DNA of 64,000 bases, from assembly GCA_009773375.1 (NCBI GenBank), contig WRPH01000006.1, positions 124,001-188,000 of the forward strand, in the 5' to 3' direction. The stretch comes from Paracoccaceae bacterium (GTDB taxonomy: Bacteria; Pseudomonadota; Alphaproteobacteria; Rhodobacterales; Rhodobacteraceae). A model generated the notes under the pieces. The model was not told the origin of the DNA and did not search any database. It worked only from the letters and a program-made list of their open reading frames with translations. Shown piece after piece: positions 1-64,000 of the stretch (within the stretch, counting starts at the first letter, position 1; each line of letters starts with the position of its first letter). The position numbers and the translations under genes are program-made.

Positions 1-53
1 AGGCCCAGAAGCACAGCCAGAACCAGCGTTGCAAGGCGGGTATTCAGGGTCAT
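1..53 (-). CDS. 5' end of a probably exported protein (partial)
   Basis: Only the first 17 codons lie in the window (MTLNTRLATLVLAVLLG), running off its left edge. The start codon overlaps the anti-sigma factor stop codon as ATGA, so the gene is translationally coupled and belongs to the same operon. The visible residues look like the beginning of a Sec signal peptide: one Arg at position 6 followed by a run of Leu, Val and Ala. In related bacteria an ECF sigma/anti-sigma pair is often followed by an exported protein such as a protease, but nothing seen here fixes the identity. Confidence 0.55.
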   Translation of the reverse strand, partial: MTLNTRLATLVLAVLLG

Positions 54-631
54 TCAGCGAAATCCACCATCTCGAACAGATCAGCCCGAGCCTGCAAGCG
101 TTCGGCAAGCACTGCAAGGTCTGGGCTGGGGGCAGCCAGCGGGGCCAACCGATAGAGGCCCAAGGCGGAAGGGCCATCCAGAATGGTCAGGCCCTCGGCC
201 AGAAGGGTCTGCGAAATTGCCTGCGCCGGGGCGGTGGGCTGAAACGCCACCAAAAGTGCTGCGCCGTCGGTGTCGCCCGAGGCCTGAATGTATTCAACCG
301 GCGCCGGGCGCAGCAGTGTCTGCGCGGCAAAGCCGAGGCCTGCGGTAAGCAGGGCGAGTGCCGCAGCAGTGGCCAGCGACACCCGACGGGGGGGGGCGGC
401 GGGCAAAGCGATGCTGCGTTTCAGCCGGGCCAGACCGATTTCGCCGGGGGAATAACCGGGGGCTTCCGCCTGCATCCGGTCGCGCAGGCCGCGCAGAAAT
501 GCGGCTTCTGCGGCCAGCGCCGGGTTTGCCGCCACCGCCGCCGCGACCGCTGCGGCTTCGTCGGGCGACAGGCTGCCGTTGATCCAGAACGGCAGCAATT
601 CGGCAATCTGTTCGGCGTTTTCCTGCGCCAT
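50..631 (-). CDS. anti-sigma factor (membrane-anchored, no zinc motif)
   Basis: This 193-residue protein is the likely antagonist of the ECF sigma factor encoded directly upstream. The N-terminal region contains the phrase ELLPFWINGSLSPDEAA, typical of anti-sigma factors in which a helical domain clamps the sigma factor. The HxxxCxxC zinc signature of ZAS domains is absent. One hydrophobic segment at about residues 83-103 would anchor it in the inner membrane, with a periplasmic C-terminal half of about 90 residues that could sense a signal. I chose the ATG at 631 because AAGGGGA lies at good distance before it and it sits 1 base past the sigma stop codon; a longer frame starting at 664 would overlap the sigma gene. 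Function is inferred from position and architecture. Confidence 0.8.
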   Translation of the reverse strand: MAQENAEQIAELLPFWINGSLSPDEAAAVAAAVAANPALAAEAAFLRGLRDRMQAEAPGYSPGEIGLARLKRSIALPAAPPRRVSLATAAALALLTAGLGFAAQTLLRPAPVEYIQASGDTDGAALLVAFQPTAPAQAISQTLLAEGLTILDGPSALGLYRLAPLAAPSPDLAVLAERLQARADLFEMVDFAE

Positions 632-632
632 C

Positions 633-1187
633 TTAGCGTCCCCTTGCGCCGAACCTGCCTTCAAGACAGTGCATCAGCAGCTTTTTGGCGTGAAACACGC
701 GGGTTTTTATCGTTCCTTCGGCCACGTCCAGCACCTCTGCAATCTCGCGGTAGGCCATATCCTGATAGAACGTCAGCTCGATCGCCGCCCGATGATCGGG
801 CTTCAACCCATCCAGACAGGCGCGCAGATGCGTCGCGTCCTGGGCCGCCGCGATGCAGGTCAGCGCATCGGGGCTGTCGTCTTCCTGTTCAGGCATATCG
901 GCGTCGGTCGTGAAGCGTCCTTGCTTTCTGAAATGGTCCATCAGCTTGCGATAAGCGATCCCGAACACCCAGCTTTTCACCGTGCTGCGGCCTTCAAACC
1001 GCGCGGCTCCGTTCCAGACATCCAGAAACACCTCATGCTGTAAGTCGGCGCAGGTGAAGGGATCGTTCAATCTTGAGGCGAGAAATCGGAACAGCGGCTT
1101 TTCCAGCGCGCGGTAGAAGGTCTCAAACGCCGCCATATCGCGCTGCGCCATGCGCTGGATCAGGGCTTTCAGATCGGGATCGGTCAT
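633..1187 (-). CDS. RNA polymerase sigma factor, ECF family
   Basis: This 184-residue protein has the two-domain ECF layout. Region 2 spans about residues 15-85, with the DLQHEVFLDVW helix and the -10 recognition stretch ending WVFGIAYRKLMDHFR. Region 4 spans about residues 125-175, with AYREIAEVLDVAEGTIKTRVFHAKK as the -35 recognition helix-turn-helix. It directs RNA polymerase to a small regulon, usually for envelope or oxidative stress. It lies 12 bases after the outer-membrane protein gene and 1 base before the anti-sigma gene, so all of them are probably cotranscribed. The group within the ECF family cannot be assigned by eye. Confidence 0.92.
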   Translation of the reverse strand: MTDPDLKALIQRMAQRDMAAFETFYRALEKPLFRFLASRLNDPFTCADLQHEVFLDVWNGAARFEGRSTVKSWVFGIAYRKLMDHFRKQGRFTTDADMPEQEDDSPDALTCIAAAQDATHLRACLDGLKPDHRAAIELTFYQDMAYREIAEVLDVAEGTIKTRVFHAKKLLMHCLEGRFGARGR

Positions 1188-1199
1188 TGTGGCATCGGG

Positions 1200-3074
1200 T
1201 CAGTTATCCTGAAACAGGCCGACTTCGCGTCGGTAGGCCAAGCCAAACACCCAGCCGCCAGCCTTGTTCAGGTAATGCGCCCGCGCACAGCTGCCATAAT
1301 CGGCAGACAGCACCAGTTCCTGATCGGGCAAGAATTCCCACGCCAGTTCTGATGCCAGATAACGCCCCGGTTTGGCCTCTGGCACGTCAGATACCAACTG
1401 CCCCACGCCGATTTCCGCGCTGAGTTGATCCGGGATCAGCTGTTTGGCAAGGCTTGCCGAAACGTCGCGTTCGCCATAGCGCGCGCCGACCTTGTCGATC
1501 CGGGCAGCGCGGGCGGCCAGATTGACGGTGATGTCGTCGGTTACGGTGTAGGCGTAAAGCGCCTCGATGCGGTCGGCGGATGCGTCGGCACCGGCACCGG
1601 TCAGATCGGTCAGGTTTTCGCGGCTGTAGCGCAGCGCCCAAGAGGTTTCGGCGCGGAAACGGTCGATACCGAAGCTCAGGCTGTCAAAGCGGAAATCTTC
1701 CGGTTCGGGCGCACCATCGGGGGTTTCGATGCGGCGCAGGTCTTCGCGGTGCAGGGTCAGGTTCAGGCTGGTGCCGTTCCAGAAACCACCTGTGAAATCC
1801 TGTGGCGTGTAATACAGATCCAGCGTCGCCTCGCGGAAGCGGTCGGTGGGCAGATCGGGATCGGCGGCCAAATCGTTCAGCGCGCGGGCGGCGGTCAGGC
1901 TGGCCTGAAACTGCGGCGCATACCAGACGGCCTCCACCTCGGAGCGGGTTTCATCCGGGATCAGATCGGGGTTGAGCGCGCTGAAATATCCGGCATCGAC
2001 GCGGGCATGGCGCGCCGTCAGCGTCAGGCTTTGCGCATCACCTGACGGGGTGAGCAGAAACGACGCCTCGGCGGTCAGCGCCTTCCCGGTTTGCGGGGTG
2101 CCGTTGCCCCACTCGGTTTGCGCAAGGCCGATGGTGAAGCTGCCGCGATCCTGCGCGAAGGGCAGGCTGACACCGCCCGCCCAGCCTTCATTCGCCCCGG
2201 CATTGCCCGAGGGCAGGTTGGCCACCGTGCCGGAAAACCCGGCGAACGACAGCTTCAACCCGCGCCCGGCCAGCGGCATCAGCGAGCCACGCGCACCGAG
2301 CACCTGATCGGCGCTATCACTCAGCCCGAAGGCGTTGCGGGCATCATCCCAGACCGAGGCGCGGATCGCAAAGCCGCTGGCGTCATAGCGCTGATCGGCA
2401 TCGGACAGCCGCAGCAACACCCCGGCGCGGGTGGCTTCATCGAACAGCGGCAGGTCGTCTTCGAAATCCTGCGAGCCGATCCGCAGCGTCAGATCATCAC
2501 CACCCAGCGCCATGCGACGTTGCAGAAAGTAATCGGTGATGTCGGTCGCAGCGACGCCAGTGCTGCGGTCGATGCTGCGCGACAGGGTAACGCCGCCAGT
2601 GACGCGGCCCCGGTCAATTTCAAAGCTGAGCCGGGCATTGCCGCTGGCATAACTGTCGGTGGTGCGACCCGAAAGCGCGCCTGCCTCCAGCGTGCCGGAG
2701 ACGGCATAGGCGGTTTTGCCGACCGGGGTTTCGAAGGTGAAGGTCTGCAAAGCGATGTCCTGATCCGGCTTGCGATGCAGCACCACCAGATCATGCGCTA
2801 CCCCCGGCAGGCTGCCCGGCAAGGACACCAGCAGATAGCCGTCTTGCACCGCCAGCGGCAAATCCACATCGTCGCCATCAAGCCGGATCAGGATGCGCGA
2901 CAATGGCGGCAGATCCTCGACGCGCAGCCGCACCACCTGACCCGCCGCCACGACGCCCAAGCGGGTTTCGGCGGCTACGGGGCCAACCGTGACGGGGCCA
3001 ACCATGGCAAAGCCCATACAAACAGCAACAAACCTGCGCAAAAAACACCTGAACTTGGGAGAGGACACCGGCAC
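1200..3074 (-). CDS. putative outer-membrane beta-barrel protein
   Basis: The 624-residue product has an N-terminal signal peptide (Arg-rich start, hydrophobic core, cleavage near PVAAET at about residue 36). A domain of about 120 residues is followed by long alternating-polarity stretches (for example RLSFEIDRGRVTGGVTLSRS and YTVTDDITVNLAARAARID) that look like amphipathic barrel strands up to the C terminus. It has no family signature I recognise. It is the first gene of a probable operon with the ECF sigma and anti-sigma factors, so it may be either a target or a signal source for that system. The frame opens with a GTG at 3074; the ribosome-binding site is weak, so the start is uncertain. 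The C-terminal residue is Asn rather than the Phe common in barrels. Confidence 0.6.
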   Translation of the reverse strand: MPVSSPKFRCFLRRFVAVCMGFAMVGPVTVGPVAAETRLGVVAAGQVVRLRVEDLPPLSRILIRLDGDDVDLPLAVQDGYLLVSLPGSLPGVAHDLVVLHRKPDQDIALQTFTFETPVGKTAYAVSGTLEAGALSGRTTDSYASGNARLSFEIDRGRVTGGVTLSRSIDRSTGVAATDITDYFLQRRMALGGDDLTLRIGSQDFEDDLPLFDEATRAGVLLRLSDADQRYDASGFAIRASVWDDARNAFGLSDSADQVLGARGSLMPLAGRGLKLSFAGFSGTVANLPSGNAGANEGWAGGVSLPFAQDRGSFTIGLAQTEWGNGTPQTGKALTAEASFLLTPSGDAQSLTLTARHARVDAGYFSALNPDLIPDETRSEVEAVWYAPQFQASLTAARALNDLAADPDLPTDRFREATLDLYYTPQDFTGGFWNGTSLNLTLHREDLRRIETPDGAPEPEDFRFDSLSFGIDRFRAETSWALRYSRENLTDLTGAGADASADRIEALYAYTVTDDITVNLAARAARIDKVGARYGERDVSASLAKQLIPDQLSAEIGVGQLVSDVPEAKPGRYLASELAWEFLPDQELVLSADYGSCARAHYLNKAGGWVFGLAYRREVGLFQDN

Positions 3075-3276
3075 TTCTTGCAGGATATATTACTGCAAGC
3101 AAAGCCCATAGCCCAGCCCTGAGGCGATGGTTCTGCGCGGAAGCCTCTTGTTTTATTGGTTCTTGCGGCATTTTCCCGTCGCGCGGCCAATGCGGGCCTG
3201 TCGCTACGTCGGAACAATACGAAGCCGAGACGGCACCAGACCAGGGCAGCCGAACGGGGCGCTTAACCAGATTCGC

Positions 3277-3313
3277 AATTTTGTCGCAATTCGCGTGACA
3301 TTGCGGCAAAATT
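3277..3313. promoter_or_regulatory. 14-bp inverted repeat between divergent genes
   Basis: The arms AATTTTGTCGCAAT (3277-3290) and ATTGCGGCAAAATT (3300-3313) are inverted copies with one mismatch and a 9-base spacer. They lie in the 287-base divergent region between the outer-membrane protein and the RTX protein. The size suits a dimeric repressor or activator site. A second AT-rich dyad, TAATTGTCAATTA, follows at 3318-3330. No regulator gene is adjacent, so the binding protein is unknown. The rest of this region (3075-3276) shows no gene or other structure I can support. Confidence 0.45.
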
Positions 3314-3361
3314 ATGTTAATTGTCAATTAGTTAGATTTCATCAACAATAATGGGCCCAGC

Positions 3362-4621
3362 ATGCTTATTGAAGCCACCAGCCAAACGACCGAAGGGCAC
3401 GTTTACATCCTTTCCGGAAACGATGACCTCCATGTCGGCAGCGATGTGACCATCCGATCCACCCTGACCGATGCCGTCACCACCTGGGCCGGGGCGCATG
3501 TATTTACCATCGACGGCACCATCATCGGCCAGGATGACTGTATCAACACGATCGGCTGCGATGACGCGCAAACCGTTATTATCAACGCGGGTGCAAAGCT
3601 GATTTCCGGCGGTGACGGCGCTGTCAGCGATGCCGACGGGGTTATTCTGGACGGCATCGGATCGACGATGACCAATGCCGGCGACATTCATTCCTATGGC
3701 TCGGCGGCCAGTCTGTTTGTGCGCGATGCGGGAACAACCACTGTTTCGAACAGCGGCACGATGTATGGGCGGGTTTCCGGCGTTTGGCACAAGTTTGGCA
3801 TCGGCACACTGATTTTCAACAACTCTGGCACGGTCGAATCGCCCAATAACGCGTTTTGGGGCGGGGCTTCGGTGGATATTGTCACCAACACCGGCACGTT
3901 GCGCGGCGGCGTCGATCTGGGCGCGGGCAATGATGTGTTGAACAACAAGGGCGGCACCGTGACCGGGCTGATCCTTGGCGGTGAGGGCGACGACCGTTTT
4001 GTGTTAAGCACGACGGCGGAAACCATCGATGGCGGTGCGGGCTTTGATACGCTGGATCTGTCGTCTTATACTTCGGCGGTGCTGATTGATCTGAACGTTG
4101 CGGCAAACAACCGGGGCGCTGCGGCGCTGCGTGACAGCTTCAGCGGGATCGAGGCGATCATCGGCACCACCCGCGCCGATGTGCTGCGGGGGGATGCTGG
4201 CGACAACCTGTTCAACGGCCTTGGCGGGTCTGACAACCTGTCGGGCGGTGCCGGGGCGGATACGCTGGAAGGCGGCGCTGGAAAGGATGTACTGACCGGC
4301 GGCGACGGCGCGGATGTGTTCTTGTTTACCTCCAGCAAGGGGATGAACGACCAGATCACCGATTTTGTCGCCGGGGTTGATCAGATCCGGCTGGAAGGCT
4401 CGGCGTTTGGCTATGGCTTGGCGACCGGGGCGATTTCGGCAGCCTATTTCGTGGAGCAAACCAGCCTGACCGTGACAGACCGGGCGCAGCATTTCATCTT
4501 CCGCAGCACGGACAGCAGCCTTTGGTATGATGCCGATGGCAGTGGCAAGCGGGCAGCGGTGCTGATTGCCGATCTGCAGGATGGCGCGACGATGACGGCT
4601 GCGGATATCTGGCTGATCTGA
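3362..4621 (+). CDS. RTX-type calcium-binding protein, likely type I secreted
   Basis: This 419-residue protein lacks an N-terminal signal peptide. Its first 200 residues are made of short repeats rich in Asn, Gly, Thr and Val (INNSGT-like phrases such as FNNSGTVES and ITNTGTLRG) that suggest a beta-helix. Residues of about 200-320 contain nonapeptide calcium repeats of the GGxGxDxLx type (GGEGDDRFVL, GGAGADTLEG, GGDGADVFLF). The tail ITDFVAGVDQIRL is typical of the C-terminal region of proteins exported by type I systems. It is a probable extracellular or surface structural protein. No type I exporter genes are in this window. The ribosome-binding site before the ATG is poor. It converges with the SDR gene, with only 2 bases between the stop codons. 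Confidence 0.85.
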   Translation: MLIEATSQTTEGHVYILSGNDDLHVGSDVTIRSTLTDAVTTWAGAHVFTIDGTIIGQDDCINTIGCDDAQTVIINAGAKLISGGDGAVSDADGVILDGIGSTMTNAGDIHSYGSAASLFVRDAGTTTVSNSGTMYGRVSGVWHKFGIGTLIFNNSGTVESPNNAFWGGASVDIVTNTGTLRGGVDLGAGNDVLNNKGGTVTGLILGGEGDDRFVLSTTAETIDGGAGFDTLDLSSYTSAVLIDLNVAANNRGAAALRDSFSGIEAIIGTTRADVLRGDAGDNLFNGLGGSDNLSGGAGADTLEGGAGKDVLTGGDGADVFLFTSSKGMNDQITDFVAGVDQIRLEGSAFGYGLATGAISAAYFVEQTSLTVTDRAQHFIFRSTDSSLWYDADGSGKRAAVLIADLQDGATMTAADIWLI

Positions 4622-4623
4622 GG

Positions 4624-5382
4624 CTAAAGGCTTTCGGCGCCGTCGATCACCAGCGCGTGGCCGGTCATGAAAGACGATTGATCCGAGGCCAGATAGACGA
4701 TGCTTTGTGCGATTTCGTCGGCGGTGCCAAAGCGCTGCATCGGGATGGAGCCTGCAATGTAGGATTCCAACCCGGCGCGGCCGCCCATCTGCACCTCAAA
4801 CCCCGCGTTGAAGCGGGTGTCGACAAAGCCGGGGCACAGCGCGTTGCAGCGCACGCCGTAGCGGGCGTAATCGACCGCGATCTGCTTGGCCATGGCGATG
4901 ACGGCATGCTTGGTGGTGCAATAGGCGATCATCTCGCGGTCGTATTGCACGCCGGAGTTTGAGGCGGTCAGAATGATGGAACCGCTGCCTTGCGGCTTCA
5001 TCACCGACATTGCCGCCTGCGCCGCGACGAAATGCGACCGCACGTTCAGCGCCCAGGATGCATCCATCTGCGCCGCTGTGACCTGTTCCAGAGTGCCGGG
5101 AATCTGGATACCGGCGTGGGAATGCAGCACATCGAGCCGCCCATGCCAGGCCGCCGCCCCGGTAATCGCCGCTGCAAGCGCGTCGTCGTCGGTCACGTCC
5201 AGCGCCAGTGCCTCGGCCTGCCCACCTGCTGCCAGAATCGCATCGGCCACGGCGCGGGCCGCTTGGCCATCCAGATCGCTGACTACCACCCGCGCGCCTT
5301 GCACGGCCATTGCGAAAGCGCCGGCACGGCCAATGCCCGACCCGGCCCCGGTCACAAACGCCACGCGGTTGGAAAGCTGCAT
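4624..5382 (-). CDS. SDR-family NAD(P)-dependent oxidoreductase
   Basis: This is a 252-residue classical short-chain dehydrogenase. The nucleotide-binding motif TGAGSGIG is at about residues 11-18. An acidic residue at the end of beta-2 (VVVSDLDG) favours NAD over NADP. The catalytic set is Ser in ILTASNSG and Tyr-Lys in YCTTKHA. The Asn of the usual NNAG motif is replaced (LHSHAGI). It is the last gene of the ABC-transporter operon, 12 bases after the second permease, so it probably oxidises the imported compound or an early intermediate. The substrate cannot be told from sequence; a polyol, sugar or amino-alcohol are all possible. Confidence 0.9.
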   Translation of the reverse strand: MQLSNRVAFVTGAGSGIGRAGAFAMAVQGARVVVSDLDGQAARAVADAILAAGGQAEALALDVTDDDALAAAITGAAAWHGRLDVLHSHAGIQIPGTLEQVTAAQMDASWALNVRSHFVAAQAAMSVMKPQGSGSIILTASNSGVQYDREMIAYCTTKHAVIAMAKQIAVDYARYGVRCNALCPGFVDTRFNAGFEVQMGGRAGLESYIAGSIPMQRFGTADEIAQSIVYLASDQSSFMTGHALVIDGAESL

Positions 5383-5394
5383 ATCAGGCTCCGT

Positions 5395-6210
5395 TCAGGC
5401 TTTGCGGCCGCGTTGCAGGATCGACTGCGCGGTGATCAGCAGGATCAGCGACACCGCCAGAACCATGCTGCCGATGGCGTTGATTTCCGGCGTCACGCCA
5501 CGGCGGATCGACGAAAACACATAGATCGGCAGCGTGGTCTGCGATCCGGCGACGAAGAAGGCGATGATGAAATCATCAAAGCTGAAGGTGAAGGCCAGCA
5601 GGAAACCGGCCAGAATACCGGGGAAAATCTGCGGCAGGGTGACTTGCCGGAAGGTGCCCCACGGGGTTGCGCCAAGGTCGGCAGAAGCCTCGATCAGGCT
5701 GCGGTCCATGCCAGACACGCGGGCGCGGACGATGATGATCACCAGCGCCATTGAAAACAGCCCGTGGGCGGCGATCAGTGAACCATAGCCCAACGCCAGT
5801 TGCGGCGCGGCATCAGCCATCGGCCACAGCGCGGCAAGGATCGGGTTCAGCCAGTCGAACACCGTTACCAGCGCGATCAGCGTGGCGATGCCGATGACGA
5901 TGCCCGGCACCATCACCGCGATATAGATCAGCGCATCAAACGCCACCCGCAGCCGCCCTTTGACCGATTGCAGCGCCAGCGCCGCCATGGTGCCGAAGAC
6001 CGTCGCCAGCACGGCAGAGAAAAGTGCCACGGTCAGGCTGGTCTGGAACGCCTCGGTGACAAAGGGGTTATCCAGCGCCTTGCCATACCATTGCACCGAA
6101 AAGCCGGTGAACTGGCTGGCATGCTTGCCTGCGTTGAAGGAAAACAGCGCGATAATCCCGATCGGGATATAAAGGAACAGATAGACGGCCAGTGCATAGA
6201 TCCGCATCAC
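5395..6210 (-). CDS. ABC transporter permease, PotC-like
   Basis: The 271-residue inner-membrane protein has six predicted helices. The EAA loop that contacts the ATPase reads EASADLGATPWGTFRQVTLP. Together with the preceding permease, the binding protein and the ATPase it forms an importer of the spermidine/putrescine (POPT) family. The gene follows the other permease by 4 bases and precedes the SDR gene. The family also transports other cationic or zwitterionic small molecules, so polyamine specificity is only the default assumption. Confidence 0.92.
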   Translation of the reverse strand: MMRIYALAVYLFLYIPIGIIALFSFNAGKHASQFTGFSVQWYGKALDNPFVTEAFQTSLTVALFSAVLATVFGTMAALALQSVKGRLRVAFDALIYIAVMVPGIVIGIATLIALVTVFDWLNPILAALWPMADAAPQLALGYGSLIAAHGLFSMALVIIIVRARVSGMDRSLIEASADLGATPWGTFRQVTLPQIFPGILAGFLLAFTFSFDDFIIAFFVAGSQTTLPIYVFSSIRRGVTPEINAIGSMVLAVSLILLITAQSILQRGRKA

Positions 6211-6214
6211 GCCC

Positions 6215-7069
6215 TCACATCAACGAAACGTCATCGCGGCCACCGGCCCAGCGCCGGGTGACTCGCATATAGGCGGTGACGGTGATCAGCATCACCAGCA
6301 CCAAGGCCATCGCCACCGCCGACCCGAAGGCCCAGTTGCGCGATTGCAGGAACAGATCGACAAGTGCGTTGCCGACAAAGAACACCTTGCCGCCGCCCAG
6401 CATCGCCGGGATCAGGAATTCGCCCATCAACAGGATGAACACCAGCATGCAGCCGGTCGCCACCCCCGCCATCGACATCGGCAGCGTCACGTTCAGAAAG
6501 GTGCGCGCCGGGGGGCAACCCAGATCGCTGGAGGCTTCCAGCAAACGTTTGTCCAGCCGTTCAAGGCTGACATAGATCGGGAACACCATCAGCGGCAGAT
6601 AGCCATAGACGATCCCGACCAGCACCGCGAAGGGGGTGTTGATCAGGCGCGGATTGCCAAGGCCCAAGGCATTCAGCAACGCAGGCAGGCCCTGCCCGCC
6701 CAACAGGAAAATCCACGCATAGCTGCGGATCAGGATCGAGGTCCAGAATGGCACGATCACCAGAATAAGCAGCATTGTCCGCCATTTGGCATTGGCGCGG
6801 ATCGCCAGAAAATACGCCAGCGGATAGGCGATCAGCAGGCAGACAAAGGTGCCGACCGGTGCCAGAACCAGCGTGTTCTTGAACGCCGCCCAGCGCGAGC
6901 CGAGGTTGAGGAAGTTGTCGAAAGTGAAAGCGGGGACATAGCCACCGGCTGGCCCCCGCTCGCCAAAGCTGAAGACGAAGACGACCACAAGCGGCAGCAC
7001 CAGCATGGTGAAGAACCATGCCCCTGCGGGAAGCAAGAATAGCGCTGTGCGGTAGCGTGGTCGCATCAT
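6215..7069 (-). CDS. ABC transporter permease, PotB-like
   Basis: This 284-residue membrane protein begins with a hydrophobic first helix (ALFLLPAGAWFFTMLVLPLV), carries the EAA loop EASSDLGCPPARTFLNVTLP, and has helices consistent with the PotB half of a heterodimeric permease. It lies 7 bases downstream of the binding-protein gene and 4 bases upstream of its partner, in the order ATPase, binding protein, permease, permease, dehydrogenase. The substrate is imported from the periplasm; its identity is unproven. Confidence 0.92.
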   Translation of the reverse strand: MMRPRYRTALFLLPAGAWFFTMLVLPLVVVFVFSFGERGPAGGYVPAFTFDNFLNLGSRWAAFKNTLVLAPVGTFVCLLIAYPLAYFLAIRANAKWRTMLLILVIVPFWTSILIRSYAWIFLLGGQGLPALLNALGLGNPRLINTPFAVLVGIVYGYLPLMVFPIYVSLERLDKRLLEASSDLGCPPARTFLNVTLPMSMAGVATGCMLVFILLMGEFLIPAMLGGGKVFFVGNALVDLFLQSRNWAFGSAVAMALVLVMLITVTAYMRVTRRWAGGRDDVSLM

Positions 7070-7076
7070 TGTCCCC

Positions 7077-8234
7077 TTATGCCGATTTGAAACGTGCCAT
7101 CAGCTCTGCCCGGCCCGGATCGGTCAGCGTTACCGCGGCACCGAATTCCAGCGGAGACAGCAGTTCTGCCGCCGGATACATGATTGGGTCGTTCAGGATT
7201 TCCGGCGGCAGCAGCGCATCGACGCGCTTGTCGGCAACCGGATAGCCGTGGAACAGCACTTCCTTCACGTTCACCGCCGGATCGAGCAGGAAGTTGATCA
7301 GCGCATAGGCGGCGTCCAGATGCGGTGCGCCCTTCGGGATGGCAAGGAAATCCGACCACAGCTCGCCGCCTTCGCTGCCCAGCACATACTCGATTTCCGG
7401 GATGTCGTTGTGCAGCTGCTTGCCGTCACCGGTCCAGCACATTGTCATCCAAGCATCGCCCGACCGCATCGACGGCTGGTAATCCGAGCTGATCGCAAAC
7501 AGGTGCGGCTTGACGTCAAGCAGCAGCTTTTCGGCATCGGCCAGTTCCTTCGGGTCTACCGAGTTGAAGGAATAGCCGAAGTATTTCAGCGCGTTGCCGA
7601 TGGTGGTCAGCTGGTAATCATGCACCATGGTGCGGCCCGAAAACTCGGCCATGGTGATATCCCAGAATTCTTTCCACGAGGTCAGCTTCTTGCCGCCGGT
7701 CTGCGCGGTGTTGACCGCATAGCCGGTGGTGCCCCAGTTGCGCGACACGGCATAGACCACGCCATCCACCGTGCCGGGTTCGGCAAAGCGCGGGTCGAAC
7801 GAGGCCAGATCGTAGTTCGGGATCTTGGTCAGGTCCAACGGCTCGATCAGGTTTTCCGAAACATAGGTGCTGATGGTGTAGTTGGTCGGCACGAACACAT
7901 CCCAGCCCGAACCGCCCGCTTGCAGTTTGGCCAGCATTTCCTCGTTCGATCCGAAGACGCTCATGTCTACGGCGGCACCGGTGGCGGCCTTGAACGCCTC
8001 GAAATTCGCCGGATCGTGGTAGTTCGGCCAGCTGGCCAGCACCACCCGATCGCCGATGCCCGATTGCGCCCAAGCCGCACCGCGCAGGCCCGGCAGCGCC
8101 GAACCCAGAACGCTGGTGGCAAGGCCGAGGCCGGTCACGCCCAGAAAGTGCCGGCGCGACACCGAACCTTTCTTGTAGCGCATCAGCTCGGTGATGAATT
8201 TTTCCCGTGAGATGGTGTCATTCCGGTCTGTCAT
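7077..8234 (-). CDS. TAT-exported substrate-binding protein, PotD/PotF-like
   Basis: This periplasmic binding protein (385 residues from the chosen start) belongs to the polyamine type. The N terminus carries a twin-arginine leader, SRRHFLG, followed by a hydrophobic stretch ending AAWAQ, so it is exported folded. The mature part opens RVVLASWPNYHDPANFEAF, as in spermidine/putrescine binding proteins, and continues with the family phrase GGSGWDVFVPTNYTI. I chose the ATG at 8234 because GGGAG lies 7 bases before it; the frame could also open at 8240 or 8276, the last overlapping the ATPase gene. Aspartate and Trp residues in the cleft cannot be mapped by eye, so the ligand stays open. Confidence 0.9.
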   Translation of the reverse strand: MTDRNDTISREKFITELMRYKKGSVSRRHFLGVTGLGLATSVLGSALPGLRGAAWAQSGIGDRVVLASWPNYHDPANFEAFKAATGAAVDMSVFGSNEEMLAKLQAGGSGWDVFVPTNYTISTYVSENLIEPLDLTKIPNYDLASFDPRFAEPGTVDGVVYAVSRNWGTTGYAVNTAQTGGKKLTSWKEFWDITMAEFSGRTMVHDYQLTTIGNALKYFGYSFNSVDPKELADAEKLLLDVKPHLFAISSDYQPSMRSGDAWMTMCWTGDGKQLHNDIPEIEYVLGSEGGELWSDFLAIPKGAPHLDAAYALINFLLDPAVNVKEVLFHGYPVADKRVDALLPPEILNDPIMYPAAELLSPLEFGAAVTLTDPGRAELMARFKSA

Positions 8235-8262
8235 GGTCATTCTCCCAGTTGGTTTCTTGTTT

Positions 8263-9375
8263 TCAGTCATCCGCAAGGATCAGCGCCGCGCCGTCCTGCC
8301 AATTCGCATGGGCGCTGTCGCCCGGTTCAAAGCCGCCTTCGCTGGCTTCGGCCTGACGCGGCACCAGTACCAGAAACGCGCCCAGATCGGGGTGTTTCAC
8401 CAGATATTCGGTGTGTTCGCCCAAGAATATCCGGGTCTGCACCTGCACGGGCAGACTGACGCCTGTGCCGGGTTGGCGGGTCAGGCTGATCTGTTCCGGG
8501 CGCAGGCTGGCCGAGGCGGCTTGCCCCGCCGTCAGGGTTTGCGTGGTGTGGCCACCGATGCGGTGGCCCGCAGCGGTCAGACTGCTGCCACCGGCATCGA
8601 CGGTGCCCGCGAAGAAGTTCGATTTGCCTACGAAATCCGCGACATAGCGGTTCATTGGCCGGTCATACAGATCGCGTGGGCTGCCGACTTGCACGATCTT
8701 GCCGCCGCGCAGGATGCAGATGCGGTCGCTCATCGACAGGGCTTCTTCCTGATCATGGGTGACCAGAACGAAGGTGATGCCCAACTGCCGCTGCAAGGTC
8801 TGCAATTCGATCTGCATGTCGCGGCGCAGCTTTTTGTCCAGCGCCGCCATCGGTTCATCCAGAAGCAACAGCTTGGGCTGGTTGATGATCGCCCGCGCCA
8901 AAGCCACCCGCTGTTGCTGGCCGCCCGACATTTCCCAGATCCGGCGCGGGCCGTAGCCGGGCAGGCGCACGGTCTCCAGCGCCTTGTCGACGGCCTTGGC
9001 AATCTCTGCCGCAGCCAGCCGGGGCCGCTGTTGCACCAAGCCATAGGCGATATTTTCGGCCACGGTCAGATGCGGGAACAGCGCGTAATGCTGGAACACC
9101 ATGTTCACCGGGCGGCGATAGGCGGGCAGATCGTTCACCACCTGCCCATCGAGCAAAACCTGCCCCGAGCTGGGCGCTTCAAACCCGGCCAGCATCCGCA
9201 GTGCCGTGGTCTTGCCACAGCCGGACGGGCCAAGGAACGACAGAAACTCCCCCCGCCGGATCGACAGGTTCAGATCATCTGCCGCCAGCACCGCGCCGAA
9301 TTGTTTCGAGGCGTGGCGCAGTTCGGCAATCGGGGCGCCCGTCAGGGTGTCGGTCAAGGTTTGGTTGCTTTTCAT
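8263..9375 (-). CDS. ABC transporter ATP-binding protein, PotA-like
   Basis: This 370-residue ATPase powers the polyamine-type importer. The Walker A motif is GPSGCGKTT, the Q-loop lies in VFQHYALFPHLT, the signature is MSGGQQQRVALARA, Walker B is LLLLDEPMAALD, and the switch His is in VTHDQEEA. After residue 240 comes the C-terminal regulatory TOBE domain (SLRPEQISL). It is the first gene of the operon, divergent from a LuxR regulator. I chose the ATG at 9375 (MKSNQTL), giving the normal PotA length; the open frame runs about 600 bases further upstream but lacks family similarity there. A second ATG at 9387 is possible. Confidence 0.93.
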   Translation of the reverse strand: MKSNQTLTDTLTGAPIAELRHASKQFGAVLAADDLNLSIRRGEFLSFLGPSGCGKTTALRMLAGFEAPSSGQVLLDGQVVNDLPAYRRPVNMVFQHYALFPHLTVAENIAYGLVQQRPRLAAAEIAKAVDKALETVRLPGYGPRRIWEMSGGQQQRVALARAIINQPKLLLLDEPMAALDKKLRRDMQIELQTLQRQLGITFVLVTHDQEEALSMSDRICILRGGKIVQVGSPRDLYDRPMNRYVADFVGKSNFFAGTVDAGGSSLTAAGHRIGGHTTQTLTAGQAASASLRPEQISLTRQPGTGVSLPVQVQTRIFLGEHTEYLVKHPDLGAFLVLVPRQAEASEGGFEPGDSAHANWQDGAALILADD

Positions 9376-9427
9376 CCGCCAGCACATATGCTTGATTATG
9401 GAGTAAAGCGTAGGAAAGGTGCCGTTC

Positions 9428-9454
9428 ATTGTATATATCACAAATTGTATATAT
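9428..9454. promoter_or_regulatory. tandem ATTGTATATAT repeats, candidate operator
   Basis: The 11-base word ATTGTATATAT occurs at 9428-9438 and again at 9444-9454, a 16-base step, in the 99-base divergent region between the ATPase and LuxR genes. The first copy also forms TTGT-N7-ACAA dyad symmetry. The core TTGTATATA recurs at 14048-14056 between the two MaoC genes. This arrangement suggests a shared operator, possibly for the LuxR or IclR regulator encoded nearby. Binding is inferred from repetition and position only. Confidence 0.5.
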
Positions 9455-9474
9455 GCGCAAAACAGGTGCGGCTT

Positions 9475-10260
9475 ATGCGTGAAGCCGCGCTGATGCCGCT
9501 GATCGGTGCCGCGATCGCCGCGATTGGCACGCCGGACCTGCCGGGCGCGCTTGCCACGCTGCTGCGCGCGGTTGCGCCCTACACCTATACGGTGATTTTC
9601 GGCTATCGCGGCACCGCCCGCCCGCTGGACCTGTTTGATGATTTCCCCGCCGGGAAACGCAAGATTTTCGTCACCGATTATCAAGACGGGCCTTACCTTT
9701 TGGACCCGTTCTTTCTGGCCGCCAGCCGGCCAACGGCGGCGGGGCTGTATCGCATCCGCGATCTGGCACCGGACCGGTTTTATCAGGGTGAATATTTCCG
9801 CAATTACTATGTGCAAACCGGGCTGGCCGAGGAAATCGCCTTCTTTGTGCCGCTGCCCGATGGGGCGAACCTGGTGCTGTCGATGATGCGGGATGAAAAG
9901 CCGTTCTCCACCCGCGACATGCGCGCGCTGAACGATCTGCGCCCGGTGATCGAGGCCTGCATCCACCGCCATTGGACCGATCTTTCAGATCAGTTTGCCG
10001 CGCATCCGGCCAAAGGCTTGCCGCAGCAGAGCCAGATTGAACAGTCTTTTCATAGCTTTGGCCAAGGCGTTCTGACCGCGCGCGAACGCGAAATCGTCGA
10101 ATACACCCTGAAGGGCCATTCCGCCGAGGCGATGGGGCGCATCCTTGGCATCGCCCCCGGCACCGTGCGCATTCACCGCCGCAACATCTATGCCAAGCTG
10201 CGGATCAGTTCGCAGGGCGAGCTGTTTTCGCGGTTCATCCAGACGCTTGGCGGATCGTAA
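9475..10260 (+). CDS. LuxR-type transcriptional regulator
   Basis: The 261-residue regulator has a C-terminal helix-turn-helix of the LuxR/FixJ class at about residues 200-255 (LTAREREIVEYTLKGHSAEA and GTVRIHRRNIYAKLRI). The N-terminal 190 residues show no receiver Asp pocket and no acyl-homoserine-lactone signature that I can recognise, so this looks like an orphan LuxR with a small-molecule-binding or GAF-like domain. It is divergent from the polyamine-type transporter operon and most likely controls it. I chose the ATG at 9475 (MREAALMPLIG) because AGGTG lies before it; the frame is open much further upstream, antisense to the ATPase gene. Confidence 0.88.
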   Translation: MREAALMPLIGAAIAAIGTPDLPGALATLLRAVAPYTYTVIFGYRGTARPLDLFDDFPAGKRKIFVTDYQDGPYLLDPFFLAASRPTAAGLYRIRDLAPDRFYQGEYFRNYYVQTGLAEEIAFFVPLPDGANLVLSMMRDEKPFSTRDMRALNDLRPVIEACIHRHWTDLSDQFAAHPAKGLPQQSQIEQSFHSFGQGVLTAREREIVEYTLKGHSAEAMGRILGIAPGTVRIHRRNIYAKLRISSQGELFSRFIQTLGGS

Positions 10261-10352
10261 CGCGGCGGGCTGCACGCGGGCTCTCGACCAAGGCGGTTTT
10301 TTCGGGCACAGCAAGGCGCATAGCCCAACCGGGGCGGAAGCGGGGGATTGTG

Positions 10353-11669
10353 ATGTATCTCGAAGCCGTCAAAGACCTGCTGAAAAAGCAGCGGTTGGTG
10401 GAAGGTCTGGTGCGCAATGAACCGGCGCAAAGCCAGGGCCTGATCGAAAATCTGGTGGTGCGCCAGCATCTGACCGAGCTTGAAAACTTCATGGCAAAAC
10501 TGCCGCCGCATGAAATCGCCACCCTGCTGGAGGCGCTGCCGATCGAAGACGCCACCGCTCTGTGGAAGCGGGTGCCGGTGGCGAAGGAATCCGATATTCT
10601 GTGGGAGGTTTCCGAACCGCTGCGCGAGCATCTGTCGGGGGCCGCCGAGCCGCGCTTTGCCGAGAATCGGATCAATGTGTTCGAAGTCCAGAACGGCCGG
10701 GTCTGCCAGAAAACCATCAAGAGCCGCCGCGATCTGGATGGGGTGCAGCCGATCTGGATTGATCTGCTGAACGCCACCGCGCATGAACGCGCCTATGTCG
10801 GCGATCATTTCGGCATGAAGCTGCCCGATCCCGGCGACGAAACCGATCTGGAGGTTTCGTCCCGGTTTCACTTTGAAGAAAACGGCGAGCTGCATCTGCA
10901 TTCGAATTTCCTGCTCGACCGCGAAGGCAATTCCCGGTCGGTGCCGGTGGCTTTCGTGATGCAGAACGGCATTCTGTTTTCGCTGCGCAACGAAGACCTG
11001 CCGGTGTTCCGGCTGCAACGTCGCCGGGTCGGCGCGATGCCGGGGTTTGCGTCGGATTGCAAAGACCTGCTGCTGGCGCTGTATGGCGCCGATGTGGAGT
11101 ATTCGGCGGACTCGCTGGAGGATATCTACAAGACGCTCAGCCGCGTCGGCAAACATGTGCTGTCGGAAACCATGACCGATACCGAAGCGGCCTCGGTGCT
11201 GGCCGACATTGCCGAGGAAGAAGACCTGAACGGACGCATCCGGTCCAACATCATGGATACGCAGCGCGCGCTGGCGTTTCTGATGCAAAGCCGCTTGCTG
11301 AACGAAGGCCACCGCGATGCGGCCAAGCAGATCTTGCGCAATATCGAAAGCCTGAACAGCCATACCGCGTTTCTGTTCGACAAGATCAACTTCCTGATGG
11401 ATGCCACCATCGGTTTCATCAACATCAACCAGAACCGCCGGGTGTCGCAGCTGACGGTGTTCGGCGTGGTGTTCATGCCGATCAACATTCTGGCGGGCAT
11501 GGGCGGCATGTCGGAATTTTCGATGATGACCAGCGGGCTGCCCTGGCCGGTTGCCTATGGCAGTTTCGTGATCGGCGCGGGGCTGCTTGGCTGGCTGACC
11601 TATGTGGTGCTGCGCAGGCTGGAGGTGCGCAAGGTCAAGCGCGAGGCGGCGGCGCGGCAACTGGATTGA
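10353..11669 (+). CDS. CorA-family divalent cation channel with MgtE-N-like N-terminal domain
   Basis: The 438-residue protein ends with the two transmembrane helices of CorA channels (about residues 365-420) and a Lys/Arg-rich cytoplasmic tail, VRKVKREAAARQ. The pore loop normally containing GMN reads AGMGGMSEF, so the conserved Asn is replaced by Gly. The first 90 residues (LPPHEIATLLEALPIEDATALWKRV) resemble the helical N domain of MgtE magnesium channels rather than a standard CorA front end. The role is probably Mg2+ or another divalent-ion uptake or homeostasis. The start is ATG 10353, 6 bases after GGGGG; a GTG one codon upstream is possible. Confidence 0.82.
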   Translation: MYLEAVKDLLKKQRLVEGLVRNEPAQSQGLIENLVVRQHLTELENFMAKLPPHEIATLLEALPIEDATALWKRVPVAKESDILWEVSEPLREHLSGAAEPRFAENRINVFEVQNGRVCQKTIKSRRDLDGVQPIWIDLLNATAHERAYVGDHFGMKLPDPGDETDLEVSSRFHFEENGELHLHSNFLLDREGNSRSVPVAFVMQNGILFSLRNEDLPVFRLQRRRVGAMPGFASDCKDLLLALYGADVEYSADSLEDIYKTLSRVGKHVLSETMTDTEAASVLADIAEEEDLNGRIRSNIMDTQRALAFLMQSRLLNEGHRDAAKQILRNIESLNSHTAFLFDKINFLMDATIGFININQNRRVSQLTVFGVVFMPINILAGMGGMSEFSMMTSGLPWPVAYGSFVIGAGLLGWLTYVVLRRLEVRKVKREAAARQLD

Positions 11670-11718
11670 AATCAGCGCGCGGCGGGCTTAGCCTGTTCTG
11701 AACCGCAAGGAAGCCCCG

Positions 11719-12519
11719 ATGCCTGAAGATACCTCGCCGAAATATACCGCCCCCGCGCTGGAAAAGGGGCTGGATATTCTGGAGCTGCTGTCGTGGTCGG
11801 AAACCGGGCTGTCGCAAAGCGAGCTGGCGCGGGAACTGGGGCGGTCGGTGTCAGAAATCTTCCGCATGTTGGTGGCGTTGCAGGGGCGCGGCTATATCTG
11901 GCAGGACCCGCAGACCGACCGTTACACCCTGACGACGCTGCTGTTTGAAATCGCGCATCGCACGCCGCTGATCCGCCGCCTGACCACGGCCGCCGCTCCG
12001 CTGATGCGGGATCTGGCGCATAGCATCAATCAATCGGTGCATCTGGCGGTTTTGACCGATGATTCCGTGCTGATCGCCGGGCAGGTGGACCCGCCGGCGC
12101 GGCATGTGATGTCGGTGCGGCTGGGCACGCGGGTGGATGTGTGGCGAGCGTCGTCCGGGCGGGTGATGATGGCGTTTCAGACCGAGGCGGCGCTGGCCGA
12201 CATGCTGCGCCGTGCGCCGTTGCCAGATGGCGCCACGGAAGCCGATCTGCGCGCCGATCTGGTCGCCATCCGCGAGCGGGGCCATGAAATCGTTGATAGT
12301 TTCGTGATCCGCGGCGTGGTGAACATCTCGGCCCCGATCATCGACCACACCGGCGAGGCGATTGCGGCGCTGACGGTGCCGCATATCGAGCGCTTCAACG
12401 ATCCGGTCAGCTTTTCCGACTGCTGTGTGCGCACCATCGCGGCGGCGGCGCAACTGACCCGCAGTCTGGGCGGTGGTGTGGTGGGCGGGGCCTTGCCGCA
12501 GGTGTTCGTGCGCAGCTAG
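11719..12519 (+). CDS. IclR-family transcriptional regulator
   Basis: The 266-residue protein has an N-terminal winged helix (about residues 10-70, ALEKGLDILELLSWSETGLS then LARELGRSVSEIFRMLVALQ) and a C-terminal effector domain with the IclR phrases SINQSVHLAVLTDDSVLIAGQV and NISAPIIDHTGEAIAALTVP. Such proteins control catabolic operons in response to an acid or aromatic intermediate. Candidate targets are the convergent Idh/MocA-MaoC pair and the MaoC/CoA-transferase and sugar-import genes downstream. Its stop codon overlaps the stop of the convergent gene on the tetramer CTAG at 12516-12519. Confidence 0.92.
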   Translation: MPEDTSPKYTAPALEKGLDILELLSWSETGLSQSELARELGRSVSEIFRMLVALQGRGYIWQDPQTDRYTLTTLLFEIAHRTPLIRRLTTAAAPLMRDLAHSINQSVHLAVLTDDSVLIAGQVDPPARHVMSVRLGTRVDVWRASSGRVMMAFQTEAALADMLRRAPLPDGATEADLRADLVAIRERGHEIVDSFVIRGVVNISAPIIDHTGEAIAALTVPHIERFNDPVSFSDCCVRTIAAAAQLTRSLGGGVVGGALPQVFVRS

Positions 12520-13577
12520 ATTTGTAACGGCACGGCGGGCAGCGCCATGGCGTCAAAGCAGGCCTCGACCAGCGCCATCGTCTGAAACGCATCCTCGACC
12601 CCGGAAAACAGCGCGGCGTCTTCACCGGCGTCAAAGCGTTGCAGGTTGCGCATCGGCCCCATGAAGCTGTCAATGAACCAACTGCCGGTCAGCCGAATCT
12701 GCTGCCACTCGCCGCCGTTCGGGCAGAACCACAGCTCATCCGCCTCGCCGTGCGGGTAGTCGAAACAGACGCCCAGCTTGATCATCAGCACGCCCTTGTC
12801 GCCCTCGATGCGGAACCATGCCGACTGAAACCGCCGCCCGCCCTGATGGTTGTGATTGAGGCTCATCACCCCGCGCCGCAGATCGCCATAATCGAGCAAG
12901 ACCGAGGTGCGAGTTTGCGCAAGCCCCGGCGCGCGCGGATCGGGCAAGGACCGGGCAAACACCCCCAAAGGCGTGCCGAACAGGGCGCGGATACTGTCAA
13001 GATAGTGGATGGAATGCACCAGCATTTCCACGCGCGGCATTGGCAACAGGAAGGGGAACAGCGACCACGGCGTGAAGATGTTCAGATGCACCTCGATGTC
13101 CAATGGCGTGCCGATCCGCCCTGCTGCAATCGCCTGCCGCGCTGCCATCATCATCGGTGAAAACCGCAGCTGGAAATTCACCGCCGCTTTCAGTTGCTTG
13201 TCACGGCAGATCTGCCGGATCGCCCGCGCCTGCGCCAGATCGGCGCCCATCGGTTTCTGGATCAACACCGCTGCGCCATCGGGCAGCGCCGGCAGGATCG
13301 AGGCAATCGCTTGCGGCGGCACAGCCAGATCATAGATCACGGCCTTGCCCTGTACGGCGACGGCTTCGGCAACCGAAGCATAGGTGAACGGAATGGCGAA
13401 ATCTTGCGCCAAAGCGGTGCGGCGGCCCGCATCCAGATCGGTGACACCCAGCACCTTTAGCCCGGCCTTCGCATAGGCAGGCAGATGCGCGTCGCGGACA
13501 ATGCCGCCCGCGCCGATGATCACGATCGGTTTCGGCGCGGTCGGCGCGGGCCAATCCTGTGGAAAATCAAAGCTCAT
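12516..13577 (-). CDS. Gfo/Idh/MocA-family oxidoreductase
   Basis: The 353-residue NAD(P)-dependent dehydrogenase opens with the Rossmann motif IVIIGAGGIVRDAHLPAY at about residues 18-35 and carries the family signature EKP-like LIQKPMGADLAQA, where the Lys acts in catalysis. The C-terminal alpha/beta domain follows. Members oxidise sugars, inositols or related polyols. The chosen start, ATG 13577 (MSFDFPQDW), overlaps the MaoC stop as ATGA; the frame extends another 26 codons upstream inside the MaoC gene and is unlikely to be used. The neighbouring sugar transporter and lactonase make a sugar 1-dehydrogenase role attractive but unproven. Confidence 0.9.
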   Translation of the reverse strand: MSFDFPQDWPAPTAPKPIVIIGAGGIVRDAHLPAYAKAGLKVLGVTDLDAGRRTALAQDFAIPFTYASVAEAVAVQGKAVIYDLAVPPQAIASILPALPDGAAVLIQKPMGADLAQARAIRQICRDKQLKAAVNFQLRFSPMMMAARQAIAAGRIGTPLDIEVHLNIFTPWSLFPFLLPMPRVEMLVHSIHYLDSIRALFGTPLGVFARSLPDPRAPGLAQTRTSVLLDYGDLRRGVMSLNHNHQGGRRFQSAWFRIEGDKGVLMIKLGVCFDYPHGEADELWFCPNGGEWQQIRLTGSWFIDSFMGPMRNLQRFDAGEDAALFSGVEDAFQTMALVEACFDAMALPAVPLQI

Positions 13578-14023
13578 GCCGCGCCCCGTTTCTGCACCAA
13601 CAGGATATGTTCGCAATACATCACCGTCTTGCCGTGCTGGTTTTTGGTCTCGCAAACCTCGACGACCTGCCCATGCTCCGGCCGTTTCGGATCATCGGCC
13701 TTGCGCCCGATGGTCAGGCTGGTGCGGATGGTATCGCCCGCGAAAACCGGAGTGGGAAAGCGCAGCCGTTCATAGCCGTAGGTCATCGCACGCGGATTGA
13801 TCTGGCTGGCGGTCAGACCGATGCCGATGGCGAAGGTCATCGTGCCATGTGCGATGCGCTGGCCAAACGGCTGCCCGCGACAGAATTCGGCATCCATATG
13901 GTGCGGAAAGAAATCACCGGAATGCCCGGCGTGAATGACGATATCGGCCTCGGTGATGGTGCGCCCGAAGCTCTGCCGCGTCGCGCCGATCTGATAATCT
14001 TCGAAGAATTGCTCGTGTTCCAT
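13574..14023 (-). CDS. MaoC-like hotdog dehydratase (catalytic motif intact)
   Basis: The 149-residue protein has the MaoC hotdog fold phrases FFEDYQIGATRQSFGRTITEAD and FGQRIAHGTMTFAIG. The hydratase-2 motif reads HSGDFFPHHMD, keeping the Asp and His that activate water for addition to an enoyl-CoA. It probably hydrates or dehydrates a short acyl-CoA. The start at ATG 14023 follows GGAGG. The gene overlaps the Idh/MocA gene and is divergent from a second MaoC-like gene 104 bases away, so the two may work as a pair. Confidence 0.88.
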   Translation of the reverse strand: MEHEQFFEDYQIGATRQSFGRTITEADIVIHAGHSGDFFPHHMDAEFCRGQPFGQRIAHGTMTFAIGIGLTASQINPRAMTYGYERLRFPTPVFAGDTIRTSLTIGRKADDPKRPEHGQVVEVCETKNQHGKTVMYCEHILLVQKRGAA

Positions 14024-14047
14024 GCGCCCTCCGCTGCTGGTGTAATT

Positions 14048-14056
14048 TTGTATATA
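14048..14056. promoter_or_regulatory. TTGTATATA site between divergent MaoC genes
   Basis: This 9-base word is identical to the core of the tandem repeats at 9428-9454. Here it lies in the 104-base region between two divergent MaoC-like genes, next to an A-rich tract and a TTGACA hexamer at 14066-14071. It may be a common operator that ties the polyamine-type transporter to the MaoC/CoA genes. A chance match in an AT-rich promoter is the alternative. Confidence 0.35.
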
Positions 14057-14127
14057 AAAAAGACTTTGACAAGTGAAATAAGTTACCGCAGGAATGGCGC
14101 ATCGACGCAGCAAGCCTGGGGGGAATC

Positions 14128-14697
14128 GTGGCGGAAATCGGGGTGCATAAGCGGGGAATGCCCGGCCTGCCTGCGGCACATGCCGAGATTCCGGTTTGGA
14201 ACGCCGAGAACTGGTATTTCGAAGATTTCGAGATCGGCGACAAAATCCGCTCGATCCGCCGCACGATTTCCGAAGGAGAATCGATGGCGTTCAATTCGAT
14301 GGTGATGGATCATCACCCCTATGTGTCGGATGAACGCTTTGCGGTGGAGCAAGGCGTGTTTGGCCGCCGCTTGGTGGCGGGAGCCTTCGTGTTCAGCCTC
14401 GGGCTGGGGCTGGCTGCGACCAACTGTTTGAATTCGTTCAGCTATGGCTATGACCGACTGCGGTTCATCAAGCCGGTGTTCATCGGCGATACCATCTACA
14501 CCATCCGCGAAAACCTGTCGAAGCAGGTGCATAACGCCACGATGGGCAAGCTGCGGGTCACCTATTCGGTGTTCAAGGCTGAAGGCGAGCAGGTGCTTTA
14601 CGCCGAACATCTGCTGACCGCGCTGTATCGCAACCCCGCCGATTTTGCAGACGAAGCACGCGCGGTGATGGCCGCGAAGGAGGCCGTTCATGGTTAA
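14128..14697 (+). CDS. MaoC-like hotdog protein with altered active site
   Basis: The 189-residue protein shares the MaoC layout ([39 protein letters not shown]) but differs at the active site. Where hydratases have Asp-x-x-Pro-His it reads MDHHPYVSD, with Tyr for the catalytic His, and the usual AHG reads VAG. It may therefore be a structural or substrate-binding partner rather than an independent hydratase. The start is a GTG at 14128 after GGGGGGA; a later ATG at 14158 is possible. It overlaps the next gene by 8 bases and opens a plus-strand operon with a binding-protein homologue and a CoA-transferase. Confidence 0.82.
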
Positions 14698-15817
14698 GCT
14701 GCGCGGCATGACCTGGGATCACGCCCGCGGGTTTGACCCGATGGTGGCAACGGCGGCGGCCTATGGCGCAACCCATCCGGGGGTGGAAATCACTTGGGAA
14801 AAGCGGTCGTTGCAGGCCTTTGCGGATCGCCCGATTGCCGAGATGGCGCAGACCTATGATCTGATGGTGATCGACTATCCGCATGTCGGCGAGGTGGCCC
14901 GGCAAGGCAATTTGCTGCCGCTGGATGGGCTGCGCGATGCCGAAATGGCAGCGCTGGCGGCGGGGTCGGTGGGGCAGTCGCACCCGTCTTATGGCTTTGC
15001 CGGGCGGCAATGGGCGCTGGCGCTGGATGCAGCAACGCCGGTGGCCTGTCTGCGGCCCGACCTGCTGGACGCCGTGCCGCAGCTTTGGGCCGAGGTGGTC
15101 GATCTGGCGCGGGCGGGCCGGGTGGGTTTTGCGCTGATCCCGATCAACGCGCTGATGACATTTTTCGGCATGGCGCGGAATCTGGGCTATGAGGTGGCAG
15201 AAGGCCCGGCGCATCTGATCGCCCCGGCAGAGGGCGCGCATGTACTTGGCTTGCTGCGCGAAATCGTGGCGTTGATGGACCAGCGCTGTCTGAGCCTTGA
15301 TCCGATCGGGGTCTATGAATGGATGGGGCGACAGGCCGATGCGCCCGCTTATTCGCCGTTTGGCTATGGCTACACCAACTATGCCCGCAAGGGTTACTGC
15401 GCTTATCCGTTGCAGTTCCACGATGCGCCGGGGATCGCCGGGCCGACTCCGCGCGGCACTGTGTTGGGCGGCACCGGCATTGCGGTTTCCGCCTATGGCA
15501 AGCACCCCGAGGTGGCGGTGGATTATGCGTTCCGGATCGCCGGGGCGGAGTGCCAGAAGGGGCTTTACACCGCGTCGGGCGGCCAACCCGCACATGCGGC
15601 GGCGTGGGAGGATGACACCTGCAACACGCTGACCGGCAATTTCTTCCGCAACACCCGCGCGACACTGGAACAGGCCTGGGTGCGGCCGCGTTATGATGGC
15701 TACATGCAGTTGCAGGACCGGGCGGGCGATATTCTGCACGCCTGCCTGCGCGGTGAGACTTCTGAGGCGGCGACCTTGGTGGCGCTGGATGCCACCTACC
15801 GGGAGAGCCGCGCATGA
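14690..15817 (+). CDS. solute-binding-protein homologue lacking a signal peptide
   Basis: The 375-residue protein resembles family 1 extracellular solute-binding proteins: [34 protein letters not shown] and the hinge region ending with [20 protein letters not shown]. It starts directly with folded-domain sequence ([14 protein letters not shown]) and has no hydrophobic leader. The start is well fixed by AAGGAGG 7 bases upstream and by overlap with the MaoC gene. It should therefore stay in the cytoplasm. It lies between a MaoC-like protein and a CoA-transferase, overlapping both, which suggests a role bound to this acyl-CoA module rather than transport. The substrate is unknown. Confidence 0.8.
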
Positions 15818-16989
15818 CCCTGCCGCTGGACGGGGTTCTGGTGGTCGATTTCAGCCAGTTCCTTTCGGGCCCGCTCTGCGCGCTGAAACTGGCCGATCTG
15901 GGGGCGCGGGTGATCAAGATCGAGCGCCCCGGTCAGGGCGATCTGTGCCGCACGCTGTATCTGTCGGATACCGAAATCGGCGGCACCAACAGCCTGTTTC
16001 ACGCCATCAATCGCAACAAGGAAAGCTTCACCGCCGATTTGCGCAATCAAGATGACCGGGCGATGCTGCGGGCGCTGGTTTCGCGTGCCGATGTGGTGAT
16101 GCAGAACTTTCGCCCCGGCGTGATCGAACGGCAGGGCTTTGGCTATGAAGATGTGCGGGCGCTGAACCCCGGCGTGGTTTATGGGTCGATCTCGGGCTAT
16201 GGCGAGGATGGGCCTTGGGTTGATCTGCCGGGGCAGGATCTACTGGCGCAGGCGCGCTCGGGGCTGTTGTGGCTGACCGGATCGGCGGGCGATCCGCCGA
16301 TGCCGATGGGGCTGGCTGCGGCGGACATGATGGCGGGCAACGCGCTGGCGCAGGGGGTGTTGGCCGCGCTGGTGCGCAAGGCGCGCACAGGCCAAGGCGG
16401 TCTGGTGCAAACCAGCCTGTTGGAGGCGCTGCTGGATTTTCAGTTCGAGGTGCTGACCACGCATCTGAACGACGGCGGGCGGTTGCCGCAACGCTCGGCG
16501 GTGAACGGGGCGCATGCCTATCTGGGCGCGCCTTACGGGGTTTACCAAACCAGCGATGGTTGGCTGGCGCTGGCGATGACGCCATCGCTGGAGCGGCTGG
16601 CGGATTTGCTGAACCTGCCCGCACTGGCGGCCTGGTTTGCCGACCCGCAGCAAGCGATGCGCGACCGCGATGCGATCAAGACGATCATAGCCGCCGGGGT
16701 TATGACCCATACCACGGCGCATTGGCTGGCGGTGCTGCAACCTGCCGATATCTGGTGCGCCGAGGTGCTGGATTGGCCGAGGCTGATGGCCTCGGATGCG
16801 TTCCAGCGCTTGCGGATGATCCAGCATATCAGCGGCCATGGTGCCAGCCTTGACACGTTGCGTGGCCCGTTGCGCATCGACGGTGCGGCGCTGACCAGCC
16901 CGCGCGCCGCCCCGGCTTTGGGGGCGGATCGGGCGGCACTCATTCAGGAATTCGGTCTGCAAGACCGGAACGGCAAGGCGCAGGCGTAG
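15814..16989 (+). CDS. CaiB/BaiF-type class III CoA-transferase
   Basis: The 391-residue enzyme transfers CoA between carboxylic acids. Family marks are the opening VLVVDFSQFLSGPLCALKLADLGARVIKIE, the segment FHAINRNKESFTADLR, and LPGQDLLAQARSGLLWLTG, which contains the Asp that forms the acyl-anhydride with the substrate. Length is normal for the family. The gene overlaps its upstream neighbour as ATGA. Together with the MaoC proteins it makes a route in which an organic acid is activated to its CoA ester and then hydrated or dehydrated. The acid cannot be named from sequence. Confidence 0.93.
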   Translation: MTLPLDGVLVVDFSQFLSGPLCALKLADLGARVIKIERPGQGDLCRTLYLSDTEIGGTNSLFHAINRNKESFTADLRNQDDRAMLRALVSRADVVMQNFRPGVIERQGFGYEDVRALNPGVVYGSISGYGEDGPWVDLPGQDLLAQARSGLLWLTGSAGDPPMPMGLAAADMMAGNALAQGVLAALVRKARTGQGGLVQTSLLEALLDFQFEVLTTHLNDGGRLPQRSAVNGAHAYLGAPYGVYQTSDGWLALAMTPSLERLADLLNLPALAAWFADPQQAMRDRDAIKTIIAAGVMTHTTAHWLAVLQPADIWCAEVLDWPRLMASDAFQRLRMIQHISGHGASLDTLRGPLRIDGAALTSPRAAPALGADRAALIQEFGLQDRNGKAQA

Positions 16990-17043
16990 CGCTTTGAAAC
17001 GACAATGGGCGCGGCACAGCGCCTTTCATGGGAGGAGAGACCA

Positions 17044-18360
17044 ATGAACCTGAAGGCCAGTCTGGTGCTGGGCACCGCGTTTGCCGCCTTGGCGCTGCCC
17101 GCCATCGCGCAGGACTACGGCAAGTTTGACGGCTACACCCTGCGCGTCAAGCTGATCGGCGGCGCGCAATATGAACCGCTTTACGCAGAAATCCCGAAAT
17201 GGGAGGCGGCGACCGGTGCCAAGGTGGAAATCCTGTCGCGCAAGAACCACTTCGAGCTGGACAAGGAAATCAAGCAAGACATCGCGGCGGGCACGCTGGA
17301 TTGGTGCGTGGGGTCGAACCACACGTCATTCGCGCCGCAATATGGCGATATCTATGCCGATCTGACCGGGCTGATCGCGCCGGAAGTCATTGCTGATTTC
17401 GTGCCGTTGATGATCCAGCATTCCACCGTCAATGGCCGCCTTGTGCAGTTGCCCCGGCATTCGGATGTGTCAAACTTCTTCTACCAGAAATCGCTGTATG
17501 AAGATCAGGCCAACAAGGACGGCTTCAAGGCCAAGTATGGCTATGATCTGGCCCCGCCGGAAACCTGGGGTCAGGTGAAGGATCAGGCGATGTTCTTTGC
17601 CAATCCGCCGGATTTCTACGGCTTCCAGTTTGTCGGCAAGGACGAGGCGATCACCGGGCGGTTCTATGAGATGCTGGTGGCCGAGGGCGGCGCGATGTTC
17701 GATGACAAGATGGTGCCGACCTTCAACAGCGAGGCTGGCGTGAAGGCGCTGCAATTCTTTGTCGATCTGTATGCCGCCAAGGCGGTGCCTGCGGGTGTGC
17801 CGAACTACACCTGGGATGATACCGGGCTTGGCTTTGGCTCTGGCTCGGTGGCGATGGATCTGGATTGGGGCGGCTGGTCTTCCTACTTCAACGATCCGGC
17901 CAATTCCAAGGTGGCGGGCAATGTCGGGCTGATCCGCGCGCCGAAAGGATCTTCGGGCAAGCGCACCGGCTGGTCGGGCAGCCACAGCTTTTCCATCACC
18001 GAAGGCTGCGACAACAAACCCGCTGCCGCCTCGTTCCTGACCTTCCTGACCGGCTATGACAACCAGATGGTCGAAGCGCGCAAGGGCCTGCTGCCGACAC
18101 GCGCCAAGGTCTGGATCGATGCGATTGCCGAATTTGAAGCGGCCGGCAATGCGTTTTCCGCCGATGTGATGAAGACCTTCCAGGTCTCGATGTCGGAAGA
18201 TGCCTTCACGCCGCCGCTGATCGCGGAATGGATCGAGGTGTCGAACGTGCTGTGGCCGAAACTGCAGGCCGCCGTCGTCGGTGACATGACCGCGAAAGAG
18301 GCGCTGGACGCAGCCCAGGCGGACGCCGCCGCGATCATGCAAGACGCCGGTTACAACTGA
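17044..18360 (+). CDS. sugar ABC transporter substrate-binding protein
   Basis: The 438-residue lipid-free binding protein of the CUT1 sugar family has a Sec signal peptide (MNLKASLVLGTAFAALALPAIAQ, cut after about residue 22). The mature protein shows the family pattern: WEAATGAKVEILS near the start, VPNYTWDDTGLGFGSGSVAMDLDW mid-way, and a C-terminal AFTPPLIAEWIEVSNVLWPKLQAAVVG. It captures the sugar in the periplasm for the two permeases downstream. GGGAGGAGAG precedes the chosen ATG at 17044; a frame-open ATG at 17005 would add residues ahead of the signal peptide. A stable hairpin follows the gene. Confidence 0.93.
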   Translation: MNLKASLVLGTAFAALALPAIAQDYGKFDGYTLRVKLIGGAQYEPLYAEIPKWEAATGAKVEILSRKNHFELDKEIKQDIAAGTLDWCVGSNHTSFAPQYGDIYADLTGLIAPEVIADFVPLMIQHSTVNGRLVQLPRHSDVSNFFYQKSLYEDQANKDGFKAKYGYDLAPPETWGQVKDQAMFFANPPDFYGFQFVGKDEAITGRFYEMLVAEGGAMFDDKMVPTFNSEAGVKALQFFVDLYAAKAVPAGVPNYTWDDTGLGFGSGSVAMDLDWGGWSSYFNDPANSKVAGNVGLIRAPKGSSGKRTGWSGSHSFSITEGCDNKPAAASFLTFLTGYDNQMVEARKGLLPTRAKVWIDAIAEFEAAGNAFSADVMKTFQVSMSEDAFTPPLIAEWIEVSNVLWPKLQAAVVGDMTAKEALDAAQADAAAIMQDAGYN

Positions 18361-18373
18361 CCCTTCCCCCTTT

Positions 18374-18402
18374 GGGCGCGGCAACTTTGGTTTGCCGCGC
18401 CC
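18374..18402 (+). promoter_or_regulatory. intercistronic hairpin after the binding-protein gene
   Basis: The arms GGGCGCGGCAA (18374-18384) and TTGCCGCGCCC (18392-18402) pair perfectly over 11 bases with a 7-base loop. The following sequence, GCTTTCC, is not a clear U-tract. In ABC sugar operons such a hairpin between the binding-protein gene and the permeases commonly stabilises the upstream message or partly stops transcription, giving more binding protein than membrane protein. That role is inferred here. Confidence 0.7.
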
Positions 18403-18424
18403 GCTTTCCGATCTGGAGCCGCCG

Positions 18425-19336
18425 ATGATCCGCGCCCTGACCACCAAGCGTCCCGAAATGACCCCGTTTCTGCTGCTGACCCCGGCGTTGATCACCATGC
18501 TTTTCGTGGTGGCGCTGCCTTTGGTGTTTTCGCTCTGGACCAGCCTGACCCCGTATCAGTTGACCAAACCGCAGACGATCTACAGCTTTGTCGGCCTGCG
18601 CAACTACACGCGGCTGTTGACCGATCCGGGGTTCTGGATTCCGTTTGGCCGCACCGTACTGTTCCTGACCATCGCGCTGAACCTGGAGTTCGCCTTTGGT
18701 CTGGGCATCGCGCTGCTGATCAACAAGATCACCTGGGGCCAGCGTGGCTTGCGCACCATCATGATGTTTCCAATGATGTTTTCGCCCATTCTTGTCGGCT
18801 TTCAGTTCAAGTTCATCTTCAACGACAATATCGGCATTCTGAACAACGCGCTACAATCGCTGGGGCTGACCGATCAGGCGATTCCGTGGCTGGTGGATGC
18901 CAAGCTGGCGATGTTTTCGCTGCTGTTTGCCGAAATCTGGATGAGCACGTCGGTGTTTGCGATCTTGTTGCTGGCCGGTCTGTTCGCGATGCCGCGCGAC
19001 CCGCTGGAAGCGGCCAAGGTGGATGGCTGCAACGCGTTTCAGACCTTTCGCCACATCACCCTGCCGTTCCTGATGCCGTTTGCCTATATCGCGATGACCA
19101 TCCGCAGCCTTGATGTCGCCCGCGCCTATGACATCGTGAAAGTGATGACCGGCGGCGGGCCAGCCGGGCGGACCGAACTGCTTTGGACAATGATCGCCCG
19201 CACCGGCTATGAAAACGCCAAGATGGGGCAGGCCAATGCGATGGCCTATATCTCGACGGTGCTGTCGATCCTGTTCACCTGGTATTTCTACCGCAAACTG
19301 ATCGCCGCGCGGCGGTTCATGGGGGGCGTGCAATGA
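18425..19336 (+). CDS. sugar ABC transporter permease, MalF/UgpA-like
   Basis: The 303-residue inner-membrane protein has six helices beginning with FLLLTPALITMLFVVALPLVFSLWTSL. The ATPase-contact EAA loop reads EAAKVDGCNAFQTFRHITLP. It pairs with the next permease to form the CUT1 sugar channel. I chose the ATG at 18425 because GGAG lies 7 bases upstream; an earlier frame-open ATG at 18392 falls inside the hairpin region. It overlaps the next gene as ATGA. Confidence 0.93.
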   Translation: MIRALTTKRPEMTPFLLLTPALITMLFVVALPLVFSLWTSLTPYQLTKPQTIYSFVGLRNYTRLLTDPGFWIPFGRTVLFLTIALNLEFAFGLGIALLINKITWGQRGLRTIMMFPMMFSPILVGFQFKFIFNDNIGILNNALQSLGLTDQAIPWLVDAKLAMFSLLFAEIWMSTSVFAILLLAGLFAMPRDPLEAAKVDGCNAFQTFRHITLPFLMPFAYIAMTIRSLDVARAYDIVKVMTGGGPAGRTELLWTMIARTGYENAKMGQANAMAYISTVLSILFTWYFYRKLIAARRFMGGVQ

Positions 19337-20202
19337 GTGCTGTCGTCGAAAGCCGCGCCTCGAAACGCGCCAAATCGGTGGCGCTGTGGATCGCCACCTT
19401 CGCGCTGATGCTGGTGATGTGCCTGCCGGGGCTGTGGGTGATGCTGTCGGGGTTCCGCCCCAACCGCGAGATCCTGGCCAAGCCGCCGGTCTGGCTGCCC
19501 GAGGCGCTGACGCTGGATAATTTCGGCAAGATCTTCGGTTGGGGGGCAGAGCAGATCGCCATTCCGGTGCCGGCCTATTTCACAAATTCGCTGATCATCG
19601 CGCTGACCTCGACGCTGATCGCGCTGGCGATCGGCATGGCGGGCGGCTACGCCTTTGCCCGCTTTCGCTTTCGCTTCAAGGGCGGGCTGTTTCTGGGGCT
19701 GATGCTGTTTCGCGCGGTGCCTGGGGTGGCGTTGTCGCTGCCGGTGTTCATGCTGTGGAGCAAGCTGGGCCTGATCGACACCAAGGCCGGGTTGATCATC
19801 GTTTACGTCAGCCTGAACGTTCCATTCACCATCTGGCTGATCGACGGGTTTTTCCGGCAGATCCCGCTTTCGCTTTCCGAAGCGGCGCAGGTCGATGGCT
19901 GCACCCGCTGGCAGGCGTTCTGGAAGATCGAGTTCCCGCTGGCCCGATCCGGCATCGCCTCGGCGGGGGTGTTCGCCTTTCTGACCTCGTGGAACGAATT
20001 CGCGCTGGCCAGCCAGCTGACCCGATCCACCGACAGCAAGACCCTGCCCGTGGGCCTGCTGGATTTTACCGCGCAGTTCACCATCGACTGGGCAGGCATG
20101 TGCGCGATGGCGGTGATCATCATCGTCCCGGCGCTGATCCTGACCTTCGTTGTGCAGAAACACCTGATTGCCGGACTGACCTTCGGCGGCGTGAAAGGAT
20201 AA
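19333..20202 (+). CDS. sugar ABC transporter permease, MalG/UgpE-like
   Basis: The 289-residue partner permease has the CUT1 N-terminal helix ATFALMLVMCLPGLWVMLSGF, the long periplasmic loop before SLIIALTSTLIALAIG, and the EAA loop EAAQVDGCTRWQAFWKIEFP. It completes the heterodimeric channel. The stop codon is followed after 3 bases by the ATPase gene. The transported sugar is likely the substrate of the downstream lactonase/dehydratase genes. Confidence 0.93.
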   Translation: MSAVVESRASKRAKSVALWIATFALMLVMCLPGLWVMLSGFRPNREILAKPPVWLPEALTLDNFGKIFGWGAEQIAIPVPAYFTNSLIIALTSTLIALAIGMAGGYAFARFRFRFKGGLFLGLMLFRAVPGVALSLPVFMLWSKLGLIDTKAGLIIVYVSLNVPFTIWLIDGFFRQIPLSLSEAAQVDGCTRWQAFWKIEFPLARSGIASAGVFAFLTSWNEFALASQLTRSTDSKTLPVGLLDFTAQFTIDWAGMCAMAVIIIVPALILTFVVQKHLIAGLTFGGVKG

Positions 20203-20205
20203 GAC

Positions 20206-21300
20206 ATGGCAGCGATCACGCTGGAAAAAGTGGTCAAGAAATACGGCGCGCTGGGGGTGGTGCATGGCATCGATCTGACCATAGCGCATGAAGAATTCGT
20301 GGTGCTGGTCGGGCCTTCGGGCTGCGGCAAATCCACCACGCTGCGGATGATCGCCGGGCTGGAGGATATCACCGGCGGGCTGGTGAAAATCGGCGGGCAG
20401 GTGGTGAACGATCTGCCGCCGCGCAAGCGCAACATCAGCATGGTGTTCCAGAATTACGCGCTTTACCCGCATATGAACGTGCGCGACAATCTGGGGTTCG
20501 GGCTGAAAATCGCCGGGCAATCGCCTGCCGAGATCAGCAAGCGGGTCGGCGAGGCTGCCGAGATTTTGGGCCTGACACCGTTGCTGGATCGCACGCCTGC
20601 GGAATTGTCGGGCGGTCAGCGCCAGCGCGTCGCCATGGGCCGCGCCATTGTGCGCAACCCCGATGCCTTCCTGTTTGACGAGCCGTTATCCAACCTTGAT
20701 GCCAAATTGCGCGGCCAGATGCGGGCCGAAATAAAGAAGCTGCACCAGAAGGTGCGCACGACGGTGGTCTATGTGACGCATGATCAGGTCGAGGCGATGA
20801 CGCTGGCCGACCGCATCGTGGTGATGAAAGACGGCCATATCGAACAGGTCGGCACGCCGATGCAGGTGTTCAACCATCCGGCGACGACCTTTGTTGCCAC
20901 CTTCATCGGCAGCCCACCGATGAACCTGTTGCCCGCCACGATTTCGGGCGGCGCGGTGCGGCTGGCCGATGGCACGGCGGTGCCGGTGCCGGACCGGCTG
21001 ACAGGCCATGTGCGCGATGGCATGGCGGTGCTGCTGGGCATCCGGCCCGACGACATCTCTCCGGTCGGGCATGGGCTGAGCCAGGATGGGCCGGGGGCGG
21101 AAGTGGCCCTGACCGTCGATCTGGCCGAGCCTTTGGGGATGGAAAGCCTGATCTACACCCGTCTGGCCGGGCAAGAGGTGCAGGCCAAACTGTATGGCCC
21201 GCGCATCGTGGCACCGGGTGAGGTGCTGACCTTCCGGCTGGCGCTGGATCGCGCGCATCTGTTCGATGCCGCGACCGGCAAAACGGTGAGGGCGCTGTAA
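20206..21300 (+). CDS. sugar ABC transporter ATP-binding protein, UgpC/MsmK-like
   Basis: This 364-residue ATPase has Walker A GPSGCGKST, Q-loop VFQNYALYPHM, signature LSGGQRQRVAMGRA, Walker B AFLFDEPLSNLD and switch VTHDQVEA. The C-terminal third is the regulatory TOBE/OB region (LLGIRPDDISP). It energises the sugar importer. Its TAA stop overlaps the ATG of the enolase-family gene as TAATG, so transport and catabolic genes form one operon. Confidence 0.95.
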   Translation: MAAITLEKVVKKYGALGVVHGIDLTIAHEEFVVLVGPSGCGKSTTLRMIAGLEDITGGLVKIGGQVVNDLPPRKRNISMVFQNYALYPHMNVRDNLGFGLKIAGQSPAEISKRVGEAAEILGLTPLLDRTPAELSGGQRQRVAMGRAIVRNPDAFLFDEPLSNLDAKLRGQMRAEIKKLHQKVRTTVVYVTHDQVEAMTLADRIVVMKDGHIEQVGTPMQVFNHPATTFVATFIGSPPMNLLPATISGGAVRLADGTAVPVPDRLTGHVRDGMAVLLGIRPDDISPVGHGLSQDGPGAEVALTVDLAEPLGMESLIYTRLAGQEVQAKLYGPRIVAPGEVLTFRLALDRAHLFDAATGKTVRAL

Positions 21301-22412
21301 TGGCCAAGATTGCCCGCGTTGAAATTCGCATGGTCGATCTGGTGCCGATGGTAAAGCGCACCGATGCGATTCAGGCTTTCATCAGTCAGGAAACCCCGTT
21401 GGTGACGATCACTGATGCCGATGGCGCGGTGGGGGTGGGCTACAGCTATACCATCGGCACCGGCGGACCTGCGGTGATCAGCCTGCTGCGCGAAACGCTG
21501 GTGCCGCGCCTGTTGGGCCGCGAGGCGGAGGAGATCGAAGCGATCTGGCGCGACCTGATGTTTGCCACCCACGCCACGGCGGTAGGGGCTGTCACCTCGC
21601 TGGCACTGGCTGCGGTTGACACCGCGCTGTGGGATCTGCGCTGTAAACGCGCGGGTCTGCCGCTGTGGCGGCTGGCTGGGGGGGCGAAACCGGCCATTCC
21701 GCTCTATTCCACCGAGGGTGGCTGGCTGCATATCGAAACCGCAGCGCTGGTCGAGGATGCGATCCGCGTCAAGGAACAGGGCTTTGCCGGATCGAAGGTC
21801 AAGGTCGGCAAGCCACATCTGGCGCAGGACCGGGCGCGGCTGGCGGCGGTGCGTGCGGCGGTGGGCGACGATTTTCGGCTGATGGTCGATGCCAACCAAT
21901 CTTTCGCCTGGCACGAGGCGCTGTTGCGCGCACAGATGCTGGCCGATGTCGGCATCACCTGGTTCGAAGAACCGATGCCCGCCGATGATCTGGCAGGCCA
22001 CACCCGGCTTGCCGCGCAAAGCCGGGTGCCGATTGCGGTGGGTGAAAGCCTGTATTCCCCCGGCCAGTTCGCCGATTACCTGCGTGCGGGGGCGTGCAGC
22101 ATCGTGCAGGTCGATGTGGCGCGGGTGGGCGGCATCACGCCCTGGCTGAAGGTGGCGCATATGGCCGAGGCGATGAACATCGCCGTCTGCCCGCATTTTC
22201 TGATGGAGCTGCACGTCAGCCTTGTCTGCGCCATTCCGAATTCGTGGATGCTGGAGTATATTCCGCAACTGGACCCCATCACCGAAACCCGGCTGGATAT
22301 CCGCGCAGGTCTGGCGCATCCGCCGCAGACCGCGGGCTTGGGTATCAGCTGGGATCATGCCGCGATTGCGGCGCAGACCATTGCAGGCAGCCATTCAGAC
22401 CACAGGGGGTAG
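21300..22412 (+). CDS. enolase-superfamily sugar-acid dehydratase (mandelate racemase group)
   Basis: The 370-residue enzyme has the muconate-lactonising/mandelate racemase barrel. The first base motif is Lys-Val-Lys in GSKVKVG; metal ligands are Asp in LMVDANQ, Glu in WFEEP and Glu in AVGESL; the second base pair is Asp in VDVARVGG and His in CPHFLMELH. This set fits an aldonate dehydratase that converts a sugar acid to its 2-keto-3-deoxy form. It follows the ATPase with a 1-base overlap. The specificity (fuconate, rhamnonate, galactonate and others) cannot be set from sequence. A separate UxaA-type dehydratase lies two kilobases downstream. Confidence 0.9.
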   Translation: MAKIARVEIRMVDLVPMVKRTDAIQAFISQETPLVTITDADGAVGVGYSYTIGTGGPAVISLLRETLVPRLLGREAEEIEAIWRDLMFATHATAVGAVTSLALAAVDTALWDLRCKRAGLPLWRLAGGAKPAIPLYSTEGGWLHIETAALVEDAIRVKEQGFAGSKVKVGKPHLAQDRARLAAVRAAVGDDFRLMVDANQSFAWHEALLRAQMLADVGITWFEEPMPADDLAGHTRLAAQSRVPIAVGESLYSPGQFADYLRAGACSIVQVDVARVGGITPWLKVAHMAEAMNIAVCPHFLMELHVSLVCAIPNSWMLEYIPQLDPITETRLDIRAGLAHPPQTAGLGISWDHAAIAAQTIAGSHSDHRG

Positions 22413-22415
22413 ACG

Positions 22416-22745
22416 ATGCAGCGCATGGGAATGGTGATCGGGCTGAAACCCGAGAAAATCGCGGAATACAAACAGTTGCATGCCGCCGTCTGGCCAGAGG
22501 TGCTGGCCCGGATCAGTGCCTGCAACATCCACAACTACTCGATCTTTCTGAAAGAGCCGGAAAACCTGCTGTTCGGCTATTGGGAATATCGCGGCTGCGA
22601 TTTCGCCGCCGATGCCGCCCTGATGGCCGCCGACCCGAAAACGCAGGACTGGTGGGCGGTCTGCATGCCGTGTCAGGAACCGCTGGCGACCCGTGTGCAA
22701 GGCGAATGGTGGGCGATGATGCCCGAGGTGTTTCACCATGACTGA
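22416..22745 (+). CDS. L-rhamnose/L-fucose-type mutarotase (COG3254)
   Basis: The 109-residue protein matches the rhamnose mutarotase family: RMGMVIGLKPEKIAEYKQLH at the start, then WPEVLARISACNIHNYSIFL with the His and Tyr of the active site, and the Trp-rich WWAVCMPCQ near the end. It interconverts alpha and beta pyranose anomers of a sugar, normally a 6-deoxyhexose. Its presence in the operon is the best clue that the imported sugar is L-rhamnose, L-fucose or a relative. It overlaps the RraA gene by 8 bases. Confidence 0.9.
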   Translation: MQRMGMVIGLKPEKIAEYKQLHAAVWPEVLARISACNIHNYSIFLKEPENLLFGYWEYRGCDFAADAALMAADPKTQDWWAVCMPCQEPLATRVQGEWWAMMPEVFHHD

Positions 22746-23382
22746 TGCGGCGGCGCTGCAAGGCTGCTATACCTCGGTGGTGCATGATGTGCTGCGGGCG
22801 ATGGGTCTGCGCAACTTTACCCTGCCACAGCGGTTGCGGCCGCTGAACCCCGAGGGCGTGCTGACCGGCCCCGCCTTTACCGTTGAAGGCCGGATGGATG
22901 AAACCGCCGATCCGCATGAAACCCTGCTGGCCTGGACCGGGCTGTTATCGCAGGCCAAGCCCGGCCATATCTGGGCCGCGCAACCGCACAATCATATCGT
23001 GGCGCAGATGGGCGAGCTTTCTGCCGAAACGCTGCAGCGCAAGGGCGTGCTGGGCTGCGTGGTCGATGGCGGCTTGCGCGACACCAACTTTATCCTGCGG
23101 CTGGGCTTTGCCTGCTGGGGGGCGTTTCACACCCCGCGCGATGTCGTGGGCTGCTGGTTGCCTACCGCCACCGAAGTGCCGATCCTGATCGACGATGTCC
23201 GCATCCGCCCCGGCGACTGGCTGCATGGCGACCGCGACGGCATGGTGTGCATCCCGACTGAGCGGCTGGCCGAGGTTTCCGAACGCGCCGTGGCCGCGAT
23301 GACAACGGAAAGTCTTGTGCGGCGCGCAATTTTGGATGGAATGGATCCACAACAGGCTTACCTTGCACATGGGAAATTCTGA
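22738..23382 (+). CDS. RraA-family protein, candidate keto-acid aldolase
   Basis: The 214-residue protein belongs to the RraA/HMG-aldolase family, shown by VVDGGLRDTNFI, where the Arg-Asp pair binds substrate and metal, and by GDWLHGDRDGMVCIP. Many members are class II pyruvate aldolases or oxaloacetate decarboxylases; the name RraA refers to an RNase E inhibitor that shares only the fold. In this operon, cleavage of a 2-keto-3-deoxy sugar acid is a reasonable guess, since no other aldolase is present. It overlaps the SAF gene as TGATG. Confidence 0.88.
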   Translation: MTDAAALQGCYTSVVHDVLRAMGLRNFTLPQRLRPLNPEGVLTGPAFTVEGRMDETADPHETLLAWTGLLSQAKPGHIWAAQPHNHIVAQMGELSAETLQRKGVLGCVVDGGLRDTNFILRLGFACWGAFHTPRDVVGCWLPTATEVPILIDDVRIRPGDWLHGDRDGMVCIPTERLAEVSERAVAAMTTESLVRRAILDGMDPQQAYLAHGKF

Positions 23383-23681
23383 TGCTGACAGACCCCCGGC
23401 TTTTGCTGCTTGCCCCCGGTGACAGCGTGTTCGTGCTGCGCGACCAGATCGACGCCGGTGAAACCGTCTGGGTCGCAGGCGTCGCCGTGGCTTTCCCCAC
23501 CCGACTGGGGCTGGGCCACAAGATCGCCCGCATCGCGGTAGCGGCGGGGGACAGGGTGATCAAATACGGCGCGCCGATTGGTCGGGCCACACAGGCGATT
23601 GCACAAGGCGACCATGTGCATCTGCATAACCTCACGTCGGATTACACCCCGACCTATGCGCTTGATAAAGGTGACGCATGA
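23382..23681 (+). CDS. UxaA small (SAF) subunit
   Basis: The 99-residue protein is the SAF-domain half of altronate/galactarate dehydratases, here encoded separately. Family phrases are LLLLAPGDSVFVLRDQIDAGE, IARIAVAAGDRVIKYGAPIGRA, and the metal-linked GDHVHLHNL near the C terminus. It should associate with the large subunit encoded immediately downstream with a 4-base overlap. The two-gene layout matches that of the split UxaA in the Campylobacter fucose locus. Confidence 0.9.
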   Translation: MLTDPRLLLLAPGDSVFVLRDQIDAGETVWVAGVAVAFPTRLGLGHKIARIAVAAGDRVIKYGAPIGRATQAIAQGDHVHLHNLTSDYTPTYALDKGDA

Positions 23682-24862
23682 AAGGCTGGCTTCGCTCTGA
23701 TGGCCGCAAAGGCATCCGCAACGTGGTGGCGGTGGCCTATCTGGTGGAATGCGCCCACCATGTCGCGCGCGAGATTGCCGGCGTGGACCGCGACGGCGCG
23801 CATGTGATCGGCTTTCCCGGCTGCTTCCCCAACCCCTACGCGCAAAAGATGATGGAGCGGCTTTGCACGCATCCGAACGTCGGCGCGGTGCTGATCGTGT
23901 CTTTGGGTTGCGAAAGCTTCAACCGCTTTCAGCTGGATCAGGTGGTGGCGGCAACCGGGCGGCCAGTGAAAACGCTGGTGATCCAGAACACCGGCGGCAC
24001 AAGGTCCAGCATCGCGGCGGGGCGGGATTGGGTGCGCGCGCAGGTGGCGGAACTGGCCACAGCGCCACAGGTTCCGATGGCGGTTTCCGAACTGGTGGTC
24101 GGCACCGTCTGCGGCGGCTCGGACGGCACCTCGGGCATCACCGGCAACCCGGCGGCGGGCATCGCCTTTGACAAGCTGGTCGCCGCCGGAGCCGCCTGCA
24201 TCTTTGAGGAAACCGGCGAGTTGATCGGCTGCGAAGGCATCATGGCCGACCGCGCCGCCACCCCGCAACTGGCGCATGAACTGCGCGCCAGCGTCGAAAA
24301 GGCAGCGCGCTATTACGCCACGCTGGGCTATGGCAGCTTCGCCAGCGGCAATGCTGATGGCGGCCTGACCACCATCGAGGAAAAGTCGCTGGGGGCTTAC
24401 ATGAAATCCGGCCAAAGCCCGATTTCCGGCCTGATCAAACCGGGGGACATTCCGCCCAAAGGCGGGCTTTACCTGATGGATGTGGTGCCGGATGGCGAGG
24501 TCCGCTTTGGCTTTCCCAACATCAGCGACAACGCCGAGATCGTAGAGATGATGGCAAGCGGCGCACATTGCACGCTGTTTGTCACCGGGCGCGGCTCTGT
24601 CGTTGGCTCGGCGATTTCGCCGGTGATCAAGATCGCCGCCAACCCGCATATGTATGCCCGGCTGTCGGAAGATATGGATGTGAACGCGGGCCGGGTGCTG
24701 GAAGGGGCCGCCACGCTGGAACAGGTCGGGCAGGAAATCTTTGATCTGGTCTGCGGTCTGGCGGAAGGCGGGCGCAGCAAATCGGAAGAATTGGGGCATC
24801 AGGAATTCATCCTGACCTACAAGACGTTTGAGCCGATCGGGCCAGCCTGCCTGCCCGTCTGA
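23678..24862 (+). CDS. UxaA-family dehydratase large subunit
   Basis: The 394-residue protein corresponds to the C-terminal part of altronate dehydratase: GWLRSDGRKGIRNVVAVAYLVECA at the start, IGFPGCFPNPYAQKM and LIVSLGCESFN with conserved Cys, and GTVCGGSDGTSGITGNPAAG in the middle, followed by VTGRGSVVGSAISPVIKI. The enzyme removes water from a sugar acid using a metal centre. With the SAF subunit it provides a second dehydratase in the same operon as the enolase-family enzyme, so the two may act on different acids or different isomers. Confidence 0.92.
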   Translation: MKGWLRSDGRKGIRNVVAVAYLVECAHHVAREIAGVDRDGAHVIGFPGCFPNPYAQKMMERLCTHPNVGAVLIVSLGCESFNRFQLDQVVAATGRPVKTLVIQNTGGTRSSIAAGRDWVRAQVAELATAPQVPMAVSELVVGTVCGGSDGTSGITGNPAAGIAFDKLVAAGAACIFEETGELIGCEGIMADRAATPQLAHELRASVEKAARYYATLGYGSFASGNADGGLTTIEEKSLGAYMKSGQSPISGLIKPGDIPPKGGLYLMDVVPDGEVRFGFPNISDNAEIVEMMASGAHCTLFVTGRGSVVGSAISPVIKIAANPHMYARLSEDMDVNAGRVLEGAATLEQVGQEIFDLVCGLAEGGRSKSEELGHQEFILTYKTFEPIGPACLPV

Positions 24863-24882
24863 CCACCAGCTTAGGAGCAGCC

Positions 24883-25722
24883 ATGCAGTTCATCGACACT
24901 CATCAGCACCTGATCTACCGCGACCGCTGCGGCTATGGCTGGACGCAGGATATTCCCGCTCTGGCCACCGGGGATTTTACCACCGCAGATTATGCCGCGC
25001 TGACGGCGGGCAAGGGCGTTTCGGGGTCGGTGTTCATGGAAACCGGGGTGGATGACGGCGATTACCAGACCGAGGCGCGCTTTGTCGCCGGGTTGATCGG
25101 GCAAGGCGGCATGCTGGGCCAGATCGCCTCGTGCCGCCCGGAAACCGATGCAGGGTTTGACGCTTGGCTGGCGGAATGCGCGGGTTTGCAGGTGAAGGGC
25201 TTTCGCCGCATCCTGCATGTGGTGCCGGATGATGTGTCGCAAAGCGCGGTGTTCCGCCGCAATCTGCGCAAGATCGGCCAAGCCGGGCTGGCGTTTGATC
25301 TGTGCTTTCTGGCACGGCAACTGCCGCTGGCCGCCGATCTGGCGCGGGCCTGCGATGATCAGATTCTGGTGCTGGATCATTGCGGCGTGCCCGACATTGC
25401 GGGCGGTGGCTTTGCCGGCTGGGCGGCGGGGATTGATGCGCTGGCCGCGCTGCCGCATCTGCGGGTGAAACTGTCGGGCATCACCGCCTATTGCGCACCG
25501 GGCACCGTCCATCTGGCAACGCTGCGGCCTTACGTTGATCACATCCTGCACCGCTTTGGCCCCGACCGCATGCTGTGGGGCGGCGATTGGCCGGTGGTCA
25601 ATCTGGGCAGCGGCCTGCCGGGGTGGATCGACCTGACTCGCGCGCTGCTGGCGGGGCTTTCCCCCGCCGAGCAGGCCGCAATTGCCAGCGGCACCGCCCG
25701 CGCGGTTTATCGGCTGGACTGA
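24883..25722 (+). CDS. amidohydrolase-family sugar lactonase (COG3618)
   Basis: The 279-residue TIM-barrel hydrolase starts IDTHQHLIYRDRCGYGWTQD, containing the His-x-His metal site and the Tyr-Trp phrase typical of fuconolactonase-like enzymes. Later come VKGFRRILH, LDHCGVPD and the metal Asp in RMLWGGDWPV. It opens a sugar 1,4- or 1,5-lactone to the acid, the step between sugar dehydrogenase and dehydratase. AGGAGCAGCC precedes the ATG. It ends the plus-strand operon and abuts the convergent aldehyde dehydrogenase gene with no spacer. Confidence 0.9.
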   Translation: MQFIDTHQHLIYRDRCGYGWTQDIPALATGDFTTADYAALTAGKGVSGSVFMETGVDDGDYQTEARFVAGLIGQGGMLGQIASCRPETDAGFDAWLAECAGLQVKGFRRILHVVPDDVSQSAVFRRNLRKIGQAGLAFDLCFLARQLPLAADLARACDDQILVLDHCGVPDIAGGGFAGWAAGIDALAALPHLRVKLSGITAYCAPGTVHLATLRPYVDHILHRFGPDRMLWGGDWPVVNLGSGLPGWIDLTRALLAGLSPAEQAAIASGTARAVYRLD

Positions 25723-27138
25723 TCAGCGCATCACGAACGGATCAGGGATCGGATCATCCGAGGTGCGCAGCCAGACGGTCTTGACGGTGGTATAATCCAG
25801 CGCCGCCGCAATGCCGCCTTCGCGGCCATGGCCGGAAAGCCCGTGGCCACCAAACGGTGCAATCGGTGATACCGCGCGGTAAGTGTTCACCCAGACCACC
25901 CCGGCGCGGATGCCGCGGATCATCCGATGCGCCCGCGTCAGGCTGCGGGTAAACACGCCCGAGGCAAGGCCGTAAACGGTATCATTCGCCAGCGCCAAGG
26001 CTTGTTCCTCGGTCTCAAAGCTGACGACAGACAGCACCGGGCCGAAGAATTCCTGTTGCACAGCAATGGCTTGCGGTGCATCAGAACAGTCAAGGATCGT
26101 CGGCGGGTAATAGAACCCCGCGCCTTCCGGCACTTGCCCGCCAGTGATCAACCGCGCGCCTTCGGTCAGCGATTGGGCCACCATCGCGCTGATGCGGTCA
26201 CGCTGACGCTGGGTGCAAAGTGGGCCGACCTCGGTTGTCATCAGATCGGGGGCGGCGATGTTGATGCCTTCGGCCTTGGCTTTCAGCTTGGCCAGAAACG
26301 CATCCTTGACCGACTTTTGCACCAACAGCCGCGAGCCTGCGACACAGCTTTGCCCGGTGGCGGCGAAAATCCCCGATACCTGCGCATTCACCGCCGAATC
26401 CAGATCGGCATCTTCGAACACGATGAACGGCGATTTGCCGCCCAGTTCCAGCGAGGTAGAGGCCAGATTTTCCGCCGAGCCGCGCACCACATGTCGCGCG
26501 GTTTCCGGCCCGCCGGTGAAGGCGATATGCGCCACGCGTGGGTCGCCGGGCGGAAACCCCGCCTCATGCACCAGCCGGGCGAATTCCAGCATCGGCGCCG
26601 GGCCGTCTTCGCTGGCTTTCAGCACAACAGTGCAGCCCGCCGCCAAAGCTGGCCCCAGTTTCACCGCCGACAGGAACAGCTGGCTGTTCCACGGCACGAT
26701 CGCCGCCACCACGCCGATCGGTTCGCGGCGCAGCCACACCTCCATATCCGGCTTGTCGATCGGCAAATGTGCGCCTTCGATCTTGTCGGCCAGACCGGCG
26801 TAATAGCGATAATATTCCGCGACATAGGCGATCTGCGCCGTGGTTTCGCGGATGATCTTGCCGGTATCGCGCGTCTCCAGCGCGGCCAGACGCGGGGCTG
26901 CCGCCTGCACCAGATCGGCCAGCCGATACAGCAATTTGCCCCGCGCCGAAGCCGTCAGCCCCGCCCAGGCCTTGCCACAAAACGCCGCATAGGCCGCCTC
27001 CACCGCGCGACCGACATCCGCCGCCGAAGCATCGGGCATCAGCGCCCAAGCGGTTCCGGTGGCCGGATCGAGGCTTTCGAAACTGGCCGCGCCATCCTCG
27101 AAAACCCCATCGATATAGTGCTGGAACCGCTGCATCAT
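25723..27138 (-). CDS. aldehyde dehydrogenase with an internal in-frame gap
   Basis: The 471-residue NAD(P)-dependent enzyme keeps the catalytic residues Glu231 (LELGGKSP) and Cys265 (GQSCVAGSR) and Asn151 (PWNSQ). Compared with the other aldehyde dehydrogenase in this window, about 18 residues are missing between FPPG and the next helix (residue 198/199, base 26544). This is the segment usually reading VxNVVTGxGxxxG in the Rossmann fold. The frame is kept. It is last in the operon with the luciferase-like monooxygenase and probably oxidises the aldehyde that the upstream reactions release. Two adjacent ATG codons can serve as start. Confidence 0.9.
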   Translation of the reverse strand: MMQRFQHYIDGVFEDGAASFESLDPATGTAWALMPDASAADVGRAVEAAYAAFCGKAWAGLTASARGKLLYRLADLVQAAAPRLAALETRDTGKIIRETTAQIAYVAEYYRYYAGLADKIEGAHLPIDKPDMEVWLRREPIGVVAAIVPWNSQLFLSAVKLGPALAAGCTVVLKASEDGPAPMLEFARLVHEAGFPPGDPRVAHIAFTGGPETARHVVRGSAENLASTSLELGGKSPFIVFEDADLDSAVNAQVSGIFAATGQSCVAGSRLLVQKSVKDAFLAKLKAKAEGINIAAPDLMTTEVGPLCTQRQRDRISAMVAQSLTEGARLITGGQVPEGAGFYYPPTILDCSDAPQAIAVQQEFFGPVLSVVSFETEEQALALANDTVYGLASGVFTRSLTRAHRMIRGIRAGVVWVNTYRAVSPIAPFGGHGLSGHGREGGIAAALDYTTVKTVWLRTSDDPIPDPFVMR

Positions 27139-27144
27139 ATCCCC

Positions 27145-28182
27145 TCAGGCAAAAGCCGGCATCACGTCGTTCACAAAGCGGGTGAGCGACGCCTTTTTGC
27201 GCGCGAAGCTCATGCCGCTGTCGATCCACAGGCTGTATTCGTCATAGCCCATCGCCTGATAGCCCTTGATGCGGGAAATCACCTCGGCCGGTTCGCCGAT
27301 GATATGGTTCTTGCGCATGATCTCGGGCGTGTAGTTCGGGTTGGCGGCGATCTCTTCGGGGCTGATGGTTTCCAGCAGGCCCATGCTGATCGGCTTTTCG
27401 TTTTTGAACCATGCGGCGAAGTAGTTGAAGAATTCGTTCAGCTCTGCCGCGCCCTGCTGCGCGTCTGCCTCGCTGTCGGCGACGTAGGTGTGACGCAGCA
27501 CCATGATCTTCGGGCGCGGCAGATCGGCGTGCTTTTCGCAGGCGGCGTTGAACTTGTTCATCAGGTTCTGCACTTCTTCATCGCCCATGTGCATCGGCGT
27601 CACCTGCACATTGCAACCGTTCGCCACCGCAAATTCGTGGCTGTTCGGATCGCGCGCCGCCACCCAGATCGGCGGGTGCGGCTGCTGCACCGGCAACGGC
27701 GCAGAGGTGGTTTTCGGGAACTTCCAGTGTTCGCCGTCATGGGTGTAATCGCCCGCCCACAGACCCTTGATCGCCGGGATCAGCTCGCGCATTTTCTGGC
27801 CAGCGGTCCAGGCATCCAGACCGGGCGAAAGCCGTTCGTATTCAAAGCCATAAGCCCCGCGCGCAATGCCAAGGTCCAGCCGCCCGCCCATGATGATATC
27901 GGCCATCGCCGCTTCACCCGCCAGCCGGATCGGATGCCAGAACGGCGCGATCACCGTGCCGGTGCCAAGCCGCACGTTCTTGGTGCGATGCGCCAGATCA
28001 ACCAGATTCAGCAAGGGGTTCGGCGCGATGGTGAAATTCATGCCGTGGTGTTCGCCGGTCCAGATCGCGTGCATGCCGCCGTTGTCGGCGATCTGGCACA
28101 GTTCGATCATTTCGTCATACAGCCGCTGCTGCGGTTCATCGGCGTTGACGCGTTCCATATGGATGAACAGCGAGAATTTCAT
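27145..28182 (-). CDS. LLM-class flavin-dependent monooxygenase
   Basis: The 345-residue luciferase-like TIM-barrel oxygenase opens MKFSLFIHMERV and carries GMHAIWTGEHHGMNF, GTGTVIAPFWHPIRLAGE and DIIMGGRLDLGIARGAYGFE, which are the flavin-site phrases of the family. It uses FMNH2 from a separate reductase and oxygen to oxidise an organic substrate. The reductase gene overlaps it as ATGA, so the two are coupled. With the alpha/beta hydrolase and PF06684 protein, the set is comparable to pyrimidine ring-opening operons. The substrate is unknown. Confidence 0.92.
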   Translation of the reverse strand: MKFSLFIHMERVNADEPQQRLYDEMIELCQIADNGGMHAIWTGEHHGMNFTIAPNPLLNLVDLAHRTKNVRLGTGTVIAPFWHPIRLAGEAAMADIIMGGRLDLGIARGAYGFEYERLSPGLDAWTAGQKMRELIPAIKGLWAGDYTHDGEHWKFPKTTSAPLPVQQPHPPIWVAARDPNSHEFAVANGCNVQVTPMHMGDEEVQNLMNKFNAACEKHADLPRPKIMVLRHTYVADSEADAQQGAAELNEFFNYFAAWFKNEKPISMGLLETISPEEIAANPNYTPEIMRKNHIIGEPAEVISRIKGYQAMGYDEYSLWIDSGMSFARKKASLTRFVNDVMPAFA

Positions 28183-29111
28183 GGTGTCGTCCCCTCAACC
28201 TTGACAGACACGGGGGCCACCCTGCCTGCATTCTGATTTCCAAAATAGATCCCGTAATTGCCGATGCGCGATTCCTCGGCCAGCCGTTCCAACATCACCC
28301 GCATCGCCGGATCGGTCACATCATCCAGCCCGCCGGGCGCCAGATCGACGAAACAGCCCTTCGCCGGGTTGCCGCCGGTGCTGGGGCAGAGGAAGGCGAT
28401 ATGCTGTTGCCGCGCCTCGACATCTTCATAAACCGAATAGATGAAACCGGGTGCTGCACGCACGCCTGCGGTTTCGATCAGCCATTGCAGCGTGGCATTC
28501 GCGCCCTTCGGCCCAACCTGCGCCGTTGGCAGCGTCAGCCCGCCGCGGCCATCATCTTGCAGCAGCACCCGGCCATCCTGTTCGATCAGCGCCGAAACCA
28601 CCACCGCCGGACCGCTGGCCAAGGCCACACCCGCCTGCGCCGGGGTAAAGTAAGAGCCGCGATAATAGCCCAGACCAGCGCGGGCCGAGGCTTCAAACCC
28701 CTGCACATGGCCGATCAGAATGGCATGATCCCCGGCGTCCACCACTTGATGCAGGCTGCAATCGAACCATGCCGCCACCCCATCCAGCACCGGCGCGCCA
28801 TGCGGGCCTTTTTGCCAGCGCACGGTGGAAAACCGATCTGCCACCGGGCGGGCGAAGGTGTTGGACACCTCTTTCTGGCCTTCCGACAGGATGTTGATCG
28901 CAAAGCCCTTGCCTGCGGTGAACAGCGCGTAATTGGCCGAAGATTTCGCAATCGACACCAGCAGCAAGGCCGGGTCCAGCGACACCGACGAAAACGAATT
29001 CGCTGTGAAACCAATCGGCTGACCATCGGCATCCATGGTGGTCACAACTGTCACCCCGGTCATGAAAGTGCCAAAGGCATCGCGCAGGGCGCGGCGGTCT
29101 TCTGGGGTCAT
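28179..29111 (-). CDS. flavin reductase fused to a degenerate Nudix-like domain
   Basis: The 310-residue protein has a flavin-reductase domain in residues 1-165 (FGTFMTGVTVVTTMDADGQP, TANSFSSVSLDPALLLVSI, FAINILSEGQ), which supplies reduced FMN to the LLM oxygenase. Residues of about 178-300 add a second domain that starts AVVVSALIEQDGRVLLQDD, as in Nudix hydrolases, but the Nudix box position reads VGPKGANATLQWLIETAGV and lacks the REXXEE acids. It could bind a nucleotide-like effector instead of hydrolysing it. I chose the ATG at 29111, which overlaps the stop of the upstream hydrolase as ATGA; the frame stays open upstream but antisense-like. Confidence 0.85.
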   Translation of the reverse strand: MTPEDRRALRDAFGTFMTGVTVVTTMDADGQPIGFTANSFSSVSLDPALLLVSIAKSSANYALFTAGKGFAINILSEGQKEVSNTFARPVADRFSTVRWQKGPHGAPVLDGVAAWFDCSLHQVVDAGDHAILIGHVQGFEASARAGLGYYRGSYFTPAQAGVALASGPAVVVSALIEQDGRVLLQDDGRGGLTLPTAQVGPKGANATLQWLIETAGVRAAPGFIYSVYEDVEARQQHIAFLCPSTGGNPAKGCFVDLAPGGLDDVTDPAMRVMLERLAEESRIGNYGIYFGNQNAGRVAPVSVKVEGTTP

Positions 29112-29914
29112 GCGCGCAATCCTTCTGTGGCGGTGGCAGGCTCTGTCAGCCAGTGCGCCAGCGCGGCGGTCACGGCTTCGGGGGCGGTCAGGTTGACCAT
29201 GTGGCGGTGACCTTCGATCACCACAGCACGCCCGCGCGGGGCGGCAGCAGCCATCGCCTGCGCCATCGCCGGGCTGGAATTGGCGTCCAGCGCGCCGGTC
29301 AGCGCCAGCATCGGGCAACTGATCTGCGGCCACGCGTCAGCATAGGTTGCATCGCCACCGGCAAAGGCGCGGTAGGCGGCAGCATAGCCCGCCGGGTTCA
29401 CCGCCCGCAGCCAGCCTGCCACCTGCGCCCGCAGGTCTTGCTGATCGGCATCGAACCAGCGCGCCAGTGGGGTTTCCACATCATTCGCGCCCTTGGCCAA
29501 AGCATCAGCCCGCGCCATCACCGCGGCCCGCGCCTCGGGACTGCGGCGATAGACGCCGTTCAGCACCGCCACCCGACGCACCAGATCGGGGTGGCGGGCG
29601 GCCAGCCCGGTGGCAATAAGCGCGCCCATCGAATGGCCCGCCACATTCGCCATGCCAAGGCCCAGCGCCCGCAACACCCGTGCCGCCCACGCCACATAAT
29701 CCGGCAAATCCGGCGTGCCCGGCAGCAGATCGGTGCCGCCATGCCCCGGCATGTTCAGCGCGATCACCCGATAGCGCCGCTGCAAGGCGGCAATCTGCGG
29801 CCGCCAAGCCTGATCGGACATGCCGACGCCGTGCAGCAGCACCAACGGCTCGCCGCTGCCGGCTTCGGTGTAAAACACGCAGCCCTCAGACAGCCGCAGG
29901 GTTTTCAGCGTCAT
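29108..29914 (-). CDS. alpha/beta hydrolase, RutD-like by context
   Basis: The 268-residue hydrolase has the oxyanion-hole phrase LLHGVGMSDQAWRPQ, nucleophile elbow GHSMG (Ser at about residue 95), acid Asp in TGALDANSS and catalytic His in EGHRHMVNL. It would cleave an ester, amide or carbamate. It sits second in the operon after the PF06684 gene, overlapping it by 29 bases, and overlaps the flavin reductase gene. A hydrolase next to an LLM oxygenase and its reductase is the arrangement seen in ring-cleavage pathways such as Rut. Confidence 0.9.
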   Translation of the reverse strand: MTLKTLRLSEGCVFYTEAGSGEPLVLLHGVGMSDQAWRPQIAALQRRYRVIALNMPGHGGTDLLPGTPDLPDYVAWAARVLRALGLGMANVAGHSMGALIATGLAARHPDLVRRVAVLNGVYRRSPEARAAVMARADALAKGANDVETPLARWFDADQQDLRAQVAGWLRAVNPAGYAAAYRAFAGGDATYADAWPQISCPMLALTGALDANSSPAMAQAMAAAAPRGRAVVIEGHRHMVNLTAPEAVTAALAHWLTEPATATEGLRA

Positions 29915-30488
29915 GGCCCAGATCCTTCAGATCCTGATAACGATCGCCAATGCGGTGATGCGGACGCCCGCCGATGGAAGCCCCCAGCGCCACCACGATC
30001 TCATCCGCAGCAGGGGCGTCCGGGATGGCGAAATGGATGGTCAGGTAATGTGACCGGCGGCCTTCGTCGTTCTTGTCCATCAGCGGGATCATGATCGGGG
30101 TGTTCGCCCCGCCACGGATATTGGTGAACGACAGGTAAGATTTCGCACCAACAGCGGTGCGGTAATGGTTGCCGAAACGCAGGGTATGGATCAGCGCCGA
30201 GGCGTGTTCCACCTCGCCATCCAGCCCGACTACCGCAGCCTTACCGTAAGCTTCGACAATCTCACCCGACCCGGCGGCGTCCAGAATCATCTTGGTAAGC
30301 AGCGCGCCCAGCACCGGGGCGACCTCATGGATTTCCGGCTTGAGGTTTTCGACAAACCCGCGCCCGGCCCAGGGGTTTTTCACCACAGCCGCCGCCGCGA
30401 TCAGGGTCAGCGGGCGTTCAGCCGCCTTGCCGCCTTCGATCAGCGTGGTTTCGATGTTCAGATAGGTCTTGCGGATGATGGCTGCCAT
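29886..30488 (-). CDS. PF06684 'amino acid synthesis' family protein
   Basis: The 200-residue protein belongs to the family once named DUF1185, with phrases KTYLNIETTLIEGG, AAVVKNPWAGRGF, GKAAVVGLDGEVEHASALIH and GGRPHHRIGDRYQDLKDL. The family has a chorismate-mutase-like fold of uncertain chemistry, related in shape to YjgF/RidA proteins. Here it is the first gene of an operon with a hydrolase, reductase and monooxygenase. I chose the ATG at 30488, preceded by GAGGG; the frame is open upstream to 30545 but would run through the operator region. Confidence 0.85.
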   Translation of the reverse strand: MAAIIRKTYLNIETTLIEGGKAAERPLTLIAAAAVVKNPWAGRGFVENLKPEIHEVAPVLGALLTKMILDAAGSGEIVEAYGKAAVVGLDGEVEHASALIHTLRFGNHYRTAVGAKSYLSFTNIRGGANTPIMIPLMDKNDEGRRSHYLTIHFAIPDAPAADEIVVALGASIGGRPHHRIGDRYQDLKDLGHDAENPAAV

Positions 30489-30517
30489 GTGGCCCTCGGA
30501 TTCGGTCGGTTGCGTTA

Positions 30518-30537
30518 ATGGTATGTTGGTATACCAT
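30518..30537. promoter_or_regulatory. palindromic operator for the GntR regulator
   Basis: The inverted arms ATGGTAT (30518-30524) and ATACCAT (30531-30537) enclose a perfect inner palindrome, TGGTATACCA, at 30527-30536. The site is in the 106-base region between the divergent PF06684 operon and the gntR gene. FadR-type GntR proteins bind short palindromes of this kind, so this is the likely site of autoregulation and operon control. Confidence 0.65.
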
Positions 30538-30594
30538 ATGACCACATGTCAAGAACCTATTGCGAAGCCGGGGGGCGGCATGTAAGCTTTCGGT

Positions 30595-31287
30595 ATGGAC
30601 CAGCCCCTGCATGACGATCTGAAAATCGAAAACCCGCCGCAGACCCTGCGCGAACTGGTGCTGGAAAAGATGCGCGGCGCGATTCTGTCGGGGCGGTTCA
30701 AATCCGGCGAACGGCTGGTGGAGCGCACCTTGTGCGATCAGCTTGGCGTCAGCCGGTCGGTGGTGCGCGAGGTGATCCGCTATCTGGAGGCGGAAGGTCT
30801 GGTTGAATCCATGCCAAACAAAGGCCCGATGGTGGCGCGGATGGATTGGGATCAGGCGCGGCAAATCTATGACATTCGCCTGCTGCTGGAACAAAGCGCC
30901 GCCGCTGCCTGTGCCGCGATGGCGGATGATGCCACCAAGGCTAGTCTGCGCGACGCCATGGCCGCGCTGGATGCAGCGTTTCTGGCGCAGCAGCCCAACA
31001 GGCTGTTTGAGGCGACGACGCATTTCTACGAGGTGATCTTCACCGCCGCTGGCCACCATATTGCATGGGAAATCGTGCAGCGGCTGAATGGTCGGATCAG
31101 CCGCCTGCGCGCGCTGACGCTGGCCACCACCGACCGCCATGTTTCCGGCCCCGCCCGTATGGCGTGGATTTGTCAGGGCATTCTGGCCAACGACCCCGCC
31201 GCCACCGCTGATGCGGTGCGCGACCATCTGACCGAAGCCGCCAGCATCGCCCGCCGATTGCTGCAAGACACCCCCGAGGCCCCCTGA
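30595..31287 (+). CDS. GntR-family regulator, FadR/FCD type
   Basis: The 230-residue regulator has an N-terminal winged helix at residues 15-80 (LRELVLEKMRGAILSGRFKSGE, GVSRSVVREVIRYLEAEGLV) and an all-helical FCD effector domain with the metal-binding pattern Asp in DIRLLLE and His residues in FYEVIFTAAGHH and DRHVSG. FCD regulators usually sense carboxylic acids. It is divergent from the PF06684/monooxygenase operon and followed with a 1-base overlap by a small DUF1330 gene, which it probably controls as well. Confidence 0.93.
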   Translation: MDQPLHDDLKIENPPQTLRELVLEKMRGAILSGRFKSGERLVERTLCDQLGVSRSVVREVIRYLEAEGLVESMPNKGPMVARMDWDQARQIYDIRLLLEQSAAAACAAMADDATKASLRDAMAALDAAFLAQQPNRLFEATTHFYEVIFTAAGHHIAWEIVQRLNGRISRLRALTLATTDRHVSGPARMAWICQGILANDPAATADAVRDHLTEAASIARRLLQDTPEAP

Positions 31288-31571
31288 TGCCCGCCTACTG
31301 GATCGCCCATGTCACCGTCACCGACCCTGATCGCTACAAGGCCTATATGGCACTTGCCCCGGCGGTGTTTGCCGCACATGGCGGGCGTATCCTTGCCCGT
31401 GGCGGTGAAAGCGAAACCTTCGAAGGCAGCGCCTATCAGCGGCAGGTGGTGATCGAATTCCCCAGCCTCGCCGCTGCCCGCGCCTGCTATGCCTCGCCCG
31501 GCTACACCGCCGCACGGGAGGCGCGCGACGGGGCTTGTATCGCCCATATCTGCATCGTCGATGGCGTTTAG
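31287..31571 (+). CDS. DUF1330 family protein
   Basis: This 94-residue ferredoxin-like alpha/beta protein has the DUF1330 pattern: AYWIAHVTVTDPDRYKAYM, FAAHGGRILARGGESETFEG, and VVIEFPSLAAARACYASPGY. The biochemical function of the family is not established. Its start overlaps the GntR stop, so it shares that regulator. It could act on an intermediate of the divergent oxidation pathway. The stop is 9 bases from the convergent RND gene. Confidence 0.88.
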   Translation: MPAYWIAHVTVTDPDRYKAYMALAPAVFAAHGGRILARGGESETFEGSAYQRQVVIEFPSLAAARACYASPGYTAAREARDGACIAHICIVDGV

Positions 31572-31580
31572 AGCGGTTTC

Positions 31581-34500
31581 CTAAAACGTCTTCGACAACC
31601 GCTTGCGCCAGAACCAACGGCGGCCTTCGCGCAAGGAACGGTTCGACCGACTGACCAGCATCAGCAGCGATGGCGTCACGATCAGCGTCAGGATGGTGGC
31701 AAAGGCCAGACCATAGACGATGGCCGAGGACAGCGAGATCCACCACTGCGTGGACGGCGCGCCGATGGTGGTTTCGTGGCTGAGCAGTTCCAGGTTCAAC
31801 CCGAACGCAATCGGCAAAACCCCGAAAATCGCGGTCAGCGCCGTCAGCACCACCGGGCGGGCCCGCTCGCGGCAGGTTTCCAGCACCGCCTCGATCTTGT
31901 CCATGCCCTCGTCGCGCAGCTGGTCATAGGTGGCGATCAGCACGATGTTGTTGTTGACCACCACCCCCGCCAAGGCGATCACGCCGATGCCGGTCATCAC
32001 CACGCCAAACGGCTGGCCCATGATCATCAGGCCAAGGAACACCCCGATGGTAGACATGATCACCGCCGACAGCACCAATCCGACCGAGATGAACTTGTTG
32101 AACTGTGCCAGCAGCACCACAAAGATCAGGAAGATCGCCGCACCAAAGGCCTTGCCAAGGAAGGCCCCGGCTGCCGCCTGTTCCTCATCCTCGCCCGCCA
32201 TGTTCCAGCGCAGACCCTGCGCCCTATAGCCGTCGTCGGCAAAGGCCCGTTCCACCATCGCCTCGACATCGGCGCGCACCTTGTCGGGCTGCACGCCTTC
32301 GCCCAAGCCGATGCCCGCCTGCACCGTGATGGTGCGCGCGCCGTTCAGCCGGGTCAGAATCCCGGTAGTGGGGGCCGCGCTGCGGGTGACGAAGTTCGAA
32401 ATCGGCACCGGCCCATCCGGGGTTTCGATCCGCAACTGGTCCAGCGCCGAGATCGTGCGCTGTTCGGGCGGCAGACGCAGCACGATATCCACCGCATCAT
32501 CAGATCCAGCCGGGCGGAAATCTGACAGTTTCAGCCCCGACGTCACCATCTGCACAACCGCGCCAACCGCGCCCGGCGACGCGCCATAGCGCGCGGCCTC
32601 GCCACGATCGACCTGCAATTCCCAATCCACGCCGGGCAAGGGCAGACCGTTCGACACGTCAATCACATGCGGAATGGCTTTCAGCTTTTCGCCAATGGCG
32701 CGGGCGGCATCGTTCAACCCCGCCGGATCATCCGCCGAAAGCTGGATCTGAATCGCCTTGCCGGTCGGCGGGCCAGCGGCGGGCACCGACACTTCGATAT
32801 CCACGCCCGGAATCCCCTGCATCGCCAGCCGCAGATCGGCCAGAATCGCGTTCGCCTCTTTGCGTTCGCGCCAATCAACGAATTCATACTGAATCGTGCC
32901 GATCACATCGGCAGGCGCCTCGTTGCCCGCGCCGCCACCGCTGCCAACGCGGGTGTAAACCGTCTTCAGCCCCGGCCAGCCCAGAATCCGCGCCTCGGCC
33001 TGCCGCACCAGCGCATCCTTTTCCATGATCGACAGGTTGCCGCGTGCCTTCACATACAACAGGCCGTAATCCGGCTCGACGTTCGGGAAAAACTCAACCC
33101 CGTTGCCGACTTTGGAATAGGTGTAGGGCACCGCCACCAGCGTCGCCACCGCCAGCGACAGCACGATGAACGGATGCCGGATCGCCTTGCCAACCACCCA
33201 CATATAGGCGCCATCCTTGTGCTGCGGCGGATGCGCGAACGGCTTGGCGATGATCGCCCCCAGCGTCGGCACAAAGATCAGCGCATAGAGCATCGAGGCC
33301 GACAGCGTCGCAATCAGCGTGATCGGCATGTATTTCATGAACTCGCCCACCACACCCGGCCAGAACAGCAAGGGCGAGAACGCCGCGATCCGGGTCAGGG
33401 TCGATGCAATCACCGGCCCGGCCATCTTGTGGCTGGCCTCGGCAAACGCCTCGCGCCTGTCCATGCCTTCGTTCATCCGGCGTTCGGCGTATTCCACCAC
33501 GATGATGGCGTCATCCACCAGCATCCCCACCGCCAGAATAAGGCTGAACAGCACCACAAGGTTCACCGTCAGACCCGCCATCTGCAGCCCGAGAATTCCC
33601 ATCAGGAACGACGACGGAATAGCCAGCCCGATCAGAATCGAGGACCGCACCGACAGCGCATACAGAATGACGATGAACACCAGCACCACCGCCGTCAGCA
33701 CCGAGTTTTGCAGATCAGACAGCATCTGCCGGATGGTGGTGGATTTATCCTGCGAAAACGAAACCACCACGCCCGCTGGCATCTGCTTTTGCGCGGCCTC
33801 GGTGATCGCCTTCACCTTGTCCACGGTATCAATCAGGTTTGCCCCGATGCGCTTGGATACCTCAATCGCCACGGCGGCCTTGCCATCCAGCCGGGTGACG
33901 GTTTCCGGGTCCTTCAGCGTTGGCCGGATTTCCGCCAGATCGCGCACCCGCACAATCGCATTGTCGCCCGCCACCACCGGCAGATCGGCCAGATCCTGCA
34001 CGGTTTCAATCAGCGACGGCACCTTGATGGCATAGCGGCCTTCTTCCCCCTCCAAAGACCCGGCGGCAATCAGGCGGTTGTTGGCGTTGAAACCGGCAAT
34101 CATCGTATCGGGGCGCAGCCCGTAAGAAGACAGCTTGGCCGGATCAATCACGATCTCTACCAGATCCTCGCGCACGCCCTGCAAAGCGGCATCCAGCACG
34201 CCCGGCACTTCTTCGATGCGGTCCCGCAGCGCGCGGGCGGTGGCGTTCAGCACGCGTTCCGGCACATCACCCGACAACGTCACCACCAGCACCGGGAATT
34301 CGCTGATATTGACCTCGTTCACCGTCGGGTCATCCATTTCCGTCGGCAGATCGCGCCGCGCGTCGTCAACCTTGTCTTTCACATCGTTCTTGGCCTTGGC
34401 CAGATCGGCCCCGGCCTGAAACTCCATCAGCACGTTGCCGCCGCCCTGATAGGCGGTTGCGGTCATCTTCTTGATACCCTGAATCGATTTCAGCGCGGTT

Positions 34501-34703
34501 TCCAACGGACGCAGCAGCAGCCGTTCGCTGTCTTCCGGCGAAATGCCGTCCAGGTGCATCGAGACATAGATGATCGGAATCTGCACATCCGGCTCGGCCT
34601 CTTTCGGGATCGAGATATAGGCCAGCGTGCCCGACAGGATCAGAAACACCAGAACCGAAATGGTCAGCCGCGCATTGTTGATCGCCGTTTCAACGATTCT
34701 CAT
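31581..34703 (-). CDS. RND efflux transporter permease
   Basis: The 1040-residue inner-membrane pump has the HAE1 layout of 12 helices and two large periplasmic loops. It starts MRIVETAINNARLTISVLVF; helix 4 contains the proton-relay pair in LILAVGMLVDDAIIVVEYAERR, and helix 10-11 reads FGVVMTGIGVIALAGVVVNNNIVLI. It exports a hydrophobic compound in exchange for protons through an adaptor and an outer-membrane channel. The adaptor gene overlaps it as ATGA. No TolC-like gene or adjacent regulator is present. Confidence 0.95.
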   Translation of the reverse strand: MRIVETAINNARLTISVLVFLILSGTLAYISIPKEAEPDVQIPIIYVSMHLDGISPEDSERLLLRPLETALKSIQGIKKMTATAYQGGGNVLMEFQAGADLAKAKNDVKDKVDDARRDLPTEMDDPTVNEVNISEFPVLVVTLSGDVPERVLNATARALRDRIEEVPGVLDAALQGVREDLVEIVIDPAKLSSYGLRPDTMIAGFNANNRLIAAGSLEGEEGRYAIKVPSLIETVQDLADLPVVAGDNAIVRVRDLAEIRPTLKDPETVTRLDGKAAVAIEVSKRIGANLIDTVDKVKAITEAAQKQMPAGVVVSFSQDKSTTIRQMLSDLQNSVLTAVVLVFIVILYALSVRSSILIGLAIPSSFLMGILGLQMAGLTVNLVVLFSLILAVGMLVDDAIIVVEYAERRMNEGMDRREAFAEASHKMAGPVIASTLTRIAAFSPLLFWPGVVGEFMKYMPITLIATLSASMLYALIFVPTLGAIIAKPFAHPPQHKDGAYMWVVGKAIRHPFIVLSLAVATLVAVPYTYSKVGNGVEFFPNVEPDYGLLYVKARGNLSIMEKDALVRQAEARILGWPGLKTVYTRVGSGGGAGNEAPADVIGTIQYEFVDWRERKEANAILADLRLAMQGIPGVDIEVSVPAAGPPTGKAIQIQLSADDPAGLNDAARAIGEKLKAIPHVIDVSNGLPLPGVDWELQVDRGEAARYGASPGAVGAVVQMVTSGLKLSDFRPAGSDDAVDIVLRLPPEQRTISALDQLRIETPDGPVPISNFVTRSAAPTTGILTRLNGARTITVQAGIGLGEGVQPDKVRADVEAMVERAFADDGYRAQGLRWNMAGEDEEQAAAGAFLGKAFGAAIFLIFVVLLAQFNKFISVGLVLSAVIMSTIGVFLGLMIMGQPFGVVMTGIGVIALAGVVVNNNIVLIATYDQLRDEGMDKIEAVLETCRERARPVVLTALTAIFGVLPIAFGLNLELLSHETTIGAPSTQWWISLSSAIVYGLAFATILTLIVTPSLLMLVSRSNRSLREGRRWFWRKRLSKTF

Positions 34704-35839
34704 TTCAGCGCACCAGCGGCTTGGGCGGCAACGGCCTCGGCCGGGGTCAGTTCGGACACCGTTACCACATCGCCGTCAGACACCAGATCCTGCCCGGCCA
34801 CGATCACCCGCTTGTCAGCCGGCACCCCGGCCAGCACCAGCCCCTGTTCGGTATCATCCAGAATCGTCACCGGCGCGAAAGCCGCCACATTGTCGGCTCC
34901 CACCACGCGCAGCCCGATGATGCCTTCCGGCGAAATCGTGATGATCGAGCGCGGCACGATCACCGCAGGCGTCGGCGCGGCAAACAGCCGAACCTCGGCG
35001 GTCATCCCCGACGGGATCGCCCGATCCGCATTCGGCAGCGCCACTTCGACCACGAACGTCCGGGTCTTGTCCGAAGCCTGCTGCGCCACATGCCGGATGG
35101 TGCCCTCCATCTCAGCGCCGTTCACCAGCCGCACCTTGGCTTTCGATCCGGTCGCCACAAACGCCACATCGCGTTCCGACACTTCGGCCTTCACCACGAT
35201 CGGGTCCAGCGACAGGATCGTCGCAATCGCCGTGCCTTCCTGCACCCATTCGCCCAGTTCCACCTCGACCGAATCCACCGATCCGCCAAAAGGAGCCTTC
35301 AGCAACAGCCGGTCCAGCGCCGCTGTGGCCTGCGAAAGCTGCGCCTCTGCCGCCGCCTGCGCCGTCCGCCGCGAGGTCAGCTCCAATTCCGGAAGGCTGC
35401 CCTTGTCAAACAGCGCCTGCCCGACAGTCAGCTTTTCCTGCGCCTGCGCCAGCGAAGCCTTGGCGGTTGCCACCGCCGCCTCGACGTCCGCCCCTTCGAG
35501 CCGCAGCACGATGGTATCGGCGGCGATCTGCTGCCCCTGCACCACACCCAGCGCCTGCACGATCCCGGCAGAGCGCGCCGCCAGCACCGCCAGCTTGTCA
35601 GCCTTGGTCGCGCCGGAAATCCGGATTTCGCGGGCGTAATCGGTGAACACCGGCATCACCGCCGCAACCGTGCGCTGCGGTGTCGCGGTTTCCGCCACGG
35701 GTGCCGCAGCCTCGGCAACAGGTTCGCCCGCCTTCACCTCTTCGCTGCCAACCGATGAAAATTCGCCGGTCATCACCCAACCCGCTGCAGCGACAAGAAC
35801 GACAACGGCAGTGATGCGGTGGGCGGTAAAGAATGACAT
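34700..35839 (-). CDS. RND periplasmic adaptor (HlyD/AcrA family)
   Basis: The 379-residue adaptor is anchored by an N-terminal helix, RITAVVVLVAAAGWVM, with no lipobox Cys. The lipoyl halves flank an alpha-hairpin: VLRLEGADVEAAVATAKASL to ATAALDRLLLKAPFGGSV, followed by the beta-barrel and membrane-proximal regions. It links the RND pump to an outer-membrane channel. I chose the ATG at 35839 because the anchor follows directly; the open frame extends about 110 codons upstream without family features. The ribosome-binding site is weak. Confidence 0.9.
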   Translation of the reverse strand: MSFFTAHRITAVVVLVAAAGWVMTGEFSSVGSEEVKAGEPVAEAAAPVAETATPQRTVAAVMPVFTDYAREIRISGATKADKLAVLAARSAGIVQALGVVQGQQIAADTIVLRLEGADVEAAVATAKASLAQAQEKLTVGQALFDKGSLPELELTSRRTAQAAAEAQLSQATAALDRLLLKAPFGGSVDSVEVELGEWVQEGTAIATILSLDPIVVKAEVSERDVAFVATGSKAKVRLVNGAEMEGTIRHVAQQASDKTRTFVVEVALPNADRAIPSGMTAEVRLFAAPTPAVIVPRSIITISPEGIIGLRVVGADNVAAFAPVTILDDTEQGLVLAGVPADKRVIVAGQDLVSDGDVVTVSELTPAEAVAAQAAGALK

Positions 35840-36061
35840 GGAAGCAACCTTGAATGTGTGTCCAGCAGGCAAGCCTGCCCCTGCGCGACGATTTAGCGCA
35901 GAATGGTAAAGATTTATGGCTTTCGGGAAAAGGTCAATGTCGGACGCTGCATTTTGACTGGCAAATTGAACGGAACAGTTTGATTTTGCCCATTCGCACA
36001 GCATCCGGCTTGAAAGCCCGCCAACGGCGCGCCACAAAAGGCGCAAAGTGGGGGTGATGCC
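35840..36061. other. divergent intergenic region, adaptor/pxpA
   Basis: These 222 bases separate the efflux adaptor from pxpA. The middle is notably AT-rich (about 35910-35995), as expected for two divergent promoters. A short palindrome GCAGGCAAGCCTGC lies near the adaptor start at about 35865-35880. I see no open frame, RNA gene or long repeat here. Confidence 0.4.
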
Positions 36062-36823
36062 ATGAAGATCGACCTGAACTCTGATCTGGGCGAAGGCTAC
36101 GGCCCATGGCGCATGGGCGAAGATGCCGCGATCCTGACGGTTGTCACCTCGGCCAATGTCGCCTGCGGTGGCCATGCGTCAGACCCCGATACGATGGTGG
36201 AAACCCTGCTGCTGGCCCAGGCGCAAGGCGTCGTGGTGGGCGCACATCCCGGCTATGCCGACCCGCTGGCCTTTGGCCGCCGGGTGATCCCGATGACCCC
36301 GACCGAAATTGAACGCATGGTCGCCTGCCAGATCGGCGCGCTGTTGGGGGCGGCGGCACTGGCCGGGGTGCCGGTTACTTACGTCAAGGCGCATGGCGCG
36401 CTGGCCAATCTGGGCGCGGACGAACCCGCCGTTGCCGATGCCATCGCCCGCGCCACCGCCGCTGTGTCACGCGATCTGGCGCTGCTGGCGATTTCCGGCA
36501 CTGAACTGGAGGGCGCAGGCCAGCGCGCCGGGCTTGCCACCTATGCCGAGATTTTCGCCGACCGCGCCTATCTGCCGAATGGCCGACTGGTGCCGCGCAG
36601 CAGGGCCGGGGCGATGATCACCGATGCCGGGGTCGCCTCTGCCCGGCTGATTGGCTTTTTGCAAACCGGGCAGATGCCGACACTCGACGGTGCGGCGATT
36701 GCGCTGAAGGCCGACTCGATCTGCGTGCATGGCGATTCCGCGCATGCGGTGGCGATGGCCGCCGACATTCGCAACGCGCTGACCGCCGCCGGGGTCACGC
36801 TGGCCCCGTTCATCGCACCATGA
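36062..36823 (+). CDS. pxpA: 5-oxoprolinase subunit A
   Basis: The 253-residue protein is the LamB/YcsF-family subunit of the ATP-dependent 5-oxoprolinase, which opens pyroglutamate to glutamate. Diagnostic sequence includes IDLNSDLGEGYG, ANVACGGHASD, GAHPGYADPLAFGRR and VKAHGALAN. GGGGGTG precedes the ATG. It overlaps pxpB as ATGA, and all three subunit genes are consecutive, as in most bacteria. The complex removes pyroglutamate formed spontaneously from glutamine or released from protein. Confidence 0.95.
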   Translation: MKIDLNSDLGEGYGPWRMGEDAAILTVVTSANVACGGHASDPDTMVETLLLAQAQGVVVGAHPGYADPLAFGRRVIPMTPTEIERMVACQIGALLGAAALAGVPVTYVKAHGALANLGADEPAVADAIARATAAVSRDLALLAISGTELEGAGQRAGLATYAEIFADRAYLPNGRLVPRSRAGAMITDAGVASARLIGFLQTGQMPTLDGAAIALKADSICVHGDSAHAVAMAADIRNALTAAGVTLAPFIAP

Positions 36824-37494
36824 CCCAGCCCGCCTTCCGCCCGGTGGCCGAACATGGCGTGCTGGTCGAATTTGCTGATGCGATCAACGACGCCGCCTAT
36901 GCGCATGTGCGCCATCTTGATGCCATGCTGGCCGCCCACGGCTTTCCCGGCTTTGTCGAATCCATCCCGGCCTATGTGAATATTCTGGTCGAATTTGATC
37001 CGCTGCTGACCGACCACGCGGCGGTGATTCAGGCTCTGCACGGCCTGTTGGCACTGAAACCCGCCCCCGCAGCCACCACCACCCCGCGTGAGGTTCTGGT
37101 CTGCTATGATGCCGATTTCGCCCCCGATCTGCCCGAGGTCGCCAAGGCCTGCGGCTTGACCGAAGAAGAGGCTATCGCTGCGCATCTGGCCGGGGATTAC
37201 GCGGTGTTCCTTTATGGCTTTGCCCCCGGTTATGCCTATCTGGGCGGCGTGCCACCGGCGCTGCACCTGCCGCGCAAAGCCGCCGCCGTGCGCGGTATTG
37301 CCGCCGGATCGGTGATCATCGCCGGGGCGCAATGCCTTGTCACAACGCTGACCATGCCCACCGGCTGGTGGATCATCGGCCGCTCGCCCACCCAAATCCT
37401 GCGCCCCGACCCAGCGCACCCCTTCCTGTTCGACGTCGGCGACCGGGTGAAATTCCGCCGCATCTCGCGCCGCGAATTCGAGGCCCGGCAATGA
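36820..37494 (+). CDS. pxpB: 5-oxoprolinase subunit B
   Basis: The 224-residue KipI/allophanate hydrolase subunit 1 family protein has GVLVEFADAINDAAYAHVRH at the start, and the family hallmark FLYGFAPGYAYLGGVPPALHLPR plus IAAGSVIIAGAQCLVTTLTMPTGWWIIGRS. It works with PxpA and PxpC on 5-oxoproline. The genes on both sides overlap it by 4 bases, giving a strict translational coupling. Confidence 0.95.
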   Translation: MTQPAFRPVAEHGVLVEFADAINDAAYAHVRHLDAMLAAHGFPGFVESIPAYVNILVEFDPLLTDHAAVIQALHGLLALKPAPAATTTPREVLVCYDADFAPDLPEVAKACGLTEEEAIAAHLAGDYAVFLYGFAPGYAYLGGVPPALHLPRKAAAVRGIAAGSVIIAGAQCLVTTLTMPTGWWIIGRSPTQILRPDPAHPFLFDVGDRVKFRRISRREFEARQ

Positions 37495-38432
37495 CCGCGC
37501 GCTTTCAGATCACCCATGCCGGGCCCTATGTTTCCGTTCAGGATGGCGGTCGCCCCAAGCTGATGCGCTTTGGCGTGCCCGCCTCTGGCGCGATGGACCG
37601 GCTGGCGCTGCAAGCCGCCAATCTGGCACTTGGCAACCCCGCCCCTGCTGCGGGGATCGAGGTGTCGCTGGGCGGCCTTGCGCTGACCTGCACCGAAGGC
37701 GCGGTAACGCTGGCGGTGGCGGGCGGCGGCTTCATTGTGGAGGCTGACGCAAAGCACGGCTCGTGGGTGGTGCTGACGGTGCAGGCTGGCCAACGCCTGA
37801 TCATCCGCCCCGGCCCTTGGGGCAGTTGGGCCTATCTGTGCTTTGCAGGCGCGCTGCAAACTGGGCACTGGCTGGGCGCTGCGGCGACGCATGCGCTGTC
37901 CGGCTTTGGTGGTGGCAAACTGGCCGCTGGCGGCAGCCTTGAAATCCACGATCCTCGGGTAAATCAGGCTCTAAACGGCCCAATCCCCTGCCCGATCTTC
38001 GCCCGCCCCCGCGCCAATCTGCGCGTCACCCTCGGGCCGCAGGATCGGTTTTTCACCGCCGAAACCCTGCACGATCTGCTGTCCAGCCGCTTCGCGCTGA
38101 CCACCGCCTATGACCGGATGGGTGTGCGGCTTTCCGGCCCGGCGCTGCACCCTGCCGCCCCGCTGAACATGCCATCCGAGCCGATCACCCGCGGGTCGGT
38201 GCAGGTTGCGGGCGATGGCGTGGCAACGGTCTTGCTTGCCGATCATCAAACCACCGGCGGTTACCCGAAAATCGCCACGGCGCTGGATTGCGATCTGGAC
38301 AGCTTTACACAACTGCGCCCACGCGATGCGGTGACGTTTCAGGCCGTCGCCCCGGCGCAGGCCATCGCCCTTGCCCGCGCCCATGCAGCGGCGCAACGGG
38401 CCTATCTTCTGGCGCTTATGCGTCCGCGTTAA
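37491..38432 (+). CDS. pxpC: 5-oxoprolinase subunit C
   Basis: The 313-residue KipA/biotin-dependent carboxyltransferase-like subunit shows VSVQDGGRPKLMRFGVPASGAMD and NLALGNPA near the N terminus and VLLADHQTTGGYPKIA near the C terminus, all typical of PxpC. I chose the ATG at 37491, which overlaps the pxpB stop; the frame is open about 160 bases further upstream within pxpB. Its 3' end overlaps the convergent hpaR gene by 17 bases. Confidence 0.94.
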   Translation: MTARFQITHAGPYVSVQDGGRPKLMRFGVPASGAMDRLALQAANLALGNPAPAAGIEVSLGGLALTCTEGAVTLAVAGGGFIVEADAKHGSWVVLTVQAGQRLIIRPGPWGSWAYLCFAGALQTGHWLGAAATHALSGFGGGKLAAGGSLEIHDPRVNQALNGPIPCPIFARPRANLRVTLGPQDRFFTAETLHDLLSSRFALTTAYDRMGVRLSGPALHPAAPLNMPSEPITRGSVQVAGDGVATVLLADHQTTGGYPKIATALDCDLDSFTQLRPRDAVTFQAVAPAQAIALARAHAAAQRAYLLALMRPR

Positions 38433-38865
38433 GCTCGGCCAGCGCGATCAGCAGATCAATCAACTGCGCGGTGCGCTCCGGGCCATATTCCGCCTCTAGC
38501 TGGCGGTAAATCGCAGCGCTGTCGGGGGCGACAGCGGCCAGCAGATCACGCCCTTTCGGCGCAATCGACAGCATCACCCGCCGCCCGTCGCTGCTATCCT
38601 TGGCGCGCTCAATCAGCCCGCGTTCGGTCATCGTCTTGATCATCCGGGTCAGCGACGGCGCCAGAATATTCGCCCGCAGCGCCACTTCCGACGCATCCAG
38701 ACTATCCACCTCGCCCAGCACCCGGATCACCCGCCATTGCTGTTCGTTGATGTCATGTGCCGCCAGCATAGGGCGAAACCGCGTCATCACCGCTTCGCGC
38801 GCACGCAAAAGCGCCATCGGCAAGGCGTGGCGGGTATCGCGCGGGGGGGGCTGGCTTTGGTCCAT
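38416..38865 (-). CDS. hpaR: MarR-family repressor of homoprotocatechuate genes
   Basis: The 149-residue winged-helix protein follows the HpaR pattern: LPMALLRAREAVMTRFRPML, then INEQQWRVIRVLGEVDSLDASEVALR, the recognition helix ILAPSLTRMIKTMTERGLI and the wing DGRRVMLSI. HpaR represses the meta-cleavage genes until an aromatic acid is bound. It is divergent from hpaF with a 97-base promoter region. I chose the ATG at 38865 (MDQSQPPP); the open frame adds 14 unlikely residues upstream. Confidence 0.9.
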   Translation of the reverse strand: MDQSQPPPRDTRHALPMALLRAREAVMTRFRPMLAAHDINEQQWRVIRVLGEVDSLDASEVALRANILAPSLTRMIKTMTERGLIERAKDSSDGRRVMLSIAPKGRDLLAAVAPDSAAIYRQLEAEYGPERTAQLIDLLIALAELNADA

Positions 38866-38914
38866 GCCGCAAGTATCGTCTTTGCCGCGCCCGCTGCAAG
38901 TCTTCACAAACCGC

Positions 38915-38948
38915 TTGACCCATTCGCAAAACTGTTTAACCTGTTAAC
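38915..38948 (+). promoter_or_regulatory. candidate hpaF promoter with HpaR operator
   Basis: A -35-like hexamer TTGACC (38915-38920) is followed by GTTTAAC (38934-38940) and GTTAAC (38943-38948), separated by CT, which form both a near-direct repeat and an imperfect dyad over the expected -10 region. The position would let a MarR-type dimer block RNA polymerase at hpaF. GGAGG follows close to the hpaF ATG. Assignment is inferred from the divergent hpaR gene. Confidence 0.5.
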
Positions 38949-38962
38949 TGATCGGAGGCCAC

Positions 38963-39345
38963 ATGCCACATCTCAGCATCGAATATTCCGCCAATCTGGA
39001 AGCCGGGGGCGATCTTGGCCAGCTGTGCAGCCGCCTCCGTGAGACCTTGCTGGGCTCTGGCCTGTTTGAAATCGGCGCGATCCGGGTGCGGGCGCGGCCT
39101 TGCCCGCATTACGCCATTGCCGACCAACTGCCGCAGAACGCCTTCGCGGATATGATCCTGCGCATCGGCACAGGCCGATCCGAGGCTGACAAGACCAAGA
39201 TCGGCAAGGCTCTGATGGCCTGTGCAGAGACACATTTTGCCGCCCAGTTGGCCCAACCGCATTTCGCCCTGTCGCTGGAGGTGCAGGAAATCTCTGCGCC
39301 GTTCAGCTGGAAAACCAACGCCATTCATCCCCGCCTGAGGACCAA

Positions 39346-39349
<4 letters not shown>
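38963..39349 (+). CDS. hpaF: 5-carboxymethyl-2-hydroxymuconate delta-isomerase
   Basis: The 128-residue tautomerase-fold enzyme moves a double bond in the meta-cleavage pathway of homoprotocatechuate. Pro2 (MPHLSIEYSANLE), which becomes the N-terminal catalytic base, is present, and RARPCPHYAIAD and LRIGTGRSEADKTKIGKALM match the family. A perfect GGAGG lies before the ATG. It is the first gene of the hpa operon and overlaps hpaE as ATGA. Confidence 0.94.
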
Positions 39350-40860
<1,511 letters not shown>

Positions 40861-40862
40861 TC

Positions 40863-41843
40863 ATGCCTGTTCCACAAGCGAACCTGTATCCCGATTTCAA
40901 CACCGTCCGGCTGAGCCATGTTGAATATAACGTGTCTAACCTTGCGGAATCGAAGCGGTTCTATGTTGACACGCTAGGGCTGCAAGTCACCGGCGAGGAA
41001 CCGGGCGTGCTCTATCTGCGCGCGATGGAGGAACGCGGCCACCACTGCATGATCCTGCGCGAAGGTGCGCAGCCGCAGGTGAATGTGCTGGGTTTCAAGG
41101 TTTGGGACGAACCCGATCTGGATAAGGCCTGCGTGTGGTTTCAGGCCAAAGGCCGCCCCACCGCCTGGGTAGATCGCGCCTTTCAGGGACGCACCCTGCT
41201 GACGTCAGACGTGTTCGGCGTGCCGCTGGAATTTTACGCCAAGATGGACCGCCTGCCGCCGATCCATCAGCAATATCGGCTCTATAACGGCGTAAAACCG
41301 CTGCGGATTGATCACTTCAACACCTTCTCGCCAGATGTTGATGCGTCTGTGGCGTTCTGGAATGACATGGGTTTCCGGGTGACCGAATACACCGAGGATG
41401 AGGCCAGCCAGAAAATCTGGGCGGCGTGGATGCACCGCAAAGGCGGCGTGCATGACATGGCCTTCACCAACGGCTTTGGCCCCCGGCTGCACCACACCGC
41501 CTTCTGGGTGCCGACGCCTTTGAACATCATTGATCTGTTGGACCTGATGGCGACCACCGGCTATGTGAAAAACATCGAGCGCGGCCCTGGTCGGCATGGC
41601 ATCTCCAACGCCTTCTTCCTCTATATCCGCGACCCCGACGGCCACCGGATAGAGATTTACTGCTCCGATTACCAAACCGTTGATCCCGATCTTGAACCGA
41701 TCAAATGGGATCTGAAAGACCCACAGCGGCAAACCCTGTGGGGGGCGCCTGCGCCGAAATCCTGGTTCGAAGAAGGTTCTGTTTTCGCCATGTTAGAGCC
41801 GAAAGAGGCGGTGCTGAAAGCGCAACCGATCGTGGCACCATGA
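40863..41843 (+). CDS. hpaD: 3,4-dihydroxyphenylacetate 2,3-dioxygenase
   Basis: The 326-residue extradiol dioxygenase is of the VOC (type I) class and cleaves homoprotocatechuate next to the two hydroxyls. The first half begins LSHVEYNVSNLAESKRFYVD; in the second half the iron ligands are His in LRIDHFN, His in RLHHTAFW and Glu in HRIEIYCSDY. It overlaps hpaG by 4 bases. It defines the pathway of this operon as homoprotocatechuate meta-cleavage. Confidence 0.94.
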   Translation: MPVPQANLYPDFNTVRLSHVEYNVSNLAESKRFYVDTLGLQVTGEEPGVLYLRAMEERGHHCMILREGAQPQVNVLGFKVWDEPDLDKACVWFQAKGRPTAWVDRAFQGRTLLTSDVFGVPLEFYAKMDRLPPIHQQYRLYNGVKPLRIDHFNTFSPDVDASVAFWNDMGFRVTEYTEDEASQKIWAAWMHRKGGVHDMAFTNGFGPRLHHTAFWVPTPLNIIDLLDLMATTGYVKNIERGPGRHGISNAFFLYIRDPDGHRIEIYCSDYQTVDPDLEPIKWDLKDPQRQTLWGAPAPKSWFEEGSVFAMLEPKEAVLKAQPIVAP

Positions 41844-42685
41844 GCCGTTTTGTCAGCTACACCACCGGGCAGGCTTGCGGCTGGGGCCATCTGGACGGCG
41901 ACGTGATCACCGACCTGACCGCGCATTTCCCCACCCTGCGCGCCGCGATCGAGGCCGGGGCGCTGGCCGCGCTGGCGCAGGCCAACGGCCCGAAAATCAC
42001 GCTGGATCAGGTTGATCTGACCATCCCGATCACCAACCCGGAAAAGATCCTCTGCGTCGGCGTCAACTTCCCGGATCGCAACGCCGAATACAAAGACGGT
42101 CAGGACGCGCCGCGGTTTATGTCGCTGTTCCCGCGGTTTCCGCGCAGTTTCACCGGCGCAGGCCAACCGCTGATCCGCCCGCCGGAAAGCCCGCAACTGG
42201 ATTACGAAGGCGAGGTGGTGATCATCATCGGCAAACCCGGCCGCCGGATTGCCGAGGCCGAGGCCTATGATCATATCGCGGCGCTGTCGCTGGCCAATGA
42301 AGGCACCATCCGCGATTGGGTGCAGCATGCGAAATTCAACGTGACGCAGGGCAAGAATTGGGACAAATCAGGCTCTATCGGGCCATTTGTCACGCCTTTC
42401 AGAGATCCCGCGCAACTGGACGACATCGCGCTGGAAACCCGCGTCAATGGTGAATTGCGCCAGCAAGACCGCAGCAGCCGGATGATCTTTTCCTTCCGCA
42501 AGATCGTCGCATATGTCTCGACCTTCACCACGCTGGTGCCCGGCGATGTGATCCTCTGCGGCACCCCCACCGGCGCCGGGGCGCGGTTTGATCCGCCGAT
42601 CTGGCTGAAACCGGGCGATGTGGTAGACATCACCGCAACCGGCCTTGGCACCCTGCGCAACACCATCGCGGATGAAACGCCATGA
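41840..42685 (+). CDS. hpaG: fumarylacetoacetase-fold decarboxylase/isomerase, HpaG-type
   Basis: The 281-residue FAH-family enzyme fits the decarboxylation of the oxo-tricarboxylate made by HpaE and HpaF. Metal ligands lie in LDYEGEVVIIIGKP (Glu-x-Glu) and the nearby SLANEGTIRDWVQH; the conserved TQGKNWDKSGSIGPFV carries the Lys. It is a single FAH unit, while enterobacterial HpaG is a double-length fusion. I chose the ATG at 41840, which overlaps the hpaD stop; the frame is open about 135 bases upstream inside hpaD. It overlaps hpaH by 4 bases. Confidence 0.88.
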   Translation: MSRFVSYTTGQACGWGHLDGDVITDLTAHFPTLRAAIEAGALAALAQANGPKITLDQVDLTIPITNPEKILCVGVNFPDRNAEYKDGQDAPRFMSLFPRFPRSFTGAGQPLIRPPESPQLDYEGEVVIIIGKPGRRIAEAEAYDHIAALSLANEGTIRDWVQHAKFNVTQGKNWDKSGSIGPFVTPFRDPAQLDDIALETRVNGELRQQDRSSRMIFSFRKIVAYVSTFTTLVPGDVILCGTPTGAGARFDPPIWLKPGDVVDITATGLGTLRNTIADETP

Positions 42686-43470
42686 CGCCTGATCAGATCG
42701 AAACCGCCGGAAACAGTCTCTATCAGGCTGAACAGAGCCGGGTTCAACGCGGGCTCTTGTCCGCCGAATACCCAATCGCCACGATGAACGACGCCTATGC
42801 GGTCCAGAAAGCCTTCGCCGCTCGCAAACACGCAGCGGGACGGCACACCATCGGTTGGAAGATCGGCCTGACCAGCCGCGCCATGCAGCAGCAGCTGAAC
42901 ATCGAAACCCCGGATTCAGGCGTGTTGCTGGATGATATGGCGTTTGAAACCGGCGCGATCATCCCGGCCAACCGCTTCATCGCCCCCCGGATCGAGGCAG
43001 AAATCGCCTTCGTGATGAAGGCCCCGCTGCAAGGGCAGGTGACGCGCGAACAGGTGCTGGCCGCGACCGATTACGTCACCCCGGCGCTGGAAATCCTTGA
43101 TTCCCGCATCCTGCGCGCTGAAAATGGCAAAACCCGCACCATCATCGACACCATTTCCGACAACGCCGCCAACGCGGGCATCGTCACCGGCCCCGCCCGG
43201 CATAGCCCCAGCCTTGATCTGCGCTGGGTCGGTGCGATCGTGTCGCGCGATGGTGTGGTCGAAGAAACCGGCCTTGGCGCGGGCGTGTTGAACGATCCCG
43301 TCATCGGCATCGTCTGGCTCGCCGCGCGCATGGGCCAATACGGCCAGCGCATTGAACCGGGGCAAATCATTCTGTCCGGCAGCTTCATCCGTGCTATGGA
43401 ATGCCCCACAGGCTGCCGGATTCACGCCGATTTCGGCCCGTTCGGCCAGCTTTCCTGCCACTTCGCATAG
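42682..43470 (+). CDS. hpaH: 2-oxo-hept-4-ene-1,7-dioate hydratase
   Basis: The 262-residue hydratase shows the HpaH/MhpD pattern: YPIATMNDAYAVQKAFAARKHAAGR, TIGWKIGLTSRAMQQQLNI, PRIEAEIAFVMKAPLQG with metal Glu residues, and GSFIRAMECPTGCRIHADFG. It adds water to the dienoate formed by decarboxylation, giving the substrate for HpaI. It overlaps hpaG and is 9 bases before hpaI. Confidence 0.94.
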   Translation: MTPDQIETAGNSLYQAEQSRVQRGLLSAEYPIATMNDAYAVQKAFAARKHAAGRHTIGWKIGLTSRAMQQQLNIETPDSGVLLDDMAFETGAIIPANRFIAPRIEAEIAFVMKAPLQGQVTREQVLAATDYVTPALEILDSRILRAENGKTRTIIDTISDNAANAGIVTGPARHSPSLDLRWVGAIVSRDGVVEETGLGAGVLNDPVIGIVWLAARMGQYGQRIEPGQIILSGSFIRAMECPTGCRIHADFGPFGQLSCHFA

Positions 43471-43479
43471 GATTTCACC

Positions 43480-44247
43480 ATGCACGCGCCGAAAAACCGC
43501 CTGAAAGCCGCCCTTGCCGCGAACATCCCGCAGTTCGGCATCTGGCTGAACCTTGCCAGCGCCTATTCGGCGGAATTGCTGTCGGGCAGCGGCTTTGATT
43601 GGCTGCTGATTGATGGTGAACATGGGCCGAATTCGATTCCCACCATGCTGACGCAGGCGCAGACCATCGGCAGCCGCACAAATGTCGTTGTGCGGATTCC
43701 GGTCGGCGAAACGCATCTGGTCAAGCAGGTGCTCGACCTTGGCATTCAGACCGTGATGGTGCCGATGATCGAAACCGCCGCCCATGCCGAGCAGATGGCG
43801 CGCGCGATGAAATACCCGCCGGAAGGCGTGCGCGGGCTGGGGGCCTCGGTTGCGCGCGCAGCCGATTTTGGCCGTATTAGTGACTATCTGCCGACCGCCA
43901 ACGCCGAAACCTGCCTGATCCTGCAAGTCGAAAGCCGCGCCGGTTTGGCGGCTCTGCCGGGCATTCTGGCGCTGCCGGGGGTGGATTGCGTGTTCATCGG
44001 CCCGTCGGATCTGGCAGCCGACATGGGCTTTCCGGGCAATACCGCCGCACCAGAAGTGCAAGCCGCGATTGACGACGCGATGCGGCAGATCATCGCCAGC
44101 GGCAAGGCGGCGGGGGTGCTGACCTTCGATCTGGCGCTGGCCAAACGCTACCGCGAGATGGGCGTCACCTTTCTGGGTGTCGGTGGCGATATCCCGCTGT
44201 TGCTGAAGGCCGCGCAGACGCTGGCCGACACCGTCAAACAGCCTTAA
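43480..44247 (+). CDS. hpaI: 4-hydroxy-2-oxoheptanedioate aldolase
   Basis: The 255-residue class II aldolase splits the HpaH product into pyruvate and succinate semialdehyde. Signature sequence is FGIWLNLASAYSAELLSGSGFDWLLIDGEHGPN, with the base His of DGEHG, and metal ligands in LQVESRAGLAAL and VFIGPSDLAADMG. It is the last hpa gene here. Its 3' end overlaps convergent nagA by 14 bases. No succinate semialdehyde dehydrogenase follows. Confidence 0.94.
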   Translation: MHAPKNRLKAALAANIPQFGIWLNLASAYSAELLSGSGFDWLLIDGEHGPNSIPTMLTQAQTIGSRTNVVVRIPVGETHLVKQVLDLGIQTVMVPMIETAAHAEQMARAMKYPPEGVRGLGASVARAADFGRISDYLPTANAETCLILQVESRAGLAALPGILALPGVDCVFIGPSDLAADMGFPGNTAAPEVQAAIDDAMRQIIASGKAAGVLTFDLALAKRYREMGVTFLGVGGDIPLLLKAAQTLADTVKQP

Positions 44248-45364
44248 GCCGATCCGAAAGCCGCCCCTGCGGCAGCCAATCCGCCCCCAAAATCAGCAGA
44301 TCATCGCAGTGCCGCCCGATGATCTGCGCCAGATTGTCCGCCCCGATCAGCCGCGCAGGCACCGTAATCGCCATCCGCAACGCCTGTTCGGGCGGCAGGC
44401 CAAGCGTTGTGATCAGCCGCGCCACGCCTTCGGCCATCGTCACATGCGCCCCGGCGAGCGAGCCTTCGGCATTCACCAGCCGCCCGCCGTCCACATGAAT
44501 CTCCTGCCCATACAGCGTGAAGTGATCCGTCCCGCCGACCGTGGACATGCAGTCTGAAACCAGAAACATCCGGTCCGGCACCGGCCGCGCCCGGACCGCC
44601 AGCCCCAGCATGCTATCCAACACATGGTGGCCATCGCAGATGAAACCACAATAGGCAGTCGAGTTGATCGCCGCCCCCGTCACCCCCGGCGCGCGGCCCT
44701 GCATCGGCGACATGGCATTATACAGATGGGTAAAACAGCTCGCGCCCTCATCCAGCAGCGCCTGCACCTGATCTGCCGTGGCGTCGGAATGACCGATCGA
44801 CACAATCGCGCCGGTTTCCACAAGCGCGCGCACCTGCCCCGGCTGCACCGCTTCGGGCGCCAGTGTGATCTTCACCGCCACACCCGCCGCGCGCAGCCGT
44901 TCGATATGGCGCTGTGTGCTGGCCTCCATCGGCCGCAAGAACCGCGCCGCATGGGTGCCGCGCCGCGCAAGGCTGATGTGCGGACCTTCGATATGCAGCC
45001 CCAAAATGCCGGTCTGCCCCTTTGCCGCGATCGCCGCCTGCACCGCGCGCTCCAGCACTTCGGGCGCATCGGTGATCACCGTCGGCAAGATCGCATCGGT
45101 GCCAAACCGCCGCAGCGCCGCAGCCATCACCGCCATGCCTTGCGGGCTGGGATCGTTGTTCAACAGCACATCGCCGCCGCCATTGACCTGCAAATCGACG
45201 TAGCCCGGCGTCACCACGCCGGGCAGGCATTGCACTGGCCCAGATACCTGATTCAGCATGGTTAGAGACTGAATCACGCCATCAAAGACGCCAATCGCCA
45301 CACCCGACAGCAGCCGTTCGCCGTCAAAAACCTGACCCGGGCAGACCCAAACCGGGGCGGTCAT
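44234..45364 (-). CDS. nagA: N-acetylglucosamine-6-phosphate deacetylase
   Basis: The 376-residue amidohydrolase removes acetate from GlcNAc-6-P or GalNAc-6-P. It shows PGYVDLQVNGGGDVLL, the metal Glu in LHIEGPHISL, metal His residues in VSIGHSDATADQ and CFTHLYNAMSPMQGR, substrate region FICDGHHV, and the catalytic Asp in LVSDCMSTVGG. It is the last gene of the amino-sugar operon and overlaps kbaZ by 4 bases. Confidence 0.94.
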   Translation of the reverse strand: MTAPVWVCPGQVFDGERLLSGVAIGVFDGVIQSLTMLNQVSGPVQCLPGVVTPGYVDLQVNGGGDVLLNNDPSPQGMAVMAAALRRFGTDAILPTVITDAPEVLERAVQAAIAAKGQTGILGLHIEGPHISLARRGTHAARFLRPMEASTQRHIERLRAAGVAVKITLAPEAVQPGQVRALVETGAIVSIGHSDATADQVQALLDEGASCFTHLYNAMSPMQGRAPGVTGAAINSTAYCGFICDGHHVLDSMLGLAVRARPVPDRMFLVSDCMSTVGGTDHFTLYGQEIHVDGGRLVNAEGSLAGAHVTMAEGVARLITTLGLPPEQALRMAITVPARLIGADNLAQIIGRHCDDLLILGADWLPQGRLSDRLKAV

Positions 45365-46638
45365 CCGCGCGGTCCCGTGACATCAAAGAAATACGGCAGC
45401 AGCGCCACCTGAATCTGTGCAAGGATCAGCGCCTGCGGAAAATCACCGCCGTTTTTGCGCGCCCGCGCGATTACCTCGGCACTAAACCCTTGCCACAGCA
45501 TCGGTTCGGGCAGATTGCGCCCGGCCAGATCGGCCAGAACGGCAGCAACGCCGGCTTGCGCGTCCGGGTGCGGCCAGTAATAGCGAATCCGATCCGCCAG
45601 CCCGAAGTGCCGCTCTACCCGCAGGTCGCCGGAACTACCGTGATAATGCCCCTGCCAATAGCCCGGATCGGCCAGCATAACCCGCTCCATCACCGCAAAA
45701 AGCGGCTCTGTGCTGGCCCAATCAGCCTGTTGCCGCAGGCTGTCCAACGCATAGAGTGCCTGCCGATAGGCAAAGGTTAGCGCAGGGCCGACCTTCTGAA
45801 AGGCAAAGCCAAGCTGGGCCAAGCGTGGAAAAACCGCCGGGTGCTGATAGTCGCTCGAATGCGCCTCAAGGCAGACGCCGGGCCAATCCGCCAGCACCGC
45901 AAGCAGCCCCGGATCGCGCGCCATCGGCAGGTGATGCACCTGCATCGGCGAAAACTCGACGCCCGGCTGCACCACCAGCCCGGCCACTTGCGCCAGCACA
46001 TGCCCCAGACCAGCCGCCTGAAACGCCGCTGCATGCGCGGCCATCGTCGCGGCGGCGCTTGCGGGCGTCGTCGGAGCAATATCGCCATGCTCATCCGCCC
46101 GCGCCCCGCCCGGCGGCGGCACTTCGGTTCCAATCACAAAGATCAGATCTTCGGGCCGTTCAGCGGCGGCCAAGGCCGCGCCCGCCAAATCGGCCGCGCG
46201 CGTTGCGGCCAGGTCATCGCCCAACTGTGCAGGTTCGCCGGCGCAACCCTCTGAACAATCTAGATGAATCTTGTTGAACCCGGCGCGCACATAGTCGGCC
46301 ACCATCACCCGCGCCTTTGCCATCGCCAGCTCGGCTGACCCCTTGCGCCAGGCTTGTGGCCCCAGATGGTCGCCGCCAAACACGATCCGCGCCCGCGAAA
46401 CTCCGGCCTGATCGGCAATCGCATGCACAAACTCGATGAAATCCGCAGGCCGCATCCCCGTATAGCCGCCGTCCTGATTGACCTGATTGGAGGTCGCCTC
46501 GATCACCACCGCGCGATCCAGCTCTTCGGCCAACATCAGGCTGGCGCGCAAGACATCCGGGTGCGCCGAACATACCGACGGAATCGCGCAAACCTCACCC
46601 GCCCGGTTACGCGCAACGATGTCGCTCAGGTTAACCAT
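45361..46638 (-). CDS. kbaZ: tagatose-bisphosphate aldolase non-catalytic subunit
   Basis: The 425-residue protein belongs to the GatZ/KbaZ/AgaZ family that stabilises tagatose-1,6-bisphosphate aldolase. Sequence includes VVIEATSNQVNQDGGYTGM, RIVFGGDHLGPQAWR, FNKIHLDCSEGCAG and VFPRLAQLGFAFQKVGPALTF. I chose the ATG at 46638 because GGAGG lies just before it; the open frame runs 17 codons further into the kinase gene. The catalytic partner KbaY/GatY is absent from this window, so KbaZ either acts alone or with a distant aldolase. Confidence 0.9.
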   Translation of the reverse strand: MVNLSDIVARNRAGEVCAIPSVCSAHPDVLRASLMLAEELDRAVVIEATSNQVNQDGGYTGMRPADFIEFVHAIADQAGVSRARIVFGGDHLGPQAWRKGSAELAMAKARVMVADYVRAGFNKIHLDCSEGCAGEPAQLGDDLAATRAADLAGAALAAAERPEDLIFVIGTEVPPPGGARADEHGDIAPTTPASAAATMAAHAAAFQAAGLGHVLAQVAGLVVQPGVEFSPMQVHHLPMARDPGLLAVLADWPGVCLEAHSSDYQHPAVFPRLAQLGFAFQKVGPALTFAYRQALYALDSLRQQADWASTEPLFAVMERVMLADPGYWQGHYHGSSGDLRVERHFGLADRIRYYWPHPDAQAGVAAVLADLAGRNLPEPMLWQGFSAEVIARARKNGGDFPQALILAQIQVALLPYFFDVTGPRG

Positions 46639-47539
46639 GTTGTGCCTCCTCAAAGGCTGCATAAGCCGCACCACGCGCGCCGGTGGCATCGCCGCCCTCT
46701 GCCAGCCGGATCACCGGAATCGCGTAGCCGCCCAGTTGCGCCTGTTGCAGACCTGCGGCCAGTTCTTCCACCAGCCCGTCAGCCCGCGATAACCCACCCG
46801 CCAGCACCACGCAGGCCGGATCGAGCGTCAGGGTCAGCGTGACCATCAGTTCCACCAGCAGTTCCAGCCAGATTGCCCAGCATTTGGCCATATCAGGGTC
46901 GGTTTTACGCATCGCCACGATGTCTTGCGGTGCCATCTGCCGCCCGGTTTTCAGCGCCACAATCCGCGCCAACCCCGGCCCCGCGATCAGCGTTTCGGTG
47001 CAGCCCGCTCGCCCGCAACCGCAGGGTAAAACCGGTAGCCCGTGCCGGATCATCGGCCCCGCTGGCAGCGGGAAATGGCCAAACTCGCCGCCGGTGCCAG
47101 ACGGGCTCGGCAGCAAACGCCCGTTCACCACGAAGCCACCCGCCAGCCCGGTGCCAAGGTTCAGCCCCATCGCCGTAACAAATCCCCGCGCCGCGCCGAA
47201 CATCGCTTCCGACAGAACCTGCGCGCGGCAATCGTTGACATAGCTGATCGCACGCCCCGCCGCCGCCGCAATATCGGTCGGAAACGGCTTCCCCATCGCC
47301 GGCAGGTTGGAGGTCAGCGCCAGCCCGGTCACCGGATTGATCAGCCCCGCCGCCGAAACCCCCACCGGCGCCGCACCTGCGCGCGCCGTCACCCAGGCAA
47401 TCTGATCGACCATCGCGGCGACCAGAGCGTCATAGGTTTTCGGCGTGGCGATGCGACGGGAATCGACCCTGTTCCAGTCAGAATCAAAGATTTGCGCCTC
47501 GATCTTGGTGCCGCCCAGATCAATCCCCGCTGCGATCAT
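46631..47539 (-). CDS. ROK-family sugar kinase
   Basis: The 302-residue ROK protein has the phosphate loop AAGIDLGGTKIEAQIF, the catalytic Asp in SYVNDCRAQVLSE, and the zinc signature GEFGHFPLP followed by CGCGRAGCTE. It probably phosphorylates N-acetylglucosamine or N-acetylgalactosamine before deacetylation by NagA. There is no DNA-binding domain, so it is a kinase and not a NagC-type repressor. It overlaps agaS by 4 bases and kbaZ by 8 bases. Confidence 0.9.
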   Translation of the reverse strand: MIAAGIDLGGTKIEAQIFDSDWNRVDSRRIATPKTYDALVAAMVDQIAWVTARAGAAPVGVSAAGLINPVTGLALTSNLPAMGKPFPTDIAAAAGRAISYVNDCRAQVLSEAMFGAARGFVTAMGLNLGTGLAGGFVVNGRLLPSPSGTGGEFGHFPLPAGPMIRHGLPVLPCGCGRAGCTETLIAGPGLARIVALKTGRQMAPQDIVAMRKTDPDMAKCWAIWLELLVELMVTLTLTLDPACVVLAGGLSRADGLVEELAAGLQQAQLGGYAIPVIRLAEGGDATGARGAAYAAFEEAQHG

Positions 47540-48600
47540 TTGGCCACCACCGGATATAGCTTCACGCCAGAGACCACGCGGCTCAAGGTGCCTTGTCCGA
47601 CGAAAGGGTCGTCTACCGGCAGGCCCAAAGCTTCAGACCAGACCACCGCCAGCACCTGCGCCAGCACCACCGGCAGGATGATGCCCCAGCCGCCGGTCGG
47701 CACGTCAATATCCCCGCCCGGCCCGACCAGCGTGGTCTGCGCGCTGGGAAACTGGCCGCGCAATTCGGCCACCAGATCGGCATCATAACGCGCGGCGTGG
47801 GCGTCAGCAGAGCCGAACACCCAAATATCCGTCACCCCGCGCACGAAAGACTTCGGCCCATGCCGGAAGCCGAGCGTTGAATCCCACAGCGCCGGAATTT
47901 GCCCTGCCGCCAGCTCCATCACCTTCAAAGCCGCCTCGCGCGCGGCAAAAGTCAGGGCGCCAGAGCCGACAAACACCACCCGTTCCGGCCGCCGCGCCGC
48001 ACGGGCAAAGGCCTCATACTGCGGCAGCAGCCGGGTCAGATCGGCAGAAACAGTCTCTAACTGGCCTTTTGAGCCACTTTCATCAAACACCGCCAGCGCC
48101 GTCAGCAGCATGGTTGAAAAGCTGGAGGTCATCGCAAATCCCGCGTCATGCGTCGCGTCAGGCAGCACGATCACCCGTTGCAGCGCCGCCTTGCGCAGTG
48201 CCAAGGCCGAGCCTGCGTTGCAGGTGATATTCAGCCGTGGCGCGTCCGGGGCCAGCGCATCCAGAGCATCTAGCGTGCCCAGCGTTTCGGCGCTGTTGCC
48301 AGACCGGCCAAAGCTGACCACCAGCGGTTTGCGCCCATTCAGATAGGCATAGGGCCGCGCCACCAGATCGGTGGTCGCCACCGCGCGCAACCGGGGGCCG
48401 CCTTGCCCCTCCAGCGCCGCAACCAGCATTTCACCGATGTAGGCCGACGATCCCGCACCACAGAACCAGACCTCATCAACGCCCAGCGCAGCGACCCAAT
48501 CGCGCAGGCTGACAACATCCAGCGCCTTTGCCCAGGCCGCCCAAATCGCGGGCTGGGCCTGAATTTCGCGCCATGTGGCAAAACGGCTCAGGTTGGTCAT
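47536..48600 (-). CDS. agaS: SIS-domain galactosamine-6-phosphate deaminase/isomerase
   Basis: The 354-residue double SIS-domain protein follows the AgaS pattern: VWFCGAGSSAYIGEM, VVSFGRSGNSAETLGTL, and in the second domain KVMELAAGQIPALWDSTLGFRHGPKSFV, the last being the AgaS hallmark. It would convert galactosamine-6-phosphate to tagatose-6-phosphate with loss of ammonia. With NagA and KbaZ it points to GalNAc or galactosamine use. It overlaps genes on both sides by 4 bases. Confidence 0.88.
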   Translation of the reverse strand: MTNLSRFATWREIQAQPAIWAAWAKALDVVSLRDWVAALGVDEVWFCGAGSSAYIGEMLVAALEGQGGPRLRAVATTDLVARPYAYLNGRKPLVVSFGRSGNSAETLGTLDALDALAPDAPRLNITCNAGSALALRKAALQRVIVLPDATHDAGFAMTSSFSTMLLTALAVFDESGSKGQLETVSADLTRLLPQYEAFARAARRPERVVFVGSGALTFAAREAALKVMELAAGQIPALWDSTLGFRHGPKSFVRGVTDIWVFGSADAHAARYDADLVAELRGQFPSAQTTLVGPGGDIDVPTGGWGIILPVVLAQVLAVVWSEALGLPVDDPFVGQGTLSRVVSGVKLYPVVAK

Positions 48601-49631
48601 CGGGTTTGCGTCACTTTCGATAGGGTGGCGGGGGCGTCGGGGTCGTGCCCCAAGGCGAGCGCAACGGCAAGCACCAAGGGGTAGGTCAGATACAGCAGCA
48701 GCGCGGCAGCCGCAGCGGGCGTCAACACCCCCGCGTTCACATCGGCAGGTCTGATCCGATACACCGCCCCGCCTGCGGCGCGAAACCGCGCTTCGGCAGT
48801 ATCCAGACTGGCCTGCACATCCGTTTGGCCGGTATCCAGAATCAGCACCAGCAGCGGTTTGGTCACCAGTTGCAACGGGCCATGCAGCACCTCTGAACTG
48901 GAGTAAGCCTCGGCGTGCAGCGCGCAGGTTTCCTTCAGCTTCAGCGCCAGTTCCTGCGCCGCGCCAAAGCCGGTATCGCGGCCAATCACATAGACATGCT
49001 GGGCACGCAGCAGCGCCGACACCAACGCTTTCGCATCGGGCAACACCGCGCCATCCAGCCCGCCGATGACCTGCGCCGAAGCTTGCGCGCGGGCGGCATA
49101 ATCAGGCTCTAACTGCGCCAACAGAGCCATTCCCGCCGCAACTGAACCGATCACCGATTTCGTCGCAGGCACCGCCAGTTCCGGCCCCGCACCAATCGGC
49201 AGGGTGACATGCGCCGCCGCCTGCACCGGCGAGTCCGCCGCGTTCACCAGCGCAATCACCGCGCCGCCACTGTCGCGTGCGCCACGCGCCGAACGCACCA
49301 GATCCTCGCTCGCGCCCGACTGCGACACCACGATCGACAGCGTTCCGGCCAGATCCACCCCGCGCCCCAATGAGAATACCGAAGGCGGCAGCGAGGTCAT
49401 CGGCACCCCGGTTTCGCGCATGAATTCATAAGACAGGATATTCGCCGCTGCATCAGAAGACCCGCGCGCAATGGTGTAGATCGCCCGCATCCGGCCAAGC
49501 TGCATTGCCGCCAGATCATCTGCGGCTTGCGCCGAAACTGCTGCCTGCACCGTGCGCGCGAACACGCCCGGTGCTTCAGCAATCTCAGCCCGCATGTGCC
49601 GCCCCGCATCCCTCATCGCCACTTCGGTCAT
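48597..49631 (-). CDS. SIS-domain glucosamine-6-phosphate deaminase-like protein (NagB-II type)
   Basis: The 344-residue double SIS protein resembles the isomerase half of GlmS without its glutaminase: ARGSSDAAANILSYEFMRETG, VVSQSGASEDLVRSARGAR, and VIGRDTGFGAAQELALKLKETCALHAEAYSSSEVLHGP. Such stand-alone proteins (NagB-II) deaminate glucosamine-6-phosphate to fructose-6-phosphate. It is the first gene of the operon. I chose the ATG at 49631 after GGAG; the frame is open about 330 bases upstream through the operator region, which is not credible coding. Confidence 0.88.
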   Translation of the reverse strand: MTEVAMRDAGRHMRAEIAEAPGVFARTVQAAVSAQAADDLAAMQLGRMRAIYTIARGSSDAAANILSYEFMRETGVPMTSLPPSVFSLGRGVDLAGTLSIVVSQSGASEDLVRSARGARDSGGAVIALVNAADSPVQAAAHVTLPIGAGPELAVPATKSVIGSVAAGMALLAQLEPDYAARAQASAQVIGGLDGAVLPDAKALVSALLRAQHVYVIGRDTGFGAAQELALKLKETCALHAEAYSSSEVLHGPLQLVTKPLLVLILDTGQTDVQASLDTAEARFRAAGGAVYRIRPADVNAGVLTPAAAAALLLYLTYPLVLAVALALGHDPDAPATLSKVTQTR

Positions 49632-49669
49632 TTCCCGCTCCGCCGTGTCTGACCCAAACTTGCCGTAAT

Positions 49670-49815
49670 AATACCAAGACAAGCGCGCATTGCTACCTAT
49701 ATAATACCAATATGTGCAAAATTCGGCAAAGTTGCTGAAAGAAAACCGATCTTCGGCGGAAATCGACAGCAATTGCCAATACCACAAAGAAATGGTCTTA
49801 TCCAAACAATACCAA
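49670..49815. promoter_or_regulatory. four AATACCA repeats, candidate GntR operators
   Basis: The word AATACCA occurs at 49670-49676, 49703-49709, 49778-49784 and 49808-49814 in the 195-base region between the divergent amino-sugar operon and its GntR regulator. Three copies extend to AATACCAA. The copies fall in two pairs with steps of 33 and 30 bases, about three DNA turns. The third copy has a mirrored partner TGGTCTT at 49793-49799. Likely binding sites of the UTRA-type regulator, one pair near each promoter. Confidence 0.6.
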
Positions 49816-49826
49816 TCGGGGGCATC

Positions 49827-50597
49827 ATGAATACGGACGATCACGCCAACCTGTTTCGCCCCGACGCATGGTTCCGCACCGGGCGCGGCCCACGCTATGA
49901 ACAGCTTCACCGCCACATCGCGGCGGCGATCAGCACCGGCGATCTGTCGCCGGAAACCCAACTGCCGCCCGAACGCGAACTGGCCGAGATTGCCGGGCTA
50001 TCGCGCGTCACGGTGCGCAAGGCGGTGGCGCAGCTGGTTGACGATGGCGTGCTGGAACAACGCCGGGGCGCGGGAACCTTCGTGCGCGCGCCACGCGGCA
50101 AGATGGAGCATTACCTGTCCAAGCTGCTATCGTTTTCGGAATACATGCTTCAGCGTGGCAAGACCCCAACCAGCACCTTGATCAATCGCGGCATTTTCCA
50201 CCCCACGCCCGACGAGCAGATCGCGCTAGGCCTGTCCGCCGCCGACAAGGTCGCCCGGATAGAGCGGTTGCGGATGGCGGACGGCATTGCAATGGCGGTG
50301 GAGTGGTCGTCGCTGCCGCAAGACATCCTGCCCGAACCGCAAATCGTCGGCACTTCGCTTTATGAGGTGTTGCGCGCCAATGGCACCGCCCCCGCCCGCG
50401 CCGTGCAGCGGATTACCGCCGTCAACCTGCCCGGTCACGAGGCCAAACTGCTGAACCTGCCCGAAGGTGCCGCCGTCTTGCGCATCGACCGCACCGGCTA
50501 TCTGCCCTCGGGGCGGCCGATTGAATTCACCCGCGGGCTGTATCGGTCGGACATCTATGATTTCATTGCCGAATTGCGGCTGGAAGCGAACCTGTAG
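49827..50597 (+). CDS. GntR-family regulator, HutC/UTRA type (NagR-like)
   Basis: The 256-residue regulator has an N-terminal winged helix (YEQLHRHIAAAISTGDLSPE, PPERELAEIAGLSRVTVRKAV, GVLEQRRGAGTFVR) and a C-terminal UTRA ligand domain (ARIERLRMADGIAMAVEWSSLP, VLRIDRTGYLPSGRPIEFTRGLYRSD). UTRA members of this group sense amino-sugar phosphates. It is divergent from the NagA/AgaS operon. I chose the ATG at 49827 with GGGGG before it; an earlier open-frame start exists at 49773. It is separated by 3 bases from convergent TetR. Confidence 0.92.
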   Translation: MNTDDHANLFRPDAWFRTGRGPRYEQLHRHIAAAISTGDLSPETQLPPERELAEIAGLSRVTVRKAVAQLVDDGVLEQRRGAGTFVRAPRGKMEHYLSKLLSFSEYMLQRGKTPTSTLINRGIFHPTPDEQIALGLSAADKVARIERLRMADGIAMAVEWSSLPQDILPEPQIVGTSLYEVLRANGTAPARAVQRITAVNLPGHEAKLLNLPEGAAVLRIDRTGYLPSGRPIEFTRGLYRSDIYDFIAELRLEANL

Positions 50598-50600
50598 ACC

Positions 50601-51227
50601 CTATTCAGCCGACCCGTGCCGCGCCCGGAACGCCGCCAGTTCCGCCGCTGTCGGGGCTTGGCCAGTAAAGATCAGCACATAATCCGGGATGCGTTGCAGC
50701 CGCAGCGCCAGGGATTCTTCGGTCCGCATCGCGATATAGCCCACCTGCGTCAGATACACCGTCTGCGCCCGCAAGCGTGCCTCCAGCGGCGGAAAGGAAA
50801 ACCGCTCAAACAACGCTGTCAGAGCCTGAATCCGTGTCTCATCGACGCCGCGCAACACCTCGGCCAGCCTGCTATCGGTCAGCGCCCAGGTGCGGATGGC
50901 AAACTCCATCCGGCTGTCAAACAGCGCCGGGGTGATCCAGCAGTCGGTGACGTTCAGCATCGCCTCGGCCACCGTCGCCGCTTGGGCTTGCGTGCGGGCA
51001 ATCAGATTGGCGGTGTTCTGGCTTTGCCAGCGGGTGATCAGCCCGGCAAGCAGGGCCTCACGATCCGGGAAATGCCAGTAAAAGCTGGTCCGCGACAGCC
51101 CCAGTCGCGCCGCCAACGGCATCACCTTGACCGATTCGACCCCGCCTTCCACCAGCATGTCATAGGCCGCATCCAGCCAGACTTCCGCCGATCCGCGCCA
51201 GCCACGTTCCTGTTGCACCTGTTCCAT
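50601..51227 (-). CDS. TetR-family transcriptional regulator
   Basis: The 208-residue regulator has the TetR helix-turn-helix at residues 12-58 (AEVWLDAAYDMLVEGGVESVKV, LAARLGLSRTSFYWHFPDREALL) and a helical C-terminal ligand domain. It is divergent from the DgcA-like flavoprotein gene, with a perfect 12-base palindrome between them. It is the likely repressor of the flavoprotein and perhaps of the P450 and ligase genes further on. The effector is unknown. Confidence 0.93.
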   Translation of the reverse strand: MEQVQQERGWRGSAEVWLDAAYDMLVEGGVESVKVMPLAARLGLSRTSFYWHFPDREALLAGLITRWQSQNTANLIARTQAQAATVAEAMLNVTDCWITPALFDSRMEFAIRTWALTDSRLAEVLRGVDETRIQALTALFERFSFPPLEARLRAQTVYLTQVGYIAMRTEESLALRLQRIPDYVLIFTGQAPTAAELAAFRARHGSAE

Positions 51228-51271
51228 GCCGAAACCCTAAGCACCCCCCACAGCCAAGACAATACGAAAAC

Positions 51272-51300
51272 TTGACACATGTGTCGATTTCAGCTTTCAT
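51272..51300 (+). promoter_or_regulatory. promoter with overlapping palindromic operator for TetR
   Basis: A consensus -35 hexamer TTGACA (51272-51277) is followed after 17 bases by TTTCAT (51295-51300) as a weak -10. The perfect palindrome GACACATGTGTC at 51274-51285 overlaps the -35 element. A TetR dimer bound there would block the downstream flavoprotein gene. The palindrome is read directly; regulation is inferred from the divergent tetR gene. Confidence 0.65.
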
Positions 51301-51324
51301 AGCAAGAACCCATGGGAGGCCCCG

Positions 51325-53358
51325 ATGTCCAACGATCCGCTTTTGCAGCCCTACCAGCTGAAACACCTGACCCTGCGCAACCGCATCATGACCACCAGCC
51401 ATGAACCGGCCTACCCCGAAGATGGCATGCCGAAAGACCGCTACCGGCTTTACCACGTCGAACGCGCCAAGGCAGGCGTCGCGCTGACGATGACCGCCGG
51501 TTCGGCTGCGGTGTCAAAAGACAGCCCGCCGGTGTTCAACAACATCCTCGCCTACAAGGATGAGGTCGTCGGCTGGATGAAAAAGCTGACCGATGAATGC
51601 CACGATCATGGTGCCGCCGTGATGATCCAGCTGACCCACCTTGGCCGCCGCACCCGCTGGGACAAGGGCGATTGGCTGCCCACGGTTTCCTCCAGCTCCG
51701 CCCGCGAACCCAGCCACCGCGCCTTCCCGAAGGTGATCGAGGATTGGGATATCGAACGCATCATCAATGACTACGCGGACGCCGCCGAACGGATGGCGGC
51801 AGCCGGGCTCGATGGCGTCGAATTCGAATGCTACGGCCACCTGATGGATCAGTTCATGTCGCCGTTCACCAACAGCCTCGCCGCCCCCTATGGCGGCAGC
51901 TTGGAAAACCGCGCCCGCTTCGCGATGGAGGTGCTGGCCGCCTGCCGCAAGCGCGTCGGTGAAAACTTCCTGCTCGGCGTCCGCTACACCGCGGATGAGG
52001 TCGAACAGGGCGGCATATCTGCCGATGAAGGCGTGGCCCTTGGCAAGATGTTCCGCGACTCCGGCCTTGTCGATTTCCTCAATATCATCAAGGGCCGCAT
52101 CCATACCGATCCGGCGATGACCGATGTGATCCCGATCCACGGCATGAAATCCGCACCGCACCTCGATTTCGCCGGTCGTATCCGGGCCGAGGTCGGCATG
52201 CCCACCTTCCACGCCGCCCGCATCCCCGATGTGGCGACCGCGCGCTATGCCATCCAGTCCGGCCAGTTGGATATGGTTGGCATGACCCGCGCCCATATGG
52301 CCGATCCGCATGTGGTGCAAAAGATCATCGAAGGCCGCGAGGAAGATATCCGCCCCTGCGTCGGGGCCACCTATTGCCTTGACCGTATCTACCAAGGCGG
52401 CCTGGCGCTTTGCATCCACAACCCGGCGACCGGGCGCGAAGAAACCATGCCGCACACCATCACCCCTGCCGCCGTGCAAAAGCGCGTGGTGGTGGTCGGC
52501 GCTGGCCCGGCTGGGCTTGAAGCCGCGCGCGTCGCCGCCGAACGCGGCCACCGCGTCACGGTGTTCGAGGCTGCCCCACAGGCCGGTGGCCAGATCCGGC
52601 TGACAGCCCAAACCAAGCGCCGCGCCGAGATGATCGGCATCATCGACTGGCGCATGGCACAATGCGCCGCACGCGGAGTCGAATTCCGCTTCAACACCTG
52701 GGCCGAGGCCGCCGACATTCTGGCCGAAACCCCCGATGTGGTGATCATCGCCACCGGTGGCCTGCCGGAGAAAGATATCCTGAAATTCGGCAATGACCTG
52801 ACCGTATCGGCGTGGGATATCCTGTCAGGCGATGTCAAACCCGGCACCAACGTCTTGCTTTACGATGATGCGGGCGACCACACCGCGCTGCAAGCCGCCC
52901 AGACGCTTGCCGAAGCCGGGGCAAAGGTCGAAATCATGACCCCCGACCGCACTTTCGCGCCGGAAGTCATGGCGATGAACCTCGTGCCCTACATGCGCGC
53001 GTTGCAGGATAAACCTGTTACCTTCACCGTCACGCATCGGCTGACCGGGGTGGAAAAAGACGGCAACCAGATCAAGGCCACTGTCGATTCCGATTACATG
53101 TCGCTGGGCAAGACCGCGCATTACGATCAGATCGTCGTCAACCACGGCACCCAGCCGCTGGCCGAGATCTACTTCGATCTGAAACCGCAGTCGGTGAACC
53201 TTGGCGCGGTGGATTACGACGCGCTGATCGCAAGCCAGCCGCAAACCCTGAACGGTGGCCCCGCCGGGTTCCAACTGTTCCGCATCGGCGACGCGGTAGA
53301 ATCGCGTAACATCCACGCCGCCATCTACGACGCGCTGCGGCTGGTCCATGTGATGTAA
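51325..53358 (+). CDS. FMN/FAD flavoprotein, DgcA/N-methylproline demethylase-like
   Basis: The 677-residue protein joins an Old Yellow Enzyme-type FMN barrel (residues 1-375; MIQLTHLGRR, GLDGVEFECYGHLMDQFMSPFTN, YGGSLENRARF) to a C-terminal FAD/NAD domain beginning VVVVGAGPAGLEAARVAAERG at about residue 388. Relatives demethylate N-methyl amino acids and betaines or reduce dienoyl-CoA. The 4Fe-4S site of trimethylamine dehydrogenase-type enzymes is incomplete: Cys345, Cys351 and Cys363 remain, but the second Cys position is Ala348. GGGAGG precedes the ATG. It is probably an amine demethylase in the cluster that follows. Confidence 0.88.
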   Translation: MSNDPLLQPYQLKHLTLRNRIMTTSHEPAYPEDGMPKDRYRLYHVERAKAGVALTMTAGSAAVSKDSPPVFNNILAYKDEVVGWMKKLTDECHDHGAAVMIQLTHLGRRTRWDKGDWLPTVSSSSAREPSHRAFPKVIEDWDIERIINDYADAAERMAAAGLDGVEFECYGHLMDQFMSPFTNSLAAPYGGSLENRARFAMEVLAACRKRVGENFLLGVRYTADEVEQGGISADEGVALGKMFRDSGLVDFLNIIKGRIHTDPAMTDVIPIHGMKSAPHLDFAGRIRAEVGMPTFHAARIPDVATARYAIQSGQLDMVGMTRAHMADPHVVQKIIEGREEDIRPCVGATYCLDRIYQGGLALCIHNPATGREETMPHTITPAAVQKRVVVVGAGPAGLEAARVAAERGHRVTVFEAAPQAGGQIRLTAQTKRRAEMIGIIDWRMAQCAARGVEFRFNTWAEAADILAETPDVVIIATGGLPEKDILKFGNDLTVSAWDILSGDVKPGTNVLLYDDAGDHTALQAAQTLAEAGAKVEIMTPDRTFAPEVMAMNLVPYMRALQDKPVTFTVTHRLTGVEKDGNQIKATVDSDYMSLGKTAHYDQIVVNHGTQPLAEIYFDLKPQSVNLGAVDYDALIASQPQTLNGGPAGFQLFRIGDAVESRNIHAAIYDALRLVHVM

Positions 53359-53385
53359 GCAGCTACAATTTTACTAAAATTTGCC

Positions 53386-53446
53386 TTCATCTTGGCAAAA
53401 ATACTCCACGGGGGGCCGGGGGTGTGAAACCCCCGGCTCTTGCCCC
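53386..53446. terminator. bidirectional terminator within a TTCATCT/G-rich intergenic element
   Basis: Between two convergent genes lies TTCATCT, then an A-rich stretch with ATACTCC, then a G-run leading into a hairpin with arms GCCGGGGGT (53415-53423) and ACCCCCGGC (53429-53437), a 9-base stem with a 5-base loop. The following bases are TCTT. The same layout recurs at 56810-56890. It should stop transcription from both sides. The A-rich block facing the minus-strand gene provides a T-tract in that direction. Confidence 0.65.
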
Positions 53447-54124
53447 CTACCCGCCCTCAAAGAACCGGACAATCCGCGCGGCAATCGTCGCGCGGTCCGC
53501 CACCTGCGCCAATGAAGCTTGCGCCCGCCGCGCCACATCGGCAGGCAGCTTCCCCGCATATTCCGCCACCAGCGCCGCCACAAACTCCGGCGTCATTTCC
53601 GGGTGATATTGCGTTGTCAGCACGGTCTTGCCGATGGCAAAGCTGCCCACCGGGCATTCCGCATTGCCGCCGATCACCACAGCCCCGTCAGGCAGCCGCA
53701 ACACCTGTTCACTATGCGCCGCATAAAGCCTGACCGGCACCCCCGCCATCTCGGTTTCGGTCAACCCGAACACCCAGCCGCCCGGATTGTCGCCCACCAC
53801 GCCGCCCAGCGCCTTCGCAATCGCCTGATGGCCAAAGCAGGCGCCAAACAATGGCTGCCCCTCGGCCACCAGACGCCGGATCAGCGCCTGCAACTGCCCG
53901 ACCCACGCATCCGAATCATGCACCGAGGCCGGGCTGCCGGTAATGATCCAACCATCATAAACCGCGCCCTCTGCCGGGAACTGGCCGTCCTTCACCGAAT
54001 AGACGCTGACCCGCCAATCCGGGCGCAATTCGTGCAACAGGGCTTCAAACTTGCTGCCATCCTTTGGATGCGCTTGCGCAAATTCGCTTTCGTCAGTGTT
54101 GGCCATCAGCACGGCAATATGCAT
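53447..54124 (-). CDS. class I glutamine amidotransferase-like hydrolase
   Basis: The 225-residue protein has a complete catalytic triad: Cys96 in the nucleophile elbow LFGACFGHQ, His174 and Glu176 in TQYHPEMTPEF. It stands alone, with no synthetase domain. Members near a glutamine-synthetase-like ligase can act as gamma-glutamyl hydrolases, releasing glutamate from gamma-glutamyl amides. Its location between the DgcA-like gene and the P450/ligase genes, on the opposite strand with its own 73-base divergent promoter region, fits such a role. Transfer of ammonia to an unlinked synthetase is the alternative. Confidence 0.88.
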   Translation of the reverse strand: MHIAVLMANTDESEFAQAHPKDGSKFEALLHELRPDWRVSVYSVKDGQFPAEGAVYDGWIITGSPASVHDSDAWVGQLQALIRRLVAEGQPLFGACFGHQAIAKALGGVVGDNPGGWVFGLTETEMAGVPVRLYAAHSEQVLRLPDGAVVIGGNAECPVGSFAIGKTVLTTQYHPEMTPEFVAALVAEYAGKLPADVARRAQASLAQVADRATIAARIVRFFEGG

Positions 54125-54134
54125 GATCTTCCGC

Positions 54135-54162
54135 TTTACATATTTATGAACCTGTTTAGTAT
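54135..54162 (+). promoter_or_regulatory. candidate promoter for the P450 operon
   Basis: TTTACA (54135-54140) and TAGTAT (54157-54162) are separated by 16 bases in the AT-rich divergent region between the amidotransferase and P450 genes. They match sigma-70 boxes at five and four of six positions. The expected start lies about 30 bases before the P450 ATG. AGGA near 54190 serves as ribosome-binding site. No palindrome like that at the tetR gene is visible here. Confidence 0.4.
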
Positions 54163-54197
54163 ATTTTCAAATCAGCATTCCGGCAAGCGAGGAAATC

Positions 54198-55445
54198 ATG
54201 ACGGTCTGGACCCCCACCGACGACGGCCACGCCGATCTGACCAACCACGACAGCTTTCTGAACGGCGCGCCGCACAACACCTTCGCCCGCATGCGCCGCG
54301 AAGACCCGATGGCCTGGACCCCCTACGCGCAGGGCGAAAGCTTCTGGTCGGTCACCCGCCACGCCGACATTCTCGAACTCAACCGCCAGTCCGACCTGCT
54401 GTCTTCGGCGCGCGGCATCCGGATCGAGGATCAGACCTATGAAGAATACCTCGCACGCCGCACCTTTCAGGAAATGGACGGTGCCGAACATATGGCCGTC
54501 CGCATCCGCGTCGCCAAAGCCTTCTCGCGCCCGGTGATCGCCCAGTTCGAGGATGTCGTCCGTCAGATCTGCAACGACATTCTCGATGAAACCCTGCACA
54601 AAGGCACGTTCGACGCCACCACCGACATCGCCCGGCAACTGCCGATGCGCATGCTTGGCCGCATCATCGGCACGCCGGATGAAGACCTGCCGTGGCTGGT
54701 GGAAAAGGGCGACAGCCTGATCGCCAACACCGACCCCGAATTCACCTCCCACGTCCTCGACAAGATGACCACCGACGAATTCCGCATGATGCCGTTCAAC
54801 TCCCCCGCCGGGGCAGAGCTGTTCGTCTACGCCAAGGACCTGCTGGCGAAAAAGGCCGCCTCGGGCGACACCTCGGGCATCCTGCCGCTGATCCTTGCCC
54901 CCGGCGCGGATGGCTCCACCATGCCGGAACACGAATTCCGCAATTTCTTCTGCCTGCTGGTCGCCGCTGGCAATGACACCACCCGCTACTCCATCGCCGC
55001 CGGTCTGCAAGCGCTGGCCCACCAGCCCGAACTGCTGCCGCACCTGCAAACCAACACCGTCTGGGATAGCGCGCCGGATGAAATCATCCGCTGGGGTTCC
55101 GCCACGCAATACTTCCGCCGCACCGCCACCCGCGATTTCGAATATCACGGCAAGCAGGTCAAGGCCGGGCAGAAGGTGGTCTACTGGTGGGTCTCCGGCA
55201 ACCGCGACGAGACCGCCTTCCAGGACCCGATGCGCGTCGACTTCGCCCGCCAGAACAACCGCCACGTCGCCTTCGGTCAGGGCGGCCCGCATGTCTGCCT
55301 TGGCATGTGGCTGGCCCGACTGGAGGTGCGCGTACTGTTCGAAGAGCTTGCCAAACGCCTCCGCTCCATCGAACCTGCCGGAGAGCAGAAGTTCCTGCGC
55401 TCCAACTTCGTCGGCGGCATCAAGTCTTTGCCGGTGACAGTGCAC
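54198..55445 (+). CDS. cytochrome P450 (class I, soluble)
   Basis: From its ATG at 54198 the gene ends near 55454, giving 418 residues, the size of soluble bacterial P450s. The oxygen-activation helix reads LLVAAGNDTTRYSIAAGL, the ExxR pair is in DEIIRW, and the heme loop is FGQGGPHVCLG with Cys367 as the iron ligand. It needs electrons from a ferredoxin such as the one at 56.9 kb. Linked to a DgcA-like flavoprotein and an amide ligase, it may hydroxylate or N-dealkylate an amine or its conjugate. It is 28 bases before the ligase gene. Confidence 0.93.
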
Positions 55446-55482
55446 CTACAATAAGCGGCCAAAGAGCCACAGGGAGTATCCG

Positions 55483-56784
55483 ATGACCGACCACCCCCCG
55501 CGCCTGCGCGCGATGTTCTGCGATCATCTGTCGATCATGCGCGGCAAATATCTGCCCGCAGCCAAGATCCGCGATGATGAAAGCCGCTTCGCCCGCCCGA
55601 CCTTTTCCGTCCATTACGATAAAGACCTGCTGATCGAGGCCCCCGGCACCCTGTGCCTGCAAGGCATCCCCGATATGGCGCTGCGCTGGAAGGGCGATGA
55701 AATCCGCCAGGGATGGGAGCCGAACACCAAGATCGTCACCGGCGATCTTTACGCAGGCGACGGCAGCGAAATCCCGATGTGCCCCCGCCTCGCCCTCAAA
55801 CGCGCGGTGGCGGCATGGGAGGCGCATGGCCTGACCCCAAAAGTCGGCATCGAACTCGAAGCATACGCCTTCACCCGCGCCGATGACGGCAGCCTTGCGC
55901 CCTACGACACCCCCGGCGGCGTCGTCTATGGCACCGGCAATTTCACCGACCCGCGCGGCGTTACCACCGCGATCTGGAACAAGGCGCAGGAAATCGGCCT
56001 GCCACTCGATCTGATCACCGCCGAATATGACATGCCGCAATATGAATTCACCCTGACCTTCGACACCGCCGTCGAACATGTCGATACCGTGGTGCTGTTC
56101 CGGCAGATGGCGCGCGAAATTGCCTTTGATCACGGCCTCATCCTGACCTTCCTGCCCAAACCAATTCCCGGCAAAGGTGGCTCAGGCATGCATATCAACC
56201 TGTCCTTCACCGATCACAACGGCGCCAACGCGCTGGCCAATGGCGATCATGGCGACCCTGCCAACCTCAACGATCTGGCGAAAGGCTGCATCGCCGGCTG
56301 GATGCGGCACCACAAGGCGATGGCCGGGCTGATGGCCCCCAACGCGCAATCCTACAACCGGCTGCAACCGGCCAGCTTGTCGGGCTATTGGTGCAACTGG
56401 GGCGGCGACAACCGCAACGTCACCGTCCGGCTTTCTGCCGAAGGCGGCAAGAAAGCCCGGCTTGAACACCGCATGGCCGACGCCGCTTCAAACCCTTACA
56501 CCGCCGTGGCCACCGTGCTGCAAGCCGCGCTGCTGGGCTATGAGGGTAAATATCCGCTGCAACCCTTGGAAACCGGCGACGGCTTTACCGGCAACGACGC
56601 CAGCCACGGCACCGCCGCCACCCTGACCGAGGCGCTGAACGACCTTGCCGCCGATACCGCCCTGTCAAACGCCGTCGGCGCGGGCCTTGTGGAAAACCAC
56701 CTGTTCATGAAACGCGCCGAGGTCGAAAAAACCGCCAACCTCGAATCCGAAGCGCTGCGTGACTGGTATATCTGGTATCTCTGA
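55483..56784 (+). CDS. glutamine-synthetase-family ligase (GlnA-like, probably gamma-glutamyl-amide synthetase)
   Basis: The 433-residue protein has the C-terminal catalytic domain of type I-like glutamine synthetase: metal Glu residues in VGIELEAYAF and DMPQYEFTL, the phosphate region KPIPGKGGSGMHINLSF, and the substrate region AQSYNRLQPASLSGY with NRNVTVRLSAEG. The N-terminal beta-grasp half is short and diverged (MFCDHLSIMRGKYLPA). Divergent members attach glutamate to amines such as isopropylamine, aniline or putrescine, not to ammonia. It follows the P450 gene closely. Amide ligase activity is inferred from context. Confidence 0.86.
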   Translation: MTDHPPRLRAMFCDHLSIMRGKYLPAAKIRDDESRFARPTFSVHYDKDLLIEAPGTLCLQGIPDMALRWKGDEIRQGWEPNTKIVTGDLYAGDGSEIPMCPRLALKRAVAAWEAHGLTPKVGIELEAYAFTRADDGSLAPYDTPGGVVYGTGNFTDPRGVTTAIWNKAQEIGLPLDLITAEYDMPQYEFTLTFDTAVEHVDTVVLFRQMAREIAFDHGLILTFLPKPIPGKGGSGMHINLSFTDHNGANALANGDHGDPANLNDLAKGCIAGWMRHHKAMAGLMAPNAQSYNRLQPASLSGYWCNWGGDNRNVTVRLSAEGGKKARLEHRMADAASNPYTAVATVLQAALLGYEGKYPLQPLETGDGFTGNDASHGTAATLTEALNDLAADTALSNAVGAGLVENHLFMKRAEVEKTANLESEALRDWYIWYL

Positions 56785-56809
56785 CCACCCCCAGAAACCG
56801 CCCCCGCAT

Positions 56810-56890
56810 TTCATCTGTCCTCAAATATCCTGGGGGTCAGGTCACATTGGCCGCTGGCCAATGTGACTAGGGGGCTAGCCCCCGGTTCCC
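56810..56890. terminator. two hairpins in a TTCATCT/G-rich intergenic element
   Basis: TTCATCT (56810-56816) is followed by an A-rich ATATCCTGGGGG and then two hairpins: GTCACATTGGCC (56841-56852) with GGCCAATGTGAC (56856-56867), a perfect 12-base stem with a 3-base loop, and the palindrome GGGGGCTAGCCCCC (56870-56883). It matches the organisation of the element at 53386-53446 and lies between the ligase and ferredoxin genes. It likely reduces or ends transcription from the ligase, with the ferredoxin expressed at a different level. Confidence 0.6.
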
Positions 56891-56912
56891 ACCCCCAAAA
56901 CCGGAGCCAACC

Positions 56913-57224
56913 ATGCAAGCCACCTGGCATCTCCCCGACGGCCGCCAAGTCACCGCCAGCGTCCCCGAAGGCCAAACCCTGATGGAGGCCGCCCGCGCCA
57001 ACAACATCCCCCACATTCTGGGCGATTGCGGCGGCAACCTCGCCTGCGCCACCTGCCACGTCATCCTCGATGCCGCCTGGGTCGCCAAAGCAGGCTTCCC
57101 CGGCCCGCTGGAAGACCCGATGCTCGACGTCACCGACGTCGAACGCAAACCGCACTCGCGCCTGTCTTGCCAACTCACCATGACCGCCGCGCTTGACGGC
57201 ATCGTGCTGCACATCCCGGCCTAG
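56913..57224 (+). CDS. 2Fe-2S ferredoxin, adrenodoxin type
   Basis: The 103-residue protein has the adrenodoxin-like cluster motif GDCGGNLACATCHV, with Cys spaced C-x5-C-x2-C, and the fourth Cys in SRLSCQLTM. This type reduces bacterial class I P450s, so it probably serves the P450 at 54.2 kb. The gene ends the plus-strand cluster, separated from the ligase by a hairpin element. No ferredoxin reductase gene is in the window; it must come from elsewhere. The ATG is preceded by GGAG. Confidence 0.93.
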   Translation: MQATWHLPDGRQVTASVPEGQTLMEAARANNIPHILGDCGGNLACATCHVILDAAWVAKAGFPGPLEDPMLDVTDVERKPHSRLSCQLTMTAALDGIVLHIPA

Positions 57225-57592
57225 GGCGGGGTTTACCCGCCAAGCCCGCAGGCTCAAGCCCCTGCGATGCGGCTTCAGCTCGGTCGCGGCGATCATCTGC
57301 GTCATCGGAATGGCCGCCCCGTCTCGTCCACGCCCGCCACGATACCGTTTGAAAACCACATCCGCATCAGCAGACACCCCCCTGCAGACGCGCCGTACAG
57401 AACTTCCACGCGGTGAAGCTCGCACTTGGTCACCATCGCCCAGCCCATGACGCCCGGCTCCTGTGCCGGTGGAGCGGGCAACGGTCTGAATTGCTCAGGT
57501 GCGACAGCTCTGCTGTGCAGTTTGCCATTCCGGTTTGGCACCGAAAATCATGCGCCCAAAATGCCGAACCCATCGGCAATCTCCGCCATGGG
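57225..57592. other. 368-base region without a recognisable gene
   Basis: This stretch separates the ferredoxin gene from the end of the glucan synthase gene, which converges on it. It starts with a small hairpin-like GGCGGGGTTTACCCGCC (57226-57242) just past the ferredoxin stop, which may serve as terminator. The remainder is broken frames in both strands. A minus-strand reading of up to 79 residues (57302-57541) has the look of a decayed gene but matches no family I know. It may be a remnant of a lost gene or mobile element. Confidence 0.4.
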
Positions 57593-60500
57593 TTAAACCA
57601 GCAAAATCTCCAACTGGCCCTGCACCGCTGTTTTGAGCAAGGTCAGTTTGCCATCCACAACCGGCATTGCAGCACCGTTCAGGAATGCGGCAGCAACGCC
57701 GTGTCCAGTTTGGTTGGGATTGCGGATGGTGATATCGCAGCGGGCGGCAGCTTGCCCCAGACTGGCAGAGATCTGCGGCCAGGCCTTCGGAAAGCAGGGA
57801 TCAAAGATCAGGTTATCGCCGGCACGGGTCAGGCCCAGCAGGCCCTCGATCCCGGCGCGGTACATCCATGCGGCAGACCCGGTGTACCACGTCCAGCCGC
57901 CCCGGCCTTCATGTGGCGCGGTGGAATAGACGTCTGCCGCGATAACATAGGGCTCCACCTTGTAGCGCATCGCAGCCTGCGGGGTCAGCGCGTGATTGAT
58001 CGGGTTGATCAGCGCAAACAGCGCCTGCGCGCCATCGCCATCGCCAAGCCGTGCCTTGGCCAGAATGGTCCACATCGCGGCATGGCTATACTGGCCGCCG
58101 TTTTCACGCAAGCCGGGCGGATAGCCCTTGATATAGCCGGGGTCTTTGACAGACTGATCGAACGGCGGGGTGAACAGCAAGGCAAGCCCCGCGTCGGGCC
58201 GGATCAACCGGGCGGTCAGCGACTCCATCGCCGCAGCCGCGCGCGCCGGATCGGCCGCGCCGGACAACACCGCCCAGGATTGCGCGATACTGTCGATCTG
58301 GCATTCCATCGAGGCCGCTGACCCCAGCCGTGTGCCATCGTCATAGCTGCCGCGCTGATACCATGCCCCATCCCAGGCGGTTCGCTCAATCGCCTGCGCC
58401 ACCCGGTCGGCATGGGCCAGCCAAAGCGCGGCGCGGGCGGGATCACGGGCCTGCGCATGCGGGACCATGGCGCGCAGGGTGGTAATCAGGAACCACCCCA
58501 ACCAGACGCTGCTGCCCTGCCCGGCCTCGCCCACGCGGTTCATGCCGTCATTCCAGTCGCCGGTACCGATCAACGGCAGGCCGTTGCTGCCGGTCAGCGC
58601 GATGGCTTGGTCCAGGGCCAGCGCGCAGTGGTCAAACAAGCTGGCGGCTTGGTCCGAGATTTGCGGCAGAAAGAAATCGTCATGCGCGCCGGGGCGCAGC
58701 ACCGGGCCTTCCAGAAAGCGAAGCGGTTCGTCGAAAACCGAAACATCGCCAGACACCTGCACATAGGTCGCTGTAGCGTAGGCCAGCCAGACACGGTCAT
58801 CGGAAATCCGGGTGCGCACGCCCTGACCCGAATGCGGCAACCACCAGTGCTGCACATCCCCTTCCGGGAACTGCCGCGACGCCGCGCGCAGCAGGTGGGC
58901 GCGGGTCAGCGCGGGGCGCAATGCGGTCAGCGCCATGCTATCCTGCAACTGATCGCGAAAACCATAGGCACCGCTGGCCTGATAAAACCCCGCCCGCGCC
59001 CAGATCCGGCAGGACAGGGTCTGATACAGCAGCCAGCCGTTCAGCATGATGTCCATCGCGCGATCAGGCGTCTGGATTTGCACCTCGGTCAGAAGGGCGG
59101 TCCAGTGGGCGGTGACTTCGGCCAGCATCGCATCGGTATCGCGGGCGCGGGTGGCCTTGATCAGCGCCACCGCAGCATCAGCAGAGGCCGCCTGACCCAG
59201 CAGAAAATGCAGATCAACCGTTTCGCCGGGGGCCAGCACGATCTGCCGTTGCAGTGCGGCACAGGCATCCAGCGCAGGCCCGTGGCGACCGGACAGCGGC
59301 GCATGGGTCAGCCCTGCGGGGGCGCTCATCTTGCCGTCTGGGCCCAGAAACTCGGTCCGATCACAGGTCAGGCTGGCAAGATCAGCGCCAAAATCGGCAA
59401 AGGCGGTGCGGTCTGCAAACGCCATCGCGCGCGGGTTCTGCGCCAGAACCGCGCCGGTTTCGGCGTCAACCGCCGTGATGATCTTGCCCGCCGTGGCACT
59501 GCGGGACGTGCCAAGCACCCATTCGGCATAGGCTGTCACCGAAAGCCGCCGCGTGCGGTCTGATTGGTTGTGCAACCGCAGGCGCGTCACCTTCACCGGC
59601 GCGTCCATCGGCACAAATTGCAGCATCTCGGCGCTGATCTGCTGGGCAGAGTGATCAAAGACCGAATAGCCAAAGCCATGACGGCACCGATATTGCCCCA
59701 GGCCGCGGATGGGCAGGGCGGTTGGGGTCCATATCTGCTGGCTGTCCAGATCGTGCAGATAAATCGCCTCGCCCGCCGGATCAATGACGGGATCGTTCGA
59801 CCAGGGGGTCAACTGATTTTCGCGGCTGTTTTCCGACCAGACCGACCCCGACCCGTCGGCCGAAACGCCAAAGCCGAAGCTGGGGTTGGCGATGACATTG
59901 ATCCACGGCGCAGGCGTGGTCTGGCCATTTTGCAGGGTGATCGCATAGTCGCAGCCCTGATTGGCAAAGCCGCCAAGGCCATTGAAGAACTCCAGCGATG
60001 GCTGCACCGAGGCCGCATGCGCTGGCTGTTGCATCGCGCGGATCGGCAGGCGGGCAAGGCGGGGCGGGGCCGTGACCGGCAGGGCGTCCAACTGCGCGCC
60101 AATGCGGCCCCGACTGGCGTGCAGGATGACATCCGCCGCCGCCAGCAGCATGTCCCGCGCCTCGGGCGGCATCAGATCGCTGCGCAAAGTATAGGTCGCG
60201 CCCTGTGCATCCAGCTGCCCCGGTGCCTTCGCCGCGCGCACCGCCGTCTCGATCGCGATCTGCAAATCCTGCACGTAGGACGAGGCGCGGTCGTTCAGGA
60301 TCACCACATCAACGGCGACCTGCCGCATCCGCCAATAGGCCTGCGCCGCCAGAATCTCGCGCAGGCGGGGGCTGTCTTCGGCATCGGTGATGATGAACAG
60401 CACAAGCGGCAGATCACCGGAAATCCCCAAGGCCCACAGCCGCGATTGCGGCCCATCCCCGGCGGCAATCCGGGCCGGGCTGGCCCGCAGGCGGGCATCG

Positions 60501-63500
60501 TTGCGGATCAGCATGCCACCCAGCCGCTGAAAATCGGCCGCATCACCCGGTGCCATGCCATGATGGCGCAGTTGCACCTGGCTTTGCGTCCAGGACAAGG
60601 TGGCCGCCCGATCAAAGGCCGAGGCGTCGCGGTGGCGGTCCACCAGATCCAGCAACGCGTCAGACCTATCTGCCACCATCGTCCAGAAGGTTATACGCGC
60701 CCGCCCACCCGGCGGGATCTGAACCCGCCTGCGCAGACTGAAGATCGGGTCCAGCACCGTGCCGGTGGTGCCGGACAGCGGCGCTTCGGCCATGGCGGCG
60801 GTTGCCATCGATTGGCCCCGCCCAATAAACCGGGCCCGGTCGGATTCGTGTTGCAGCGGCGCGGTTTCCACGCCTTCGACCACCGCGATATGGGCGGCCC
60901 ACACCTCGGGGTCAGATGGGGCGCGACGGCGGCGGGTGGCGATCAGCACACCAAGTTCGGGCAAAAAGTCTGTCACGACAAACATCTTTGAAAATGCCGG
61001 GTGCGACAGATCAGACGCCAAAGGCGCCAGCACCAGCTCGACATAAGAGGTGACATCCACCTCACGCGGATGCCGCCCGGTGTTGGTCAGCGTGACACGC
61101 CGGGCCTCGGCATCATCCTCGCCGGACACGACGATTTCGGTATGGGTGATAAGCTGCGCCGCGTGATGGGTGAAAGCCGCGTGATGGTCGCAGAACACCG
61201 CTGTATGGCCAGGGGCGCGACCGAGAGGCTGCACCGCGCCGGACCATGCAGCCCCGGATTTCACATCGCGCAAATACAGATACGACCCGTAGGCCGCCTG
61301 CGTCGAATCAGACCGCCACCGGGTCACCGCCAGATCGTTCCAGCGGCTGAAGCCCCCGCCCGTCGGCGTCAGCATCACGCTGTAGCTGCCATTTGACAAC
61401 ACATGTGCCGTGGGCCAGAGGTTGGCAGGCGCATCAAAGCGGCGGAAGACCACCGTTTCGCTCTGCTCGACCGGCGAGACCTGCACATCAGCCGCGTGGG
61501 GTGACGCCACCGACGCATCGCGCGGCACGCGTTCCTGCAACAGCAGTTCCACCGCCTTTATCATCGGCTCGGCATGAAAGCGGGCGCGCAGGCGACCTGC
61601 CTGCAACACATTGGCAAGCGCCGTGATGGTCATGCCCTGATGATGCGCCATATAACTGCGCACAATGGCGCATGTGCCGTTTTCGGGCAGACGCGAGGCG
61701 GTGAAATCCAGCGCCTCATAAAAGCCGTAGCGGCTTTGCGCACCCAAAGCCGCCAGCGCCGCAAAGTTCTGCACGGCTGCCTTCGGCTCCACCATCGCAG
61801 CCAGCGCCGTCGCATAGGGCGCAATCACCCGATCCTCGGCCAGCCCGCGTTTCAGCCCCAGCCCCGGCACGCCAAAGTTGGAATATTGATAGGTCATTTC
61901 CAGATCGCGGGCATTGAAGGCGGATTCCGAAATCCCCCAAGGCTGGCTCAACCCTTCGGCATAGTCGCGCTGCCGCTGCACCACGCGGCGGCTGGTCTGA
62001 TCCAGCACCGACCCTGCAGGCGCGCGCATCACCAGCGCAGGCATCAGGTATTCAAACATGCTGCCCGACCACGAAATCAACGCCGAACCAGCGCCGATCG
62101 GTGTAGCGGCACGGCCCAGACGGAACCAGTGCCGGGTCTCGACATCGGCCTTGGAAATCGCGAACAGCGACGCCAACCGCGCCTCGGAGGCCAGCAGATC
62201 ATAGCAGTTCTGGTCCAGCGTGTTGGTGGACACCGTAAAGCCGATCGACAGCAGCTTTTTCTCGGGATGCAGCAGAAAGCGGAAATCCATCGCCAGCGCA
62301 AAGCTGCGGGCCATGGCGGCGACCGCCTGCAACTGGCCCGGTGGTGCCAGCGCCGTGTCGTGGCTGGCGATCAGCGCGCGGGTCCAGAATGCCGCCTCGG
62401 ACGCTTGCGGCAATGTGTCGGCCAGCACCCGCGCCTGCGCGATCAACGCCTCCGTCACACGCTTGGACAGCTGCGCCAACACCTCGGACAGGCCGGGTGC
62501 AGGATCGGCCAACAGCGCCTCTTGCGCCAGAGCCAGCGCGTCTTGCAGCCCCTGCGGTTCGGTCACAGCCGCCGCAGCCCAAGCCTCGCAGGCCTGCGCC
62601 ACCGCGATCAGATGCCCGGCCAGATTGCCGCTATCGACCGACGAGACATAGGCCGGGTCCAGCACGCGCAGATCGCTGGTGTCGTGCCAGTTATAAAGAT
62701 GCCCGCGATGGCGCGGCATCCTTTGCATCGTGTGCAGGGTTTGCTCCAGCCGTGTCGCGGCGTTGGCCTGACTGATCCAACCCATGTCATGCGCCGCCGT
62801 CACCGACAGCAGGTAAAGCCCGATGTTGGTGGGTGAAGTGCGCCGGGCCACGACAGGCTGGGGGATTTCCTGAAAGTTGTCCGGGGGCAGAAAATTGTCG
62901 GCCTCGGTGACAAAGGTTTCGAAATAGCGCCAGGTGCGGCGGGCGATCAGACGCAGGGTCCGGGTGTCGGCACTGGTCAGGCTTTGCTGTGCTGCGGGCT
63001 GGCGTGGCACGCTGATCGCGCGCGCAATCGCCGGGGCGGCCAGCCACATCACAGCAAAAGGCAGCACCACCGACAGGCTTTCGGGGCGCAGGGCATAAGC
63101 CAGCGCGCAGGCCCCAAGGCCCAGAAAAAGCCCGCCCGCATGGCGCAAATATTGGCGCGCCATGGATGGCAGCGCCCCACTGCCCGCATGCGCCGCCGTT
63201 TTCCACTCTAACATGTGCCGCCGACTGCGCAGGCGGAACAGACTGCGCACCACCGCATCCAGCATCGACCAAGCCGTATCCGCCAGCAAAATCAGATTCA
63301 GACCAACCCGCGCGCCCGCCAGCCGGGCGTCTGACCACAGCGCCTCAAGATGGCTGCGCGAGGTGATGCCAGCCCGCCCCGGCAGCACCGCAAAGGGCAA
63401 CGCCATCAGATAGGGCAGCATCAGCATCGCAACCACCGCAACGGTCCAGCCCGCAGCCTGTGGCATCGTCCACCCCAGCAACAATGTAAGCACCGCCAGC

Positions 63501-64000
63501 GGGGCCAGCAACGACCGCCGCAGATTATCCAGCATTTTCCACAGCCCCACCGCCGGAATGCCGCCAACCGACGGCCTGAACCCGAAAATCCACGGCAGCA
63601 ACTGCCAGTCACCCCGCGCCCAGCGGTGCTGCCGGGCGGCGTCCACGTCATGGCGGGCCGGAAAATCCTCAACCACCTGAATGTCCGAGGCAAGGCCCGC
63701 CCGCGCGAAAACGCCTTCAAACAGATCATGGCTGAGCAGGGTGTTTTCCGGCACCCGCCCTGCCAGTGCCGCCGCAAAGGCGTCAACGTCATAGATGCCC
63801 TTTCCGGTGAAAGAGCCTTCGTCAAACAGATCCTGGTAGACATCGGAACTGGCCGCCGCATAGGGGGCGATGCCGCCGGGGCTGGAGAACACCTGCTGGT
63901 AGATCGACCCGTCCTGCGCCATCGGCAGGCTGGGGGTAACGCGCGGCTGCAAGATGCCATAGCCTTTGATGACGCGCTGGGTGGCCGGATCAAACTGCGC
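57593..64000 (-). CDS. ndvB: cyclic beta-1,2-glucan synthase, C-terminal 2100 residues (5' end outside)
   Basis: The frame is open to the right edge, so the start lies outside; the full protein is usually near 2,800 residues. The visible part begins in the GT84 glycosyltransferase domain (QPRVTPSLPMAQDGSIYQQ, DVYQDLFDEGSFTGKGIYD, RQHRWARGDWQLLPWIFG), then has transmembrane helices (LAPLAVLTLLLGWTM, TVAVVAMLMLPYLMALPF and one further pair), a glucoamylase-like region (RRTWRYFETFVTEADNFLPPDN), and two GH94-type beta-sandwich units ending in the phosphorylase barrel (EGDVQHWWLPHSGQG; catalytic Asp in GTGDWNDGMNRVG). It makes and sizes periplasmic cyclic glucans for osmoadaptation and host interaction. 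Confidence 0.95.
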   Translation of the reverse strand, partial: AQFDPATQRVIKGYGILQPRVTPSLPMAQDGSIYQQVFSSPGGIAPYAAASSDVYQDLFDEGSFTGKGIYDVDAFAAALAGRVPENTLLSHDLFEGVFARAGLASDIQVVEDFPARHDVDAARQHRWARGDWQLLPWIFGFRPSVGGIPAVGLWKMLDNLRRSLLAPLAVLTLLLGWTMPQAAGWTVAVVAMLMLPYLMALPFAVLPGRAGITSRSHLEALWSDARLAGARVGLNLILLADTAWSMLDAVVRSLFRLRSRRHMLEWKTAAHAGSGALPSMARQYLRHAGGLFLGLGACALAYALRPESLSVVLPFAVMWLAAPAIARAISVPRQPAAQQSLTSADTRTLRLIARRTWRYFETFVTEADNFLPPDNFQEIPQPVVARRTSPTNIGLYLLSVTAAHDMGWISQANAATRLEQTLHTMQRMPRHRGHLYNWHDTSDLRVLDPAYVSSVDSGNLAGHLIAVAQACEAWAAAAVTEPQGLQDALALAQEALLADPAPGLSEVLAQLSKRVTEALIAQARVLADTLPQASEAAFWTRALIASHDTALAPPGQLQAVAAMARSFALAMDFRFLLHPEKKLLSIGFTVSTNTLDQNCYDLLASEARLASLFAISKADVETRHWFRLGRAATPIGAGSALISWSGSMFEYLMPALVMRAPAGSVLDQTSRRVVQRQRDYAEGLSQPWGISESAFNARDLEMTYQYSNFGVPGLGLKRGLAEDRVIAPYATALAAMVEPKAAVQNFAALAALGAQSRYGFYEALDFTASRLPENGTCAIVRSYMAHHQGMTITALANVLQAGRLRARFHAEPMIKAVELLLQERVPRDASVASPHAADVQVSPVEQSETVVFRRFDAPANLWPTAHVLSNGSYSVMLTPTGGGFSRWNDLAVTRWRSDSTQAAYGSYLYLRDVKSGAAWSGAVQPLGRAPGHTAVFCDHHAAFTHHAAQLITHTEIVVSGEDDAEARRVTLTNTGRHPREVDVTSYVELVLAPLASDLSHPAFSKMFVVTDFLPELGVLIATRRRRAPSDPEVWAAHIAVVEGVETAPLQHESDRARFIGRGQSMATAAMAEAPLSGTTGTVLDPIFSLRRRVQIPPGGRARITFWTMVADRSDALLDLVDRHRDASAFDRAATLSWTQSQVQLRHHGMAPGDAADFQRLGGMLIRNDARLRASPARIAAGDGPQSRLWALGISGDLPLVLFIITDAEDSPRLREILAAQAYWRMRQVAVDVVILNDRASSYVQDLQIAIETAVRAAKAPGQLDAQGATYTLRSDLMPPEARDMLLAAADVILHASRGRIGAQLDALPVTAPPRLARLPIRAMQQPAHAASVQPSLEFFNGLGGFANQGCDYAITLQNGQTTPAPWINVIANPSFGFGVSADGSGSVWSENSRENQLTPWSNDPVIDPAGEAIYLHDLDSQQIWTPTALPIRGLGQYRCRHGFGYSVFDHSAQQISAEMLQFVPMDAPVKVTRLRLHNQSDRTRRLSVTAYAEWVLGTSRSATAGKIITAVDAETGAVLAQNPRAMAFADRTAFADFGADLASLTCDRTEFLGPDGKMSAPAGLTHAPLSGRHGPALDACAALQRQIVLAPGETVDLHFLLGQAASADAAVALIKATRARDTDAMLAEVTAHWTALLTEVQIQTPDRAMDIMLNGWLLYQTLSCRIWARAGFYQASGAYGFRDQLQDSMALTALRPALTRAHLLRAASRQFPEGDVQHWWLPHSGQGVRTRISDDRVWLAYATATYVQVSGDVSVFDEPLRFLEGPVLRPGAHDDFFLPQISDQAASLFDHCALALDQAIALTGSNGLPLIGTGDWNDGMNRVGEAGQGSSVWLGWFLITTLRAMVPHAQARDPARAALWLAHADRVAQAIERTAWDGAWYQRGSYDDGTRLGSAASMECQIDSIAQSWAVLSGAADPARAAAAMESLTARLIRPDAGLALLFTPPFDQSVKDPGYIKGYPPGLRENGGQYSHAAMWTILAKARLGDGDGAQALFALINPINHALTPQAAMRYKVEPYVIAADVYSTAPHEGRGGWTWYTGSAAWMYRAGIEGLLGLTRAGDNLIFDPCFPKAWPQISASLGQAAARCDITIRNPNQTGHGVAAAFLNGAAMPVVDGKLTLLKTAVQGQLEILLV

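Follow-up and report, generated by a model that had tools for sequence, protein, structure and literature searches.

A conserved P450, glutamine synthetase-like ligase and amidotransferase unit in Rhodobacteraceae and its link to homoprotocatechuate degradation genes

The window analysed here is a stretch of 64,000 nucleotides from a Paracoccaceae bacterium (contig WRPH01000006.1, positions 124,001 to 188,000), and all coordinates below are positions within it. Six open reading frames named by an initial annotation were confirmed at their positions, each product scoring above its Pfam cut-off and the catalytic motifs being intact:

50601–51227, minus strand: TetR regulator (PF00440), divergent from the flavoprotein gene, judged to lie outside the system
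51325–53358, plus strand: flavoprotein of the TMADH/OYE type, N-methylproline demethylase of the HpbA type by its identity to hpbA; a neighbour judged to lie outside the system
53447–54124, minus strand: class I glutamine amidotransferase-like protein (GATase, PF00117), proposed gamma-glutamyl amide hydrolase
54198–55454, plus strand: soluble cytochrome P450 (PF00067), proposed gamma-glutamyl amide oxygenase
55483–56784, plus strand: glutamine synthetase (GS)-like protein (PF00120), predicted gamma-glutamyl-amine ligase
56913–57224, plus strand: adrenodoxin/ISC-type 2Fe-2S ferredoxin (PF00111, best NCBIfam model fdx_isc), proposed electron donor of the P450

The ligase reading frame starts 28 bases past the P450 stop codon. 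No known structured RNA family reached its gathering score between positions 38000 and 58000. The same window carries a complete set of genes for meta-cleavage of homoprotocatechuate (HPC), HpaD/E/F/G/H/I, at 38416–44247:

38416–38907, minus strand: HpaR, regulator of HPC degradation (TIGR02337, 155 bits, cut-off 121)
38963–39349, plus strand: HpaF-like 5-carboxymethyl-2-hydroxymuconate isomerase (NF011605, 83 bits, below the cut-off of 215)
39346–40860, plus strand: HpaE, 5-carboxymethyl-2-hydroxymuconate semialdehyde dehydrogenase (TIGR02299, 779 bits, cut-off 638)
40863–41843, plus strand: HpaD, homoprotocatechuate 2,3-dioxygenase (TIGR02295, 397 bits, cut-off 321)
41840–42685, plus strand: HpaG-like decarboxylase of the FAH family (HpaG C-terminal domain model, 141 bits, below the cut-off of 276; reading frame scanned from 41831, ATG at 41840)
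42682–43470, plus strand: HpaH hydratase (TIGR02312, 354 bits, cut-off 351.5)
43480–44247, plus strand: HpaI aldolase (TIGR02311, 314 bits, below the cut-off of 369)

HpaR, HpaE, HpaD and HpaH thus exceed their cut-offs, whereas HpaF, the HpaG-like protein and HpaI stay below theirs, yet these models are their best ones. A search for HpaB (PF03241) in this genome, which is 92.7% complete, gave no match at E 1e-10, so that the usual 4-hydroxyphenylacetate hydroxylase is missing.

The GS-like protein scored far below the cut-offs of the GlnA, GlnT/type III and PuuA models; the nearest curated model was gamma-glutamylputrescine synthetase, which gave 190 bits where 650 are required. The residues of the ammonia site are replaced (D50 by A, E327 by L), and those for metal, glutamate and ATP are kept (E129, E131, E212, E220, H269, R321, R339, E357, R359). 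Loss of the ammonia site with retention of the metal and glutamate residues is also found in PuuA and IpuC. In the phylogenetic tree, a check proposed by the initial annotation, the protein did not group with GlnA and formed a clade of its own (support 100/100) apart from GlnA, PuuA and IpuC. The GlnA of this genome is encoded at a separate locus (L001), and the reading of our protein as an ordinary glutamine synthetase was rejected given the lost ammonia site and the separate clade.

The P450 carries the motifs AGNDTT at residue 257, ExxR at 295 and the haem loop FGQGGPHVCLG; its closest solved chains are a CYP125-type ancestor, CYP126, CYP268 and CYP124. The ferredoxin has a CX5CX2C motif at residue 39. 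In the GATase the triad Cys96 and His174/Glu176 described earlier is indeed present (CFGHQ; HPE). Its best match among solved structures is named gamma-glutamyl peptidase 1 (E 5e-14), and over residues 56–182 it is 41% identical to type 1 GATases on plasmids of Delftia, Comamonas, Variovorax and Achromobacter, which we take to be aniline plasmids.

For comparison of gene order 80 named loci were used, all of them fetched by the ligase. Neighbours were counted by tblastn, and the survey of families around the unit included those called in at least 6 of the 80 loci, with a crude gene caller that missed some core genes. A P450 lies beside the ligase in all 80 loci and is full length in 78, and a GATase match is present in 78 loci (76 full length, 2 partial), the other two lacking it at contig edges. 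The exceptions to full-length P450 and GATase are due to contig edges (L082, L085, L105) and to one damaged locus (L099). The ferredoxin adjoins the unit in 55 of the 80 loci. In L027 and L040, which are more distant, the P450 and the ligase occur with no GATase match nearby. This grouping exceeds chance, and the real unit consists of GATase, P450 and GS-like ligase, with the ferredoxin in those 55 loci. Within the family, the ligase unit was found in 58 of 295 sampled genomes. Conservation of a GS-like ligase of the non-ammonia kind together with a ferredoxin-associated P450 and a GATase fits the oxidation of gamma-glutamyl amides, as had been suggested. Co-conservation of five families outside this strain held for these four families only.

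The fifth, the flavoprotein, occurs together with a close TetR homologue in just two of the 80 loci (L046, L078), and therefore the six genes do not form one unit; weak matches were left uncounted (a flavoprotein of 27% identity in L117, a TetR of 36% in L064). Over its full length the flavoprotein is 73% identical to hpbA, the N-methylproline demethylase of Paracoccus aminophilus. It had been called DgcA-like, but its closest named matches in a comparison that covered plasmid records only are hpbA (72–73%). Its search returned 338 plasmid records, whereas ligase matches at E 1e-40 were found in only 4, so that on hundreds of plasmids the flavoprotein would occur apart from the unit. Because of its presence in 2 of 80 loci and its identity to HpbA, the flavoprotein with TetR is probably a separate gene, and a role as demethylase step of the amine system, as initially supposed, was rejected.

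Distribution of the unit was compared with that of HpaD, called by TIGR02295 or TIGR02298 at E 1e-60. HpaD is present in 55 of the 58 ligase-containing genomes and in 51 of the 237 others (Fisher test 3.5e-26, kinship ignored); the three ligase genomes with no HpaD match are G123, G209 and G235. TIGR02295 accounted for 95 genomes, three of which (G053, G197, G307; all lacking the ligase) are under the curated cut-off, and the genome sets in the co-occurrence tallies comprised 58, 95, 36, 28 and 119 genomes. HpaD lies at most 23 kb from the ligase in 13 of the 55 genomes having both, Hpa ring-cleavage genes adjoin the unit in 14 of the 80 loci, and in the sister genome G004 HpaD is 417 kb away. 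In Ruegeria TM1040 paaABCDE, and not hpa genes, adjoin the unit. Tritonibacter horizontis O3.65 also carries the unit (L098) and is reported to have two of seven HPC genes (PMC5064897). Homogentisate dioxygenase was discarded as a marker, being too common (199 of 295 genomes); 5 of the 80 loci have it next to the unit.

A rule that the P450 replaces HpaB was likewise abandoned: HpaB is absent from 7 of the 55 genomes with unit and HpaD and from 9 of the 51 other HpaD genomes, which is no difference, so the predicted loss of HpaB with the unit failed and there is no complementarity. HpaD without the ligase occurs in 51 genomes, 40 of which also encode the aminotransferase described below, so HPC is reached by other ways as well. 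A search of these 51 genomes for the P450 gave no match at E 1e-60, a weak result as no known-positive genome was included.

Several neighbours point to the amine side. A class III aminotransferase adjoins the unit in 38 of the 80 loci and an aldehyde dehydrogenase in 29; in the genome studied here both are encoded on contig C27, together with a permease and GntR. The aminotransferase is found in 56 of the 58 genomes with ligase versus 63 of the 237 without. Furthermore, 14 of the 80 loci have next to the unit a decarboxylase that matches DOPA, tyrosine and aromatic amino acid decarboxylases (best E 2e-99 for a 350-residue piece), and this genome encodes a 61% homologue of it. In several lineages a DOPA-type decarboxylase and HPC genes adjoin the unit. 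In Phaeobacter, tyramine is respired by P. inhibens DSM 17395 but not by P. gallaeciensis CIP 105210 (PMC4148982). The genomic context of the unit speaks for an arylethylamine which would be turned into homoprotocatechuate, and for this reason the methylated or branched amines first put forward as substrates are not supported.

The initial annotation did not recognise the combination of enzymes, but ligase, P450 and GATase are already known together from the Ipu cluster on pTC1 of Arthrobacter aurescens TC1, where GATase, P450, ferredoxin, ferredoxin reductase and IpuC, a GS-like ligase without ammonia site, are encoded in a row. The Ipu pathway was reportedly first described in Pseudomonas KIE171. 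In its scheme a glutamyl tag is added, the substrate is oxidised by a multicomponent P450 and the tag is removed (PMC6776027). The proteins of the window are nevertheless not orthologues of the Ipu proteins: ligase and P450 are each 26% identical to their counterparts and the ligases fall into different clades, the best GATase match on pTC1 is 25% (pTC10062) with none to pTC10065, which adjoins the P450, the ferredoxin is of another type and gives no match, and the unit in the window has no ferredoxin reductase. The context also differs, HPC here and alaninol in Ipu. An 'ipuC' is named for Roseobacter litoralis in one report (PMC4103551), its relation to our ligase being by name only.

The aniline and 1-naphthylamine systems (AtdA, TadQ/TdnQ, NpaA) share a GS-like ligase and a GAT-like protein around an oxygenase of gamma-glutamyl amides (PMC11335346). 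Their oxygenase is a Rieske dioxygenase, whereas the unit has a P450, and the survey of families present in 6 or more of the 80 loci turned up no Rieske gene. In the Puu pathway of E. coli an amine is also glutamyl-tagged, oxidised and freed of the tag, and gamma-glutamylputrescine synthetase is the nearest curated model of our ligase. PuuA is however only 26% identical to it (190 of 650 bits), so that the ligase is not a PuuA equivalent; the Puu oxidase is a flavin enzyme and not a P450, and PuuD is another type of amidohydrolase without BLAST match to the GATase. The Pip/Mor clusters of mycobacteria and Gulosibacter have P450, ferredoxin and glutamine synthetase genes close together, a likeness by description only, with no GATase described in the part of PMC9477822 consulted. 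With the HpaBC–HpaDEFGHI pathway the window shares the complete lower part, but HpaB is lacking and the proposed entry is an amide-tagged amine. A description of the system was not found in open-access papers, as far as titles and abstract openings go. The novel part is the link of the unit to homoprotocatechuate.

We consider it an even call that GATase, P450, ligase and ferredoxin form the upper part of an aerobic aromatic-ethylamine pathway feeding HPC, with tyramine as the likeliest substrate. The amine, the reactions and the position of oxidation are inferred from gene content and context. The ligase would join glutamate onto the amine at the expense of ATP, turning tyramine into gamma-glutamyl-tyramine, and the P450, fed by the ferredoxin, would oxidise this amide. 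The likeliest P450 step would be ring hydroxylation next to the phenol group, yielding gamma-glutamyl-dopamine, from which the GATase could hydrolyse the glutamyl tag to release dopamine and glutamate. A class III aminotransferase and an aldehyde dehydrogenase, with genes in another part of the genome, may then convert dopamine to homoprotocatechuate, to be cleaved by the products of the HpaDEFGHI cluster of the window. The full scheme, in which tyramine is masked as its gamma-glutamyl amide, a P450 instead of a flavin hydroxylase makes the catechol and unmasked dopamine goes on to HPC cleavage, is put forward tentatively, at somewhat less than even confidence.

Alternatively, with the unit and its end product unchanged, the P450 may attack the carbon beside the amide nitrogen, so that gamma-glutamyl-dopamine would give glutamine and the aldehyde, and the GATase would only recycle excess amide or cleave glutamine. 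Oxidative N-dealkylation of this kind is common P450 chemistry and would fit the link to HpaD, the adjoining aldehyde dehydrogenase and the lack of a nearby GATase in L027 and L040. The GATase-like protein of the aniline system is also described as holding the amide at a safe level (PMC11335346). However, the conserved aminotransferase would then be unnecessary and the ring would stay unhydroxylated unless the substrate were already a catechol, and we regard this course as unlikely.

The unit may also act on another amine, aliphatic or cyclic as in Ipu or in morpholine and piperidine degradation, HpaD merely marking catabolically versatile genomes. The same kinds of proteins on pTC1, the PipA/MorA-like clusters of Gulosibacter with P450, ferredoxin and glutamine synthetase as neighbours (PMC9477822), the low number of loci with adjoining Hpa genes, carriers with few HPC genes and a Fisher test that ignores kinship would all agree with this. 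It is nevertheless rather improbable in view of the strong HpaD bias, of the DOPA-type decarboxylase and HPC genes beside the unit and of the distance to the Ipu proteins: neither the ferredoxin nor the GATase that adjoins the P450 on pTC1 gave a BLAST match.

A P450 that O-demethylates a gamma-glutamylated methoxy-tyramine, or hydroxylates amines of the phenethylamine or octopamine type, with dopamine as common product, appears very improbable: bacterial P450s which O-demethylate small aromatics exist and the context says more about the product than about the substrate, but in the survey of families present in 6 or more of the 80 loci we noticed no gene for a methyl carrier or for C1 metabolism. 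Scarcely credible is a single system of all five genes in which a DgcA-like demethylase serves the breakdown of methylated or branched amines; adjacency in the window, L046 and L078 speaks for it, and the rarity of the flavoprotein and its likeness to HpbA stand against it.

If the tyramine pathway holds true, it would provide a tyramine-to-dopamine step in bacterial catabolism across many genera of one family and a function for the P450, the glutamine synthetase paralogue and the GATase of the 58 sampled genomes. The masking of amines with glutamate that is known from anilines and isopropylamine would extend to biogenic amines, and the P450 would become a candidate for hydroxylating phenols selectively in the ortho position by means of an amine tag that can be removed.

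In Streptomyces canus (L124) and Novosphingobium EMRT-2 (L027) P450 and ligase lie beside an extradiol dioxygenase and an aldehyde dehydrogenase; these were not counted as HPC pathways because the dioxygenases are merely 30–33% identical to the HpaD_Fe type. Glutamine synthetase paralogues such as the one described here are easily mis-annotated as nitrogen assimilation genes. In the one annotated record seen, the genes are labelled merely 'cytochrome P450', 'glutamine synthetase family protein' and 'type 1 glutamine amidotransferase'.

Open reading frames and family models placed all genes named in the initial annotation in the window, with correct family assignments. This observation was thereby confirmed, while its interpretation as a five-family system for the oxidation of gamma-glutamyl amides was supported only in part. 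The following genes are considered here:

50601-51227, minus strand: TetR regulator, divergent from the flavoprotein gene
51325-53358, plus strand: HpbA-type flavoprotein
53447-54124, minus strand: class I amidotransferase (GATase)
54198-55454, plus strand: P450
55483-56784, plus strand: glutamine synthetase (GS)-like ligase
56913-57224, plus strand: 2Fe-2S ferredoxin

The GATase and P450 genes are divergent, the ligase gene follows the P450 gene after 28 bases and the ferredoxin gene lies 128 bases after the ligase gene. GATase, P450 and ferredoxin each have intact catalytic motifs. The intergenic stretches 53400-53450 and 56800-56890, between unit genes, are GC-rich and palindrome-like.

Relatives of the ligase turned up in 17 of the 101 related genomes searched at E 1e-60 and, at E 1e-100, in 58 of 295 sampled family genomes. 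Within the main locus set, the best 80 of 546 relatives from a scan of named genomes, the P450 is present at all 80 loci, the GATase at 78 and the ferredoxin at 55, with 78 of the P450 copies and 76 of the GATase copies at full length; the two loci lacking the GATase start within the P450 gene. A second set of 18 loci (16 genome loci and two plasmids) contains P450 and ligase throughout and the GATase in 16, with no GATase match at loci L027 and L040. Because of these co-occurrence counts we consider GATase, P450 and ligase, usually with the ferredoxin, a true unit. Of the five families, these four are conserved together and the flavoprotein is not, since close homologues of flavoprotein and TetR occur at only two of the 80 loci (L046 and L078). 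Both are local neighbours outside the unit. The flavoprotein is 73% identical over its full length to HpbA of Paracoccus aminophilus. Its residues 345-363 contain CxxAxxC, where trimethylamine dehydrogenase has CxxCxxC, so that alanine takes the place of one of the expected 4Fe-4S ligands.

In an alignment with E. coli GlnA, residues for metal, glutamate and nucleotide are retained in the ligase, and D50 and E327, the ammonia-site residues of GlnA, are replaced by A and L. PuuA and IpuC of the Arthrobacter aurescens plasmid pTC1 likewise lack these two residues. Identity of the ligase is 23% to GlnA and 26% each to PuuA and IpuC. The proposed phylogenetic separation from GlnA was borne out in a tree of 29 sequences, in which the 13 included ligases of the unit form a single clade (support 100/100), E. 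coli GlnA pairs outside this clade with a GlnA-like protein of the source genome (L001) and IpuC clusters with a different paralogue from the same genome, which carries nine GS family genes. At L042 (7689-10266, genome G047) two distinct GS-family ligases adjoin, one in the unit clade and the other near the Mesorhizobium ligase.

By analogy with the Ipu and aniline systems, the ligase would tag an amine with glutamate, the P450 would oxidise the amide and the GATase would remove the tag. Homoprotocatechuate (HPC) as end product is supported by the cluster in the window, co-occurrence of the HPC 2,3-dioxygenase HpaD, the flanks of the unit and further genes of the source genome. HpaD of this genome lies within the window (40899-41780; contig C6, 164899-165780). 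Two gene clusters precede the TetR gene, the second with names read off translations:

38416-44247: HPC cluster, in the order HpaR, HpaF, HpaE, HpaD, HpaG-like, HpaH, HpaI
44234-50597: amino-sugar type cluster, with proteins resembling a deacetylase, an aldolase, a ROK kinase, two SIS-domain proteins and a GntR/UTRA regulator

Among 295 genomes from 294 genera, HpaD of either type occurs in 55 of 58 with the ligase versus 51 of 237 without it (Fisher 3.5e-26, uncorrected for kinship), and by TIGR02295 alone in 50 of 58 versus 45 of 237. Ligase and HpaD share a contig at a distance of at most 23 kb in 13 of 55 genomes, and Hpa ring-cleavage genes flank the unit at 14 of 80 loci. Four cases were counted against the proposed pathway. 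HpaD lies 417 kb from the ligase in G004, a genome of the same genus; phenylacetyl-CoA genes stand beside the unit in Ruegeria TM1040; and for Tritonibacter horizontis O3.65, which carries the unit (L098), PMC5064897 reports two of seven HPC genes. The fourth is Ruegeria profundi (L099, 9757-9981), where matches to the P450 are confined to its initial 30 and final 63 residues, close together, with an intact ligase and a partial GATase match; either the copy has decayed or the assembly is faulty.

Beside the unit, a DOPA-type decarboxylase, matching DOPA and aromatic-amino-acid decarboxylases, was found at 14 of 80 loci, a class III aminotransferase at 38, an aldehyde dehydrogenase at 29, and IclR and GntR regulators at 39 and 48. 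At 50 of the 80 loci one or more genes from the set Hpa, decarboxylase, HmgA, aminotransferase, aldehyde dehydrogenase and permease are present; 54 of the 80 loci reach 21 kb or more, and flanks are cut at the others. The source genome has a decarboxylase homologue (61%), and its contig C27 carries aminotransferase, IclR, APC permease, aldehyde dehydrogenase, a Tm-1-like gene and a GntR gene whose product is 75% identical to the GntR flanking the unit elsewhere. The decarboxylase and the lack of HpaB, the flavin hydroxylase and usual HPC entry, in this draft genome (3.71 Mb, 92.7% complete) suggest tyramine as the probable starting amine; exactly one ring hydroxylation would be needed to yield dopamine. 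HpaB and the unit did not show the mutually exclusive distribution that this would predict, with HpaB in 7 of 55 HpaD genomes with the ligase versus 9 of 51 without. The aminotransferase, present in 94 of 106 HpaD genomes, tracks HpaD more broadly than the ligase. This fits a shared lower route that leads from an arylethylamine to HPC and has several entries, one of them the P450 unit; it would also permit HPC to be reached in the absence of the unit.

Contrary to the belief of the initial annotation, a P450 in such a set is not new, because the Ipu isopropylamine pathway already joins IpuC and a GATase with a multicomponent P450 (PMC6776027, section 22). Comparison with the pTC1 cluster revealed the same kinds of protein, but the unit proteins are distant and the genomic context is different. 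Aniline and naphthylamine systems are described in PMC11335346, and PipA/MorA-like P450 clusters contain a glutamine synthetase gene according to PMC9477822. No description of the GATase-P450-ligase unit was found in the open-access literature searched.

Sagittula stellata harbours a second, distant ligase-GATase-P450 set (L128, 5920-9227; P450 36% and GATase 31% identical to those of the window). On Mesorhizobium loti pML2037 (L125, 5020-12422) genes for a P450, a 2Fe-2S protein, an APC permease, a GS-family ligase and a gamma-glutamyl-GABA-hydrolase-family protein are consecutive, possibly another glutamyl-tag oxidation cluster. GATase and P450 matches adjoin on plasmids of Novosphingobium humi and KACC 22771 (H163-H165). 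Downstream of the ferredoxin gene, the minus strand of the window (57593-64000) holds a single very long open frame of more than 2100 codons, a putative cyclic beta-glucan synthase gene.
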